A DNA stretch of 64,000 nucleotides, taken from contig CANXME010002420.1 of assembly GCA_948144175.1 (NCBI GenBank), positions 1,004,001 to 1,068,000 of the forward strand, given 5' to 3'. Below are positions 1 to 64,000 of this stretch, one piece after another. Source of the DNA: Closterium sp. NIES-65 (taxonomy: Eukaryota > Streptophyta > Zygnematophyceae > Desmidiales > Closteriaceae). The notes below the pieces were generated by a model. That model had not been told where the DNA came from. It worked only from the letters and a program-made list of their open reading frames with translations, and did not search any database. Every line of letters starts with the position of its first letter. Positions within the stretch are counted from its first letter, which is position 1. A program made the translations under genes and the position numbers.

Positions 1-3000
1 ACGAGACGTAGGCTCACGACGCTCAGCAAGACCTCCAGTAGGACCAGTGTAAGGAGAGGGAGCAGGCAGTGGAGAGGAAGGCTCCAGCAGGGACTGCGAC
101 TGGACAGGCGGTGGACCCTCTACTGGAGGAGAAAGACCAAGAACCTGCTGTAGGAGCGGAACGAAGTACGGCCGAGGCCGCGCGGCAGCTCCAGACTCAG
201 CAGGGACAGCACCAGTACCCTCAGCAACAGCACCAGCGCCACCCACACCTCCAGCGGCAGGACCAACAGCGGTAGGCTCAGCACGAACGCCCTCAGCAGC
301 TCCAGCTCCAGGAGGACCCGCAGGTCCAGCAGCTCCGGGACCGGCAGCACCCGCACCCTCGACGGTCGAAGAAGCTCCAGCTCCAGCTCCAGCAGCACCT
401 CCAGACTCAGCAGCACGCCTCCAGCGGCGAGCGAACCACTCGCGCAGCTCCTGTGGAGAGAGGGGCTCCCGGCGAGACGCAGCAGCAGGAGAAACCCCAG
501 GCTCAGCAGCTCCAGACGCAGCACCCCCAGGCTCAGCAGCTCCCAGCTCAGCACCCCCAGGCTCAGCAGCTCCCGACCCAGCACCCCCAGACCCAGCACC
601 TCCAGGCACAGCACCCCCCGGCTCAGCACCCCCAGGCTCCGCACCCACCGCAGTAGCACCCTCAGGCCCAGCACCCCCAGCAGTAGCACCCACAGGCTCA
701 GCACCCCCGCGCACAGTACCCTCAGAGTCAGCACCCCCAGGCTCAGCACCCGCAGCAGCACCAGAGTCACCAGTAACCTCGACCGGGTCAACGGCGTCTA
801 CCTGGGACACACCTGAGGGGGCAGGAACCTGAGGGGGGAGGGGGTCTACCGGGGGGGGAACCGGCACAAGGAAGTCCGGGGGAGGGGGGAGGGAAGGAGT
901 GCGGTAGGGGAAGAGACGGTAGAAGGGGACTGACTCGTCGAACGTGACGTCCTGGGAGGACAGGACACGACGAGAGGAGGGGTGGTAAAACTGCCACCCT
1001 GGGGCGTCAGTGGGGAAGCCAAGGAAGACACAGGGAGCAGCACGAGGGGACAGCTTGTCCGCAGACAAGTCGCGAACAAACGCCCGAGATCCCCAGACAC
1101 GGAACACAGACGCATCGCCAACCTTCCCCGTCCACAGCAAGGCTGGGGACATCGCAGGCCGAGAGACCCGGGGGTGAAGGTTGAGCTGATGCGCCGCGTA
1201 CCTCACCGCAAACGGCCACAGAAAATGGGGGGCAGCCGCATGCATCATGGACGTACGAGCGACATCCATGACCATGCCAATGCGGCGCTCAGCAATCCCA
1301 TTTTGCTGTGGTGAGTCCGGAAGCGTGAAGGTCTGGCGGATCCCCCGTGCACGACAGTAGTCCCGCAGAAGGCGAGAAGAGAACTCTCCGCCTCTGTCAG
1401 AGTGCAGACGCAGAACAGGAAAGTCCGAGCCGAAACTCTTCCTGAGCTGGAGACGAGCCTCGCGGATCCAGTCGATCAGCACCTCAGTGACCGCATCCTT
1501 GCTGCGCAAGGGGAGGACTGTGGTGTAACGCGAGTAGTCGTCAACCACCAACAGGAAGTAGCGCTCGTAACCCTGCCCACGGACGGGGGCTGGGCCCCAC
1601 ACATCCATGTGAAGCGTCTGCAGGGGAGCCTCTGTCGGGGGGAAGTGGGAGGAGTGGGGAGTAGCCCGGAGGCAACCCTCGACACAGGGGACACAGGAAG
1701 GTCCTGGCCCGGAGGGGAGAGGAGGGAGAGACTGGGGAAGACCAGAGACAAGGACACGGGAAGCCATGCTCCGAAGACGGGGCAAGGAGGGGTGGCCAAG
1801 ACGGTGGTGCCACAGGAGAGTCTCGTGAGACAGGAGGCGACAAGAACAGGGGGCAGACTCAGGACCTGACCGGGACGCAGCAGCAAGCACCTGACCCGAC
1901 GCAGCCACCTGACCAGACGCAGGGACAGGAGGAGACTCAACGGTCAGGGTGTAGAGACTCGACCCCGGCTGACGCGAGAACGTGGCCAGGTGCCGGCCTG
2001 TGCGTGCCTCCGTGCAGTGGGTCACCCGCTGACTCGCAGGAGTGAACTGGTGAACCCCCACATCCTGCAGGTCCGCTCCACTCACCAAGTTCGTAGAGAA
2101 CGAGGGAAGGTACAGACCCGACAGGGTGCCCGAAGGGGCAGCCGGACACGGGAGGACAGTGGAGAAGTGAGACAGGACAGGACCCCCAGAGGGGTCAGCA
2201 AGGGAGACCGTAACCGGCCGGCCGAGCGGCGTAAGGGTAGTGCGGTCTCGAAAGAAGGAGCGAGAAGCTCCGGAGTCAAGTGTGAAAGTGAGGGAGGACG
2301 AGGACGACGCAGTACCTGAGAGCGCAGTCTCACCAGTACCTGAGAGCACAGACGCACTGGCACCTAGAGCAGCAACCTCACAAGCACCTAGCGCAGCAGT
2401 ACCAATGCCCGGGTCGGGCTGGAAACAACGGTAACCCTCATTCTCCTCACTATAATCCACAACATACATAGCAGCAAGGATAGCATCAAAATCAAGATCA
2501 AAGATCGCTACACCAGCCCTGAGAAGCTCATCCCAGCGAGGGATCTCACTAGCCCCAGGGAACTGCTGACGCCAAGCGTCCGTCAGGCGGCCAAAGCAGC
2601 GCTGGATGGCGTGGGCACCCCCACACTGCTCACCCGCGCGGTCGCCGGAACGAAGAACGTAGGTGCAGGGACCAGTACCCCCACCCCTCTGACGCCCAGC
2701 GTACCACTCACGAAGCTGCTGAGGCGGAGGGATGTCCCGCGAGCGCTGTTGCTGCTGCCGTTGCGAGCGCTGGCCACCACCACCGCCGCTACGCTGCTGG
2801 GTACCACCTCGACCAGCTCCACCTCCTCCACCACCACCGCCGCCTCCGCTGCCGCCTCCACCGCCTCCACCTCCGCCGCCTCCACCTCCGCCGCTGCCTC
2901 CACCACCACCGCTGGCACCACCACCACCGTCTCCGCCGCTGTTGCCACCACCACCACCACCCCCGCCACTAGTCCCGCCGCCACCCCCACTCCCTCCGCC

Positions 3001-3837
3001 GCCACCGCCGCCACCGCCACCGCCCCCTCCAGCTCCACCCGCGCCCTTGCCCCCCTTGCCTTTGCTGGAGCGACGTCTCCCACTAGGGGCAGACGCCGCG
3101 CCGACCGACTCGAGACCAAGCAGGTCGGCAGCAGCAGCAGAGGCAACAGAGGGCAGCAAGGGGGAAGGAGAGCACCCCTCAAAGATGGGGGTGCGAGGGT
3201 CACCACGAGAAGCACCTACAGCGACTATGCTCTTCTCCGCTGCGAGGAGGGCCTTCTCGAGGAGGTCGACGGTGAGGGTGGTGGGACAGACTGCGAGAAG
3301 GTGGTCCCTGACGACGCGAAGGGAGTCAGGGAGGCGCGCGACTACGTAGTAGAGAGCGATGTACATGAGGGGGGGGTTCTTAGCGCAGAACTCAGCAGGA
3401 AGGGCGGCGCGGTAGCGAGTGTCACTAGTGCGGAGGTGCGTAATGAGGTCAGCGACAGTGGGAAAGGCAGAGAGGTCAGGAAAGAGGTAGGGAAGCATGA
3501 GACGGCTCAGTGCAGCAGTGGCAGGGGAGGAGTAGCGCGCAACTACAGCGTCGTACAAGGTCTGAGCACTCTTGTACTGACTAAAGTGCGCACGCTCAGA
3601 GGTAGGGAGGTGGCGACGCACCGCAAGACGTGCAGCAGCATCGCGGGTGGCCCACTTAGAGCGGACAGTGGGATCAGCATCAGCAGCAGGAGCAGGAGAG
3701 GCGCCAGAGGTGAGGTCAAAGAGAGAAAGGTCGTCAGCCCTGTCGCACTGTAAGAACAGCTGCAGGTCGTCTAACCAGACCTCAAAATCAATGGCGCGAC
3801 CCTCAGCGTCGAAAGCTAGGACACTAGGGGTAGCCAT
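1..3837 (-). CDS. Element C gag-pol polyprotein (partial, C-terminus outside window)
   Basis: This minus-strand frame starts at the ATG at 3837 (MATPSVLAFDAEG, the start shared with elements A, B and F) and runs 1279 codons to the window edge. I saw no stop where I translated it: the gag part, 1200-1260 and all of 1-780. In order it has a gag capsid-like region, a glycine-rich stretch of trinucleotide repeats (about 2760-3060), an atypical Cys/His cluster, a protease with DSG at residues 521-523, an integrase with catalytic D745, D814 and E850 (68 and 35 residues between), and a linker of repeated Pro-Gly-Gly-Ala-Glu type. The reverse transcriptase and RNase H should lie further left. The encoded enzymes would package, copy and integrate the element's RNA. 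The open frame suggests recent activity. Confidence 0.92.
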   Translation of the reverse strand, partial: MATPSVLAFDAEGRAIDFEVWLDDLQLFLQCDRADDLSLFDLTSGASPAPAADADPTVRSKWATRDAAARLAVRRHLPTSERAHFSQYKSAQTLYDAVVARYSSPATAALSRLMLPYLFPDLSAFPTVADLITHLRTSDTRYRAALPAEFCAKNPPLMYIALYYVVARLPDSLRVVRDHLLAVCPTTLTVDLLEKALLAAEKSIVAVGASRGDPRTPIFEGCSPSPLLPSVASAAAADLLGLESVGAASAPSGRRRSSKGKGGKGAGGAGGGGGGGGGGGGGSGGGGGTSGGGGGGGGNSGGDGGGGASGGGGGSGGGGGGGGGGGGGGSGGGGGGGGGGAGRGGTQQRSGGGGGQRSQRQQQQRSRDIPPPQQLREWYAGRQRGGGTGPCTYVLRSGDRAGEQCGGAHAIQRCFGRLTDAWRQQFPGASEIPRWDELLRAGVAIFDLDFDAILAAMYVVDYSEENEGYRCFQPDPGIGTAALGACEVAALGASASVLSGTGETALSGTASSSSSLTFTLDSGASRSFFRDRTTLTPLGRPVTVSLADPSGGPVLSHFSTVLPCPAAPSGTLSGLYLPSFSTNLVSGADLQDVGVHQFTPASQRVTHCTEARTGRHLATFSRQPGSSLYTLTVESPPVPASGQVAASGQVLAAASRSGPESAPCSCRLLSHETLLWHHRLGHPSLPRLRSMASRVLVSGLPQSLPPLPSGPGPSCVPCVEGCLRATPHSSHFPPTEAPLQTLHMDVWGPAPVRGQGYERYFLLVVDDYSRYTTVLPLRSKDAVTEVLIDWIREARLQLRKSFGSDFPVLRLHSDRGGEFSSRLLRDYCRARGIRQTFTLPDSPQQNGIAERRIGMVMDVARTSMMHAAAPHFLWPFAVRYAAHQLNLHPRVSRPAMSPALLWTGKVGDASVFRVWGSRAFVRDLSADKLSPRAAPCVFLGFPTDAPGWQFYHPSSRRVLSSQDVTFDESVPFYRLFPYRTPSLPPPPDFLVPVPPPVDPLPPQVPAPSGVSQVDAVDPVEVTGDSGAAAGAEPGGADSEGTVRGGAEPVGATAGGAGPEGATAVGAEPGGAEPGGAVPGGAGSGGAGSGAAEPGGAELGAAEPGGAASGAAEPGVSPAAASRREPLSPQELREWFARRWRRAAESGGAAGAGAGASSTVEGAGAAGPGAAGPAGPPGAGAAEGVRAEPTAVGPAAGGVGGAGAVAEGTGAVPAESGAAARPRPYFVPLLQQVLGLSPPVEGPPPVQSQSLLEPSSPLPAPSPYTGPTGGLAERREPTSR

Positions 3838-4879
3838 GGCGACGACAGCGACGCAGTGCAAGCAGTAGGCAAAGAGCTCGCAGTGTCAGTGGGACTGTGC
3901 TCACCAGGCAGGGCAGGTCGTGCAGCTCTGCAGAAAGGCGGCTCAGCGACCGGGCGGCTCGGGTGCACAGCGGCTCGGCTCTTGGGCGGCTCGGTGGCTG
4001 GGTGGCTGGGGCGCAGGGCGGCTCGGCTCCCGGACGGCTCGGCGGCTGGGCGGCTCGGGTGCAGGGCGGCTCGGCTCCCGGACGGCTCGGCGGCTGGGCG
4101 GCTCGGGTGCAGGGCGGCTCGGCTCCCGGGCGGCTCGGCGGCAGGGCGGCTCGGGTCCCGGGCGGCTCGGCGTTGGGCAGCTTGGCTCCCGGGCGGTTCG
4201 GCTGCTGGGGCGGCCCGGCCGGGAGATGCAGGGGCGGGGCCGTCAGGTGCAGCGGCGGGTCGACCGGTGCAGTGGCGGGCCGGCAGGTGCAGCGGCGGGC
4301 CGGCAGGTGCAGCGGCGGGCCGGCAGGTGCAGGCGGCGGGCCGTAGGGTGCAACGTCGGGCCGTAGGGTGCAGCGGCGGGCCGGCAGGTGGAGCGGCGGG
4401 GCCGTCAGGTGAAGCGGCGGGCCGCTGGGTGCAGCGGCGGGCCGGCAGGTGCAGCGGCGGGCCGGCAGGAGCAGCGGCGGGCCGGCAGGAGCAGCGGCGG
4501 GGCCGTCAGGTGAGGCGGCGGGCCAGCCGGAGCAGCGGCGGGCCGTCAGAGGCGGCGGGCCGTAGGGTGCAGCGGCGGGGCCGTTAGAGGCGGCGGCGGG
4601 GCCGCGGCAGTAGAGGCGGGGCCGCGTCAGGGGAGGCGGCGGGGCCGCGTCAGGGGAGGCGGCGGGGCCGCGTCAGGGGAGGCGGCGGGGCCGCGTCAGG
4701 GGAGGCGGCGGGGCCGCGTCAAGCAGGCGGCGGGGCCGCGATCAGGAAAGGTGGCGGGGCCGCGTCTGAGGGACAGCGGGGCTGCGAGGGAAAAGGCGAC
4801 CCGAGGGGTCGCTAAAAAAAAGGCGCGCCTCGGGGCGCGCTTCGGTGGGCCCTAAAAAAACGGTCCTAAGGCAGGACCC
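3838..4879 (-). repeat. Element C untranslated leader with GC-rich tandem repeats and hairpin/T-run
   Basis: On the sense (minus) strand the leader runs from the primer site to gag. Near its start is a 7-bp GC stem with CCGA loop (about 4823-4840), a run of eight T (plus-strand A, 4814-4821), then a second stem-loop (4796-4812). The rest (about 3940-4790) is GC-rich tandem repeats built on GCGGCGGGCCGGCAGGTGCA-like and CGGCTCGGCGGC-like units. No coding evidence is seen; ORFs here are low-complexity shadows. Confidence 0.75.
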
Positions 4880-4890
4880 GCTCTATACCA
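4880..4890 (-). promoter_or_regulatory. Element C primer-binding site
   Basis: Immediately inside the 5' LTR the minus strand reads TGGTATAGAGC, close to the plant copia site TGGTATCAGAGC that pairs with the 3' end of initiator methionine tRNA. It marks where minus-strand cDNA synthesis would start, and it fixes the LTR boundary. Confidence 0.85.
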
Positions 4891-5019
4891 TGTGAAGCAA
4901 GGAAAACAGGAATGAAATGACTAAGGAAAGATTGGGTACAAATACAACCCTAGAAACCCTGTACCCCATATGTGCTACCCCACTATAGCCTACAGCAACT
5001 ATGTCATATAAATCTGACA
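4891..5019 (-). repeat. Element C 5' LTR (129 bp)
   Basis: On the minus strand it begins TGTCAGATTTATATGAC and ends TTGCTTCACA, giving canonical TG...CA ends. Its core (CTATAGTGGGGTAGCACATATGGGG) aligns with the LTR of element B. The partner LTR is beyond the left edge. At 129 bp it is very short for an element of this size. Confidence 0.9.
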
Positions 5020-5024
5020 CGTGA

Positions 5025-6155
5025 GGTAGCTGGCAGAATCCTATGCGGATAAGTCTTGTGTGCAGGTACTGTTGCCATAGCCTCGGGGCTTGTTTGATGC
5101 CGTAGAGCGACTTTAGCAGTTGACAGACGTGATTAGGTTTTCTGTTGGAGCCATGTGGTAGTTCGACGAAGATTTTTGCGTCGACAGGTGCGTAGAGGAA
5201 TGCATTGGTGCCGTCAATTTGCCGTAGCTTTTTCTTCTTCATGGCGGCGATTGTGAGGAGAATTCGCAGCGAGGTGTGTCGGCTGACCGGGGCGAATGTC
5301 TCGGTGAAGTCGTGTCCGTGCTCTTGGTCGAAGCCGCGTACAACCCACCGCACTTTAAACTTGTCGATGGTGCCGTCTGCCTTTGTCTTCACACGGAAGA
5401 CCCATTTCCCGGTGAGTACTGTCTTGTTTCGTGCCACGCCGAACGGAACAACTTTCCAGGTGTTCCGTTCTTCCAATGCTTTCAGCTCCTTGTCCATGGC
5501 TTAGCGCCATTTTTCCCTATGCTCCCCCCCCTGAGCCTGCTGAACTGTGGCAGTCCTTAGGAATCTCCGTGCCGTGGACCGCGGTAACGAGGCCGAGTAT
5601 CTGGAGGCCACTCTGTGCAGCGGGGGAGAGTTGCGTCCGCGGGATAAGCTGCTTCGTCACCTACTTCTGAGTCAGGTATGAAGTTGGGCCCTATGCGTTC
5701 TACTTCGTTGGTGCTGCTGCCGATGTTGTCTCTGCTGCTGCCGGTGTTGTCTGTGCTGGTGCCGATTGAATTGTTGCTAATGCTCTCGTTTGTTCTGCTT
5801 CAGGGATGGTGTGCGAGTACCAGAATCCTTCGGGACTGAAGTCGGGATCAAGATCTGGTGGGTGTGTCCAGGAGGTGAAGGTGACGATCCCGTCGCTGTG
5901 AGCGGTGCCGAGATCTAGGACGAAGTCGAGGACAAAGACGTTGTTCTTCAGGACTGCCTTGCCGATGTAGAGACCTCCTCTCCCATGGTACAACTTGAAC
6001 TCCTGTGTTGTGCTATCTGCTTCGAGGTGGATGCCTTTCGCCATTAGCTGACTGACACTCAGTAAGTTGTAGCCGAGTCCCTCAGCAATGAACACTTTTG
6101 ACATTTGCAATATCACATTTGTCTCTTGTGACTGAAGTTGCACCACACCTTGTCG
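5025..6155 (-). pseudogene. Element D pol remnant: protease-integrase spacer and reverse transcriptase, integrase missing
   Basis: The stretch 5700-6146 keeps the post-protease block, including GYNLLSVSQLMAKG, then a short linker. The frame at 5497-5025 is the N-terminal copia reverse transcriptase (WVFRVKTKADG, FAPVSRHTSLR, SLYGIKQAPRLW). No integrase zinc finger or catalytic core lies between them, although about 400 residues would be expected there, so an internal deletion is inferred. The reverse transcriptase is cut off after FCQLPH by insertion of element C before the YxDD motif, which would lie left of the window. Confidence 0.85.
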
Positions 6156-7745
6156 TCATATGCGCAGGTTCTGGTTGTTGGCGACGGTGATGACGACTTC
6201 GCGTTGAAGTTGGTGTTCGTGCTGAATAAAACGTCCTGAAGAGCACATGTGCTGTCCGCAACAACTGTCCAAGAACCATGTATCTTTCCTGGAAGGCTCG
6301 CTTTGAGCGATGGCTGCATACGTCGGATTTGGTTGAAGTGACTCGCGGCGAGGCGTGCTGTTGTCGAGTTGCTCTTCCGATGAGTAATGCGGTGGTGACT
6401 CTGTGATGCAGGAGTCAGTTAGCCGTGCCATGCAACTGATGATGTTTCTTGTTCCTTGCGCAGGTTGTTCCGTCGATGTTGTTGAGGCTTGTACTTGAGT
6501 GGTCGGATTCGCTTGCGTTGAGGCGACTTGACTGCTTGAAGGGCGAAGCGGCCGTTGCGTTGGCGTTGACTGCTGCCTGTTTGGGCAGTGTGTACGGGGG
6601 TGACCTGACGTCTTACAAAGGTGACAGAACGGAGGTACTGGTTTCGGTTGATGCAGATTGTTGTTGTTGTTGTAGCGCCGTTGAGTGTGGAATGCGAATT
6701 CGGGCACTTATGCCTTCCTCTTGTGTCGTTCTTCTTGCAGGTCCATATCTTGCTGCTCAGCGTGGATCTTGGCGCAGAGTGCTGCTTCTGATGTTTTTCC
6801 GTGAGCTCGGAGCATGGCGCAAGTGGAGCGCCACTGAGGACCGAGGCCGCCGATGATAATTGTGACGAAGGCGTCTTCTGAAATCGACCCTCCGCATCGA
6901 AGGAGTTTGTCGCGCAATTCGCGACAGCGGCTGATATACGCCATCCCCTTTTCGCCTGGTTTCATTTCGACTGTTGTCAGTTGCGCCATTAACCGACTTT
7001 GATTGACGAAGTCTGTTGCTTGATACAGGTTCTTCAGGTGGTTGTACGCGAGCTCTGCAGAGTTGTCGTATCCCTGGTAAGACCGTATATTCTGCTGCTG
7101 ATTCGGAGTGATGTTTCTCAGTAGTATTGTGTACGCCATCATTGACTGATACGTGTACTGTTGCTTGTCGTACTGTGTGCCGTGTGTTGGATATGGCAGG
7201 GACCCGTTGAAGAAGCCAAGAATCTGCGCCCCTTCCATCATTAGTTTGAACTCGAACGACCAGGTAAAGAAGTCCTTCCCGTCGAAAGGGCTTGACATTT
7301 GCAGTTTTAAGACGTGCGCGAACTGCGACTGAACTTGAAGTGCGTCCACTGTCTTCTCTTGTCCAGGTGCAGGCTGCGGGTGTGGCATAAAGCTGACGGA
7401 GCCGCGCTGGGGCTCGTACGGAGCAAAGGTAGGCTGCTGCTGTTGATTTCCGCGTGCGTAGCATGAGTCGTCGAGGCTCATGGGCGTCACGTCGTTGTTG
7501 TTGTTGCTGTTGTTTGACTGCGCAGGTGCTGACTGCTGGTGTTACTCGTAGAAGGACATGAAGGAGAAGAACTTCTCCATCATGTTCTGGTCGAAGTCTG
7601 CAGGTTTATTCGCAGGAGTTTCAGTGGACCCTGCTGCTGGTCTTGTCGCCGTGCCCTGCTCTGTCTGTAGGCCAGAGGCAGGAGGTGGAGTAGGGGTAGT
7701 GCTGGGAGAACCATTAGAGGAACTCCTTTCCTTCTGAGTAGCCAT
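6156..7745 (-). pseudogene. Element D gag and protease remnant
   Basis: One frame runs from ATG 7745 to 6156 with two in-frame stops (at 7542 and at about 6708). It encodes a copia gag (YNHLKNLYQATDF-type UBN2 region), a canonical CCHC zinc knuckle CHLCKTSGHPRTHC, and a protease start TWFLDSCCGQHMC. The usual Asp-Ser-Gly catalytic triad reads DSC here, which should inactivate the protease. The gene is a dead remnant, consistent with D being the oldest layer of the nest. Confidence 0.85.
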
Positions 7746-7791
7746 GCTTTCTGATGTTGTAGGTGTCTTGAAAGTGGAATTTATCCTGACA
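7746..7791 (-). other. Element D leader
   Basis: This is the short untranslated stretch between D's primer-binding site and its gag ATG. Nothing else is seen in it. Confidence 0.5.
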
Positions 7792-7803
7792 GCTCTCTTA
7801 CCA
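7792..7803 (-). promoter_or_regulatory. Element D primer-binding site
   Basis: The minus strand reads TGGTAAGAGAGC directly after an LTR end CCCAACA. This is a two-base variant of the initiator-tRNA site TGGTATCAGAGC, and it locates the 3' edge of D's 5' LTR. Confidence 0.7.
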
Positions 7804-7862
7804 TGTTGGGCTGAAAAAGCCCTTAGGATCTTTGCATGACTAAATTCCTGGTAGGACTAATG
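7804..7862 (-). repeat. Element D 5' LTR, downstream piece
   Basis: These 59 bp end (minus strand) in GCCCAACA before the primer site. The LTR is interrupted by element F. Its other piece is 40013-40397, which starts TGTTGGAAACAAG on the minus strand. TAATG at 7858-7862 is one copy of F's target duplication. Confidence 0.75.
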
Positions 7863-7988
7863 TGTCAAGAATGAGAAGTGATTGAACTATAGAACGTTGG
7901 AGTACAAGTAGGAAACCCTAGCTTTGTGTACCCCCTAAAGGCTAACCCACTATAGCCTACACAACAATAACACATATAGTGTTTGACA
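7863..7988 (-). repeat. Element F 3' LTR (126 bp)
   Basis: It begins TGTCAAACACTATATGTG and ends CATTCTTGACA on the minus strand. It directly follows the purine-rich tract CCTATGGGGGTG typical of this copia group. The outer flank is TAATG. Confidence 0.92.
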
Positions 7989-8187
7989 CACCCCCATAGG
8001 CAAAGTGGGGGAGAGCAAGGGGTCACAAGATCAGTTAAGAAAGGCAAGCAAGCTCAGGGTGGATCACAACGTCACCACACATTCCGAGCACAAGCAAAGG
8101 GTCACATGGCCAGTTCACATGCAGAAGTATATATGCAGCACAAACAGCAAGGGTGATCTCAACCTAGCAGAGCAAACAGGCAGGAGT
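7989..8187 (-). other. Element F 3' untranslated region with polypurine tract
   Basis: It is homologous to the 3' ends of elements A and B (GACCCCTTG, TCTCCCCCACTTTGCC, TATGGGGG). The purine tract next to the LTR would prime plus-strand cDNA. No gene is seen. Confidence 0.75.
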
Positions 8188-11100
8188 CTATATATAGAGA
8201 TCACAGTACAGGCAAAGCCTACAACAAGTGAGGAAAAGTGGGCACCAGCCCCAGCAAAGTGCACAAGCGCTGATGATCACAGGCTGAAGTGCCTTGGTGA
8301 ATATATCAGCAGTGTTGGCCTGAGAGGCTACGTAACGCAGACGAAGCTGACCGTGCTGCTGCAGCTCTCGAGCAAGGAAGTAACGGAGAGTGATGTGCTT
8401 CGTTCTGTGCTCCAGTCTGTGCTCCTCACACAAGGCAATGGCAGCCTTGTTGTCGACGTACAGCACTGGAGGAGAACTAGGCTGCTCTCCCAGGTCGGTG
8501 AGCAGGTAGGTGAGCCACCGTAGCTCCTGTGCAGCCATGGCTGTGGCGTAGATCTCAGCCTCACAATTAGAGCTGAGAACTGAAGACGAACGCGTAGAAC
8601 GCTACGAAACTGAGCCAGAGCCAAGGCTGAAGGTGTAACCCTGTGACGACCGCTGAGTAGCCTGGTCGTCAACCCAAGAAGCGTTTGAGTGCCCAGTGAG
8701 AACAAGTGAGCTCCCTCCTCCAAGCACAAGCCCCATGCCCGATGAACTGCACAAGTAGCGCAATACCCTCTTCGAAGCATCCCTGTGCACCTTTCGGTTC
8801 CAGCTAGGAGCCACATAGCGGGCCAGAAGGCCAAGAGGGTATGCTAGGTCAGGACGAGTGCAAGTCATCAGGTACATGAGGCAACCAACTAGCTCTGGGT
8901 AAGGACCACTCGGCTCTACGGACTCATCCGAAGGCAGAGCTGCTGAGAGCGAGTGACCTATAGCCAGAGGAGTGCCCTGTGCTGAGGACCAGGTGAAGCG
9001 GAAGCGCTGAAGGACCTGCTGCACCATGTGTGACTGAGTCAGGGTAATAGTGCGGCGTGCTCTATCCCGGGTGATCTTCAAGCCAAGGTAGCTGCGCAGT
9101 TAACCCAGGTCTGTGCACGTGTGTCTCTTCTGCAGCTCCGACTTCACATGGGCGAGAAACCTCAGTGTCAGCAGTGGCAAAGACCAAGTCGTCGACGTAC
9201 ACGAGGATGTAGAACGGCGGCAACGAAGTGTGGGTGCGCAGAAACAGCGACGGGTCAGCAGTAGAAGGAGTGAGCCCAAGTGCCACAAGAGTAGTCCTCA
9301 GTGTGTCGTGCCACGCACGTGGTGCCTGACGGAGACCGTAGACCGGCCGTCGGAGGCTCCATTGGGTACCAGGAGGAGAAGTCCCAGTGAAGCCAGGAGG
9401 GCGGCGCAGCCAGATCTCCTTGTGCAGACGGCCCTGCAAGAAAGCTGTGCTGAAGTCAAGAGAGTGAAGCTCGTAGTCACGCTGAGCAGCAACGTGCAGT
9501 AGTACCTGAAGAGTGGTCATCTTCGGGGTGGGGGAGAAGGTCTGAATGAAGTCTACTCCCTGTCGCTGACTGAAGCCTCGAGCAACGTAACGAGCCTTGA
9601 AGACAGGCGGAGAACCCGGCGGCCGCTTCACCCTGAAAATCCACATGTCACTGACGATGTTCGCCCCAGGTGGGGGAGACTCGTCGACGTAGGTGCCTAT
9701 GGACTTCCAGGAAGCCATTGCGTCCATGGCTGACTGCCACTGTGAGTAGTAGGGACCCTCGATTGCCTCAGCGTACGATCGAGGAGTCGGGATGTCTGAT
9801 GCATCCGGGTCTCCCTCAGGGGCAATCAGCATGGACACGAGATGGGGCGCAGCGGCTGCAAGACACTCAAGGTCCTCCTATCTGTCCTCAAGGACGTCCG
9901 TGCCTAGAGCACACTCACCCCCAACGGACGGAGGACAGGCAGATTCAGACTCAGCAACAAGACTGGCAGCGTAGTCTAGACGACAGCGAGCAGCAAAGTC
10001 GACAAGCTCAGCAACTAGAGCAGATGCAACAGCCGACTCAAAGGAAGGGTCAGTGACAGTAGTGGCTAGGAGACGCGTGACAGTAGGACTGGCAGCACGA
10101 ACGGAGTCAAACTCCGGGTCAGCAAGGGCAGGAAGAGAGGACGGAGGAGGAGACGGAAGAGGGGCACGCTGTGGAGCAGAAGAGGGACGCAGTGACATCC
10201 GGTGTGTGCCAGGGATAGGTGGCGGACGCTCACGTGGTACACGGCGACGAGCGCAGGCAGTACGAGCAGGTGACACAGGACGGGACACAGGCGACACAGG
10301 ACGAGACTCAGGCTCACGACGCTCTGTAAGACCGCCTGTCGGACCAGTGCAGGAAGAAGGACCAGGAAGTGGCGAGGCAGGCGGGAGCTGTGAGTGTGAG
10401 TGGACACGCGGAGGACACTCTACGGAGGGAGCAGGACTAGGAGGAGGCGGCTGACCAAGAACCTGCTGAAGGAGTGGAAGGAAGTACGCCGCGGCCGAGA
10501 AGTGCCCCCAGCAGCAGCAGAGACAGCACTAGAACCTCCAGTAACTCCAGCACAACCTCCAGCAGCTCCAGCAGCACCTCCAGCACCTCCAGAACCTCCA
10601 GCAGCTCCAGCAGAACCTCCAGCACCTCCAGTACCTCCACCATCTCCAGCAGAACCTCCAGCAGCTCCAGCAGCACCTCTAGCACCTCCAGTACCTCCAG
10701 CAGCTCCAGCAGAACCTCCAGCAGCTCCAGGAGCACCTCCAGCACCTCCAGCAGCACCTCCAAGAGTAGTAGGGTCTCCAGCGGGCGGTACCTCAACACC
10801 AGGAGCTCCACTGCGGAGGCTGCAGCGCCGAGCGTACCACTCACGCAACCGCTGAGAGGAGGGAGGCTCTGGCTGCGACACGGCACCCGCAGGACCACCA
10901 GCCGCTGCCCCAGCAGACCCCCCAACTCCAAGAGCCCCACGGAGGAGGCTGTAATGCTGGGAGTACCACTCACACAGCTGCTGTGAAGAAGGAGCGCCAG
11001 CAGGCGCAGTACGGTCAGTCTCAAAGCCCCTAGCCTCAGTGCCTCTAGGCGCAGCACCCCCAGTCGTAGCACCTCCAGGCTCACCACCCGCAGTCTCCGC

Positions 11101-14100
11101 ACCCCCAGTCTCAGCACCCTCAGGCCCAGCACCCTCAGTCTCAGCACCCCCAGGCTCAGTGCCCCCAGACCCAGCACCCCCAGGCTCAGCACGCTCAGCA
11201 CCTCGCACATGACCAGAGTCAACAGCTACCTCGACAGGCTCGACCGGGTCTACCTGGGAAACACCTGAGGGAGCAGCACCCTGTGGAGGCAGGGGGTCTA
11301 CCGAAGCAGCACCTGGCGTGAGGAAGAGCGGCGGGGGGGGGGGGGAGCGGGGCAGTGCGGTAGGGGAAGAGACGGTAAAAGGGTACCGACTCGTCAAAAG
11401 TGACGTCCTGAGAGGCGAAGGCCCGGCGCGAGGTGGGGTGGTAAAACTGCCAGCCAGGCGCGTCAGGGACAAAGCCAAGGAAGACACAGGGAACGGCACG
11501 GGAGGAGAGCTTGTCCGCGGACGTATCGCGGACAAAGGATCTACATCCCCAGACGCGGAACGCCGACGCATCGCCAACCTCCCCCGTCCAACGCAGGGTA
11601 GGCGAGGTCTCTGGAACAGAGACTCGGGGCCAGAGGTTGAGATGATGCGCGGCGTACTGCACTGCAAACGGCCATAGGAAATGGGGGGCAGCCGCATGGA
11701 TCATGGAGGTACGAGCGACCTCCATGACAAAACCAATGCGGCGCTCAGCAACCCCATTCTACCGCGGAGAGGCCGGGAGTGTGAACGACTGGGTGATGCC
11801 GTGCTCCGCACAGTAGGCTGCCAAGAGGTCAGAGGAAAACTCGCCACCTCTGTTAGAGTGCAGACGCAGGACAGGAAAGTCCGACTGGAACCGCTGGCAA
11901 AGCTGGAGACGAGCAGCGCAGATCCAGGGGATCAAGACGTCAGGGACCTCACCCTTGGTACGCAAGGGGAAGACCGTGGTGTAGCACGTGTAGTCGTCGA
12001 CGACCAGCAGAAAGTACCGCTCGTGGCCCTGTCCCCGGACGCGGGCGGGGCCCCACACGTCCAGGTGGAGAGTCTGCAAGGGAGCCTCTGTGGGAGGGAA
12101 TGAGGAGGAGTGAGGTGCAGCGCGCTGCCACCCCTCGACACAGGGAAGACATGGAGGAGCAGGCGAGGGTGGGAGAGGAGGGGGAACCCAGGGAAGACCA
12201 GAGACAAGGTACCTGGAGTGCATGCCTCGAAGGCGCTGGACTGACGGGTGACCAAGGCGGTGATGCCAGAGGACAGTCCTGTGCGACAGGGAGCGACACG
12301 AGCAGGGGGCCGACAGCTGACGTGACGCAGAGGCAGACGCAGACGCAGCTACCTGAGGAGACTCAGTGGTCAGTGTGTACGAGTCTGACCCCGGCTGTCG
12401 AGTGAAGGTAGCCAGGTGACGACCCGTCCACGCACACGTGCAGTGCGTCACACGCTCGTAGGCCGGGGTGAACTGGTGAACACCCGCGTCCTGGAGCGCT
12501 GAACCCACCACCAAGTTCGTAGAGAACGAGGGGAGGTAGAGGCCCGACAGCGTGCCAGACGGGACAGCATGACAAGGGAGGGCAGTGGTGGAGGTCACAA
12601 GGACCGGACCCCCTGAGGGGTTAGCCAGGGAGACAGCAACCGGTCGTGGAAGCTGCTCTAGGGCAGTGCGGTCGCGGAAGAAGCAGCGAGAAGCACCTGA
12701 ATCCAGTGCGAAGGTGTGCAGTGCCTCAGTAGGTGCGGCACCAGCAGACGTAGACGCACTAGCACCTAGGGCAGCAGCCTCACCAGGACCTAGAGCAGCA
12801 GACGCGCTAGCACCTAGAGCTGCAGCCTCATTGGTCCCAATGCCTGGGTCAGGCGGTACACTCAGGTAACAGTCACCCTCAGCACTAATAGTCAATGCAT
12901 ACATAGCAGCAAGAGTAGCATCATAATCAAGAGCAAAGTTATCAATCCCCTTCTTAAGCAGATCAGCCCAGCGGGGCAGCTCAGAGGCGTAAGGAAACTG
13001 CTCGCGCCAGGCGTCGTCGAGGCGAAAGAAACAGCGCTGCGCCGTGTGAAACCTCCCACAAGTCTGGCCAGTGCGGTCACCTGTGCGGATGACATACGGG
13101 CATGTACCCCCTCCCCCAGACCCCCCACGCTGAGAGTACCACTCACGGAGCTGCTGGGCCGAGGGAGTCTCGCCGGGGCGCTGCTGCTGCTGCCTCTGGC
13201 CACCACCAAACCCCCCACGCTGCACCGCTCCACTGCGCCCGCCACCCGCTCCACCGCCGCCACCACTGCCACCACCACCTCCACCACCCCCACCACCGCC
13301 GCCGCCGCCACCACCCCCTGTGCCGCCACTGACCAACCCACCACCCGCGCCACTCCCACTCCCGCCACCACCCCCGCGCCCCCCCACCTCCTCCACCGCC
13401 GCTGTCCCCACCCCCACCTCCACCACCCCTGCCCCCCTTGCCCCTGCTGCCCTTGCGTCTCCCATCAGGAGCAGACACGGCCCCGACCCTCTCAGCTCCG
13501 AGGTAGTCGACAGCAGCAGCACATGCAATGGAGGGGAGGAGGGGGGAGGGGGAGCACCTTTCAAAGAAGGGGGTGCGGGGGTCACCATGAGAGGCTCCTA
13601 CAGCTACAATACTCTTCTCAGCTGCTAGGAGTTCCTTCTCGAGCAGGTCGACAGTGAGGTCAGTGGGAGAGAGGGCAAGAAACTGGTCCCTGACTGTGCG
13701 AAGGGAGTTAGGGAGGTGGGTGACAAGGTGGTACAGTGTGAGGTACATCGGGGGGGGGGGGGGGGGTTCTTGGCGAGGAAATCAGGGGGGAGCGCGGCAC
13801 GGTAGCAGAGGTCACTGGTACGGAGGTGGGTGATGAGGTCAGCTATAGTGGCAAAGGCGGACAGGTCGGGGAAGAGGTAGGGCAGTGAGAGACGGCCTAT
13901 AGCAGCTGTGGCAGGGGAGGAGTAGCGCGCGACTAGTGCGTCGTATAGCTCCTTGGCGGTCTTATGCTGTCCAAAGTGCTCGCGCTTATCTAACGTTAGG
14001 TGACTGCGAACGGCTAGGCGAGTGTGTGCATCACGGGTCTGCCACTGGGAGCGAGCAGTACTGTCAGCAGTAGCGGGAGGTGCGGGAGCAGCGCCTGACG

Positions 14101-14227
14101 TATGGTCATACAGGGAGACATCGTCCTTGGCAGTGATCTGGAGGAACAGGTGAAGGTCATCTAACCACACCTCAAACTTAATCGGGCGACCCTCAGCGTC
14201 AAAGGTGAGAATGGATGGGGTGGCCAT
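8188..14227 (-). pseudogene. Element F gag-pol polyprotein, broken by frameshifts and stops
   Basis: It starts at ATG 14227 (MATPSILTFDAEGRPIKF). All domains of the copia polyprotein remain: gag (14227-13600), Gly-rich region, Cys/His cluster, protease DSG in LHTFALDSGASRCFF, integrase with LHLDVWGP and HSNRGGEF, then linker, reverse transcriptase with YVDDLVF (about 9170) and RNase H with YVDNKAA (about 8445). Frameshifts fall in a G run at about 13750-13768, the Gly-rich DNA, a G run at about 11336-11347, and at about 9100. Stops interrupt it at 11759 (SPR then stop for SPQQNG), about 10420, about 9878 and about 8602. The integrase second Asp context is changed from HSDRGG to HSNRGG, removing a catalytic residue. 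It is a pseudogene. Confidence 0.92.
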
Positions 14228-14790
14228 AGTGGCAGTAGGAACAGTAGCAATAGGAGTAGTACAGTAGGAACAGGAGTTGCTACAGGTGGGGCACAGTAGG
14301 GCGGCGCGGCTCGGCTAGGGCGGCGCGGCTCGGTTCGGGCGGCGCGGCTCGGTTCGGGCTGTGTGGCTCGGCACGGTCTGGGCTACGCGGCGGTGCGCGC
14401 CTGGGGGCGTGCGTGTGGGCGGCTGTAGCGGGCGGGCCGTGGCCGCTCGTGGGCCTTACTAGCGCGCGGGCGGCCTAGAGAGGGCGTCGCGGCAGCATAC
14501 GGGCGGGGCTGCTGGGCGCTAGCGAGCTACACGCGGCCAGGAGGGCCGGTCGACGGGCTGCTCGTGGCGGCGTGGTTAACGGGCGGCGCGCGGGAAAAAA
14601 AAAAAAAAAAAAAAAGGCCGCGCGCGGCACTTGCGAGCCGCGCACAAGCAGCAGGAGAAGACGAGGCGCACGAGGGCGTACTAGGAGAACGGCACTCGAG
14701 GGCGCTAGGACGATAAGGCGCTCGAGGGCGCTTCTAACGGCGGGCCCTTAGGTGAGTCCTAGGTCTAGAACCTAAGCTAGCGTCTCATAT
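14228..14790 (-). repeat. Element F leader with 21-base homopolymer and GC-rich repeats
   Basis: On the minus strand it resembles element A's leader: a CTTAGGTTCTAGACCTAGGAC block, CGCCCTCGAG-type repeats, a T run of 21 (plus-strand A, 14595-14615), then CG-rich GGCTCGG repeats up to gag. The similarity to A stops near 14790 at TATGAGAC, while F's primer site is far away at 39871-39881 (see the next segment). Confidence 0.65.
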
Positions 14791-15984
14791 TTCACCAGGC
14801 CCAACCAAGAGTAATACGCTTGAAACCGGGTAACCATTCAAGCAGTCGCAACTTTGTTGGGTTTGGTTGGGAGCACTTGCGATTGGCTGCAGCCCCAACA
14901 GGCTGGGGAAGGCAGATGCACGACTACCGAACTGCATTTGCACGAAACACCACACCTTGGCTCTGTTCTGTAGGCATTTGCCCGAAGGGGGAGGAGGGGA
15001 GGCGAAGCAAATGATCCGGGCTCCTGCGCAGCTTCCCAACCGAAATCACCTCCACCCCGCTACAGCCGAAAGCGCGAAACTTCGGGAGTGAGGGAGGAAA
15101 CTGCCGACGGTAATGGCGAATTTGCCTGCTCAACTTCGCGCCCCATTGGCAGGGGTACATCGATGGGCCTAACCCTAAATTGCAGAGTAAAGTTTGGCAA
15201 GAGGGGGTGCAGAGCTAGAAAAACGGAATACCCTTGGAACTCCCAACTTTCCCATCACGTCTCAAACATCCGCAGCATCAGACCATCCGTTTTTTTTTTA
15301 AGCCAAGGTTGTGCTTTTCAGTGTGGGTTTCGAGCAGCTGGCGGGGATGTCCGTCGAGGGTAGATGCGGGGTGCCCCCACCCCCCGTACCTCCCTCCCTT
15401 GTCTCTCGCCAAGCTCTGAAAAAGCAGTTATCGAAGGGCGGGGCGAGTGGCGTGATTTTTGCCAGAGAAGGAAGGTGGGGAGGGGAAATCGGTAGTTTCG
15501 TATGGGCCAAAACCCCACGGCGGTAAATGGCTGTTCTGTAGCCATTCCCCCCGAACAGGTTCGGAGGGGAAATGGCTGGCTCGGCACCGTCTGCAAAACG
15601 GTTAGCCGTTTCGGCCCTAAAAACGAAGGTGGGGGAAGCTACCTATTTCCCCTCGCCCCCCCTTTGCCAGGGCCTACAGAACATAGCCCTTGTGCGACGA
15701 AGGTAGGAAACACAGGGAACCAAGTGTAATACCACAGCAGGAAAAATATGAGACAGTTGAGCAGCCACTTTTCATTCCAGCCCATGACTTTTCTCAACAA
15801 CTTAGATTAGGCTAGGGTTTGTTCATGGCTGTTCAGTAGAATGTCCTAGTAAATGTTCTCATTACACGTAGATCTGAGAGTGTTCGGGCGGGACAACGTA
15901 ATGTCCGGTCGTACGGCTAATTCCTACGCGAAGCCCATGAGGAAGAAGCGGAAGTAATAGAAGGGAAGGGATAGCATAGCATTA

Positions 15985-16560
15985 GCATATCCGCTCGCGC
16001 GACAAGGGACGAGATAGGACGGATGGAAGAATACGGAAAGGGACGCACTGGGACGGGAAGGGACGCGACGGGACGGGAAGGGACGCGGCGGCGCGGGAAG
16101 GGGCGCGAGGGGACTGGACGGGACGCGACGGGACTGGATGGGGCGGGACGGGACGCGACGGAATGGGAGGGGACTCGACTGGACAGGACGTGACGGGATG
16201 GGACGGAGAAGGGGCGGGATAGACGCGACGGGACGAAATGGGAGAAGACGCGCCGAAATTGGATGGACGAGGGATCGGAGAGGGAGAGGCATCGGCGGAA
16301 TCGGAGAGGGAGAGGCATCGGCGGAATCGGTAACGGAGCGGCATCGGCGGAAGCGGAGAGGAAGGCAGCAAGGCGAGCGCCGATGCCGTCGCCGTCGCGG
16401 ATGGGAAGAATCGCGCCGAGACCGGAAGGGACGGGAGGGGACGCGACGAGAGAGAACGGGGCGCGACGAGAGAGGAGGGGACGCGACGAGAGAGGAGGGG
16501 ATGGGACGAGAGAGGAGGGGACGGGACGGGAGGGGACGAGAGGAGAGTCGTCTAGAGCAG
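15985..16560. repeat. GGGACG-rich low-complexity tract
   Basis: This is a purine-rich tract of short degenerate units such as GGGACGGGAAGGGACGCGAC and GAGAGGAGGGGACGCGACGA. It yields long Ser/Pro/Arg or Gly/Arg shadow ORFs on both strands, none with domain content. Confidence 0.8.
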
Positions 16561-16644
16561 ATGGGATGGGAAGGCACACCCTGTGAGTGTGAAGGGGTTC
16601 TGTCTCAATGGTGCGGCGGGTGAAGCACTAGCACATCAACCACA

Positions 16645-17050
16645 TCCCCTTTTCCTTTACCCCATCCCCCTTTCCCTTTCCCCCATCCCCCTTCCCAGCA
16701 TCCCCCTTTCCCTTTTCCCCATCCCCCTTCCCAGCATCCCCCTTTCCTTTTCCCCCATCCCCCTTCCCAGCATCCCCTTTTCCCTTCACCCCATCCCCCT
16801 TTCCCTTTCCCCCATCCCCCTTCCCAGCATCCCCCTTTCCCTTTTCCCCATCCCCCTTCCCAGCATCCCCCTTTCCCTTTCCCCCATCCCCCTTCCCAGC
16901 ATCACCCTTTCCCTTCACCCCATCCCCCTTTCCCTTTCCCCCATCCCCCTTCCCGGCATCCCCCTTTCCCTTTCCCCCATCCCCCTTCCCAGCATCCCCC
17001 TTTCCCTCTCCCCCATCCCCCTTCCCAGCATCCCCCTTTCCCTTTCCCCG
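16645..17050. repeat. 36-bp pyrimidine minisatellite
   Basis: There are about eleven head-to-tail copies of a unit near CATCCCCCTTTCCC plus TTTCCCCCATCCCCCTTCCCAG, with variants carrying TTCACCC. The unit length is a multiple of 3, so the frames stay open (IPLPSIPLSLSP on plus, GDAGKGDGGKGK on minus). These are not believed to be genes. Confidence 0.85.
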
Positions 17051-17475
17051 GTACCTCCCCTCCTTCCCCGCATCCCACTTCGTCTTTATTTTCATATGAG
17101 CAGTGGCAGCACTAGCCATGGGCACATCAAAGCAACGGGAGGAACCAGCAGGCGAATCATCGGCAGAAGTTATGAATCGGGGGGGGCTTTTTCCCATCCC
17201 AGTTTATGAGCAGGGTTATGGCGTCCCTTGATTTTTTAATCCAACTTATTTTTCCAATGGTAGCATGCATTGCCAAAAATATATAGATTAGACCATGCAT
17301 CTTATTCTACTTTGATAATCCACAATTATTGTTTGCATGTTGTCTCTGGATGACCTGATCGACCTTTTATTTCAAATTCCACCCTCAAATGACAGGTGTT
17401 TGCTTTTTACAACACTTGCATAACATCACTTTTTTTATGGAACTGTACAATGTACCAGTGTAGAGGGTGTCACCC

Positions 17476-17801
17476 TGTTACGGGTGCAATGAATCGAGGT
17501 AGCGAGAATTGCACTAGGGTGTCAAACGAGTACAGAATGTGAGCGAAGGCATGAGCGAACATTTATACGCATAACATGCAAACGGTAACGCGGTGCGTGC
17601 GAGCTAGCTAGTGCTACGCTGGAGCGAGGCTCGGGCTAGTCCCGAAGCGTAGGCCGACACGACCAGGCCAGCAGTGCGAAGTTTGGTGAAACAGTGCGCG
17701 CGAAGTCGGCGAAGCTCCGTTAGCAGTAACGGGCGAACAACGGCTGGTACTGTACGCGATGTAGTCGGGCCCCGTAAGGAATGCCGAGAAAATTCCTTAC
17801 A
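17476..17801 (-). repeat. Element G 3' LTR (326 bp)
   Basis: It begins TGTAAGGAATTTTCTCGG and ends GCACCCGTAACA on the minus strand. It aligns along its whole length with 39299-39624 with scattered substitutions, so G is not recent. Confidence 0.93.
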
Positions 17802-17803
17802 CT

Positions 17804-17804
<1 letters not shown>

Positions 17805-17840
<36 letters not shown>
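17805..17840 (-). promoter_or_regulatory. Element G polypurine tract (36-base homopolymer)
   Basis: On the element's sense strand this is G36, followed by TAG and the 3' LTR, in the position where plus-strand cDNA priming occurs. A pure 36-base G run is unusually long and may also vary in length or be miscounted by sequencing. Confidence 0.7.
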
Positions 17841-17843
<3 letters not shown>

Positions 17844-17864
17844 CCCTCAAGAAGCCCCCCTCCG

Positions 17865-19024
17865 CTACGCGAGTGCGTGTATATCGCGGAATCCCTGGCT
17901 CCTCAGGTACACTTGCAGGGCAGGGTGGTTTTCGATGTTGGCCAGGGGCACCCAGCTATCCTCAGTTGGCGTGCGATCCTTCTAGCGAACGAGGAATTCA
18001 ATCCTCTTGATTCCCGTGGGGTGTCGGATCCGATGGCTCATGATTTTTTTGGGCGCGATGATCGGCTCCGATGCAGGGCGAGTCATGGATGGCGGGCGGT
18101 GGCGAGGCAATTGGCTGGTGGTTGGGATGTATGGGCGAAGCAAGCTGACGTGGAATGAAGGGCTGATGTACCAGTCAGTTGGTAACAGCAGGTGCGCGGT
18201 CACTGGTCTGATCATGTGGCTGATTTGGAATGGGCCACAGTAGCGCGGTTGAAGTTTTGGTACGTCGCGCAATCGCAGATTTTGCGTGTCGAGCAGTACG
18301 TAATCCCCTAACTGGTATGTGACTGGGCGGCGGTGGCGGTCAGCGTTGCGCTTAGCGATGACATTTGCTTTTTTAATTGCTTCTGCGGCTCTGGTGCGGG
18401 CAGCTTGCAGAATTTCGCCGAATTGCTGTGCACGTGGCGTTGGGTTGTCCGGACTCGGCGTCATGGGCACTGTAGGGTTTTGCCCGTAGTTCAGGTAAAA
18501 GGGGGATTGCTGCGTCGTCGCTGACGTGGCGTTGTTGTACACGAACTCGATCAGCGGCAGCTGCTGCTCCCAAGTCGTGGGGTCGTCGCACGTGGCACGA
18601 ACCAACTGCTCCATCGTCTGATTCGTCCGCTCTGTTTGGCAGTCGGTCTCGGGGTGGTACGACGAACTGAACTATAGCCTGGTCCCGAACTGCTCCCAGA
18701 GGTTCTTCCAGAAGTTGCTGGTGAACTTTGTGTCCTTGTCGCTGATAATTGCTGCTGGTATCCCGTGCAGGCGAACAACGGCTGCGATGAACAGGCGAGC
18801 GGTCTCTTCGGCTGAGATCGACTTTTTGCACGCAGCGAAGTGTGCCATCTTCGTCACCCTGTCAACGACGACCATCACCGCGTCGTTACCCCCAGGGTTC
18901 GAAGGTAACCCTGTGACGAAGTCCATGGTAACTTGCTGCCAGGCGCACTCGAGCAGTGGGATCGGCTGGAACTGACCCGCCTTCCGCTTCCTCGAGCTCT
19001 TCATCACTTGACACGTGGGGCACG
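17865..19024 (-). pseudogene. Element G integrase core and chromodomain remnant
   Basis: Following the A insertion, the frame resumes with the second half of the zinc finger (CPTCQVMKSS). It continues with the core VTMDFVTGLPSNPGG, IISDKDTKF and HPETDCQTERTNQ, giving the D, D and E residues, although an in-frame stop follows FGTRL at about 18672. The C-terminal part (YQLGDYVLLDTQNLRL, FHVSLLRPY) leads to a chromodomain-like end EFLVR, stop, KDRTPTEDSWVPLANI, where the conserved Trp codon has become TAG (17982-17984). The frame ends at 17865. Chromodomains steer such elements to heterochromatin. Confidence 0.9.
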
Positions 19025-19153
19025 TGTCAAACATTGTATGATGTGCGGCTACAGTGGGTTAGCCTATAGTGGGTACACATTTCTAGGGTTAGGTTTGACC
19101 TATTTGTACCCAACACTCATTCTAGTCATCCATTCTCGTTTCTGATTCTGACA
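19025..19153 (+). repeat. Element A 5' LTR (129 bp)
   Basis: It starts TGTCAAACATTGTATG and ends TTTCTGATTCTGACA. The outside flank is GCACG. It shares the CTATAGTGGGT and TTTGTACCCAA core with the LTRs of B, C and F. Confidence 0.93.
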
Positions 19154-19166
19154 TGGTATTACGAGC
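19154..19166 (+). promoter_or_regulatory. Element A primer-binding site
   Basis: TGGTATTACGAGC directly after the LTR resembles TGGTATCAGAGC, complementary to the 3' end of initiator methionine tRNA. Confidence 0.8.
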
Positions 19167-19861
19167 CTAGGTTCCACCTAGGACCGAAACGATAGGGCCC
19201 ACCGTTTCCGCTAGCCGCGCCCTCGTGCGCCGCCTTTTTTTTTTTTTTTTTTTTTCCTGCGCCTCGAGCGCCTCGTTCTTAAGGCCCCCTAAGGCCCTCT
19301 CGCGTCGCCCCTTAAGGCCCCTCACGGCCCCTCGCGTCGCCCTCTTAAGGCCCCTTACGGCCCGGCGCTAGCCTCTCAAGGCCCCGTGTGGCCCCGCGCT
19401 AGCCTCTCACGGCCCCCGATCGGCCCCGCGCTAGCCTCCTAAGGCCCCCGTCGGCCCCGCGCTAGCCCCGCGCTAGCCTCCTAAGGCCCCCGTCGGCCCC
19501 GCGCTAGCCCCTCGCTAGCCTCCTAAGGCCCCCGATCGGCCCCGCGCTAGCCTCCTAAGCCCCCCGTCGGCCCCGCGCTAGCCCCCTAAGGCCCCCGTCG
19601 GCCCCGCGCTAGCCTCTCACGGCCTCGCCCTCGCCCTGGACGGCCCCGCGCTCTCACTTAGCAGCCCCACCCGGCCCCGCGCTCGCCCCTCTAGGACCGA
19701 GCCGAACCGCGCGACCCGACCGAGCCGCGCGACCCGGCCGAGCCGCGCCGCCCTAGCCGAGCCGCGCCGCCCTAGCCGAGCTGCGCCGCTCTACTGCTAC
19801 TACCACTGCTGCTACAGCTACTCCTGCTACTACTACTGCTGCCACTGCTACTGCTTCAGCT
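19167..19861 (+). repeat. Element A leader: 21-T run and GGCCCCGCGCTAGCC tandem repeats
   Basis: A CTAGGTTCCACCTAGGAC inverted motif is followed by T21 (19235-19255). Then come many copies of CTAAGGCCCCCGTCGGCCCCGC-like units with CGCTAGCC, and CGAGCCGCGCCGCCCTAGC units near gag. No coding signal is seen. The layout mirrors the leaders of B, C and F. Confidence 0.75.
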
Positions 19862-22800
19862 ATGGCTAGCCCTACAGTTCTCTCGTTCGATACTGAGGGC
19901 CGTCCGATTAAGTTTGATACCTGGCTCGATGATCTGCACCTGTTCCTCCAGCTCACTGCCAGAGAGGATATCTCGCTGTACGATCACGCACTAGGCACAG
20001 TCCCTGCTCCTGCTACTACTGCTACCGCTACTGCTCGCTCGCAGTGGCAGACTCGCGATGCCCACGCCCGCTTTGCCATTCGCAACTCCCTGCCAGTCGA
20101 TGAGCGCGAGCACTTTGGCCAGCATCAGACTGCGCAGGCCCTGTACACTGCTGTAGTTGCGCGCTACTCCTCCCCGGCCTCAGCTGCACTAGGCCGTCTC
20201 TCCCTTCCCTACCTGTTCCCCGACCTGTCCGCTTTCCAGACAGACGCTGACCTCATCACTCACCTCCGTACTAGTGATGCCCGCTTCCGTGCAGCCATGC
20301 CCGCTGAGTTTCTTGCCTCCAACCCTCCCCTGCTCTGGCTCACTCTCTACCACCTAGTCACCCGCCTCCCTGACACTCTGCGTACAGTCAGGGACCACTT
20401 CCTAGCTCGCTGCCCCACTGAGCTCACCATTGCCGCCCTAGAGAAGGAACTACTTGCAGCTGAGAAGAGTATTGTAGCTGTAGGTGCCTCTCGTGGCGAC
20501 CCCCGCACCCCTTTCTTCGAGGGGTGTTCCCCCTCCCCCCTCCTCCCCTCTGTCGCCTCTGCTGCTGCTGTCGACCTTCTTGGTGCTGAGCAGGTCGGCT
20601 CTGCGTCCGCTCCCAGCGGGCGCCGCAGCGGCAAGGGCAGGGGAGGCAAGGGCGGTGGGGGTGACGGCGGGGGAGGCGGTGGTGGGGGTGGTGGCAGCGG
20701 CGGGGGCGGTGGCGGGGCTGGAGGGGCTAGTGGCAGCGGTGGGGGTGGTGGAGGCAGCGGCGGCGGCGGTGGCCGGGGTGGGGGCGGTGGTGGTGGCGGC
20801 AGTGGATGTGGCGGCGGCAGGGGCGGTGGTGGTCGTGGTGGAGGCGGCGGTGGTGGTCGTGGAGGCTCTGGCACTGGCCAGAGTGCGCAGCACCCTCAGT
20901 CCTCCCAGGAGCTTCGTGAGTGGTACTTACAGCACGGGGGTGGGGGGGGTAGCCTTAGCTGCACGTACGTCATCCGCACTGGTCGCCGCAAGGGACAGAC
21001 GTGCGGGAGGGCGCACACTGCGCAGCGCTGCTTCTCTCGCCTAGATGACGCTTGGCGTGCTCAGTTTCCTGACGCTCCTGAGCTCCCTCAGTGGGCTGAT
21101 CTCCTCAAGAAGGATATCGATATCTATGCTCTTGATTTTGATGTTATTCTCAAAGCAATGTATGCATTGACTATTAGTGGAGAGGAGGACCAGTACCTGA
21201 GTGTTCCGCCTGACCCAGGCATCCGCACGAGTGAGGCTGCCGCCCTAGGTGCTTGCGTGTCTGCTACCCCAGGTACTGGTGAGGCTACTGCTCTAGGTGC
21301 TTGTGTGTCCGCCACCCCAGGTACTACTGAGTCCACTGAGGCACTGCACACCTTCACTCTAGACTCAGGCGCTTCGCGCTGTTTCTTTCGTGACCGCACT
21401 GCTCTTGAGCTCCTTGCTCGACCAGTCGCTGTCTCGCTCGCTGACCCCTCTGGGGGTCCGGTCATTGCGACCTCCTCCACCCTCCTTCCTTGTCCTGCTG
21501 TCCCGTCGGGCACACTGTCAGGTCTTCATCTCCCCTCGTTCTCTACGAACTTGGTGGCGGGTTGTGCGCTTCAGGATGGGGGTGTTCACCAGTTCACCCC
21601 TGCCTACGAGCGCGTGACACACTGCACGTGTGCTCGGACGGGCCGTCACCTGGCTACCTTCACTCGGCAGCCGGGGTCGGACCTGTACACACTGACCACT
21701 GAGTCCCCTCAGGTAGCGGCGTCTGCGTCTGCGTCTGCGTCAGGTCAGCTGTCTGCCCCCTGCTCGTGTCGCTCTCTAGCGCACAAGACTGTCCTCTGGC
21801 ACCACCGACTTGGTCACCCGTCAGTGCAACGCCTTCGGGGCATGCACGCCCGGTACCTTGTCTCTGGTCTTCCTCGGGTACTCCCTCCCCTCCCACCCTC
21901 CCTTGCTCCTCCTTGTCTTCCCTGTGTCGAGGGGCGGCAGCGCGCTGCCCCTCACTCCTCCTCGTTCCCCCCGACGACTGCTCCTTTGCAGACGCTCCAC
22001 ATGGACGTGTGGGGCCCAGCCCGCGTCCGTGGTCAGGGCCAGGAGAGGTACTTCTTGATCGTCGTTGACGACTACTCGCGCTACACCACAGTCTTCCCCT
22101 TGCGCACCAAGGGTGAATTCCCTGATGTCCTGATCCCTTGGATCAGCAGAGCACGTCTTCAGCTGCGAGAGCGTTTTCGCTCGGAGTTTCCTGTCCTGCG
22201 CTTGCACTCTGACAGAGGTGGCGAGTTCTCCTCCGACCTCTTGGCAGCCTACTGTGCTGAGCACGGCATTCGCCAGTCGTTCACGCTTCCGGCCTCTCCA
22301 CAGCAGAATGGGGTTGCTGAGCGCCGCATTGGCTTGGTCATGGAGGTCGCTCGTACCTCCTTAGTCCACGCGGCTGCCCCCCACTTTCTGTGGCCGTTTG
22401 TGGTCCGGTACGCTGCGCATCAGCTCAACCTCTGGCCCCGTGTCTCCGCTCCGGAGACCTCGCCCACACTGCTGTGGACGGGGGAGGTTGGTGATGCGTC
22501 ACGCTTCCGTGTCTGGGGATCCCGAGCTTTTGTTCGCGACACGTCTGCGGACAAGCTCTCCTCTCGCACTGCTCCGTGTGTCTTTCTTGGCTTTGTCCCG
22601 GATGCGTCTGGCTGGCAGTTTTACCACCCCGCCTCGCACCGCGTCTTCCCCTCTCAGGACGTCACTTTTGACGAGTCCGTGCCCTTCTACCGCCTCTTCC
22701 CCTACCGCACTGCCCCGCTCCCTCCCCCGCCTCTCTTCCTCGCGCCAGGTGCTGCAGTGGTAGACCCCCTCCCCCCTCAGGGTGCCGCTCCTTCAGGTGT

Positions 22801-23119
22801 CTCCCAGGTAGACCCGGTTGAGCCTGCCGAGGTAGCTGTCGACTCGCGTCCTGCTAGAGGTGCTGAGCCTGAGCGTGCGGAGCCTGAGCGTGCGGAGCCT
22901 GAGCGGGCGGAGCCTGGGGGTGCTGAGCCTGGGGGTGTTGAGACTAGGGGTGCTGAGCCTGGGGGTGCTGAGTCTGGAGGTACTGAGACTGGGGGTGCTG
23001 AGCCTGGGGGTGCTGGGTCTGAGGGTACTGAGCCTGGCGTTGCTGAGTCTGGGGGTACTGAGCCTGGTTGTGTTGCAGTTGACTGTGAGGCGCCTGGAGG
23101 ACCTCCCTCTTCGCAGTAG
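19862..23119 (+). CDS. Element A gag-protease-integrase ORF (1085 codons, ends at an in-frame TAG)
   Basis: It starts at ATG 19862 (MASPTVLSFDTEG). The layout is gag to about residue 255, a Gly/Ser-rich stretch (about 20650-20880), an atypical Cys/His cluster (CTYVIRTGRRKGQTCGRAHTAQRC without the first CX2C spacing), protease DSG at 501-503, integrase zinc finger (LWHHRLGHPSV, CLPCVEG), and integrase core D715, D784, E820. It ends in a linker of repeats such as AEPGGAESGG. The TAG at 23117-23119 sits where related copies have CAG (PSSQQLREWY), so it is a single nonsense change and not a natural end. The same frame stays open afterwards up to the B insertion. Confidence 0.9.
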   Translation: MASPTVLSFDTEGRPIKFDTWLDDLHLFLQLTAREDISLYDHALGTVPAPATTATATARSQWQTRDAHARFAIRNSLPVDEREHFGQHQTAQALYTAVVARYSSPASAALGRLSLPYLFPDLSAFQTDADLITHLRTSDARFRAAMPAEFLASNPPLLWLTLYHLVTRLPDTLRTVRDHFLARCPTELTIAALEKELLAAEKSIVAVGASRGDPRTPFFEGCSPSPLLPSVASAAAVDLLGAEQVGSASAPSGRRSGKGRGGKGGGGDGGGGGGGGGGSGGGGGGAGGASGSGGGGGGSGGGGGRGGGGGGGGSGCGGGRGGGGRGGGGGGGRGGSGTGQSAQHPQSSQELREWYLQHGGGGGSLSCTYVIRTGRRKGQTCGRAHTAQRCFSRLDDAWRAQFPDAPELPQWADLLKKDIDIYALDFDVILKAMYALTISGEEDQYLSVPPDPGIRTSEAAALGACVSATPGTGEATALGACVSATPGTTESTEALHTFTLDSGASRCFFRDRTALELLARPVAVSLADPSGGPVIATSSTLLPCPAVPSGTLSGLHLPSFSTNLVAGCALQDGGVHQFTPAYERVTHCTCARTGRHLATFTRQPGSDLYTLTTESPQVAASASASASGQLSAPCSCRSLAHKTVLWHHRLGHPSVQRLRGMHARYLVSGLPRVLPPLPPSLAPPCLPCVEGRQRAAPHSSSFPPTTAPLQTLHMDVWGPARVRGQGQERYFLIVVDDYSRYTTVFPLRTKGEFPDVLIPWISRARLQLRERFRSEFPVLRLHSDRGGEFSSDLLAAYCAEHGIRQSFTLPASPQQNGVAERRIGLVMEVARTSLVHAAAPHFLWPFVVRYAAHQLNLWPRVSAPETSPTLLWTGEVGDASRFRVWGSRAFVRDTSADKLSSRTAPCVFLGFVPDASGWQFYHPASHRVFPSQDVTFDESVPFYRLFPYRTAPLPPPPLFLAPGAAVVDPLPPQGAAPSGVSQVDPVEPAEVAVDSRPARGAEPERAEPERAEPERAEPGGAEPGGVETRGAEPGGAESGGTETGGAEPGGAGSEGTEPGVAESGGTEPGCVAVDCEAPGGPPSSQ

Positions 23120-23999
23120 CTCCGTGAGTGGTACTCACGGTACTGCAGCCTCCGGCGGGGTGCGTCTCGGGCTCGTGGTGCTACTGGAGTTGGTACTCGT
23201 GTTTCCCCACCACGGCGGGAGCCGCCCTCTTCCCCACAGCTTCGAGAGTGGTACGCTCGGCACATCAGTCTCCGGAGTGGAGCTGCTGGTGCTGGGGTCC
23301 CCGGAGTTGACGCTGCTGCGGGTGCTGCGGACCCTGGTGCTGGAGGTGTTGCTGCTCCTGGCGGTGCTGCTGGAGGTGCTGCTCGTACTGAGGACCCTGG
23401 TGCTGGAGGTGCTGCTTCTACTGGTGGTGCTGCTGCTGGAGGTGCTGCTGCTGCTGCTGGAGTGGAGGACCCGGAGGGTGGAGCTTCTGCTGGTGCTGAG
23501 GACCCTGCCGCTGGAGCTTCTGCTGGTTCGAGAGTTGCTGCACGGCCACGGCCGTACTTCGTTCCACTCCTTCAGCAGGTTCTTAGTCAGTGTCCTCCTC
23601 TCGCCTTAGAGTGTCCTCCGTCTGTCCAGTCACAGCCACAGTTACCGACTGCCTCCCCACTCCCTGTGCCTACTCCGTACACTGGTCCGACTGGAGGTCT
23701 AGCTGAGAGACGTGAGCCTGCTTCACGTCCTGTGTCCCCTGCGTCTCGTCGAGCGTCGCCTGTTCGTGTTGCTACCACTGCTAGTCGTGTCCAGCGTCAG
23801 CGTCCTCCTGCTGTCCCAGGCACTCACCAGATGGCGCTTCGTCAGTCCACTGCTCCGCAGCGTGTCGCTCTCCCGTCGTCTCCTGCGTCCTCTCTTCCTG
23901 CGCTTGCTGACCCGGAGTCAGACACCCTTCGCGCTGCCAGTCCTACTGTCACATGTCTCCTCGCTACGGTTGTCACTGACCCTTCCTTTGAGTCCGCTG
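23120..23999 (+). pseudogene. Element A linker, continuation after the nonsense codon, cut by element B
   Basis: The frame continues with LREWYSRYCSLR-type blocks, Gly/Ala-rich repeats, RPRPYFVPLLQQVL and VPGTHQMALRQSTAPQR, to TDPSFESA, where element B interrupts it. After B, the frame resumes as AASALVTELVDF at 31490. This region links integrase and reverse transcriptase and has no known enzymatic motif. Confidence 0.85.
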
Positions 24000-24129
24000 T
24001 GTCAGATTATTATAGCTGATGCATGTTTGTAGGCCATAGTGGGGTAGCACATATGGGGTACAGTTTGCTAGGGTTGTATTTGTACCCAACTCTGACTTAG
24101 TCAATTCATTCCTGTTCATTCCTTTCACA
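24000..24129 (+). repeat. Element B 5' LTR (130 bp)
   Basis: TGTCAGATTATTATAGCTGA through CATTCCTTTCACA. It is identical to the 3' copy and flanked outside by CGCTG. It should contain the element's promoter and RNA end signals, but no clear TATA box stands out. Confidence 0.96.
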
Positions 24130-24140
24130 TGGTATAGAGC
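24130..24140 (+). promoter_or_regulatory. Element B primer-binding site
   Basis: TGGTATAGAGC directly follows the 5' LTR and is the same sequence as in element C. It is one base shorter than the canonical TGGTATCAGAGC. Confidence 0.87.
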
Positions 24141-25174
24141 GGGTTCCCTGTGGGAACTTCGCCTAGGGCCCACCGAAGCGCGCCCCGAGGCGCGCGATCC
24201 TTTTTTTTAGCGACCCCCCCGAGTCGCCCTTCCCCTGCGGCCCCGCCGCCCTTCGTTCGCGGCCCCGCCGTCCAGTCGCGGCCCCGCCCTTACGTCGCGG
24301 CCCCGCCCTTACGTCGCGGCCCCGCCACTAAGTCGCGGCCCCGCCACTAAGACGCGGCCCCGCCACCCAGTCGCGGCCCCGCCGCCTACTCGGACGCGGC
24401 CCCGCCGCCTGCTAAGACGCGGCCCCGCCGCCTGCTAAGACGCGGCCCCGCCGCCTGCTCAGCCGCGGCCCCGCCGCCCTCTACGACGCGGCCTCCGCCG
24501 CCTGCAGAAGCCGCGGCCTCCGCCGCCTGCTCAGCCGCGACCCCGCCGCCCGCTACGACGCGGCCTCCGCCGCCTGCTCAGCCGCGGCCCCGCCGCCCTC
24601 TACGACGCGGCCTCTGCCGCCTGCTCAGCCGCGGCCCTGCCGCCTCCTACGACGCGGCCCCCGCAGCCTGCTCAGCCGCGGGTGCTTCCAGCGGCCCTCC
24701 GCTGCATCCTGACGGCCCGCCACTGCAACCTGCGGCCCCGCCACTGCGCCTGTCCCGGCTCCGCCACTGCACCCTGACGGCCCCGCCGTCCCCTGTCTCG
24801 GCCCCACCGCTGCACCCTGACGGCCCCGCCGTCCCTTGTCCCGGCCCCGCCACTACACTGCAGCCGAGCCGCCCAGCAGCAGCCGAGCCGCCCAACAGCA
24901 GCCGAGCCGCCCAGCAGCAGCCGAGCCGCCCAGCAGCAGCCGAGCCGCCCAGCAGCAGCCGAGCCGCCCAGCAGCAGCCGAACCGCCCAGCAGCAGCCGA
25001 GCCGCCCAGCAGCAGCCGAGCCGCCCGGTACCTGAGCCGCCCGAGCCGCCCGAGCCGCCCGAGCCGCCCGAGTCGCCCGAGCCGCCCGAGCCGCCCGAGC
25101 CGCCCGAGCAGCCCGAGCCGCCTGCTGCTGACCTACCCGACTCTCCCATCCCGGTGAGACTTTCAGCTGCTGCC
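24141..25174 (+). repeat. Element B leader: hairpin, T8, hairpin, then GC-rich tandem repeats
   Basis: After the primer site come a GTTCCC/GGGAAC stem, then a stem-loop GCGCGCC-CCGA-GGCGCGC (24178-24195), T8 (24201-24208) and a GCGAC/GTCGC stem. CGGCCCCGCCGCC-type repeats follow (24230-24800), then a 19-bp unit CCGAGCCGCCCAGCAGCAG (24850-25025) and CGAGCCGCC 9-mers (to about 25110). The tandem tract is open in the gag frame from 24836, but it is not conserved as protein in relatives. Confidence 0.8.
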
Positions 25175-28100
25175 ATGGCCACCCCCAATGTTCTCACTTT
25201 TGACGCTGAGGGGAGGGCCATTGACTTTGCCGTCTGGATCGAGGACCTGCAGCTGTACTTACTGTGTGATGCGGTAGATGAGGTCTCTCTCTTTGACTTT
25301 GTCTCTGGCGCTGTCCCTGCCCCGCCTGCTGATGCTGACTCTGCCGTTCGCTCCAAGTGGGCGACCCGCGATGCTGCTGCACGTCTTGCTGTGCGTCGCC
25401 ACCTCCCTTCCTCTGAGCGTGCCCACTTTAGTCAGTGCAAGACCGCTCAGGCCTTGTACGACGCTGTAGTTGCGCGCTACTCCTCCCCTTCCTCCGCTAC
25501 CCTTAGCCGCCTCATGCTACCGTTTCTCTTCCCTGACCTCGCTTCCTTTCCCACTGTCGCTGACCTCGTTACCCACCTCCGCGCTAGTGACACCCGCTAC
25601 CGCGCTGCCCTTCCTGCTGAGTTCCGCGCTGCGAACCCTCCTCCCATGTACATCACTCTCTACTTTCTCGTCACCCGTCTCCCTGAGTCCCTTCGTGTCG
25701 TTAGGGACCAGTTTCTCTCTGTCTGTCCCACCACTCTCACTGTCGACCTCCTTGAGGAGTCCCTGCTAGCGGCTGAGAAGAGTATTGTCGCTGTAGGGGC
25801 CTCTCGGGGTGACCCTCGCACCCCCATCTTTGAGGGGTGTGGTCCCTCCCCCCTGCTGCCCTCTGTCGCCTCTGCCGCTGCGGCCGACCTCGTTGGTTTT
25901 GAGTCGGTCGGCGCGGCGTCTGCCCCCAGTGGCAGACGCCGCACTGGCAAGGGCAAGGGGGGCAAGGGAGCGGGTGGAGCCAGAGGGGGCGGTGGAGGAG
26001 GCGGTGGGGGTGGAGGGGGGAGTGGGGGTGGCGGGGGGGGTGGTGGCGGGAGTGGAGGTAGTAGTGGCGGCGGTGGAGGCGGAGGTGGCGGCGGAGGTGG
26101 TAGCGGAGGAGGCGGTGGGAGCGGTGGGAGCGACGGTCCTGGTGGGGGAGGTGGCGGTGGCGACGGGGGTGGCGGTGGAGGCGGGGGTGGCGGTGGAGGA
26201 GGGGGTCGGAGTGGCTCGTCCCAGCGGAGCAGCTCTGGGGGTGGTCAGCGCCAGCAGCAGCAGCAGCAGCAGCAGCCGCAGCAGCAGCCGCAGCAGCAGC
26301 AGCGCTCTCGCACCGTCCCCGGCCCTCAGCAGCTCCGTGAGTGGTACTTGCAGCGTCAGCGCGGTGGTGCGCTTGGTCCCTGCCCCTACGTTCTTCGCAC
26401 TGGTGACCGTGCGGGGGAGAGGTGTGGAGGCGCCCACACAGCCCGTCGCTGCTTTGGCCGCCTGACCGACGCCTGGCGTCAGCAGTTTCCGGAGGCCGCT
26501 GAGATCCCCCGCTGGGGAGAGCTGTCTAGGGCTGGTGTAGCTATTTATGATCTTGATTTTGATGCTATTCTCTCTGCTATGTATGCTGTGACTGGTAGTG
26601 ATGAGGATGACTGTTACCGGTGTTTCCCGCCCGACCCGGGCATTGGTACTGCCGCGTCAGGTACTAGTGAGGCTGCTGCTCTAGGTGCCAGTGCGTCTGT
26701 GCTTTCAGGTACTGGTGAGTCCGCCCTCTCAGGTACTGTGTCGGCTTCGGCCTCTCACACCTTCACCCTTGACTCTGGAGCGTCTCGCTCCTTCTTTAGG
26801 GACCGCACCACTCTCACGCCGCTGAGTCGGCCTGTTGCGGTGTCCCTGGCGGACCCCTCTGGGGGGCCTGTCCTGTCTCGCTTCTCCACTGTCCTCCCGT
26901 GTCCGGCGGCCCCCTCTGGCACCCTGACTGGTCTCTACCTCCCCTCGTTCTCGACGAACTTGGTGAGTGGTGCTGACCTCCAGGATGCAGGTGTCCACCA
27001 GTTCACCCCTGCTCGTCAGCGGGTGACCCACTGTACGGAGGCGGATACAGGTCGCCACCTGGCGACGTTTACACGTCGGCCGGGGTCGAGCCTGTACACA
27101 CTGACCACTGCTTCTCCTCCAGGTACTGCGTCTGGTAGGGCCCCTTCGTCTGGTCAGGTGTTTGCTGCAGCGTCCAGGTCTGGTCCTGAGTCTGCCCCTT
27201 GTTCGTGTCGTCGTCTGTCTCACGAGACCCTCCTCTGGCACCACCGCCTTGGCCACCCCTCTCTGCTTCGGCTCAGAGGCATGGCCTCGCGGGTCCTTGT
27301 GTCTGGTCTTCCCCGGTCCCTCCCTCCCCTTCCTCCGGGCCCTGGCCCTGCCTGTGTCCCCTGTGTCGAGGGGCGCCAGCGTGCTGCCCCTCACTCCTCC
27401 CAGTTTCCTCCGACAGAGGCCCCGTTGCAGACGCTTCACATGGACGTGTGGGGCCCAGCCCGCGTCCGTGGACAGGGTCAGGAGCGCTACTTCCTGCTGG
27501 TGGTTGACGACTACTCGCGTTACACCACAGTCTTCCCCTTGCGCAGCAAGGGTGAGGTCACTCAGGTGTTGATCGACTGGATCCGCGCAGCTCGTCTTCA
27601 GCTTCGGAGAAGCTTTGGCTCTGACTTCCCTGTCTTGCGTCTGCACTCGGACAGAGGCGGAGAGTTCTCCTCTGCCCTCCTGAGTGCCTACTGTCGTGTG
27701 CGAGGCATCCGTCAGACCTTCACGCTTCCGGACTCACCACAGCAGAATGGGATCGCTGAGCGCCGCATTGGCATGGTCATGGACGTCGCTCGTACGTCCA
27801 TGATGCATGCGGCTGCTCCCCATTTTCTGTGGCCGTTTGCGGTCAGGTACGCTGCGCACCAGATCAACCTCCACCCCAGGGTCTCTCGACCGGAGACCTC
27901 CCCAGCTCTGTTGTGGACGGGGAAGGTTGGCGATGCGTCGGCGTTCCGGGTCTGGGGATCTCGGGCGTTTGTTCGCGACCTGTCTGCGGACAAGCTGTCC
28001 CCTCGTGCTTCTCCCTGCGTCTTCCTCGGGTTCCCCCCCGACGCCCCTGGGTGGCAGTTTTACCACCCCACCTCTCGACGTGTTCTGTCCTCCCAGGACG

Positions 28101-31100
28101 TCACGTTCGACGAGTCGGTACCCTACTACCGCCTCTTCCCCTACCGCACTCCGTCCCTCCCCCCACCCCCGCTCTTCTTGGTACCAGGTCCCCCCCCAGT
28201 AGTCCCCCTCCCCTCTCAGGGTCCTGCCCCTTCAGGTGTGTCTCAGGTAGACGCGGTCGAGCCTGTCGAGGTCACTGGTGACTCCGGTGCTGCTGCGGGA
28301 GCTGAGCCTGGGGGTGCGGAGTCTAGGGGTGCTGAGCCTGGGGGTGCTGAGCCTGGGGGTGCGGAGTCTGGGGGTGCTGGGCCTGGGGGTGCTGAGCCTG
28401 GGGGTGCTGTGCCTGGGGGTGCTGAGCCTGGGGGTGCTGTGCCTGGGGGTGCTGTGTCTGGGGGTACTGAGCCTGGGGGTGCTGAGCCTGGGGGTGCTGA
28501 GCCTGGAGGTGCCGAGCCTGGAGGTGTTGTGCCTGGGGGTGCTTCGTCTCGCCGGGAGCCGCTCTCTCCACAGGAGCTGCGTGAGTGGTTTGCCCGGCGC
28601 TGGAGGCGTGCCGCTGGTGCTGGTGGTTCTTCGGCTGCGGAGGGCGCTGCTGCCACGCGACCTGGCGGTGCTCGTCCTGTGGGTGCTGGAGCTGCTGGGT
28701 CTGAGGGTTCTCCTGGAGCTGGTCCTGCTGAGGACGTTGGCGCTGAGCCTGCGGTTGGTGGTCCGACTGACGGTGCTCCTGGTGCTGCTGCTGGAGGTTC
28801 TGGGGCTTCTGGTGGTTCTGGTGGAGGTGCTGCTGGAGTGGGTGCTCCGGCCGGAGCTGCTGGTTCTGTTCCTGCTGTTTCTGGCGTCGCCGCGCGGTCT
28901 CGACCGTACTTCGTTCCGCTCCTGGAGCAGGTTCTTGGTCTTGCTCCTCCTCCTCCTCCCTTAGAGGGTCCGCAGCCTGTCCGGTCACAGCCACAGCTAC
29001 AGCCTGCCTCCCCTTTGCCTGCTCCTTCTCCCTACGCTGGTCCGACTGGAGGCCTTAGTGAGCGTCGTGAGCCTGCGTCTCGTCCTGCGTCGCCTGTTCG
29101 TACTGAGCGCGCTAGTGGTCGCGGGTCGCGTCAGCGTCCTCCTCCTGTCCCTGGCACGCACCGGATGTCACTGCGTCCGTCCACTGCTCCTCTGCGTGCC
29201 CCTTTGCCTTCTCCTCCTGCTTCCTCTCTTCCTGCTCTTGCCGACCCGGAGTCGGACTCTCTTCGTGCTGCCAGTCCTACTGTCACGCGTCTCCTTGCTA
29301 CTGCTGTCACTGACCCTTCCTTCGAGTCGTCTGCTGCGTCTGCCCTTGTCACTGAGCTTGTCGACTTTGCTGCGCGCTGTCGTCTAGACTACGCTGCTCG
29401 TCTTGTCGCTGAGTCAGAGTCCGCCTGTCCTCCGTCCGTCGGGGGTGAGTGTGCCCTTGGCACGGACGTCCTAGAGGACAGGCAGGAGGAGTTCCAGTGT
29501 CTAGCCGCTGCTTCACCTCGTCTCGCGTCTGTACTGCTAGCCCCTGAGGGAGACCCGGATGCACTAGACATCCCGACTCCGCGTTCTTACGCGGAGGCCG
29601 TAGAGGGTCCCTACTCCTCTCAGTGGCAGGCAGCTATGGATGCAGAGATGGCTTCCTGGAAGTCCACAGGCACCTACGTTGACGCGGTTCCCCCTCCTGG
29701 GGCGAACATCGTCAGTGGCATGTGGATCTTCAGGGTGAAGCGGCCGCCGGGCTCGCCGCCTGTCTTCAAGGCGCGTTACGTGGCTCGTGGCTTCAGTCAG
29801 CGGCAGGGAGTTGACTACTTTCAGACCTTCTCTCCCACCCCGAAGATGACCACTCTTCGGGTGCTGCTGCACATTGCCGCTCAGCGCGACTACGAGCTTC
29901 ACTCTCTCGACTTCAGCACTGCGTTCCTGCAGGGTAGCCTGCACGAGGAGATCTGGCTGCGCCGTCCGCCTGGCTTCACTGGGACTTTCCCTCCTGGCAC
30001 CCAGTGGAGCCTCCGACGGCCAGTCTACGGTCTCCGCCAGGCACCGCGTGAGTGGCACGACACACTGAGGACTACGCTTGCGGCTCTTGGGTTTGCTCCT
30101 TCTACTGCTGACCCGTCGCTGTTTCTTCGCACCGACACTTCCCTGCCGCCGTTCTACATCCTCGTGTACGTCGACGACTTGGTCTTTGCCACAGCGGACA
30201 CTGCTGGACTCGCCTACGTGAAGTCCGAGCTGCTGAAGAGACACACGTGCACAGACCTGGGTGAACTGCGCAGCTACCTTGGCTTGCAGATCACTCGGGA
30301 CAGAGCACGCCGCACCATTACCCTGACTCAGTCACACATGGTGCAGCAGGTCCTTCAGCGCTTCGGCTTCACGTACTCCTCGCCTCAGGCCACTCCTCTG
30401 CCTACTCGCCACTCACTCTCAGCTCTGCCTTCGGATGAGTCCGTAGAGTCGAGTGGTCCGTATGCAGAGCTTGTTGGCTGCCTCATGTACCTGATGACCT
30501 GCACACGACCTGACCTTGCATACCCTCTGAGCATCCTTGCACGCTATGTTGCTCCTGGGAGACACCGACCAGAGCACATGGCTGCAGCGAAGAGGGTATT
30601 GCGCTACCTGTGCAGTACGTCGGGCATGGGGCTAGTGCTTGGAGGGCGGAGTCCAGTGGTCCTTACTGGGCACGCAGACGCTTCTTGGGCTGACGACCAG
30701 GCTACGCAGCGGTCGTCACAGGGTTACACCTTCAGCCTTGGTTCCGGCTCTGTCTCGTGGCGGTCTACTCGCTCGTCTTCGGTTCTCGGCTCCAGTTGTG
30801 AGGCTGAGATCTACGCCGGGGCCATGGCTGCACAGGAGCTTCGCTGGCTCACCTACCTGCTGACTGACCTTGGAGAGCTGCCTCGTTCTCCTCCAGTGCT
30901 GTACGTAGACAACAAGGCCATGTTGGCCTTGTGTCGAGAGCAGCGCTTGGAGCACAGAACGAAGCACATTGCTCTCCGCTACTTCCTTGCTCGTGAGCTG
31001 CAGCAGCGTGGTCAGTTGCGACTTGCTTACGTGGCCTCTGAGGCCAACACTGCTGATGTGTTCACCAAGGCACTTGCGCCTTGCGACCATCAGCGCTTTT

Positions 31101-31150
31101 GTACCCAGCTGGGTCTTGTACCTGTCTTGCCTCACTTGCTCTCTTCTTGA
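25175..31150 (+). CDS. Element B gag-pol polyprotein, intact (1991 residues)
   Basis: I chose ATG 25175 (MATPNVLTFDAEG) because the same start is conserved in C, A and F; an upstream in-frame ATG at 24836 would only add repeat-encoded residues. Domains: gag 1-260, Gly-rich 262-350, poly-Gln 358-377, Cys/His cluster about 402-426, protease DSG 533-535, integrase zinc finger about 688-730, integrase core D757, D826, E862, and a Pro-Gly-Gly-Ala-Glu repeat linker at about 1045-1130. The reverse transcriptase begins near MWIFRVKRPPG and has YVDD at 1665-1668. RNase H has D1835, E1876/E1878 and D1912. The protein would form particles, cleave itself, copy the RNA and integrate cDNA. All catalytic residues are present. 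Confidence 0.96.
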   Translation: MATPNVLTFDAEGRAIDFAVWIEDLQLYLLCDAVDEVSLFDFVSGAVPAPPADADSAVRSKWATRDAAARLAVRRHLPSSERAHFSQCKTAQALYDAVVARYSSPSSATLSRLMLPFLFPDLASFPTVADLVTHLRASDTRYRAALPAEFRAANPPPMYITLYFLVTRLPESLRVVRDQFLSVCPTTLTVDLLEESLLAAEKSIVAVGASRGDPRTPIFEGCGPSPLLPSVASAAAADLVGFESVGAASAPSGRRRTGKGKGGKGAGGARGGGGGGGGGGGGSGGGGGGGGGSGGSSGGGGGGGGGGGGSGGGGGSGGSDGPGGGGGGGDGGGGGGGGGGGGGGRSGSSQRSSSGGGQRQQQQQQQQPQQQPQQQQRSRTVPGPQQLREWYLQRQRGGALGPCPYVLRTGDRAGERCGGAHTARRCFGRLTDAWRQQFPEAAEIPRWGELSRAGVAIYDLDFDAILSAMYAVTGSDEDDCYRCFPPDPGIGTAASGTSEAAALGASASVLSGTGESALSGTVSASASHTFTLDSGASRSFFRDRTTLTPLSRPVAVSLADPSGGPVLSRFSTVLPCPAAPSGTLTGLYLPSFSTNLVSGADLQDAGVHQFTPARQRVTHCTEADTGRHLATFTRRPGSSLYTLTTASPPGTASGRAPSSGQVFAAASRSGPESAPCSCRRLSHETLLWHHRLGHPSLLRLRGMASRVLVSGLPRSLPPLPPGPGPACVPCVEGRQRAAPHSSQFPPTEAPLQTLHMDVWGPARVRGQGQERYFLLVVDDYSRYTTVFPLRSKGEVTQVLIDWIRAARLQLRRSFGSDFPVLRLHSDRGGEFSSALLSAYCRVRGIRQTFTLPDSPQQNGIAERRIGMVMDVARTSMMHAAAPHFLWPFAVRYAAHQINLHPRVSRPETSPALLWTGKVGDASAFRVWGSRAFVRDLSADKLSPRASPCVFLGFPPDAPGWQFYHPTSRRVLSSQDVTFDESVPYYRLFPYRTPSLPPPPLFLVPGPPPVVPLPSQGPAPSGVSQVDAVEPVEVTGDSGAAAGAEPGGAESRGAEPGGAEPGGAESGGAGPGGAEPGGAVPGGAEPGGAVPGGAVSGGTEPGGAEPGGAEPGGAEPGGVVPGGASSRREPLSPQELREWFARRWRRAAGAGGSSAAEGAAATRPGGARPVGAGAAGSEGSPGAGPAEDVGAEPAVGGPTDGAPGAAAGGSGASGGSGGGAAGVGAPAGAAGSVPAVSGVAARSRPYFVPLLEQVLGLAPPPPPLEGPQPVRSQPQLQPASPLPAPSPYAGPTGGLSERREPASRPASPVRTERASGRGSRQRPPPVPGTHRMSLRPSTAPLRAPLPSPPASSLPALADPESDSLRAASPTVTRLLATAVTDPSFESSAASALVTELVDFAARCRLDYAARLVAESESACPPSVGGECALGTDVLEDRQEEFQCLAAASPRLASVLLAPEGDPDALDIPTPRSYAEAVEGPYSSQWQAAMDAEMASWKSTGTYVDAVPPPGANIVSGMWIFRVKRPPGSPPVFKARYVARGFSQRQGVDYFQTFSPTPKMTTLRVLLHIAAQRDYELHSLDFSTAFLQGSLHEEIWLRRPPGFTGTFPPGTQWSLRRPVYGLRQAPREWHDTLRTTLAALGFAPSTADPSLFLRTDTSLPPFYILVYVDDLVFATADTAGLAYVKSELLKRHTCTDLGELRSYLGLQITRDRARRTITLTQSHMVQQVLQRFGFTYSSPQATPLPTRHSLSALPSDESVESSGPYAELVGCLMYLMTCTRPDLAYPLSILARYVAPGRHRPEHMAAAKRVLRYLCSTSGMGLVLGGRSPVVLTGHADASWADDQATQRSSQGYTFSLGSGSVSWRSTRSSSVLGSSCEAEIYAGAMAAQELRWLTYLLTDLGELPRSPPVLYVDNKAMLALCREQRLEHRTKHIALRYFLARELQQRGQLRLAYVASEANTADVFTKALAPCDHQRFCTQLGLVPVLPHLLSS

Positions 31151-31354
31151 CTTTACTTGTACTTTGACATATATATACCTGCTCTTGCTTGTCTAGTTTT
31201 ATATATATGTCTGTACTCCTGCATGTGAACTGGCCTCTGGCCTTGTTCTTGTGCTCGGACTGTGTGGTGACTTTGTGATCCACCCTGAGCTTGCTTTGCT
31301 TTGCTTGACTGGTCTTGTGACCCCTTGTTCTCCCCCACTTTGCCTATGGGGGTG
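31151..31354 (+). other. Element B 3' untranslated region and polypurine tract
   Basis: This is AT-rich sequence with TATATATA tracts, then CTCCCCCACTTTGCC and the purine tract CTATGGGGGTG abutting the 3' LTR. It is homologous to the 3' ends of A and F. Confidence 0.8.
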
Positions 31355-31484
31355 TGTCAGATTATTATAGCTGATGCATGTTTGTAGGCCATAGTGGGGT
31401 AGCACATATGGGGTACAGTTTGCTAGGGTTGTATTTGTACCCAACTCTGACTTAGTCAATTCATTCCTGTTCATTCCTTTCACA
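31355..31484 (+). repeat. Element B 3' LTR (130 bp)
   Basis: It is identical to 24000-24129 and followed by the second target-duplication copy CGCTG (31485-31489). Confidence 0.96.
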
Positions 31485-31489
31485 CGCTG

Positions 31490-32147
31490 CTGCGTCTGCC
31501 TTAGTCACTGAGCTTGTCGACTTTGCAGCTGCGTGTCGTCTAGACTACGCTGCGAGTCTTGTTGCTGAGTCTGAGTCTGTCTGTCCTCCGTCCGTCGGGG
31601 GTGAGTGTGCTCTTGGCACGGACGTTCTTGAGGACAGGCAGGAGGAGGTTGGTTGCCTTGTCGCTGCTTTGCCCCATCTCGTGTCCATGCTCGTTGCCCC
31701 TGAGGGAGACCCGGATGCACCAGACATCCCGACCCCACGCTCTTACGCAGAGGCGATGGCCGGTCCCTACTCCTCTCAGTGGCAGTCAGCCATGGACACA
31801 GAGATGGCTTCCTGGAAGTCCACTGGCACCTACGTCGACGAGGTTCCCCCACCTGGGGCGAACATCGTCAGTGGCATGTGGATTTTCAGGGTGAAGCGGC
31901 CGCCGGGCTCTCCGCCTGTCTTCAAGGCGCGTTACGTTGCACGAGGCTTCAGTCAGCGAGAGGGAGTTGACTTCTTCCAGACCTTCTCCCCGACCCCGAA
32001 GATGACCACTCTTCGGGTTCTGCTACACGTCGCCGCTCAGCGTGACTACGAGCTCCACTCTCTAGACTTCAGCACAGCTTTCTTGCAGGGCAGCCTGCAC
32101 GAGGAGATCTGGCTGCGCCGCCCACCTGGCTTCACTGGGTCGTTCCT
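31490..32147 (+). pseudogene. Element A reverse transcriptase N-terminal fragment (first copy)
   Basis: It resumes A's frame after element B (AASALVTELVDF) and includes MWIFRVKRPPGSPPVFK and FSTAFLQGSLHEEIW. It ends at PGFTGSF, where the sequence jumps back to the pre-linker block that starts LAPGAA. It lacks the YVDD active site. The same segment occurs again, complete, at 33428-34085. Confidence 0.9.
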
Positions 32148-35100
32148 TCCTCGCGCCAGGTGCTGCAGTGGTAGACCCCCTCCCCCCTCAGGGTGCCGCT
32201 CCTTCAGGTGTCTCCCAGGTAGACCCGGTTGAGCCTGCCGAGGTAGCTGTCGACTCGCGTCCGGCTAGGGGTTCTGAGCCTGAGCGTGCGGAGCCTGAGC
32301 ATGCGGAGCCTGGGGGTGCTGAGTCTGGGGGTACTGAGCGTGGGGGTGCTGAGTCTGGGGGTGCTGAGCCTGGGGTTGCCGAGTCTGGGGGTGCTGAGCC
32401 TGGGGTTACTGAGTCTGGGGGTGCTGAGCCTGGAGTTGCTGAGTCTGGGGGTACTGCAGCTGACTGTGAGACGCCTGGAGGAGCTCCCTCTTCACAGCAG
32501 CTGCGTGAGTGGTACTCGCGGTACTGCAGCCTTCGGCGGGGTGCGTCCCGGGCTCGCGGTGCTGCTGGAGTTAGTGCTCGTGTTTCCCCGCCGCGGCGGG
32601 AGCCGCCCTCTTTCCCACAGCTCCGGGAGTGGTATGCTCGGCACATCAGTCTTCGTAGTGGGACTGCTGGTGCTGGGGTCCCCGTGGTTGACACTACTAC
32701 TGGTACTGCGGACCCTGGTGCTGGAGGTGCTGCTGCTGCTGGCGGTACTGCTGGAGGTGCTGTTACTGCTGGCGGTGCTGCAGGTGCTGCTGGAGGTGAG
32801 GCTGGTGCTGAGGACCCGGGCGTTGGAGCTGCTGCGGGTACTGCTGACCCTGGTCCTGGAGGTGCTGCTGCTGCTGGCGGTACTGCTGGTGCTGCTGGAG
32901 GTGCTGCTGGAGGTGCTGCTGCTGGTGCTGAGGACCCTGCCGCTGGTGACGCTGCTGGTTCGGGAGTTGCTGCACGGCCTCGGCCGTACTTTGTTCCACT
33001 CCTTCAGCAGGTTCTTGGTCAGCTTCCTCCTCCCGCCTTAGAGTGTCCGCCGTCTGTCCAGTCACAGCCACAGTTACCGCCTGCCTCCCCTCTCCCTGTG
33101 CCTGCTCCTTACACTGGTCCGACTGGAGGTCTTGCTGAGCGTCGTGAGCCTGCGTCACGTCCTGTGTCGCCTGCGTCTCGTCGAGCGTCGCCTGTTCGTG
33201 CTGCTACCTCTGGTCGTAGTGTCCAGTATCAGCGTCCTCCTGCTGTCCCAGGCACTCACCAGATGGCACTTCGTCAGTCCACTGCTCCACAGCGTGTCTC
33301 TCTCCCGTCGCCTCCTGCGTCCTCTCTTCCTGCTCTTGCTGACCCGGCGTCCGACTCCCTTCGCGCTGCCAGTCCTACTGTCACACGTCTCCTAGCTACG
33401 GTTGTCACTGACCCTTCCTTTGAGTCCGCTGCTGCGTCTGCCTTAGTTGCTGAGCTGGTCGACTTTGCAGCTGCGTGTCGTTTAGACTACGCTGCTAGTC
33501 TTGTTGCTGAGTCAGAGTCTGTCTGTCCTCCGTCCGTCGGGGGTGACTGTGCCCTTGGCACTGACGTCCTTGAGGACAGGCAGGAGGAGTTTGGTTGCCT
33601 TGCTGCTGCTTTGCCCCATCTCGTGTCCATGCTTGTTGCCCCTGAGGGAGACCCGGATGCACCAGACATCCCGACCCCACGCTCTTACGCAGAGGCGATG
33701 GCCGGTCCCTACTCCTCTCAGTGGCAGACAGCCATGGACGCAGAGATGGCTTCCTGGAAGTCCACAGGCACCTACGTCGACGAGGTTCCCCCACCTGGGG
33801 CGAACATCGTCAGTGGCATGTGGATTTTCAGGGTGAAGCGACCACCGGGCTCTCCGCCTGTCTTCAAGGCGCGTTACGTTGCGCGAGGCTTCAGTCAGCG
33901 TCAGGGAGTTGACTTCTTCCAGTCCTTCTCCCCGACCCCGAAGATGACCACTCTTCGGGTTCTGCTGCACGTCGCTGCTCAGCGTGACTACGAGCTCCAC
34001 TCGCTTGACTTCAGCACAGCTTTCTTGCAGGGCAGCCTGCACGAGGAGATCTGGCTGCGCCGCCCACCTGGCTACACTGGGTCGTTTCCTCCTGGTACCC
34101 AGTGGAGCCTCCGGCGGCCAGTCTACGGTCTCCGCCAGGCGCCACGTGAGTGGCACGACACACTGAGGACTACACTTGCGGCTCTTGGGTTCGCTCCTTC
34201 TACTGCTGACCCGTCGCTGTTTCTACGCACCGACCCCTCGCTGCCGCCGTTCTACATCCTTGTGTACGTCGACGACTTGGTCTTTGCCACTGCTGACACT
34301 GCTGGTCTCGCTCACGTGAAGTCCGAGCTGCAGAAGAGACACACGTGCACAGACCTGGGTGAACTGACAAGCTATCTTGGCTTGCGGATCACCCGGGACA
34401 GAGCACGGCGCACCATCACCTTGACTCAGTCACACATGGTGCAGCAGGTCCTTCAGCGCTTCGGGTTCACGTACTCCTCGCCTCAGTCCACTCCTCTGCC
34501 TACGGGACACTCGCTCTCAGCTCTGCCTTCGGATGAGTCCGTAGAGCCGAGTGGTCCGTATCCAGAGCTTGTGGGCTGCCTCATGTACCTGATGACCTGC
34601 ACTCGACCTGACCTTGCATACCCTCTCAGCATCTTAGCACGCTATGTCGCTCCCGGCCGTCACCGGAAGGAGCACATGGATGCAGCTAAGAGGGTGTTGC
34701 GCTACTTGTGCAGTACGTTGGGCATGGGGCTAGTGCTTGGAGGGCGAGACCGGCCTGTTCTCACTGGGCACTCAGACGCTTCCTGGGCAGACGACCAGGC
34801 TACTCAGCGGTCGTCCCAGGGTTACACCTTCAGTCTTGGCTCTGGCTCTGTCTCTTGGCGTTCTACTCGCTCTTCTTCTGTTCTCAGCTCCAGCTGTGAG
34901 GCTGAGATCTACGCCACGGCCATGGCTGCCCAGGAGCTTCGCTGGCTCACCTACCTGCTGACTGACCTTGGAGAGCAGCCTCGTTCTCCTCCAGTGCTGT
35001 ACGTCGACAACAAGGCCACCATTGCCTTGTGTGGGGAGCACAGACTGGAGCACAGGACGAAGCACATTGCTCTGCGCTACTTTCTTGCTCGAGAGCTGCA

Positions 35101-35248
35101 GCAGCGAGGTCAGCTTTGTCTGCGTTACGTGGCCACTCGGGCCAACACTGCTGACGTGTTCACCAAGGCGCTTCAGCCTTGTGACCATCAGCGCTTCTGT
35201 ACTGTTCTAGGCCTCGTGCCTACTGTCCCTCATTTGCTCACTTCTTGA
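32148..35248 (+). pseudogene. Element A second linker copy plus complete reverse transcriptase and RNase H
   Basis: This is an open frame of more than 1000 codons without its own natural ATG. It begins with the linker block found at 22737 (PGAAVVDPLPPQGAAPSG) and runs through the linker, the reverse transcriptase (FSTAFLQGSLHEEIW, ILVYVDDLVFATAD) and RNase H (VLTGHSDASWADD, SSCEAEIYATAMAAQ, LYVDNKATIAL) to TAA/TGA-region codons at 35246-35248. It keeps the catalytic residues. As it sits downstream of a duplicated fragment and a frame jump, it would not be made from the element's own gag start. Confidence 0.88.
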
Positions 35249-35474
35249 CTTTGCTTGTACAGTGATCTCTATATATATATACCTGCATGCTTACTCTTGC
35301 TAGGTTGTGATTACTGTATCTCTTGTTCTTTTATAAATCTGCATGTGAACTGGTCTTGTGACCGCTTGCTTGTGCTCGGAACTTGTGTGGTATCCTTGAG
35401 ATCCACCCTGAGCTTTGTTTTGCTTTGACTGGTCTTGTGACCCCTTGTTCTCCCCCACTTTGCCTATGGGGGTG
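35249..35474 (+). other. Element A 3' untranslated region and polypurine tract
   Basis: It has a TA dinucleotide tract (about 35271-35281), the shared CTCCCCCACTTTGCC block and CTATGGGGGTG next to the 3' LTR. Confidence 0.8.
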
Positions 35475-35610
35475 TGTCAAACATTGTATGATGTGCTTGT
35501 TTAGACTACAGTGGGTTAGCCTATAGTGGGTACACATTTCTAGGGTTAGGTTTGACCTATTTGTACCCAACACTCATTCTAGTCATCCATTCTCGTTTCT
35601 GATTCTGACA
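35475..35610 (+). repeat. Element A 3' LTR (136 bp)
   Basis: It matches 19025-19153 apart from a central insertion, ends TTTCTGATTCTGACA, and is followed by target copy GCACG at 35611-35615. Confidence 0.93.
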
Positions 35611-35615
35611 GCACG

Positions 35616-37870
35616 AGCCCACGTGCTGCTGTACATCAGTCAATAGTTCCGGCCAGTAATAATACCGCTGCAGTTGCTGTCGCGTTTTTTCTACCCCAAA
35701 ATGTCCAAAGGTAATTCCGTCGTGTGCCTCCTGCAGTAGCAGCTCCCTCAGCAGTGAGTACGCAGGTACCCAGATGCGGTTGGTGCCTGTTCTTATGTAA
35801 TAGACTCCTTGAGCTTCTGCCAGTTGCTGTGAGTTTCCGGTCGTGAAAAATGGGTCGGTGCGGTGTGCGTGGGTGAATAGGCCTGTTAATAGCGGGTTGG
35901 TCTGGGCGAGTAGGATGGCGTGGAGTTGGGCGGTCGGGCGGGTGAGGGCGTCGGCGATGTTGGATGCGCCTTTTTTGTACGTAACTGTGTAGTGGAAGTT
36001 GGACTCGAGGTAGTCCAGCCAACGAATCTGTCGCGGGTTGAGATTCGGTTGGGCGCGTAAGTACTGTAGTGATCGGTTGTCTCTCCGTACTGTCACGTCG
36101 GCGCCAGTCTGGTAACAACGCCAAACTTTGAACGCGTGCACGATCGCCAACATTTCGCGGTCGTATATCGGGTAGTTGCGTTCGAGCGGGTGCAGCTTGC
36201 AGGACTCGTACGCGATTGGCTGGAGGCCGTTCCCGAAATCCTGCAACAGTACTTCTCCCACAGCGATGTCACTTGCGTCAGTGACGAGCTCGAACGGACG
36301 GTGTGGATGTGCGAGGTGAAGCACGGGCGGTGAGCACAAAATGTTTTTGAGGGCCGAGAAGGCAGCTTGCTCTTTCTCCCCCCACGTGTACTCAACCCCC
36401 TTCCTCAGCAGGTCAGTCAACGGGGCAGTCAACTTCGCCATGTTGGGGACGAACCGGCGCACGTAGTTGACGAACCCCAGAAAACTCTGCAACTCGGTCA
36501 AGTTGGTCGGCGTGTGCCATGCTTGAATCGTCGCAATTTTCTTCGGGTCTATTTCCACTCATCCGGCTGAAATAACGTGTCCCGAAAACTCCAGGCGGTC
36601 CTGTAAAAACTCACACTTAGACGCTTTTTTCAGTAGTCGGTTCTCACTTAGGATTTTAAAAATTGCTTCAAAGTCATGTAAGTGCTGTGCTCTGTCAGTG
36701 TTGTAAATCAGTATGTCGTCCAGATATACTATGACACACTTATCTAAGAGCGGGCGGAACACTTCGTTCATGGTCATTTGAAAAGTGGCGGGGGCGTTGG
36801 TCAGTCCGAAGGGCATGACGGTGTATTCAAAGGATCCGTTGCGTGTTCGGAATGCGGTCTTAGGGCAGTCAGGCGGATTGACGCGGGTTTGGTGGTAACC
36901 CCCTCAGAGGTCGATTTTTGAAAAAACCCGGGCTGTGCGCAGTTGGTCGATCGGTTCGTCGGCTCGTGGGATGGGGTAACGGGATTTTATGGTAACCCTG
37001 TTCAGTGCTCGGTAGTCTATGCACATGCGAAAACCCCCGTCCTTTTTCGGTGTGAACATTATCGGTGCTGCGAAAGGCGACGAACTAGGGCGAATGAACT
37101 CCTTCTCGAGTAGGTAATCGAGCTGCTTCCTCAGTTCGTCTAGTTCGGGTTGGGTCAATCGAAACTGTCGCTATACTGTTGGCTGTGCCCCTGGTTCCAG
37201 TTCTATTCTGTGATCGTGCGGTCGCTGAGGTGGCAGTCCCGTCGGTAGGTCATCCGGGAAGATGTCACTGTACTGCTTCGGCAGTGCTGCCAGGTCACTC
37301 GGTATGTCGGCCAGCAGTTTCTGTAAATCCCCTCCCTTGTCTACTACCTCGGCTTCCCGAATGTCAACCGCGTACAAGTCAGCTCCGGTCGCTACAGCGC
37401 GTTTCATCGTGATCGCGTTGACACGCACCGACGAATACTCAGGCGAGCCCCAGCGAGGTAAGGCGATGTTGTTACCGTTCACTCGCACGGTGCAGTCACC
37501 CGTCGTCCAGTCGATTCGCGGATTGTGTCGTCGCAGCCAATCACGCCCGAGTAAAATGTCAGTTCTGTCGAGGGTCGTTGCGAGCATTTCCTGGCTAAAC
37601 GTGAAGTTACTCCCGCATCGAATCCGAGCTCGGTCTACGCGTTCCCGAATTGCCAGCGGCGTGCCGTCTACCAGTCGTGCGTCGATCTTAGGTAAGCATT
37701 TGTCCAGTGGCAGTCGCAGTTTTCGTGCTGTAGCAGTGTTGATAAGGCTGTGGCTGGCTCCCCCGTCTACGACGTTCTTAACTGAGTCCGTCCCAATTTT
37801 CCGACTAAGCAGGGAACCGGCCGGGTGTGGTCGATTGCGGCGACGGTACTACGGTAGACAGGGTGTATCG
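35616..37870 (-). pseudogene. Element G protease, reverse transcriptase, RNase H and integrase N-terminus
   Basis: On the minus strand the protease region has VVDGGASHSLI (about 37775, DGG in place of DS/TG). It leads to ILLGRDWLRRHNPRIDW and, after a stop at 37171, to the reverse transcriptase ([37 protein letters not shown]). Stops break it at about 36904 (FSKIDL then stop) and 36559. RNase H shows FELVTDASD, YDREMLAIVHAFKVW and ASNIADALTR. The integrase zinc finger begins AHDGITFGHFGVEKT and is cut after QQHV by element A. It is a gypsy-type pol with at least three nonsense changes. Confidence 0.92.
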
Positions 37871-37952
37871 ATTGCGTGAACCGGCACAATCACTCGGTGA
37901 GGGTCGGTTGGGTCGGGCGAGCGGCGTGACCTGCCAGTAGAGGGCCCGTCTG

Positions 37953-39113
37953 CTACTGACTCCCAGCGTTTCCATGCTGATTGGTCTGTTTCTGCTGCTC
38001 AGCTTCCCCCTTTCCCTTAGCGTTTTCTGGGCATTCGCTCTTGCGATGTCCCGGCCGATTGCAAGCAAAGCAGCGCCCTTTGAACGGTGCGGCAGCGGCA
38101 TTTGCGGCGACGGCGCATATCGTGGCGCCCTCGTTCGTCCCACGAGTCCGATGTCCCCAAGTGCTGCTTCCGTAGGACCCCGGTCTCGGTCGGCGGAAGA
38201 AATCGAGTTTCTCCGCCATAGCGAGAGTCTCTTGAAAATCGGTGACACCGCGAAGCTGGATTCCCTTAGCGATGTCCTGCTTCAGGCCGCCGATGGAGCG
38301 GTCGATGCGCTCGCCCCACTTGCTCGCATAGCGCTAGAAACCCGCTCGTGTAATCTTGGACGGAACCGAGTTGGCGCCAAGTGCGGAGCCTCTGTCGCGC
38401 CGCGATCGAAGCCGAAATTGGCTCAAATCGAGGGCGCAGACCTACGCACCACGCGTCCCACGTGCGATACTGGGGCACCTCCACGAAATACGACGGCGCC
38501 CAGGGTAGAGTCCTTCCCGTGCGGTTTGTCCTTCCCGTGTCGGTAGAGTCGCGTAGTCATTCGGCTTCATGACGATGACGCGCCACCAGTCCATGGCGGG
38601 TCCTCGCAGCAGCGACACGGCGTAGCGAATTTTCGCCGAGTCCTCCAAGACGTAGTTGGCATCGAAGAACACGTTCATCGTGAACAACCACGCCTGAACG
38701 GTCGGACCACCCCGTTGACTCGGGTCAAAGCATGGCAGACGCTGCGGATTCAGCGGCATCGGTGACGGCAGTCCCGAATCGTGGGTTGGTGCCGAGATCG
38801 TGACGCGGGTTTGACTTGGGGCCGAATACGTCGCTCCGGGGTGTGTCGTGCCGTGGTCGTCGTCTCCATCGGGGCGGACGACGCCATCACTGGCCGCGCT
38901 CGCGGGTTGCCCCACACTTCCGTGCTGTGATGTCGGTGGTGCGGGCTGAATCGGAGTGCCAACTGCTTGAGATTGTGCTCTCGTGAGGTCGTTTTGCAAG
39001 GATGAACGTTCCACCGTCAATGTCGCAATTTCTTCAGCGTTCTCGCGGATTTGTCGCAGCAGATCGTTCAAGTGCTCCTGCGTGAGGGTCGTGACATCGA
39101 TGTGTTCGGCCAT
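37953..39113 (-). pseudogene. Element G gag remnant with CCHC zinc knuckle
   Basis: It starts at ATG 39113 (MAEHIDVTTLTQEHLNDLL). The retrotransposon gag domain is recognisable: FDPSQRGGPTVQAWLFTM, then LRGPAMDWWRVI. Frameshifts near 38550 and 38250 separate it from EYTSGFLALCEQV-like sequence and the zinc knuckle CFACNRPGHRKSEC (CX2CX4HX4C, about 38080). It would have been the RNA-packaging protein. Confidence 0.85.
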
Positions 39114-39282
39114 GTCGAAGGGCGTCGGCTCGTCTTAGTCTAGGTGCAGTCGTGGCTGCACGCGTTTACGAGAGAACGCGAGGACAGCGGCTCCTAGGTG
39201 CTAAGGTACGTGAGTCCCTTCGAGTGAAAAATCAAAAGTTGATTTCCTGGGGTGTGGAGATGCGTGGTCCGAAAAGGAAAGA
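39114..39282 (-). other. Element G leader
   Basis: This is untranslated sequence between the primer site and gag ATG 39113. No further feature is seen. Confidence 0.6.
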
Positions 39283-39296
39283 GGCTCTGATAACCA
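39283..39296 (-). promoter_or_regulatory. Element G primer-binding site
   Basis: The minus strand reads TGGTTATCAGAGCC two bases inside the 5' LTR. This is initiator methionine tRNA type with one extra T. Confidence 0.8.
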
Positions 39297-39298
39297 AG

Positions 39299-39624
39299 TG
39301 TTTCGGGTGCAATGAATCGAGGTAGCGAGAATTGCACTAGGGTGTCAAACGAGCACAAAATGTGAGCGAAGGCATGAGCGAACATTTATACGCGTAACAT
39401 GCAAACGGTAATGCGGTGCGTGCAAGCTAGCTAGTGCTACGCTGGAGCGAGGCTCGCGTTAGTCCCGAAGCGTAGGCCGACACGGCCAGGCCAGCAGTGC
39501 GAGGTTTGGTGAAACAGTGCGCGCGAAGTCGGCGAAGCCCCGTTAGCAGTAACGGGCGAACAACGGCTGGTGCTGTACGAGATGTAGTCGGGCTCCGTAA
39601 GGAATGCCGAGAAAATTCCTTACA
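39299..39624 (-). repeat. Element G 5' LTR (326 bp)
   Basis: It is the partner of 17476-17801 with the same length. It starts TGTAAGGAATTTTCTCGG and ends GCACCCGAAACA on the minus strand. The outer flank 39625-39629 is CACCC. Confidence 0.93.
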
Positions 39625-39629
39625 CACCC

Positions 39630-39870
39630 CCTTCTTTGTCGCGTGCCTTCCAAGGATTGACTTGGATAATTGTCCGTGCGACATTCGAACCACAGGTGCT
39701 GGTTCTGGTGGTGCCACTCAAGCCTTTGCGCTTGGTTCGATACTGGTTTGGTTTTGTGCAGGTTTCGCGTGATTCCTTTTCCTCGTCACAGACCAATTCG
39801 TGTCTCGCCAGCGAATCACATCTCCTCGACTCGGACCAAAGGTAATATGCTTGTAAATATGAGACCCGGG
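39630..39870. other. Rest of the unassigned segment within element F
   Basis: It joins 17470 once element G is removed. It contains GTAATATGCTTGTAAATATG near F's primer site; a similar string occurs at 14811-14826. No protein is recognised. Confidence 0.4.
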
Positions 39871-39881
39871 TTTTAATACCA
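39871..39881 (-). promoter_or_regulatory. Element F primer-binding site
   Basis: The minus strand reads TGGTATTAAAA directly after the 5' LTR end CTTGACA. Only the first seven bases match the canonical site, so it is probably decayed or altered by the neighbouring insertion. Confidence 0.6.
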
Positions 39882-40007
39882 TGTCAAGAATGAGAAGTGA
39901 TTGAACTATGGAAAGTTGGAGTACAAGTAGGAAACCCTAGCTTTGTGTACACCCTAAAGGCTAACCCACTATAGCCTATACAACAATAACACATATAGTG
40001 TTTGGCA
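39882..40007 (-). repeat. Element F 5' LTR (126 bp)
   Basis: It begins TGCCAAACACTATATGTG (TG retained, third base changed) and ends CATTCTTGACA. It differs at five positions from 7863-7988. TAATG follows at 40008-40012. Confidence 0.92.
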
Positions 40008-40012
40008 TAATG

Positions 40013-40397
40013 TAATAGCGGAAACGTTCAATGAGGGGTTTGTGAACCACCCTGCGCTGGTATGTGAGGGCAAAGTAGATTGATGAAAACAAAGAGATAC
40101 AGGCTTCTATAAGAGTACAAGGAATACGAAGAGATACAATTAATAACCGTTTTGCTGTTGCTATTGCGGTTCGATACAGTAACGACTCGGGCAACTGCTC
40201 AATAGCGAGTCAGTTGTTTGTCCTTGCTGTCGCGATGTACTTGTCAAGTCAAAGGTCGCTGGCCTTTGAATTTCGCGTAACCTCTAGCAGTTGCTCAACC
40301 TCCGAGGGTTGCCTCGCTGATGCTTCTATATGTTTCGCTTCGCTTCTGACTCGGTGTTTCGACACAACAGAGGCGCTTAAGTTACTTGTTTCCAACA
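40013..40397 (-). repeat. Element D 5' LTR, upstream piece
   Basis: On the minus strand it starts TGTTGGAAACAAGTAAC at 40397 and runs to the F insertion. With 7804-7862 it makes an LTR of about 444 bp with TGTTGG...CCAACA ends, which are typical for plant copia. The boundary is inferred from these termini because the 3' LTR is out of view. Confidence 0.65.
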
Positions 40398-40402
40398 GAT
40401 AA

Positions 40403-40911
40403 CGTATGGCCCCGGATATAGGCGCCGTCCGATTAAAGGCGCCGGCGCTTCTATCTGGAGCATGGCGCCTATGGCCGGAATTCGATTAAAAGCACCCCCC
40501 CTAGAAAACCTTTACTTATTATAAGCGCATATGCGATTTGAATTTAAATTCTTGCCTAAAACAGTAACGAGATCCATTTTTGCAGCGAGTCAGATTTCAA
40601 TTTCGCTTCGTTCGACTCGTGAAGACCTGACTGGCTGCGCGTCCAGTCAGGATGTGCTGGAATGACGTGGCTTTGCCTGTGTGTGAACCCAGAATATCGC
40701 TTGTGCGAGATTCTGCATTGTGACGCTAAAACATTTCGACTCGGTTGAAATGGGAAGAAGAAAATGAACAATTTGGTGGTCTAAAATTATTATTTCGTAT
40801 TTGTCATTATATAAGCGCCGGCGCTTATGGCCGTTACTCAATTACAAGCGCCCCCCCTCAAAAAAATGATTTTATTATAAGCGCATATGCGCCTATATCC
40901 GGGGCCATACG
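40403..40911. mobile_element. Small non-autonomous element with 23-bp terminal inverted repeats
   Basis: The ends CGTATGGCCCCGGATATAGG (40403-) and its exact reverse complement (to 40911) form a perfect 23-bp inverted repeat 509 bp apart. A subterminal block also recurs in direct orientation: GCGCCGGCGCTT, then ATGGCCG, ATTA, CCCCCC and TTATTATAAGCGCATATGCG (about 40438-40535 and 40814-40890). No ORF with transposase features and no target duplication are visible. The element abuts the presumed outer target duplication of D. Confidence 0.8.
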
Positions 40912-41183
40912 GTAGGAGGTCAGATTGATACCGTAGGAGGATAGGAATGAGCCCTTAGAACTTGTACATTGTACTGTGCTTGGACGATAAAATCCTGTAC
41001 TACCCAGTTGAAATGAGACGTTGCATTTGCAAGGCAAATCGCAAGTTTTCACAATCAGAGCGATTACCTTAGGAATGGACCAATTAGCATATTAGGGACA
41101 ATGCTAAAAATCCAACTCTCATCGCTTCTGTATCCAGCCTAGTAAATAAGAAACACAGTGCCAAAACCAATGGCACAGTGCGC
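40912..41183 (-). other. 3' flank and presumed 3' UTR of the ERGIC3-like gene
   Basis: These are 272 bp between the gene's stop codon and the inverted-repeat element. No repeat and no clear AATAAA-type signal stands out. The transcript 3' end probably lies here. Confidence 0.45.
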
Positions 41184-41275
41184 TTAGCTAAGCTTTCCCA
41201 ATTCCATCTTTTTCTTGATAGCCTTGTGCCCATGGTAAACCACAGCATCTATTATCCCAGTCACAGTGAACACTC
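41184..41275 (-). CDS. ERGIC3: ERGIC3-like exon j (last coding exon)
   Basis: Acceptor TTGCTTGCAG. It completes Gly and encodes VFTVTGIIDAVVYHG then HKAIKKKMELGKLS and TAA (41184-41186). The short, lysine-rich tail faces the cytosol, where coat proteins bind in this family. No echo copies of this exon were found. Confidence 0.95.
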
Positions 41276-44200
41276 CTGCAAGCAAGGCAAGGTTCGCACA
41301 AGAGGAACATTCACTAGTGCGTACAAGCATTAAAATGCCAGCTCGTGATTTATGCTGAAACACAGCACCAATGATGTTTAAGAATAAGCGAACACATGAA
41401 GCTACTTGTGAATAAGCTTAGTCAATTTGAGCTGACTCACACAACCCCCTCGTCTGAGGGCCTCAAAGGCTGCATGTTTAGCCCACCACCACCACCACCC
41501 GATGCAATCTTTTAAAGAATATAAACAGTACGTGAAATATAGATTCTCACCTCCTATGATTGCGCAGACATTAGTGAGGAAGTGGAGGAAGGATGTGTTC
41601 TGCTCTGTGAAGCGAACCTGGTGCGTAAACAGAGGGGATGGATGTCAGGGTTTGTACTTCAAGACAAGAGTGAGGAAGTGGAGGAAGCATATGTGCTGCT
41701 CTGTGAATCTAACCTGGAGCGTGGGCCGGGAGGGGATGCAAATGCTTTGAGAAACGAGGATGCATGTCAGTGTTTATATGCAGAGTCACACAGCCATGAC
41801 TCACGCCCAAGGAAGGGCAGGAAGGATATGTGCTGCTCTGTGGAGCGAACCTGGTGTGGGAGCAGAGGGGGGAGGGAGATGGATGTCAGCGTTTTTGTTC
41901 AGAAATATGAGCGAGGAAGTGGAAGAAGGATGTGTGCTGCTCTGTGGAGCGAACCTGGTGTGGGAGCAGAGGGGGGATAAATGTTAGACTTTGCATTTAC
42001 AGCCAAAAGTGGGGACGCAAGTGACTCCTCATTCACATGCACAGACGTGAATACCAATATGCACAATCACATACATGCACATGGCACCAGTGAGGAGATG
42101 AAGGCTGTGGAACACATGCATGCAATGCAACCTTAGTGTGCTGCTCTGTGAAGCGAAACCCGGGAACTACAGACTGGGGTTGCATGCACATGACAACGGA
42201 AGAGACAGAGAGGGGAAATGTGCATGGTGGATGGTGATGAAGGTATGAGAAAGAGCAGACAGAGCACAGAGGAAGAAGACAAAAGAAGCTCGCACCTTGA
42301 TGGGTGAGAGGTCGTAAAAGAAAAAAACGCCTGGCAGGCTGTGACCCATCTCTGACGGCCGGAAGTGCTCCGTCACTGAAAACTGGGGGAGGGAGAGGAA
42401 GAAAGGAGGAGGGACGAGTAGGTTGCATTGTGAGCCGAATGCATGTGTGGAGCAGCAAGGGAGGGAAGGAAGAAGACGTATACGCCTGGCAGGCTGCTGT
42501 GACCCATTTCTGACGGCCGGAAGTGCTCCGTCACTGAAAACTGGGGGAGGGAGGAAAGAGAGAGGAATGGGGTAGAGGGTGCATTGTGATTCGTGCATGC
42601 ACGTGCAACCAAGGCAAGGAAAGGATACGGCTGGCAGGCTGTGAGCAATCCATGCAATATGTCTGGTGAGAAATCGGCTGGGCATTTCTGGGCAGAAACG
42701 CCCAGTCACTGAACCAAAAAAATGAACGGACGGCACTCGAAGAAAGTGACACGAACAAGAATTGAGGCAGGGCAAGGCAGGCTATGGGGGGCCCATCCCT
42801 GGTGCCCAGAAAAAGAGTTTTGAGATGGGGTACACATCCTTCCCCATTTGCTCAACATTTCCTTTATCACGTGGCAGGCAGGGTAGGCTAAGGGGAACCC
42901 ATCTCTGATGCCCACAATCGCTCACTTCCCCTAAGATCCACCTCCCGTTTCCGCGTGCTTTGAAATGGCCAGTCACTTACAGGAAGGGGAAGGGCTACAC
43001 CGGCCGTTTGTATCAAAAGAATTGGAAAAAGGAGATTACCTGGTTGGTTGAAATGGTGTGGTTTGAAACGTCCGTGTATAGGGTTGGCACGATCTGCATG
43101 TGGGCCGCCATTGAGTGAAGGAGAGGTGTGGTGGGAGGCAGAAGGGGATTGAGAAAGGAAGGATGTCTGGTTGGTAAAAAATGGTGTGGTTAGAGACTTC
43201 TGTGTAATGGTCTGGTTGCCACAATCTGGTTGTGCGAAGGGAGGGTGTGGAGTGGAGGGCAGGGGACGGGTATGCAGCACTGGCGCAAGGCAGGTGAGGG
43301 GGAAGGGAAGAGTGGGAAGAGTGGGACCAATCAAACCCCAAACAGGAGTCATGGTCTTTGCGTGGCAGCAGCAGCTTTTAGCAAACTGTTTGTTTAGTGT
43401 GTGTAGAGACTTGCTTTGAAAACCTTATGTAAAGGAATAATGGCGGTAACTAGTTTCGGCTCTTTGAGCCTTCTTCTGGTTGTACGAAGGGAGGGTGTGG
43501 AGTGGAGGGCAGGGGACGGGTATGCAGCACTGGCGCAAGGCAGGTGAGGGGGAAGGGAAGAGTGGGAAGAGTGGGACGGGGAGAAGACAGAAAGGGTAGC
43601 GATAAAGAAAGAGGCACCTCAGTGAAGCAACGACACAACGTCAGTGCACAACACAAGAAGTAACCTAATGACAATGATAAACTCTTACTTTGATAAAGCA
43701 GTACATGCCGGGATTTGAGTTGACGAAACAGGCAACCTCACCTTGATGAAGTATTGGTACATGAGTACCAATACTTCCTGTATCCATTTCCCCTTCTCGA
43801 CCTGAGTGTGCAACGACATGGCTTTGAGTGGACTCTCCTGTCTCACCTTGATGAAGTACTGATACATGCCGGGGTCCTTCTCCTGTATCCATTTCACCCT
43901 TGCTTCGCAATGCAGGTGTGCATCGGAATGCTTCGAGTCAGCATTGATACATGCTGACTTAACAGGCACTCTCATCTCATCTCACCTTGATGAAGTACTG
44001 ATACATGCCGGGGTCCTTCTCCTGTATCCATTTCACCCTGCCACACAAGCAGCCAACAGTGCAGCACACACACAAAGCCCTAGATGGCACATGAGAGCGC
44101 ACAACCAGCTTTCAAGGCAACGTGGCTCACACAACCTTTAAAGCAGCATGAAATGCCAGCACATGACATCACATGAACCCCACCCACTACAAAAACCTCT

Positions 44201-47200
44201 CGAGTGGACTTTTGCGTCGACTCAAAAGTCAATCAACCACCTTTCAAGGCAACGTGGCTCACACAACCCATGAAGCAAAATTGCATGCCAGCACATCACA
44301 TCATATCACATCACATCACTCAGACCCGCTTCAGAAACCTCTTTAATCTCACGTATTCCCATGAAATGAAGGCAGTCATTGACTAGCCACGCAGACCCCT
44401 CTACGTTGCTCACACAACCTTTAAAGCTTTGTACCAAACATCTTGTAAACACATACCCGTCTAGGGGGTTGACTAGGCCTGGAAACTTGGCTCCAAAGGA
44501 GAGCGAGTTGATCACATGCGATACCTGTAGTAGAAAGGGAAGCAGAAAGGGGGAGAGAGTGGAGGGGAAATATGGGCAGAGGCAGGTTGAAATAGGCATG
44601 GGCATCTGGCCCGACCCGGCCCGACCCGTCCCGTTTAGGGCGACCCGTTAGCTTAACGGGTCGGGTCGGGTCGGGTTAGCAGGTCGGGTTTGACTCTGTT
44701 TTGGTGACCCGACCCGCCCCGTTGGAACGGGTATTTGTGACCCGTAACCGGGTCGGTTACACCACGGGTCAAGTCGGGTCGGATCAAAATATGCTACATA
44801 GCAGCAGCGTATGGTGGCGCCTTGGCGCTGCTCCAGGTGGCGTTCGCGATGCTGGAGGTGGGGACCGCGATTCTGGCTGGTGGCGTTCGCGCTACTGCAA
44901 GGCCGCTATCGCGCTATTGCGGGGATGCGATCCCGCCAATGCGTGGCTGCGATCGCGCTGCCCTAATCTGGTGCCGCGATCGCGCATATGCGGGGCCGCG
45001 ATCGGTTGCGCAAATGCGGGGCCGAGATCGCGCTATTGCGGGGACACGATCCCGCCAATGCGTGGCCGCGAGTGCGCTGCTGCGCCCCTGGTCATGCGAC
45101 ACTGCGTAATGGCAGGAGCGCCTATGCCTATAATGAATATAAATATTAAAATAGTGCTAACATTGAAGTGAAGACTGTAAGAGTTTTGGTAGGTGCAGTG
45201 GAGATTTACTAACTTGATTAGAGACTGGATCTGAATGTCGAGGGAAACAAAACATCAAAACCAACTGATGTTTTCCCCCTCTCCAAATTGTACCCTAAGC
45301 AGAGAACGGGTCGGGTAACCCTGTCATTTGACTGGGTATGCGACCCGGACGGGACGGGTCAACCCGACCCGGCGGGTCGCTGATACCTGTCTATAAGTCA
45401 CATTGACGGGTCACGGGTCGACCCGACCCGCCCGGGTAAACCCGACCCGACCCGGACAGGTCGACATTCTCAGCATTCCTGACCCGACCCGCCATTTTAG
45501 GCGGGTCGGGTCGGGTAACCCGACCCGTCCGGGCCAAATGCCCATCCCTAGGTTGAAAGCAGCTCCAGGTGCGTACCCCTCTTGGGGGTTGACTAGTCCT
45601 GGAAACTTGGCTCCAAAAAAGCTGAGGAAATTATATGAGACACATGTTGTAGAAAGGAAAGGAGGGTGGAGAGGAAAGGGTCACACACAATAAGGGTCGT
45701 GGTATGGTATTGACTTACGATAAGGGTCACACACAATAAGGGTCGTGGTATGGTATTGACTTACAATAAGGGTCACACACAATAAGGGTCGTGGTATGGT
45801 ATTGACTTACGATAAGGGTCACACACAATAAGGGTCGTGGTATGGAATTGACTTACGATAAGGGTCACACACAATAAGGGTCGTGGTATGGTATTGACTT
45901 ACGATAAGTGTCACACACAATAAGAGTCATGGTACGGTACTGGCTTACATTGAACGTCATGTGCTGGATGGGCATGAGATCATGCACGTGCAAGCCTCCC
46001 AAAGCAGAACAGGGAAGCGAATCTCACATGTCAATCCTCTTTCCTTTCCTTATGACGCATGCGCCTTACATGAGCCTCACGTGAACCTCACATTGAACGT
46101 CATGTGCTGGAAGGGCATGAGGTCATGCACGTGCAAGCCTCCCTGCTGAAAGCTCTTCCCCGGCGCAAAGTGGAAGTTCCCTGCCACCTTGTTCACCTGC
46201 ACATGAGGGGGCGGTGAAGGGGGGGAGGTCGCATATAGAGAAGGGAGGGCGAAGCAATGAGTGACAGCACAAGGAGGAGGAGTGCACTGGGTAGATGGGT
46301 GCAAACAAGCCTCCCTGCTGAAAGCTCTTCCCCGGTGCAAAGTGGAAGTTCCCTGCCACCTTGTTCACCTGCACGTGTGGTGATCGGGGGAAGGAGGGGA
46401 CAAGGAGTGTAACAGTAGTACTGCCACTGATGGGTGTGCCTTGTAAGCCTATCTTCCCCGGTGCAAAGTGGAAACTCCCTGCCACCTTGTTCACTTGCAT
46501 CTGTGAAGCAGGCAGGAGCAGGAGGGGAGGGGGTCGCAGGCAGAAGAGAGAGGCTGCATGCATAGGCGAGGAGAGGGGATCGCGGACAAGGAGGGACAAG
46601 GAGTGCGGCACCGGGAGGAAGGAGGATGAGTGGACATCAGGTGGGTGCAAGCTCCCTGCTGGAAGCTCCCTGCTGGAAGCTCCCTGCTGGAAGCTCCCTG
46701 CTGGAAGCTCCCTGCTGGAAGCTCCCTGCTGGAAGCTCCCTGCTGGAAGCTCCCTGCTGGAAGCTCCCTGCTGGAAGCTCCCTGCTGGAAGCTCCCTGCT
46801 GGAAGCTCCCTGCTGGAAGCTCCGTGCTGGAAGCTCCGTGCTGGAAGCTCCCTGCTGGAAGCTCCCTGCTGGAAGCTCCGTGCTGGAAGCTCCGTGCTGG
46901 AAGCTCCGTGCTGGAAGCTCCCTGCTGGAAGCTCCCTGCTGGAAGCTCCCTGCTGGAAGCTCCCTGCTGGAAGCTCCCTGCTGGAAGCTCCCTGCTGGAA
47001 GCTCCCTGCTGAAAGCTCCCTGCTGGAAGCTCCCTGCTGGAAGCTCCGTGCTGGAAGCTCCCTGCTGGAAGCTCCGTGCTGGAAGCTCCCTGCTGGAAGC
47101 TCCCTGCTGGAAGCTCCCTGCTGGAGGCTCCCTGCTGGAAGCTCCCTGCTGGAAGCTCCGTGCTGGAAGCTCCCTGCTGGAAGCTCCGTGCTGGAAGCTC

Positions 47201-50200
47201 CCTGCTGGAAGCTCCGTGCTGGAAGCTCCGTGCTGGAAGCTCCGTGCTGGAAGCTCCGTGCTGGAAGCTCCGTGCTGGAAGCTCCGTGCTGGAAGCTCCC
47301 TGGAAGCTCCGTGCTGGAAGCTCCGTGCTGGAAGCTCCCTGCTGGAAGCTCCCTGCTGGAAGCTCCCTGCTGGAAGCTCCCTGCTGGAAGCTCCCTGCTG
47401 GAAGCTCCGTGCTGGAAGCTACCTGCTGGAAGCTCCCTGCTGGAAGCTCCCTGCTGGAAGCTCCCTGCTGGAAGCTCCCTGCTGGAAGCTCCCTGCTGGA
47501 AGCTCCCTGCTGGAAGCTCCCTGCTGGAAGCTCCCTGCTGGAAGCTCTCCTGCTGGAAGCTCCGTGCTGGAAGCTCCGTGCTGGAAGCTCCGTGCTGGAA
47601 GCTCCCTGCTGGAAGCTCCCTGCTGGAAGCTCCCTGCTGGAAGCTCCCTGCTGGAAGCTCCCTGCTGGAAGCTCCCTGCTGGAAGCTCCCTGCTGAAAGC
47701 TCCCTGCTGGAAGCTCCCTGCTGGAAGCTCCGTGCTGGAAGCTCCCTGCTGGAAGCTCCGTGCTGGAAGCTCCCTGCTGGAAGCTCCCTGCTGGAAGCTC
47801 CCTGCTGGAAGCTCCCTGCTGGAAGCTCGCTGCTGGAAGCTCCGTGCTGGAAGCTCCGTGCTGGAAGCTCCCTGCTGGAAGCTCCCTGCTGGAAGCTCCG
47901 TGCTGGAAGCTCCGTGCTGGAAGCTCCGTGCTGGAAGCTCCCTGCTGGAAGCTCCCTGCTGGAAGCTCCCTGCTGGAAGCTCCCTGCTGGAAGCTCCCTG
48001 CTGGAAGCTCCCTGCTGGAAGCTCCCTGCTGAAAGCTCCCTGCTGGAAGCTCCCTGCTGGAAGCTCCGTGCTGGAAGCTCCCTGCTGGAAGCTCCGTGCT
48101 GGAAGCTCCCTGCTGGAAGCTCCCTGCTGGAAGCTCCCTGCTGGAAGCTCCCTGCTGGAAGCTACCTGCTGGAAGCTCCCTGCTGGAAGCTCCCTGCTGG
48201 AAGCTCCCTGCTGGAAGCTCCCTGCTGGAAGCTCCCTGCTGGAAGCTCCCTGCTGGAAGCTCCCTGCTGAAAGCTCCGTGCTGGAAGCTCCCTGCTGGAA
48301 GCTCCGTGCTGAAAGCTCCCTGCTGGAAGCTCCCTGCTGGAAGCTCCCTGCTGGAAGCTCCGTGCTGGAAGCTCCCTGCTGGAAGCTCCCTGCTGGAAGC
48401 TCCCTGCTGGAAGCTCCGTGCTGGAAGCTCCCTGCTGGAAGCTCCGTGCTGGAAGCTCCCTGCTGGAAGCTCCGTGCTGGAAGCTCCGTGCTGGAAGCTC
48501 CCTGCTGGAAGCTCCCTGCTGGAAGCTCCCTGCTGGAAGCTCCCTGCTGGAAGCTCCCTGCTGGAAGCTCCCTGCTGGAAGCTCCCTGCTGGAAGCTCCG
48601 TGCTGGAAGCTCCCTGCTGGAAGCTCCGTGCTGGAAGCTCCCTGCTGGAAGCTCCCTGCTGGAAGCTCCCTGCTGGAAGCTCCGTGCTGGAAGCTCCGTG
48701 CTGGAAGCTCCCTGCTGGAAGCTCCCTGCTGGAAGCTCCCTACTGGAAGCTCCCTGCTGGAAGCTCCCTGCTGGAAGCTCCCTGCTGGAAGCTCCCTGCT
48801 GGAAGCTCCCTGCTGGAAGCTCCCTGCTGGAAGCTACCTGCTGGAAGCTCCCTGCTGGAAGCTCCCTGCTGGAAGCTCCGTGCTGGAAGCTCCCTGCTGG
48901 AAGCTCCCTGCTGGAAGCTCCCTGCTGGAAGCTCCCTGCTGGAAGCTCCCTGCTGGAAGCTCCCTGCTGGAAGCTCCCTGCTGGAAGCTCCCTGCTGAAA
49001 GCTCCGTGCTGGAAGCTCCCTGCTGGAAGCTCCGTGCTGAAAGCTCCCTGCTGGAAGCTCCCTGCTGGAAGCTCCCTGCTGGAAGCTCCGTGCTGGAAGC
49101 TCCCTGCTGGAAGCTCCCTGCTGGAAGCTCCCTGCTGGAAGCTCCCTGCTGGAAGCTCCCTGCTGGAAGCTCCGTGCTGGAAGCTCCCTGCTGGAAGCTC
49201 CGTGGTGGAAGCTCCGTGCTGGAAGCTCCCTGCTGGAAGCTCCCTGCTGGAAGCTCCCTGCTGGAAGCTCCCTGCTGGAAGCTCCCTGCTGGAAGCTCCG
49301 TGCTGGAAGCTCCCTGCTGGAAGCTCCCTGCTGGAAGCTCCCTGCTGAAAGCTCCGTGCTGGAAGCTCCCTGCTGGAAGCTCCGTGCTGAAAGCTCCGTG
49401 CTGGAAGCTCCCTGCTGGGAGCTCCCTGCTGGAAGCTCCCTGCTGGAAGCTCCCTGCTGGAAGCTCCCTGCTGGAAGCTCCGTGCTGGAAGACTCCCTGC
49501 TGGAAGCTCCCTGCTGGAAGCTCCCTGCTGGAAGCTCCCTGCTGGAAGCTCCCTGCTGGAAGCTCCCTGCTGGAAGCTCCCTGCTGGAAGCTCCCTGCTG
49601 GAAGCTCCCTGCTGGAAGCTCCCTGCTGGAAGCTCCCTGCTGGAAGCTCCCTGCTGGAAGCTCCGTGCTGGAAGCTCCCTGCTGGAAGCTCCCTGCTGGA
49701 AGCTCCCTGCTGGAAGCTCCCTGCTGGAAGCTCCCTGCTGGAAGCTCCCTGCTGGAAGCTCCCTGCTGGAAGCTCCCTGCTGGAAGCTCCCTGCTGGAAG
49801 CTCCCTGCTGGAAGCTCCCTGCTGGAAGCTCCCTGCTGGAAGCTCCCTGCTCGAAGCTCCCTGCTCGAAGCTCCCTGCTGGAAGCTCCCTGCTGGAAGCT
49901 CTGTGCTGGAAGCTCCGTGCTGGAAGCTCCCTGCTGGGAGCTCTGTGCTGGAAGCTCCCTGCTGGAAGCTCCCTGCTGGAAGCTCCGTGCTGGAAGCTCC
50001 GTGCTGGAAGCTCCGTGCTGGAAGCTCCCTGCTGGAAGCTCCCTGCTGGAAGCTCCCTGCTGGAAGCTCCCTGCTGGAAGCTCCCTGCTGGAAGCTCCCT
50101 GCTGGAAGCTCCCTGCTGGAAGCTCCCTGCTGGAAGCTCCCTGCTGGAAGCTACCTGCTGGAAGCTCCCTGCTGGAAGCTCCCTGCTGGAAGCTACCTGC

Positions 50201-53200
50201 TGGAAGCTCCCTGCTGGAAGCTCCCTGCTGGAAGCTCCGTGCTGGAAGCTCCCTGCTGGAAGCTCCCTGCTGGAAGCTCCCTGCTGGAAGCTCCCTGCTG
50301 GAAGCTCCCTGCTGGAAGCTCCCTGCTGGAAGCTCCCTGCTGGAAGCTCCCTGCTGGAAGCTCCCTGCTGGAAGCTCCCTGCTGGAAGCTCCCTGCTGGA
50401 AGCTCCCTGCTGGAAGCTCCCTGCTGGAAGCTCCCTGCTGGAAGCTCCCTGCTGGAAGCTCCCTGCTGGAAGCTCCCTGCTGGAAGCTCCCTGCTGGAAG
50501 CTCCCTGCTGGAAGCTCCCTGCTGGAAGCTCCCTGCTGGAAGCTCCCTGCTGGAAGCTCCCTGCTGGAAGCTCCCTGCTGGAAGCTCCCTGCTGGAAGCT
50601 CCGTGCTGGAAGCTCCCTGCTGGAAGCTCCCTGCTGGAAGCTCCCTGCTGGAAGCTCCCTGCTGGAAGCTCCCTGCTGGAAGCTCCCTGCTGGAAGCTCC
50701 CTGCTGGAAGCTCCGTGCTGGAAGCTCCTTGCTGGAAGCTCCCTGCTGGAAGCTCCCTGCTGGAAGCTCCCTGCTGGAAGCTCCCTGCTGGAAGCTCCCT
50801 GCTGGAAGCTCCCTGCTGGAAGCTCCCTGCTGGAAGCTCCGTGCTGGAAGCTCCCTGCTGGAAGCTCCCTGCTGGAAGCTCCCTGCTGGAAGCTCCCTGC
50901 TGGAAGCTCCCTGCTGGAAGCTCCCTGCTGGAAGCTCCGTGCTGGAAGCTCCCTGCTGGAAGCTCCGTGCTGGAAGCTCCCTGCTTGAAGCTCCCTGCTG
51001 GAAGCTCCCTGCTGGAAGCTCCGTGCTGGAAGCTCCGTGCTGGAAGCTCCGTGCTGGAAGCTCCCTGCTGGAAGCTCCCTGCTGGAAGCTCCCTGCTGGA
51101 AGCTCCCTGCTGGAAGCTCCCTGCTGGAAGCTCCCTGCTGGAAGCTCCCTGCTGGAAGCTCCCTGCTGGAAGCTCCCTGCTGGAAGCTCCCTGCTGGAAG
51201 CTCCGTGCTGGAAGCTCCCTGCTCGAAGCTCCCTGCTGGAAGCTCCCTGCTGGAAGCTCTGTGCTGGAAGCTCCGTGCTGGAAGCTCCCTGCTGGGAGCT
51301 CCCTGCTGGAAGCTCCCTGCTGGAAGCTCCTGGAGCTCCGTGCTGGAAGCTCCGTGCTGGAAGCTCCGTGCTGGAAGCTCCGTGCTGGAAGCTCCGTGCT
51401 GGAAGCTCCCTGCTGGAAGCTCCCTGCTGGAAGCTCCCTGCTGGAAGCTCCCTGCTGGAAGCTCCCTGCTGGAAGCTCCCTGCTGGAAGCTCCCTGCTGG
51501 AAGCTACCTGCTGGAAGCTCCCTGCTGGAAGCTCCCTGCTGGAAGCTACCTGCTGGAAGCTCCCTGCTGGAAGCTCCCTGCTGGAAGCTCCGTGCTGGAA
51601 GCTCCCTGCTGGAAGCTCCCTGCTGGAAGCTCCCTGCTGGAAGCTCCCTGCTGGAAGCTCCCTGCTGGAAGCTCCCTGCTGGAAGCTCCCTGCTGGAAGC
51701 TCCCTGCTGGAAGCTCCCTGCTGGAAGCTCCCTGCTGGAAGCTCCCTGCTGGAAGCTCCCTGCTGGAAGCTCCCTGCTGGAAGCTCCCTGCTGGAAGCTC
51801 CCTGCTGGAAGCTCCCTGCTGGAAGCTCCCTGCTGGAAGCTCCCTGCTGGAAGCTCCCTGCTGGAAGCTCCCTGCTGGAAGCTCCCTGCTGGAAGCTCCC
51901 TGCTGGAAGATCCCTGCTGGAAGCTCCCTGCTGGAAGCTCCCTGCTGGAAGCTCCGTGCTGGAAGCTCCGTGCTGGAAGCTCCCGTGCTGGAAGCTCCCT
52001 GCTGGAAGCTCCCTGCTGGAAGATCCCTGCTGGAAGCTCCCTGCTGGAAGCTCCCTGCTGGAAGCTCCCTGCTGGAAGCTCCCTGCTGGAAGCTCCCTGC
52101 TGGAAGCTCCCTGCTGGAAGCTCCCTGCTGGAAGCTCCGTGCTGGAAGCTCCCTGCTGGAAGCTCCGTGCTGGAAGCTCCCTGCTGGAAGCTCCCTGCTG
52201 GAAGCTCCCTGCTGGAAGCTCCCTGCTGGAAGCTCCCTGCTGGAAGCTCCCTGCTGGAAGCTCCCTGCTGGAAGCTCCCTACTGGAAGCTCCCTGCTGGA
52301 AGCTCCCTGCTGGAAGCTCCCTGCTGGAAGCTCCGTGCTGGAAGCTCCCTGCTGGAAGCTCCGTGCTGGAAGCTCCCTGCTGGAAGCTCCCTGCTGGAAG
52401 CTCCCTGCTGGAAGCTCCCTGCTGGAAGCTCCCTGCTGGAAGCTCCCTGCTGGAAGCTCCCTGCTGGAAGCTCCCTGCTGGAAGCTCCCTGCTGGAAGCT
52501 CCCTGCTGGAAGCTCCCTGCTGGAAGCTCCCTGCTGGAAGCTCCCTGCTGGAAGCTCCCTGCTGGAAGATCCCTGCTGGAAGCTCCCTGCTGGAAGCTCC
52601 CTGCTGGAAGCTCCGTGCTGGAAGCTCCGTGCTGGAAGCTCCCTGCTGGAAGCTCCCTGCTGGAAGCTCCCTGCTGGAAGCTCCCTGCTGGAAGCTCCCT
52701 GCTGGAAGCTCCCTGCTGGAAGCTCCCTGCTGGAAGCTCCCTGCTGGAAGCTCCCTGCTGGAAGCTCCCTGCTGGAAGCTCCGTGCTGGAAGCTCCCTGC
52801 TGGAAGCTCCGTGCTGGAAGCTCCCTGCTGGAAGCTCCCGTGCTGGAAGCTCCCTGCTGGAAGCTCCCTGCTGGAAGCTCCCTGCTGGAAGCTCCCTGCT
52901 GGAAGCTCCCTGCTGGAAGCTCCCTGCTGGAAGCTCCCTGCTGGAAGCTCCCTGCTGGAAGCTCCCTGCTGGAAGCTCCCTGCTGGAAGCTCCCTGCTGG
53001 AAGCTCCCTGCTGGAAGCTCCCTGCTGGAAGCTCCCTGCTGGAAGCTCCCTGCTGGAAGATCCCTGCTGGAAGCTCCCTGCTGGAAGCTCCCTGCTGGAA
53101 GCTCCGTGCTGGAAGCTCCGTGCTGGAAGCTCCCTGCTGGAAGCTCCCTGCTGGAAGCTCCCTGCTGGAAGCTCCCTGCTGGAAGCTCCCTGCTGGAAGC

Positions 53201-56200
53201 TCCCTGCTGGAAGCTCCCTGCTGGAAGCTCCTGCTGGAAGCTCCCTGCTGGAAGCTCCCTGCTGGAAGCTCCCTGCTGGAAGCTCCCTGCTGGAAGCTCC
53301 GTGCTGGAAGCTCCCTGCTGGAAGCTCCCGTGCTGGAAGCTCCCTGCTGGAAGCTCCCTGCTGGAAGCTCCCGTGCTGGAAGCTCCGTGCTGGAAGCTCC
53401 GTGCTGGAAGCTCCCTGCTGGAAGCTCCCTGCTGGAAGCTCCCTGCTGGAAGCTCCCTGCTGGAAGCTCCCTGCTGGAAGCTCCTGCTGGAAGCTCCCTG
53501 CTGGAAGCTCCCTGCTGGAAGCTCCCTGCTGGAAGCTCCCTGCTGCAAGCTCCCTGCTGGAAGCTCCCTGCTGCAAGCTCCCTGCTGGAAGCTCCCTGCT
53601 GGAAGCTCCCTGCTGGAAGCTCCCTGCTGGAAGCTCCCTGCTGGAAGCTCCCTGCTGGAAGCTCCCTGCTGGAAGCTCCCTGCTGGAAGCTCCCTGCTGG
53701 AAGCTCCCTGCTGGAAGCTCCCTGCTGGAAGCTCCGTGCTGGAAGCTCCCTGCTCGAAGCTCCCTGGTGGAAGCTCCCTGCTGGAAGCTCTGTGCTGGAA
53801 GCTCCGTGCTGGAAGCTCCCTGCTGGAAGCTCCCTGCTGGAAGCTCCCTGCTGGAAGCTCCCTGCTGGAAGCTCCCTGCTGCAAGCTCCCTGCTGGAAGC
53901 TCCCTGCTGGAAGCTCCCTGCTGGAAGCTCCCTGCTGGAAGCTCCCTGCTGGAAGCTCCCTGCTGGAAGCTCCCTGCTGGAAGCTCCCTGCTGGAAGCTC
54001 CCTGCTGGAAGCTCCCTGCTGGAAGCTCCCTGCTGGAAGCTCCCTGCTGGAAGCTCCCTGCTGGAAGCTCCCTGCTGGAAGCTCCCTGCTGGAAGCTCCC
54101 TGCTGGAAGCTCCGTGCTGGAAGCTCCCTGCTCGAAGCTCCCTGGTGGAAGCTCCCTGCTGGAAGCTCTGTGCTGGAAGCTCCGTGCTGGAAGCTCCCTG
54201 CTGGGAGCTCCCTGCTGGAAGCTCCCTGCTGGAAGCTCCCTGCTGGAAGCTCCGTGCTGGAAGCTCCGTGCTGGAAGCTCCCTGCTGGAAGCTCCCTGCT
54301 GGAAGCTCCCTGCTGGAAGCTCCCTGCTGGAAGCTCCCTGCTGGAAGCTCCCTGCTGGAAGCTCCCTGCTGGAAGCTACCTGCTGGAAGCTCCCTGCTGG
54401 AAGCTCCCTGCTGGAAGCTCCCTGCTGGAAGCTCCCTGCTGCAAGCTCCCTACTGGAAGCTCCCTGCTGGAAGCTCCCTGCTGGAAGCTCCCTGCTGGAA
54501 GCTACCTGCTGGAAGCTCCCTGCTGGAAGCTCCCTGCTGGAAGCTCCCTGCTGGAAGCTCCCTGCTGCAAGCTCCCTGCTGGAAGCTCCCTGCTGCAAGC
54601 TCCCTGCTGGAAGCTCCCTGCTGGAAGCTCCCTGCTGGAAGCTCCCTGCTGGAAGCTCCCTGCTGGAAGCTCCCTGCTGGAAGCTCCCTGCTGGAAGCTC
54701 CCTGCTGGAAGCTCCCTGCTGGAAGCTCCCTGCTGGAAGCTCCCTGCTGGAAGCTCCCTGCTGGAAGCTCCGTGCTGGAAGCTCCCTGCTGGAAGCTCCC
54801 TGCTGGAAGCTCCCTGCTGGAAGCTCCCTGCTGGAAGCTCCCTGCTGGAAGCTCCCTGCTGGAAGCTCCCTGCTGGAAGCTCCCTGCTGGAAGCTCCCTG
54901 CTGGAAGCTCCCTGCTGGAAGCTCCCTGCTGGAAGCTCCCTGCTGGAAGCTCCCTGCTGGAAGCTCCCTGCTGGAAGCTCCCTGCTGGAAGCTCCCTGCT
55001 GGAAGCTCCCTGCTGGAAGCTCCCTGCTGGAAGCTCCCTGCTGGAAGCTCCCTGCTGGAAGCTCCCTGCTGGAAGCTCCCTGCTGGAAGCTCCCTGCTGG
55101 AAGCTCCCTGCTGGAAGCTCCCTGCTGGAAGCTCCCTGCTGAGCTCCTGCTGGAAGCTCCGTGCTGGAAGCTCCGTGCTGGAAGCTCCCTGCTGGAAGCT
55201 CCCTGCTGGAAGCTCCCTGCTGGAAGCTCCCTGCTGGAAGCTCCCTGCTGGAAGCTCCCTGCTGGAAGCTCCCTGCTGGAAGCTCCCTGCTGGAAGCTCC
55301 CTGCTGGAAGCTCCCTGCTGGAAGCTCCCTGCTGGAAGCTCCGTGCTGGAAGCTCCCTGCTGGAAGCTCCGTGCTGGAAGCTCCCTGCTGGAAGCTCCCT
55401 GCTGGAAGCTCCCTGCTGGAAGCTCCCTGCTGGAAGCTCCCTGCTGGAAGCTCCCTGCTGGAAGCTCCCTGCTGGAAGCTCCCTGCTGGAAGCTCCCTGC
55501 TGGAAGCTCCCTGCTGGAAGCTCCCTGCTGGAAGCTCCGTGCTGGAAGCTCCCTGCTGGAAGCTCCGTGCTGGAAGCTCCCTGCTGGAAGCTCCCTGCTG
55601 GAAGCTCCCTGCTGGAAGCTCCCTGCTGGAAGCTCCCTGCTGGAAGCTCCCTGCTGGAAGCTCCCTGCTGGAAGCTCCCTGCTGGAAGCTCCCTGCTGGA
55701 AGCTCCCTGCTGGAAGCTCCCTGCTGGAAGCTCCCTGCTGGAAGCTCCCTGCTGGAAGCTCCGTGCTGGAAGCTCCCTGCTGGAAGCTCCGTGCTGGAAG
55801 CTCCCTGCTGGAAGCTCCCTGCTGGAAGCTCCCTGCTGGAAGCTCCCTGCTGGAAGCTCCCTGCTGGAAGCTCCCTGCTGGAAGCTCCCTGCTGGAAGCT
55901 CCCTGCTGGAAGCTCCCTGCTGGAAGCTCCCTGCTGGAAGCTCCCTGCTGGAAGCTCCCTGCTGGAAGCTCCCTGCTGGAAGCTCCCTGCTGGAAGATCC
56001 CTGCTGGAAGCTCCGTGCTGGAAGCTCCCTGCTGGAAGCTCCGTGCTGGAAGCTCCGTGCTGGAAGCTCCCTGCTGGAAGCTCCCTGCTGGAAGCTCCGT
56101 GCTGAAAGCTCCCTGCTGGAAGCTCCCTGCTGGAAGCTCCCTGCTGGAAGCTCCCTGCTGGAAGCTCCCTGCTGGAAGCTCCCTGCTGGAAGCTCCCTGC

Positions 56201-59200
56201 TGGAAGCTCCCTGCTGGAAGCTCCCTGCTGGAAGCTCCCTGCTGGAAGCTCCCTGCTGGAAGCTCCCTGCTGGAAGCTCCCTGCTGGAAGCTCCCTGCTG
56301 GAAGATCCCTGCTGGAAGCTCCCTGCTGGAAGCTCCCTGCTGGAAGCTCCGTGCTGGAAGCTCCGTGCTGGAAGCTCCCTGCTGGAAGCTCCCTGCTGGA
56401 AGCTCCCTGCTGGAAGCTCCCTGCTGGAAGCTCCCTGCTGGAAGCTCCCTGCTGGAAGCTCCCTGCTGGAAGCTCCCTGCTGGAAGCTCCCTGCTGGAAG
56501 CTCCCTGCTGGAAGCTCCGTGCTGGAAGCTCCCTGCTGGAAGCTCCCTGCTGGAAGCTCCCTGCTGGAAGCTCCCTGCTGGAAGCTCCCTGCTGGAAGCT
56601 CCCTGCTGGAAGCTCCCTGCTGGAAGCTCCCTGCTGGAAGCTCCCTGCTGGAAGCTCCCTGCTGGAAGCTCCCTGCTGGAAGCTCCCTGCTGGAAGCTCC
56701 GTGCTGGAAGCTCCCTGCTGGAAGCTCCGTGCTGGAAGCTCCCTGCTGGAAGCTCCCTGCTGGAAGCTCCCTGCTGGAAGCTCCCTGCTGGAAGCTCCCT
56801 GCTGGAAGCTCCCTGCTGGAAGCTCCCTGCTGGAAGCTCCCTGCTGGAAGCTCCCTGCTGGAAGCTCCCTGCTGGAAGCTCCCTGCTGGAAGCTCCCTGC
56901 TGGAAGCTCCCTGCTGGAAGATCCCTGCTGGAAGCTCCCTGCTGGAAGCTCCCTGCTGGAAGCTCCGTGCTGGAAGCTCCGTGCTGGAAGCTCCCTGCTG
57001 GAAGCTCCCTGCTGGAAGCTCCGTGCTGAAGCTCCCTGCTGGAAGCTCCCTGCTGGAAGCTCCCTGCTGGAAGCTCCCTGCTGGAAGCTCCCTGCTGGAA
57101 GCTCCCTGCTGGAAGCTCCCTGCTGGAAGCTCCCTGCTGGAAGCTCCCTGCTGGAAGCTCCCTGCTGGAAGCTCCCTGCTGGAAGATCCCTGCTGGAAGC
57201 TCCCTGCTGGAAGCTCCCTGCTGGAAGCTCCGTGCTGGAAGCTCCGTGCTGGAAGCTCCCTGCTGGAAGCTCCCTGCTGGAAGCTCCCTGCTGGAAGCTC
57301 CCTGCTGGAAGCTCCCTGCTGGAAGCTCCCTGCTGGAAGCTCCCTGCTGGAAGCTCCCTGCTGGAAGCTCCCTGCTGGAAGCTCCCTGCTGGAAGCTCCC
57401 TGCTGGAAGCTCCGTGCTGGAAGCTCCCTGCTGGAAGCTCCGTGCTGGAAGCTCCCTGCTGGAAGCTCCCTGCTGGAAGCTCCCTGCTGGAAGCTCCCTG
57501 CTGGAAGCTCCCTGCTGGAAGCTCCCTGCTGGAAGCTCCCTGCTGGAAGCTCCCTGCTGGAAGCTCCCTGCTGGAAGCTCCCTGCTGGAAGCTCCCTGCT
57601 GGAAGCTCCCTGCTGGAAGCTCCCTGCTGGAAGCTCCGTGCTGGAAGCTCCCTGCTGGAAGCTCCCTGCTGGAAGCTCCCTGCTGGAAGCTCCCTGCTGG
57701 AAGCTCCCTGCTGGAAGCTCCCTGCTGGAAGCTCCCTGCTGGAAGCTCCCTGCTGGAAGCTCCCTGCTGGAAGCTCCCTGCTGGAAGCTCCCTGCTGGAA
57801 GCTCCCTGCTGGAAGCTCCCTGCTGGAAGCTCCCTGCTGGAAGCTCCCTGCTGGAAGCTCCCTGCTGGAAGCTCCCTGCTGGAAGCTCCGTGCTGGAAGC
57901 TCCGTGCTGGAAGCTCCCTGCTGGAAGCTCCCTGCTGGAAGCTCCCTGCTGGAAGCTCCCTGCTGGAAGCTCCCTGCTGGAAGCTCCCTGCTGGAAGCTC
58001 CCTGCTGGAAGCTCCCTGCTGGAAGCTCCCTGCTGGAAGCTCCCTGCTGGAAGCTCCGTGCTGGAAGCTCCCTGCTGGAAGCTCCGTGCTGGAAGCTCCC
58101 TGCTGGAAGCTCCCTGCTGGAAGCTCCCTGCTGGAAGCTCCGTGCTGGAAGCTCCCTGCTGGAAGCTCCCTGCTGGAAGCTCCCTGCTGGAAGCTCCCTG
58201 CTGGAAGCTCCCTGCTGGAAGCTCCCTGCTGGAAGCTCCCTGCTGGAAGCTCCCTGCTGGAAGCTCCCTGCTGGAAGCTCCCTGCTGGAAGCTCCCTGCT
58301 GGAAGCTCCCTGCTGGAAGCTCCCTGCTGGAAGCTCCCTGCTGGAAGCTCCCTGCTGGAAGCTCCCTGCTGGAAGCTCCGTGCTGGAAGCTCCCTGCTGG
58401 AAGCTCCCTGCTGGAAGCTCCCTGCTGGAAGCTCCCTGCTGGAAGCTCCCTGCTGGAAGCTCCCTGCTGGAAGCTCCCTGCTGGAAGCTCCCTGCTGGAA
58501 GCTCCCTGCTGGAAGCTCCCTGCTGGAAGCTCCGTGCTGGAAGCTCCCTGCTGGAAGCTCCGTGCTGGAAGCTCCCTGCTGGAAGCTCCCTGCTGGAAGC
58601 TCCCTGCTGGAAGCTCCGTGCTGGAAGCTCCGTGCTGGAAGCTCCCTGCTGGAAGCTCCCTGCTGGAAGCTCCCTGCTGGAAGCTCCCTGCTGGAAGCTC
58701 CCTGCTGGAAGCTCCGTGCTGGAAGCTCCCTGCTGGAAGCTCCCTGCTGGAAGCTCCCTGCTGGAAGCTCCCTGCTGGAAGCTCCCTGCTGCAAGCTCCC
58801 TGCTGGAAGCTCCCTGCTGCAAGCTCCCTGCTGGAAGCTCCCTGCTGGAAGCTCCCTGCTGGAAGCTCCCTGCTGGAAGCTCCCTGCTGGAAGCTCCCTG
58901 CTGGAAGCTCCCTGCTGGAAGCTCCCTGCTGGAAGCTCCCTGCTGGAAGCTCCCTGCTGGAAGCTCCCTGCTGGAAGCTCCGTGCTGGAAGCTCCCTGCT
59001 CGAAGCTCCCTGGTGGAAGCTCCCTGCTGGAAGCTCTGTGCTGGAAGCTCCGTGCTGGAAGCTCCCTGCTGGAAGCTCCCTGCTGGAAGCTCCCTGCTGG
59101 AAGCTCCCTGCTGGAAGCTCCCTGCTGCAAGCTCCCTGCTGGAAGCTCCCTGCTGCAAGCTCCCTGCTGGAAGCTCCCTGCTGGAAGCTCCCTGCTGGAA

Positions 59201-62200
59201 GCTCCCTGCTGGAAGCTCCCTGCTGGAAGCTCCCTGCTGGAAGCTCCCTGCTGGAAGCTCCCTGCTGGAAGCTCCCTGCTGGAAGCTCCCTGCTGGAAGC
59301 TCCCTGCTGGAAGCTCCGTGCTGGAAGCTCCCTGCTCGAAGCTCCCTGGTGGAAGCTCCCTGCTGGAAGCTCTGTGCTGGAAGCTCCGTGCTGGAAGCTC
59401 CCTGCTGGGAGCTCCCTGCTGGAAGCTCCCTGCTGGAAGCTCCCTGCTGGAAGCTCCGTGCTGGAAGCTCCGTGCTGGAAGCTCCCTGCTGGAAGCTCCC
59501 TGCTGGAAGCTCCCTGCTGGAAGCTCCCTGCTGGAAGCTCCCTGCTGGAAGCTCCCTGCTGGAAGCTCCCTGCTGGAAGCTACCTGCTGGAAGCTCCCTG
59601 CTGGAAGCTCCCTGCTGGAAGCTCCCTGCTGGAAGCTCCCTGCTGCAAGCTCCCTACTGGAAGCTCCCTGCTGGAAGCTCCCTGCTGGAAGCTCCCTGCT
59701 GGAAGCTACCTGCTGGAAGCTCCCTGCTGGAAGCTCCCTGCTGGAAGCTCCCTGCTGGAAGCTCCCTGCTGGAAGCTCCCTGCTGCAAGCTCCCTGCTGG
59801 AAGCTCCCTGCTGCAAGCTCCCTGCTGGAAGCTCCCTGCTGGAAGCTCCCTGCTGGAAGCTCCCTGCTGGAAGCTCCCTGCTGGAAGCTCCCTGCTGGAA
59901 GCTCCGTGCTGGAAGCTCCGTGCTGGAAGCTCCGTGCTGGAAGCTCCGTGCTGGAAGATCCGTGCTGGAAGCTCCCTGCTGGAAGCTCCCTGCTGGAAGC
60001 TCCCTGCTGGAAGCTCCCTGCTGGAAGCTCCCTGCTGGAAGCTCCCTGCTGGAAGCTCCGTGCTGGAAGCTCCCTGCTGGAAGCTCCCTGCTGGAAGCTC
60101 CCTGCTGGAAGCTCCCTGCTGGAAGCTCCCTGCTGGAAGCTCCCTGCTGGAAGCTCCCTGCTGGAAGCTCCCTGCTGGAAGCTCCCTGCTGGAAGCTCCC
60201 TGCTGGAAGCTCCCTGCTGGAAGCTCCCTGCTGGAAGCTCCCTGCTGGAAGCTCTTACAAAGAAGGATTGTTCCAGTGTGGGCATTGGGCTGGCCTGGAA
60301 CAATCCAATCCAAACAGCTGGGATCTCAGCCATTTATGTTGCCCCTCTAGGAAGCCATACATGTTGCACACCCCTCCTTACCTGCAATCGGCAGAGCAGC
60401 AGCCCATCGCACACGCTTCACCCCACAGTCTTGAACCTCGTAAACCTCTCACCTCTAAAGAGCCGCACATGTTGCACCCTTCGCCTTCCTGTGCCTTGGT
60501 GGTCTCGGTGAAGCCCTCCTTCTAGCCAGGGACCAGTGGCAACTCAGCACAATTTTGTAAGCCCAAAGCCCTGAACCCCTCACCTCCAGGAACCCGTACA
60601 TGTTGCACCCCTCGCCTTCCTGTAGGCTGCAGCAGCCCATCACACTCCCCTGAGCCCAACCAAACCCCTGAACCCCTCACCTCCAGGAACCCGTACATGT
60701 TGCACCCCTCGCCTTCTTGTAGGCTGCAGCAGCCCATCACACTCCCCTGAGCCCAACCAAACCCCTGAACCCCTCACCTCCAGGAACCCGTACATGTTGC
60801 ACCCCTCGCCTTCCTGCGCCTTGATGGTCTCGGTAAAGCCTTCCTTCTTGCACTGTGGATCAACAAGCATGGCAAGCGCGGGTCAACACATGCATGGGCG
60901 ACAAGACAGGAATTGAGAGAGCAAATGAGACACGGAGGCTGCATGCATGGCCGCTTTCTCCCTGCGCCTTAATAGTCTCGGTAAAGCCTTCCTTCTTGCA
61001 CTGTGGATCAACAAGCACGGCCGACAACAAGACAGGGGAAACGCATGGGTGAGTGAGTGGGCTCTTTCTCTCCCATGGTGATTCAGGTTGACTCAAGAAT
61101 CACCTGGAATCGAGGCATGGGCGAGGGGTGCAAATGACTGCGCCTGTCTGTACCTGCTCGATGGAGTCTGGGTTGGTGAACGCCCACCCCCACATCACAT
61201 CCGCACGCCCTTGCACCTCACACACACTCCCCAGGAGAAGAAATAGACACTCACTGACCGCCTGTCTGTACCTGCTCGATGGAGTCTGGGTTGGTGAACG
61301 CCCACCCTCTCTTACGATACGCTTCCCTCACTTCGTCGCAAGTGTTGCAGCAGTCGTGCTCGTGCTGTGAGGGGGGAAAAAGGGGGGGGGAGGGAGTGGG
61401 GTTAAGATGTTGTTGAGACAGAAGGGATAGAGGAGACTTCCCTCACTTCGTCACACGTGTTGCAGCAGTCGTGCTCATGCTGGGAGGGGGGAAGGGGGGG
61501 GATGACGGGGAGCGGGAGTGGAAGGGGGAGGGAGAGGAGAGGAGAAGAGGGGTTGACATATTGGTGAGTGAGGCGAAACGGAGAAGGAACTCCTCCCTCA
61601 CTTAGACACACGTGTTGCAGCAATCGTGCTTGTACTGTGAGGGGAAGGGGGAAGCAACGAGGGGGGGAAAGAGGGGAAGAAACGGTGGGGCGGACGAAAG
61701 GTTAGGTTAGGAGAGAGGGGTGGAGAAAGGATGAGGAGGGGGGGGGGGGGTGAGAAAAAAATGGAGAGGACGAGCTCATACAATCCGTCACAAGTGACAA
61801 CTTTTGAGGAGCCTCTTTTGAGGCGCCTCAAAATGCTCTCATACAATTCGTCACAAGTGACAACTTTGAGGAGCCTCTTTTGAGGCCTCAAGAGCAAGAC
61901 GAGGCCTCAAAAGTTGCCTCAAGAGCAAGACGAGCTTGTACAATCCGTCACCTTGCAGCATTCGTGCTCGTGCTGTGAGGGAAGAGGGAGGAGCAGCAGG
62001 AGTGGAGAAGAGGGGGAAAAGGAAGAAAGGAGAGAGGGGAAGGAAGGGAATGGGGAGAGGGGTCAACATGTTGGTGAGACGAGTCGGAGGACGACCTCAT
62101 ACAATCGGTCACAGGTGCTGCAGCAACTGTGCTTATGCAAGGACAAGACGGCAAACTCAGCCCCTCAGCACCGCACTGACCTCCTCAGCACCGTAGCAGC

Positions 62201-62549
62201 TCGCACACAGGTTCTCGTCCTTCTCGTCCACCTCGTTGCCGTGCTTGTCCTTCAGCTTCACCGGCTCATGCTTCTCCTCCCCCACCTCCCTCACTACTCA
62301 CCCCCTGCACTTAACTCCTGACGACTGCAATGCAACTCCTCAGCACCACAGTCAATCCCTAAGAACCGCACTCACCTCCTCAGCACCGTAGCAGCTCGCA
62401 CACAGGTTCTCGTGCTTCTCGTCCACCTCGTTGCCGTGCTTGTCCTTCAGCTTCACCGGCTCATGCTTCGCCCCCACCTCGTGCTTCGTCCCCTGTGACT
62501 CTATCGGCCGCCCATTCTTGTCCAGCCGCCGCTTGTACACGTTATGGAC
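41184..62549 (-). CDS. ERGIC3: ERGIC3/Erv46-like cargo receptor, 10 exons in window (N-terminus beyond right edge)
   Basis: The spliced exons are 62376-62549, 61272-61364, 60778-60852, 46092-46196, 44457-44524, 43986-44037, 43040-43093, 42296-42382, 41551-41617 and 41184-41275. All junctions are GT-AG with consistent phase, and they give about 288 residues ending in KKKMELGKLS. The family is membrane cargo receptors that cycle between ER and Golgi in COPII/COPI vesicles with an Erv41-type partner. The window covers the lumenal beta-rich domain with its conserved cysteines (CASC, CCNTC, GEGC) and the C-terminal membrane segment (TNVCAIIGGVFTVTGIIDA). About 100 N-terminal residues, including the first membrane helix, are missing from the window. 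No disabling change is seen in these exons, so the gene is probably functional despite a 14.6-kb intron. Confidence 0.93.
41551..41617 (-). CDS. ERGIC3: ERGIC3-like exon i
   Basis: Acceptor CGCACCAG, donor GTGAGAATC. It encodes VRFTEQNTSFLHFLTNVCAI then IG plus one base (phase 1). It starts the C-terminal membrane segment. Confidence 0.93.
41674..42160 (-). repeat. Partial copies of exon i in the upstream intron
   Basis: Degraded copies of the exon i start with its acceptor (CCAGGTTCGCTTCACAGAGC-like) lie at about 41674-41715, 41810-41852, 41912-41962 and 42134-42160, spaced roughly 95-200 bp. All are in the gene's orientation. Confidence 0.85.
42296..42382 (-). CDS. ERGIC3: ERGIC3-like exon h (29 codons)
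   Basis: Acceptor CTCCCCCAG, donor GTGCGAGC. It encodes FSVTEHFRPSEMGHSLPG then VFFFYDLSPIK, the conserved end of the lumenal domain. Partial copies upstream lack the last part and a donor. Confidence 0.94.
42483..42715 (-). repeat. Partial copies of exon h in the upstream intron
   Basis: Copies at 42483-42541 (FSVTEHFRPSEMGHSSLPG) and 42627-42715 (FSDWAFLP-type) are clear. Weaker traces lie at about 42776-42800 and 42880-42912. Each keeps a C-rich tract and AG before the exon-like start. Confidence 0.85.
43040..43093 (-). CDS. ERGIC3: ERGIC3-like exon g (18 codons)
   Basis: Acceptor CACATGCAG, donor GTAATCTCC. It encodes IVPTLYTDVSNHTISTNQ, matching the family's VPTVYTD block. It is too short to be found by ORF length; homology and phase identify it. 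Confidence 0.9.
43183..43232 (-). repeat. Partial copy of exon g
   Basis: The reverse strand reads ATTGTGGCAACCAG, then ACCATTACACAGAAGT and CTCTAACCACACCATT: a damaged copy of exon g about 140 bp upstream of it. Confidence 0.75.
43225..43575. repeat. 101-bp direct repeat (43225-43325 and 43474-43575)
   Basis: The two copies, starting TCTGGTTGTGCGAAGGGAGG, are almost identical and about 148 bp apart, within the intron between exons f and g. They contain no exon sequence beyond the edge of the exon g echo. Confidence 0.85.
43684..43909 (-). repeat. Partial copies of exon f in the downstream intron
   Basis: Copies at 43858-43909 (nearly intact, GMYQYFIKV with acceptor and donor), 43741-43796 (rearranged) and 43684-43715 (PGMYCFIKV) follow exon f in transcription order. 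Confidence 0.87.
43986..44037 (-). CDS. ERGIC3: ERGIC3-like exon f
   Basis: Acceptor GTGTGGCAG, donor GTGAGATG. It completes the Gly codon and encodes VKWIQEKDPGMYQYFIK. Near-copies at 43858-43909 and further left could compete; this one is first in transcription order and fits the phase. Confidence 0.9.
44457..44524 (-). CDS. ERGIC3: ERGIC3-like exon e
   Basis: Acceptor TACTACAG, donor GTATGTG. It encodes VSHVINSLSFGAKFPGLVN then PLD and two bases of a Gly codon (phase 2), which the next exon completes. Confidence 0.93.
44593..45550. mobile_element. Non-autonomous hAT-type transposon (958 bp)
   Basis: The terminal inverted repeats TAGGCATGGGCATCTGGCCC and, inverted, TAGGGATGGGCATTTGGCCC are flanked by a perfect 8-bp target duplication GGTTGAAA (44585-44592 and 45551-45558), as expected for hAT elements. 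Subterminal DNA is GGGTCGGGTCGGGT-type on both sides, and the middle (about 44815-45110) is a GC-rich imperfect tandem repeat with GCGATCGCG motifs. No transposase is present. It lies between exon e and its echo. Confidence 0.95.
45570..45650 (-). repeat. Partial copy of exon e
   Basis: The reverse strand carries CCAAGTTTCCAGGACTAGTC and AACCCCCAAGA, preceded by a CTACAACATGTG acceptor-like region: a decayed copy of exon e on the far side of the hAT insertion. Confidence 0.85.
45676..45947. repeat. 46-bp tandem repeat, about 5.9 copies
   Basis: The unit begins GGGTCACACACAATAAGGGT and continues CGTGGTATGGTATTGACTTACGATAA. The last copy is diverged and runs straight into an exon d echo (CATTGAACGTCATGTGCTGG). 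Confidence 0.92.
45948..46001 (-). repeat. Partial copy of exon d, 3' half
   Basis: It matches exon d from GGAGGCTTGCACGTGCATGA to its donor side, about 140 bp downstream of the true exon. Confidence 0.87.
46092..46196 (-). CDS. ERGIC3: ERGIC3-like exon d (35 codons), seed of the minisatellite
   Basis: Acceptor CTCATGTGCAG, donor GTGAGGTTC. It encodes VNKVAGNFHFAPGKSFQQGG followed by LHVHDLMPFQHMTFN, one of the most conserved ERGIC3 segments. The SFQQGG codons are the sequence that recurs, altered, in the adjacent 14-bp array. Confidence 0.95.
46310..46500 (-). repeat. Partial copies of exon d, 5' half, with acceptors
   Basis: 46310-46377 and 46445-46500 repeat the exon d start (VNKVAGNFHFAPGK or VNKVAGSFHFAPGK) with a CAG acceptor, upstream of exon d. 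The first also includes the SFQQGG codons. Confidence 0.92.
46651..60254. repeat. Giant 14-bp minisatellite, about 970 copies, inside an ERGIC3-like intron
   Basis: The plus-strand unit is AAGCTCCCTGCTGG (minus TTCCAGCAGGGAGC). Common variants change CCCTG to CCGTG; rarer ones are GATCCC, GCTACC, TGAAAG, TGCAAG, TCGAAG, TGGGAG and GGTGGA. There are a few 1-8 base length changes (for example near 47290, 47548, 49491, 51325, 55141 and 57031). Variants recur in the same order at several places, so higher-order repeats exist. Because 14 is not a multiple of 3 and the unit rarely forms stops, it is open in almost every frame with a 14-residue period (LLEAPCWKLPAGSS); this is not taken as coding. 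It fills the intron between exons c and d. Confidence 0.97.
60346..60777 (-). repeat. Partial copies of exon c downstream of it, including a 94-bp tandem duplication
   Basis: Copies of GEGCNMYGFLE with donor occur at about 60682-60730 and 60586-60634, in a 94-bp tandem unit (starts near 60573, 60667 and 60761). A longer copy covers 60454-60528 and a trace lies at 60346-60383. Confidence 0.9.
60778..60852 (-). CDS. ERGIC3: ERGIC3-like exon c (25 codons)
   Basis: Acceptor GATCCACAG, donor GTGAGGGG. It encodes CKKEGFTETIKAQEGEGC then NMYGFLE, a hallmark block of the family. Its donor opens the giant minisatellite-filled intron (46197-60777). Confidence 0.94.
60955..61018 (-). repeat. Partial copy of exon c upstream of it
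   Basis: The reverse strand reads GATCCACAGTGCAAGAAGGA then AGGCTTTACCGAGACTATTA: the acceptor and first half of exon c, lying in the exon b-c intron. Confidence 0.9.
61137..61187 (-). repeat. Partial copy of exon b, 3' end with donor
   Basis: GGGCGTTCACCAACCCAGAC and TCCATCGAGCAG plus GTACAG are repeated downstream of exon b. Confidence 0.88.
61272..61364 (-). CDS. ERGIC3: ERGIC3-like exon b (31 codons)
   Basis: Acceptor CCCTCACAG, donor GTACAGACAG. It encodes HEHDCCNTCDEVREAYRKRG followed by WAFTNPDSIEQ, the CCxxC cysteine cluster and following conserved block. Phase 0. Confidence 0.93.
61433..62132 (-). repeat. Partial copies of exon b, 5' end with acceptor
   Basis: Degraded copies of CACGAGCACGACTGCTGCAA with CACAG-type acceptors lie at about 61433-61478, 61590-61640, 61930-61978 and 62096-62132, separated by G-rich purine tracts and TTTTGAGGCGCCTC-type short palindromes (about 61798-61922). 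Confidence 0.85.
62183..62281 (-). repeat. Partial copy of exon a, 3' half
   Basis: It is nearly identical to 62371-62470 (KLKDKHGNEVDEK to CASCYGAEE), offset by about 190 bp. Its donor reads GTCAGT in place of GTGAGT. Confidence 0.9.
62376..62549 (-). CDS. ERGIC3: ERGIC3-like exon a (58 codons)
   Basis: The acceptor is CCAATCTAG and the donor GTGAGTGCGG. It encodes VHNVYKRRLDKNGRPIES through a Lys/His-rich insert (KHEVGAKHE) to CASCYGAEE, the first conserved Cys-X2-Cys of the lumenal domain. It is phase 0 at both ends. Confidence 0.92.
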
Positions 62550-62663
62550 CTAGATTGGGGGAGTGGTTAAGATGAGGGAAGAAGTAGAGTCAGGATGGGC
62601 ATCTGTATCCGCTCATGCCTCTAAGTCTGCCTTCTCTCGCCCCCACCTCGTGCTTCGTCCCCA

Positions 62664-63165
62664 CCTCGTGCTTCGCCCCCACCTCGTGCTTCGTCCCCTG
62701 TGACTCTATGGGGCGCCCGCTCTTGCCCAGCCGCCGCTTGTACACGTTGTGTACCTGAGAGGGTGGGTGGGGGGAAACATGAGGACAGGGAGTAACGAAC
62801 ATCATTCATCTGCCTCTCATGCGTCTCCCCCATCTCGTGCTTCGCCCCCCTGTGTGACTCTATGGGCCGTCCATTCTTGCCCAGCCGCCGCTTGTACACA
62901 TTGTGCACCTGAAAGAGTGGGGTTGTGAATAGGGCGCACAGAAGACATCTGTATCCGCCAACGCTTCTGTCTGTCAGTCTGTCTGTCTTTCCCCCACCTC
63001 GTGCTGCATGCCTTGTGACTCTATGACCCGCTGGCATAGATTGGGATTGTAAAAAGGCTGAAAGGGGGGTTGTGAGGGTGGGAGAAGACACAGGATGAAA
63101 AGATAATCCAGGCAAACTCTGTGTCTTCTAGATGGGGCGCCCCATTGAGTCACAAGATGAGCCCT
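62664..63165. repeat. Partial copies of exon a upstream, one inverted
   Basis: Acceptor-containing copies of VHNVYKRRLGKNGRPIES occur at about 62664-62757 and 62822-62912, with a remnant near 62995-63046. A short copy at 63132-63165 is in the opposite orientation (GRPIESQDE on the plus strand). Spacing is about 155 bp. Confidence 0.85.
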
Positions 63166-63890
63166 GTGTCTTCCAGATGGGGCTGCCTCTGGCTTGTGAC
63201 TTAGAGCGCGGTTCTGAAAGTTCGCCCGCCATCAAAGTCTGGACAAGTTTTCACGTCAATACACGTCACTGTGATTTGGCAGCCCACCGACACGAATCTG
63301 GACCACAATGTACCACTCTCACGAATTTACTGCACGAACTGGCGATGGCTGTAACCCCTCTGGCGAGAAATGTGCATGTGTTTCACAGGTTCGCACACAT
63401 CCGGAAACATTCACGATTGGATGTTAGGGTCGTAGGCACAGTTGCAAGCCCTAGACTGTGCGATCGTTGGAAAATCTCAGGGCACGAGTGTCTGTGTGTA
63501 GTGAGGGTGTTTTTGAGACGTCTCAAAAACACCCTCACTTCACGTGGCAAATCTCAGGGCACGAGTGCCTGTTTTTTGAGAATTCTCAAAACACACACGA
63601 GTGTGTGTGTGTGTACAGCGTGTCTTTACACGTCGACCCTGGCCATTTTGTGCCGGATGGCGGGCGGACAAGTCTGGAACCGTGCTCTTAATGGGGCGCC
63701 CGTCCTTGCCCAACCAGCCGCCGCTTGTGCACGCACGTTATGTACCTTGCCTTGCGTTGGTGGCGTGGCATGTGTTGTGACTCTACTGGCACTCATACAG
63801 CCCAGGATGAGAGTGGCATGCGTCAGTCAAAGAACCATTTGTGACAGTAACTAACTTGCACTGTATGTATAATGATGATCACTTTACACG
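63166..63890. other. Intron/upstream sequence with palindromes and one exon a trace
   Basis: It contains another damaged exon a copy (63692-63747, minus strand), a 40-bp perfect palindrome (63500-63539), a second palindrome (63575-63592) and a GT repeat (63601-63614). No exon of the missing N-terminal part is recognised. Confidence 0.55.
63500..63539. repeat. 40-bp perfect palindrome
   Basis: AGTGAGGGTGTTTTTGAGAC is followed directly by its reverse complement with no spacer. The direct repeat ATCTCAGGGCACGAGTG precedes it (63475) and also precedes the neighbouring palindrome TTTTGAGAATTCTCAAAA (63575-63592). Confidence 0.92.
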
Positions 63891-63945
63891 TCCAGGTGCT
63901 GGTCCCCTCCCCGCTGATGCCCATGGCATGGCGTCTAGTCTGAGA
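63891..63945 (-). pseudogene. Possible decayed copy of the next upstream ERGIC3 exon
   Basis: The reverse strand has an acceptor-like CATTCTCAG, then CTAGACGCCATG, GGCATCAGCGGGGAG and CAGCACCTGGAC before GTGTAAAG. This recalls the family block LDAMDISGEQHLD, but the frame is disturbed by a repeated GCCAT and two extra G. It is probably an echo; the true exon would be further right. Confidence 0.45.
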
Positions 63946-64000
63946 ATGACAGGAAGCCCATCTTCGAGTCATTGTGAAAATAACGAGGCCTACATGCACC

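Follow-up and report, generated by a model that had tools for sequence, protein, structure and literature searches.

The 13.6 kb of short tandem repeats in one intron of the ERGIC3/ERV46 gene of the alga Closterium sp. NIES-65 form a minisatellite that was probably born within the intron, from a partial copy (echo) of the adjacent coding exon, exon d. The window analysed is a stretch of 64,000 nucleotides (contig CANXME010002420.1, assembly GCA_948144175.1), and its positions are used throughout. The array and the features beside it are as follows.

46649 to 60254, no strand: minisatellite in the intron that separates exon 5 (c) from exon 6 (d), its 14-bp unit, AAGCTCCCTGCTGG (CCAGCAGGGAGCTT in gene sense), recurring about 972 times; Tandem Repeats Finder and unit decomposition.
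46092 to 46196, minus: exon d (exon 6) of the ERGIC3/ERV46 gene, VNKVAGNFHFAPGKSFQQGGLHVHDLMPFQHMTFN(V), with the seed motif at 46135-46155; tblastn with P0001, exon mapping between copies, PF07970 match at C2122:1050083-1050205.
46306 to 46374, minus: echo 2, on the upstream side of exon d (gene sense), made up of the exon's 5' part, its first 63 nt, together with the acceptor CAG; C604 counterpart also measured.
46438 to 46500, minus: echo 3, a more degraded 5' part of the exon, whose first 43 nt align, with acceptor CAA; C604 counterpart also measured.
45943 to 45999, minus: downstream echo, the 3' part of exon d (GGLHVHDLMPIQHMTFNV).
46495 to 46647, minus: spacer X4, after the array in gene sense, starting CACCCACC as do the spacers after echoes 2 and 3.

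A sequence-only reading of the window had already described a 13.6-kb array, which is real, but the start given at 46,092 is the edge of exon d and not of the array. Tandem Repeats Finder reports 972.4 copies with 97% matches at 46,649-60,254, and decomposition of 46,649-60,248 gives 972 units, 958 of which are exactly 14 bp long. The commonest units are AAGCTCCCTGCTGG (747) and AAGCTCCGTGCTGG (137) among 29 types, odd-length units counted. Maps of the unit variants in this array and in that of a second copy of the locus reveal block duplications, seen as exactly repeated runs of 7 to 43 units. With its 14-bp unit (the class spans about 10-60 bp), its 13.6 kb and its variant repeats, the array fits a minisatellite or VNTR.

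The link to exon d begins with positions 46,135-46,155, where the exon reads AAGCCTCCCTGCTGAAAGCTC, that is, the array unit with one extra C and one A for G. The local alignment of the unit with exon d scores 33, which none of 2000 dinucleotide shuffles of exon d (maximum 28) and none of 2000 permuted units attained, and 0 of 5000 random 14-mers taken as tandem units (fetched loci, same genome) reached 31, the best being 27. A chance resemblance of the array to exon d was ruled out by these three controls. When the window without the array was scanned in 60-bp stretches on both strands, exon d itself (31) was surpassed only by its echo 2 (34), and the third-best place (25) lay inside a repetitive stretch. 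The match noticed in the earlier reading is upheld. The AAGC...AAGC spacing near 14 bp, put forward as a seed for slippage, is a near-repeat as claimed, but its parts are 15 bp apart (AAGCC...AAGCTC) and would have been cut to 14 by the loss of one C; by unit decomposition, the ancestral 15-bp form is absent from both arrays. Only in a weak sense does the array still read FQQG, since the 14-bp unit runs through all three frames (PAGSFQQGASSREL). The SFQQ residues of the exon are present in all five relatives read (of 120 listed), including Magnolia, Chara, Marchantia and a jgi/Mesvir1 entry taken as Mesostigma. The exon piece is thus ancestral, and the direction runs from exon to array; the origin of the array from exon d is well supported.

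Both edges of the array had been said to look like the exon, and this stands for the left edge. There the array is followed in gene sense by CACCCACC, and in the two other echoes, too, the exon-d fragment gives way to CACCCAYC. With perfect array units masked, the window's gene strand carries CACCCAYC 8 times, three of these at the boundaries of the array, echo 3 and echo 2. The flank alone gives no significant local alignment with echo 2 (162 of 500 shuffles reach it); for the flank plus 1.5 units, 1 of 500 shuffles reaches the score. Spacer X4 matches X2 with a score reached by 0 of 1000 base shuffles and X3 with a score reached by 8 of 1000, shuffles that preserve base content only, and may be what is left of a third upstream echo, the exon fragment of which turned into the array. 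This left-edge argument is well supported. The right-edge argument is weak: past the unit, just two bases agree with exon d (the AA of AAGAGCTT, gene sense), and the edge at 60,254 offers only these two informative bases because the 5' part of the presumed third echo is missing. As had been seen beforehand, echoes of exon d lie beside the array, with echoes 2 and 3 between it and exon d; two intronic partial copies thus remain upstream of the exon, and the array sits at the expected end of a third.

Exon d contains a second unit-like stretch, TGGAAGTTCCCTGC (46,171-46,184), which matches the unit ungapped at 13 of 14 positions and could have contributed. It is unlikely, if still worth some weight, that the array was seeded by this stretch, which exon d and echo 2 carry as TGGAAGTTCCCTGC and echo 3 as TGGAAACTCCCTGC, or by a recombination product of both motifs through their common TCCCTGC. 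Such a seed would account for the G in ...CTGG, but the first motif is the one that agrees with the register of the edge, where GGGAGCTTG runs straight into CACCCACC, and with AAGAGCTT at the opposite end; the CACCTTG that comes after the second motif on the plus strand is found at neither array edge.

The second copy of the locus (C604), with flanks 95.5-99.5% identical to those in the window, holds 6.5 kb of array in three pieces, about half the repeat length seen in the window, with two mobile-element insertions inside; there are two copies only, and alleles and duplicates were not told apart. Between the two, no common array blocks were detected (best 17.0 bits; 20 shuffles gave 12.9-21.2, 2 of the 20 being higher). 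Intron lengths differ in 7 of 11 introns, three by more than 300 bp, at this one locus in one assembly. That the array is kept for a function, for instance as about a thousand decoy acceptor sites (CUUCCAG) or by slowing transcription of the gene, we regard as quite improbable. The array is present in both copies and CTTCCAG stands at every gene-sense unit junction; when six units were folded as single strands, the gene sense did better than shuffles (z -3.9, suggestive only), with a smaller excess for the plus strand (z -1.8) and none for the G variant (z -0.1). The halved repeat length, the mobile-element insertions and the lack of detectable shared internal order in the second copy argue against a function.

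An arrival of the array from elsewhere, as an unrelated satellite or insertion that resembles exon d by chance, is strongly disfavoured. The right edge is nearly unsupported and is adjoined by an inverted repeat, GGATTGTTCCAG...CTGGAACAATCC, which would suit a foreign origin, but the three controls (0/2000, 0/2000, 0/5000), the register of the left edge and the distribution in the 874-Mb assembly all speak against it. The 14-bp array lies at just two places there, which are two copies of one intron (C2122 and C604). At up to 3 mismatches in 28, 950 forward and 450 reverse places were found genome-wide, and the window (950) together with the fetched C604 region (450) accounts for the whole total. 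The same satellite at unrelated loci, which the earlier reading had named as evidence against its own proposal, was therefore looked for throughout the assembly at this threshold and not found, and a dispersed satellite family is ruled out. The flank of the array is likewise found at C2122 and C604, and otherwise as a 42-bp match to the paralogue's exon on C626 and C1787.

The array had been proposed to be born from a coding exon, and the derivation from exon d holds, but the parent was most likely an intronic partial copy, one of a stack, and not the working exon. It is very improbable that the array expanded straight from working exon d and that the exon was later restored or displaced. The motif does lie within exon d, about 450 bp from the array, but the exon is intact and in order, two echoes stand between it and the array, and what follows the array is an echo-type spacer rather than a continuation of the exon.

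An origin from an echo gains from the rest of the gene, where such copies are the norm. The features concerned are all on the minus strand.

60778 to 60852, minus: exon 5 (c), CKKEGFTETIKAQEGEGCNMYGFLE.
60432 to 60719, minus: exon 5 echoed three times on its downstream side (60678-60719, 60581-60622 and 60432-60521), the first two echoes within a 97-bp repeat (TRF 60563-60816).
61272 to 61364, minus: exon 4, with an echo upstream at 61438-61482.
62376 to 62549, minus: exon 3, with an internal 18-bp near-repeat, GAAGCACGAGGTGGGGGC/GAAGCATGAG (KHEVGA KHE).
62637 to 62698, minus: second, small array of exon origin, 3.4 copies of an 18-bp unit (KHEVGA) that terminate an intronic echo of exon 3; TRF and sequence.
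41187 to 44524, minus: exons 7 to 12 (44524-44456, 44036-43986, 43093-43040, 42385-42297, 41614-41549 and 41276-41187), with echoes of exons 7 to 11.

The exon stretches are open and 97% identical to a Closterium sp. NIES-53 protein over the query residues; the coding exons are intact where mapped, and the first exon (residues 1-46) was not located. At least one copy in adjacent introns was found for 11 of the 12 mapped exons. With the array masked and 17 weaker matches dropped, all 36 echoes that score higher than the shuffled-null maximum are same-strand and in adjacent introns, with none distal. In 32 of the 36, a 5' part lies upstream of its exon or a 3' part downstream (binomial p 2e-6); whole-exon copies have no such side, and if the exon 8 copy, counted for the rule by tie-break, is left out, the figure is 31 of 35. 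The borders are respected as well: of 17 upstream copies of a 5' part, 14 have their start no more than one base from the exon's 5' border, and of 15 downstream copies of a 3' part, 14 have their end equally close to its 3' border. That echoes and array are assembly artefacts is hardly credible, for although repeats this long are hard to assemble and are known here from the assembly alone, the echoes diverge by up to about 29% from their own exons and have counterparts in both copies of the locus, whose flanks are 95.5-99.5% identical, and the array contains ordered variant blocks.

Tandem duplications that straddle one splice site would give rise to such a pattern of echoes. We propose that duplications of about 100-200 bp would start in the intron and end inside the exon, a mechanism suggested by the pattern, so that the exon stays whole and a truncated copy with its splice site is placed in the intron. 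Duplications crossing one splice site spare the protein, which would explain the build-up of exon fragments in introns, 5' parts upstream and 3' parts downstream. At the acceptor of exon d, two such copies are left and a third is presumed, and most other exons of the gene have them too. To judge from the anatomy, the third echo, free of coding constraint, would have carried the near-repeat AGCTT-TCAGCAGGGAG-GCTT at the end of its fragment, and this may have seeded a 14-bp duplication after one base was lost. The array then grew and changed by block duplications, the pattern of which is visible in the unit maps and is as expected of unequal exchange, conversion or template switching, probably with little or no selection on its sequence or length.

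The same arrangement is seen at other loci. In the paralogue, 5 of 11 exons only have copies; all 13 copies are local and on the same strand, and 12 follow the 5'-upstream/3'-downstream rule (12 of 12 without one whole-exon copy counted against it). For the proteasome genes, 30 loci were cut from 44 matches, and 13 coding stretches were kept once near-identical copies were removed; because these come from about eight genes by position, they are not all independent. Nine of the 13, in six of the eight genes, have copies, 26 of 26 on the same strand and 25 of 26 following the rule. Paralogue exon borders and proteasome stretches were defined by protein matches, not mapped splice sites. Outside the coding matches at the proteasome loci, 85 of 182 stretches (overlapping, and possibly including unannotated exons) have a same-strand repeat within the locus and 9 of 182 an opposite-strand one; as stretches outside the matches repeat on the same strand nearly as often as the coding ones, the duplication process is not exon-specific. 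The search for an exon origin of short arrays in the 13 proteasome loci was mostly negative: of 64 overlapping rows, 3 clearly exceeded the null, and two of those had units of the 150-bp class. For at least three gene pairs in the TCP-1 search table (C1626/C1647, C43/C1794 and C1052/C1420), profile ranges that overlap are close neighbours on a single strand, a pattern judged by eye and kept outside the statistics. The chances seem about even that small splice-site-straddling tandem duplications are a standing process throughout Closterium, filling introns with exon edges and serving as a general nursery of satellites, and that genomes of very distant eukaryotes thus grow recurrently by exon stuttering, which would be no peculiarity of birds.

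Hypervariable minisatellites (VNTRs) have a short unit, kilobase length, variant repeats, multi-unit block duplications and a rapid loss of shared order. The Closterium array resembles them in all of these, but differs in having a nameable parent, the intronic copy of a conserved exon. VNTRs also vary in copy number between alleles; the two arrays compared here, of 13.6 and 6.5 kb, may be alleles or duplicates. The parent of a minisatellite is seldom known, and here it would be a conserved coding piece, with the stages of exon, partial copies and array side by side in one intron, which indicates how coding sequence can give rise to long satellite DNA. In intron gain by tandem genomic duplication, a local duplication that takes in a splice signal reportedly alters intron structure; here there is no new intron, and existing ones lengthen and fill with exon fragments.

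For the Closterium psl. complex, the available text of PMC10407611 describes genome-wide copy-number variation: in a haploid-phase alga, genes are present two or three times, which fits the paired contigs here, and one strain was assembled to 876 Mb, against 874 Mb here. That paper is about whole-gene duplication and, in the parts available, says nothing of exon pieces within introns.

The closest likeness is to exon stuttering ("sequence stuttering"), published in 2026 for avian dot-chromosome genes (PMC12954441), whose authors, in the text available, describe birds and name gerbils as data not shown. No report of stuttering in algae or plants, or anywhere beyond that paper, was found in the literature searched, which covered few subscription journals. 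As far as the available text goes, in both birds and Closterium, exon edge fragments with their splice sites are copied into the adjacent intron while the exons stay intact, and the copies are imperfect tandems confined between exons of GC-rich genes. The source lies within one base of the exon border in more than 90% of bird cases, as it does in 28 of the 32 rule-following echoes here, and the birds also have repetitive introns of purely intronic origin, like the 85 of 182 stretches in Closterium. Stuttering introns in birds also vary in length from one individual to another, for which the comparison in Closterium spans two copies of one locus in one assembly. The differences from PMC12954441, so far as its available text shows, are that Closterium is a streptophyte alga, sampled in two or three gene families picked regardless of chromosome, and that one echo here went on to become a 972-unit, 14-bp array. 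As Closterium is an alga and its genes are not on avian dot chromosomes, the claim is therefore that the process works like stuttering, in a new lineage. Since a stuttering-like pattern occurs in an alga as in bird dot chromosomes, its cause is unlikely to be special to birds, and in Closterium, which is culturable and has a haploid vegetative phase, the process could be measured directly.

A gene of the ERGIC3/ERV46 type surrounds the array, with exons matching PF07970 on both of its sides. The protein closest to the ERGIC3 query (237 residues) is from Closterium sp. NIES-53 at 97% and carries the domains ERGIC_N and COPIIcoated_ERV, which points to an alga that is a Closterium or closely related to one. 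The assembly to which the window belongs (874 Mb, 2400 contigs) has the locus once more on contig C604. This second copy, either an allele or a duplicate, has the same exons, and its flanks, where they align around the gene, are 95.5–99.5% identical piece by piece. Gene duplication is widespread in haploid-phase Closterium, according to PMC10407611. In this assembly, too, most of the matches to proteasome and TCP-1 genes have two or three like copies each. Below about 40,000 in the window the two copies of the locus differ structurally; window positions 1–36000 hold big segments that are related to one another, some direct and some inverted, and many coding-type minisatellites. Further PF07970 matches lie on C2167 and C2039, in opposite orientation and separated on each contig by about 92 kb and 106 kb.

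Features of the locus in the window
46,649-60,254: 14-bp array within the exon 5-6 intron; period 14, 972.4 copies, 97% matches (TRF)
60265-60306: 12-bp inverted repeat, GGATTGTTCCAG...CTGGAACAATCC, adjoining the right edge of the array
62,549-41,187, minus strand: ERGIC3/ERV46 gene, exons 3 to 12 (exon mapping between copies)
past the window end, minus strand: ERGIC3/ERV46 exons 1-2 (exon mapping between copies)

The sequence-only reading had derived the array from exon d (exon 6; 46,092-46,196, minus strand), and this was right in essence. The local alignment of the array unit with exon d scores 33, a value reached by none of 2000 shuffled exon d sequences and none of 2000 permuted units, and a score of 31 was reached by none of 5000 random genomic 14-mers. 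The best scores were 14 against the nine other ERGIC3 exons, 20 against 11 exons of the paralogue (a second ERGIC3-type gene) and 18 against 13 proteasome stretches. In the window outside the array, the top two matches to the unit are the first echo of exon d, that is, a partial copy in the adjacent intron, and then exon d itself. Across the genome, matches with at most 3 mismatches in 28 occur at 950 + 450 places, all inside the two copies of this intron, so that the satellite at unrelated loci named earlier as evidence against such an origin was not found in the assembly. In the paralogue, exon 6 has KVFYTAG in place of KSFQQGG and thus lacks the seed motif, the part of exon d that resembles the unit; its exon 5-6 intron, only about 0.3 kb long, has no array. 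This motif may have seeded the array by slippage; another part of exon d that resembles the unit (46,171-46,184) is a rival candidate for the seed.

Echoes are not confined to exon d. Twelve exons of the C604 copy were screened with the array masked, taking the highest score among 20 shuffles (29.2 bits) as the cut-off and leaving out 17 matches below it. All 36 copies above the cut-off are on the same strand and in adjacent introns, 11 of the 12 exons have at least one, and 32 of the 36 follow a rule whereby the 5' part of an exon lies upstream or its 3' part downstream; the 32 include a whole-exon copy of exon 8 assigned by tie-break. The four exceptions are 3' parts of exons 7 and 9 lying upstream, one piece of exon 10 and one downstream copy of exon 5 that spans most of that exon. 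In the paralogue, 5 of 11 exons have copies, 13/13 local and same-strand and 12/13 by the rule. Of 13 coding stretches from about eight proteasome genes, each taken with 1.5 kb either side, nine have copies, 26 in number, every one on the same strand and 25 by the rule. Stretches outside the coding matches also repeat within their locus (85/182 on the same strand, 9/182 on the opposite, these being overlapping and not independent), and therefore local direct duplication is general in the loci studied, the exon copies being its recognisable portion. The simplest reading of the rule is a tandem duplication spanning one splice site, followed by selection for an intact exon. A duplication that crosses an exon border would keep the exon complete and add a truncated copy to the intron, while one entirely within the exon would alter the protein.

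Two echoes upstream of exon d in the gene sense, echo 2 (46,306-46,374) and echo 3 (46,438-46,500), correspond to its first 63 nt at 94% and its first 43 nt at 93%, both as measured in C604. Within about a dozen bases after each fragment CACCCATC begins, and it leads into a pyrimidine-rich spacer and then the next fragment; after the array come CACCCACC and a similar spacer. CACCCAYC occurs 8 times on the gene strand of the window, three of these at array or echo boundaries. The similarity of the post-array spacer to that after echo 2 was reached by 0/1000 base shuffles, and that to the spacer after echo 3 by 8/1000. Since boundary motif and spacer resemble those of echoes 2 and 3, the array occupies the expected end of a third exon-d fragment. 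Events probably ran from exon to echo to array. Both array edges had been read as exon-like; the register holds on one side, whereas at the far edge AAGAGCTT alone agrees with exon d, with two informative bases.

Other arrays linked to exons or introns
62,637-62,698: second array of the gene, 18 bp (KHEVGA), at the end of an intronic exon 3 echo
45676-45948: 46-bp array, 5.9 copies, intron between exons 6 and 7
L048 (a proteasome locus), 1650-1740: 29-bp array, 3.1 copies, overlapping the end of the coding stretch

Exon 3 contains an 18-bp near-repeat. The 14-bp and 18-bp arrays are alike in that each sits at an exon fragment's inner end and goes back to a near-repeat in the exon, which suggests a common birth route. 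The exon 6-7 intron measures 1,567 bp in the window and 585 bp in C604.

Ordered blocks of units are repeated within the window array (43 units at lag 372, 29 at 375, 26 at 24, 22 at 73 and 36 at 97). The two arrays have only 9 unit types in common (of 29 and 30, counting odd-length units), and no block is shared between them beyond chance. In the time that the flanks took to differ by a few per cent, turnover has thus erased any recognisable common order of units. The array is presumably neutral. All six frames of the window array are open over very long stretches (1,709 to 3,637 codons), which may lead gene finders to predict proteins that do not exist. By unit decomposition, the C604 array is split in three (3.20, 0.56 and 2.73 kb).

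Insertions in the C604 array (region L010)
3223-4648: element of 1,426 bp; terminal inverted repeats of 18 bp, perfect; target duplication of 8 bp
~5212-9889: 4.7-kb copia-type piece with gag, pre-integrase and integrase domains

The first may be hAT-like, judging by its 8-bp duplication. The open gag-integrase frame of the second continues straight into the array, and on that side the remainder of the element is missing, perhaps lost through deletion within the array.

The setting of the array among exon echoes is of more interest than the array alone. In the exon stuttering of birds, as described in PMC12954441, exon edge fragments are duplicated with splice sites into adjacent introns, exons stay intact and >90% of sources lie within 1 base of a border; its authors speculate on replication stress with repair, or meiotic conversion, as causes. 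No other report of “exon stuttering” or intronic “sequence stuttering” was found in the literature searched. The Closterium pattern is alike in its edge fragments with splice sites in adjacent introns, its border sources and its intact exons, and differs in lineage, being that of an alga and not of birds.
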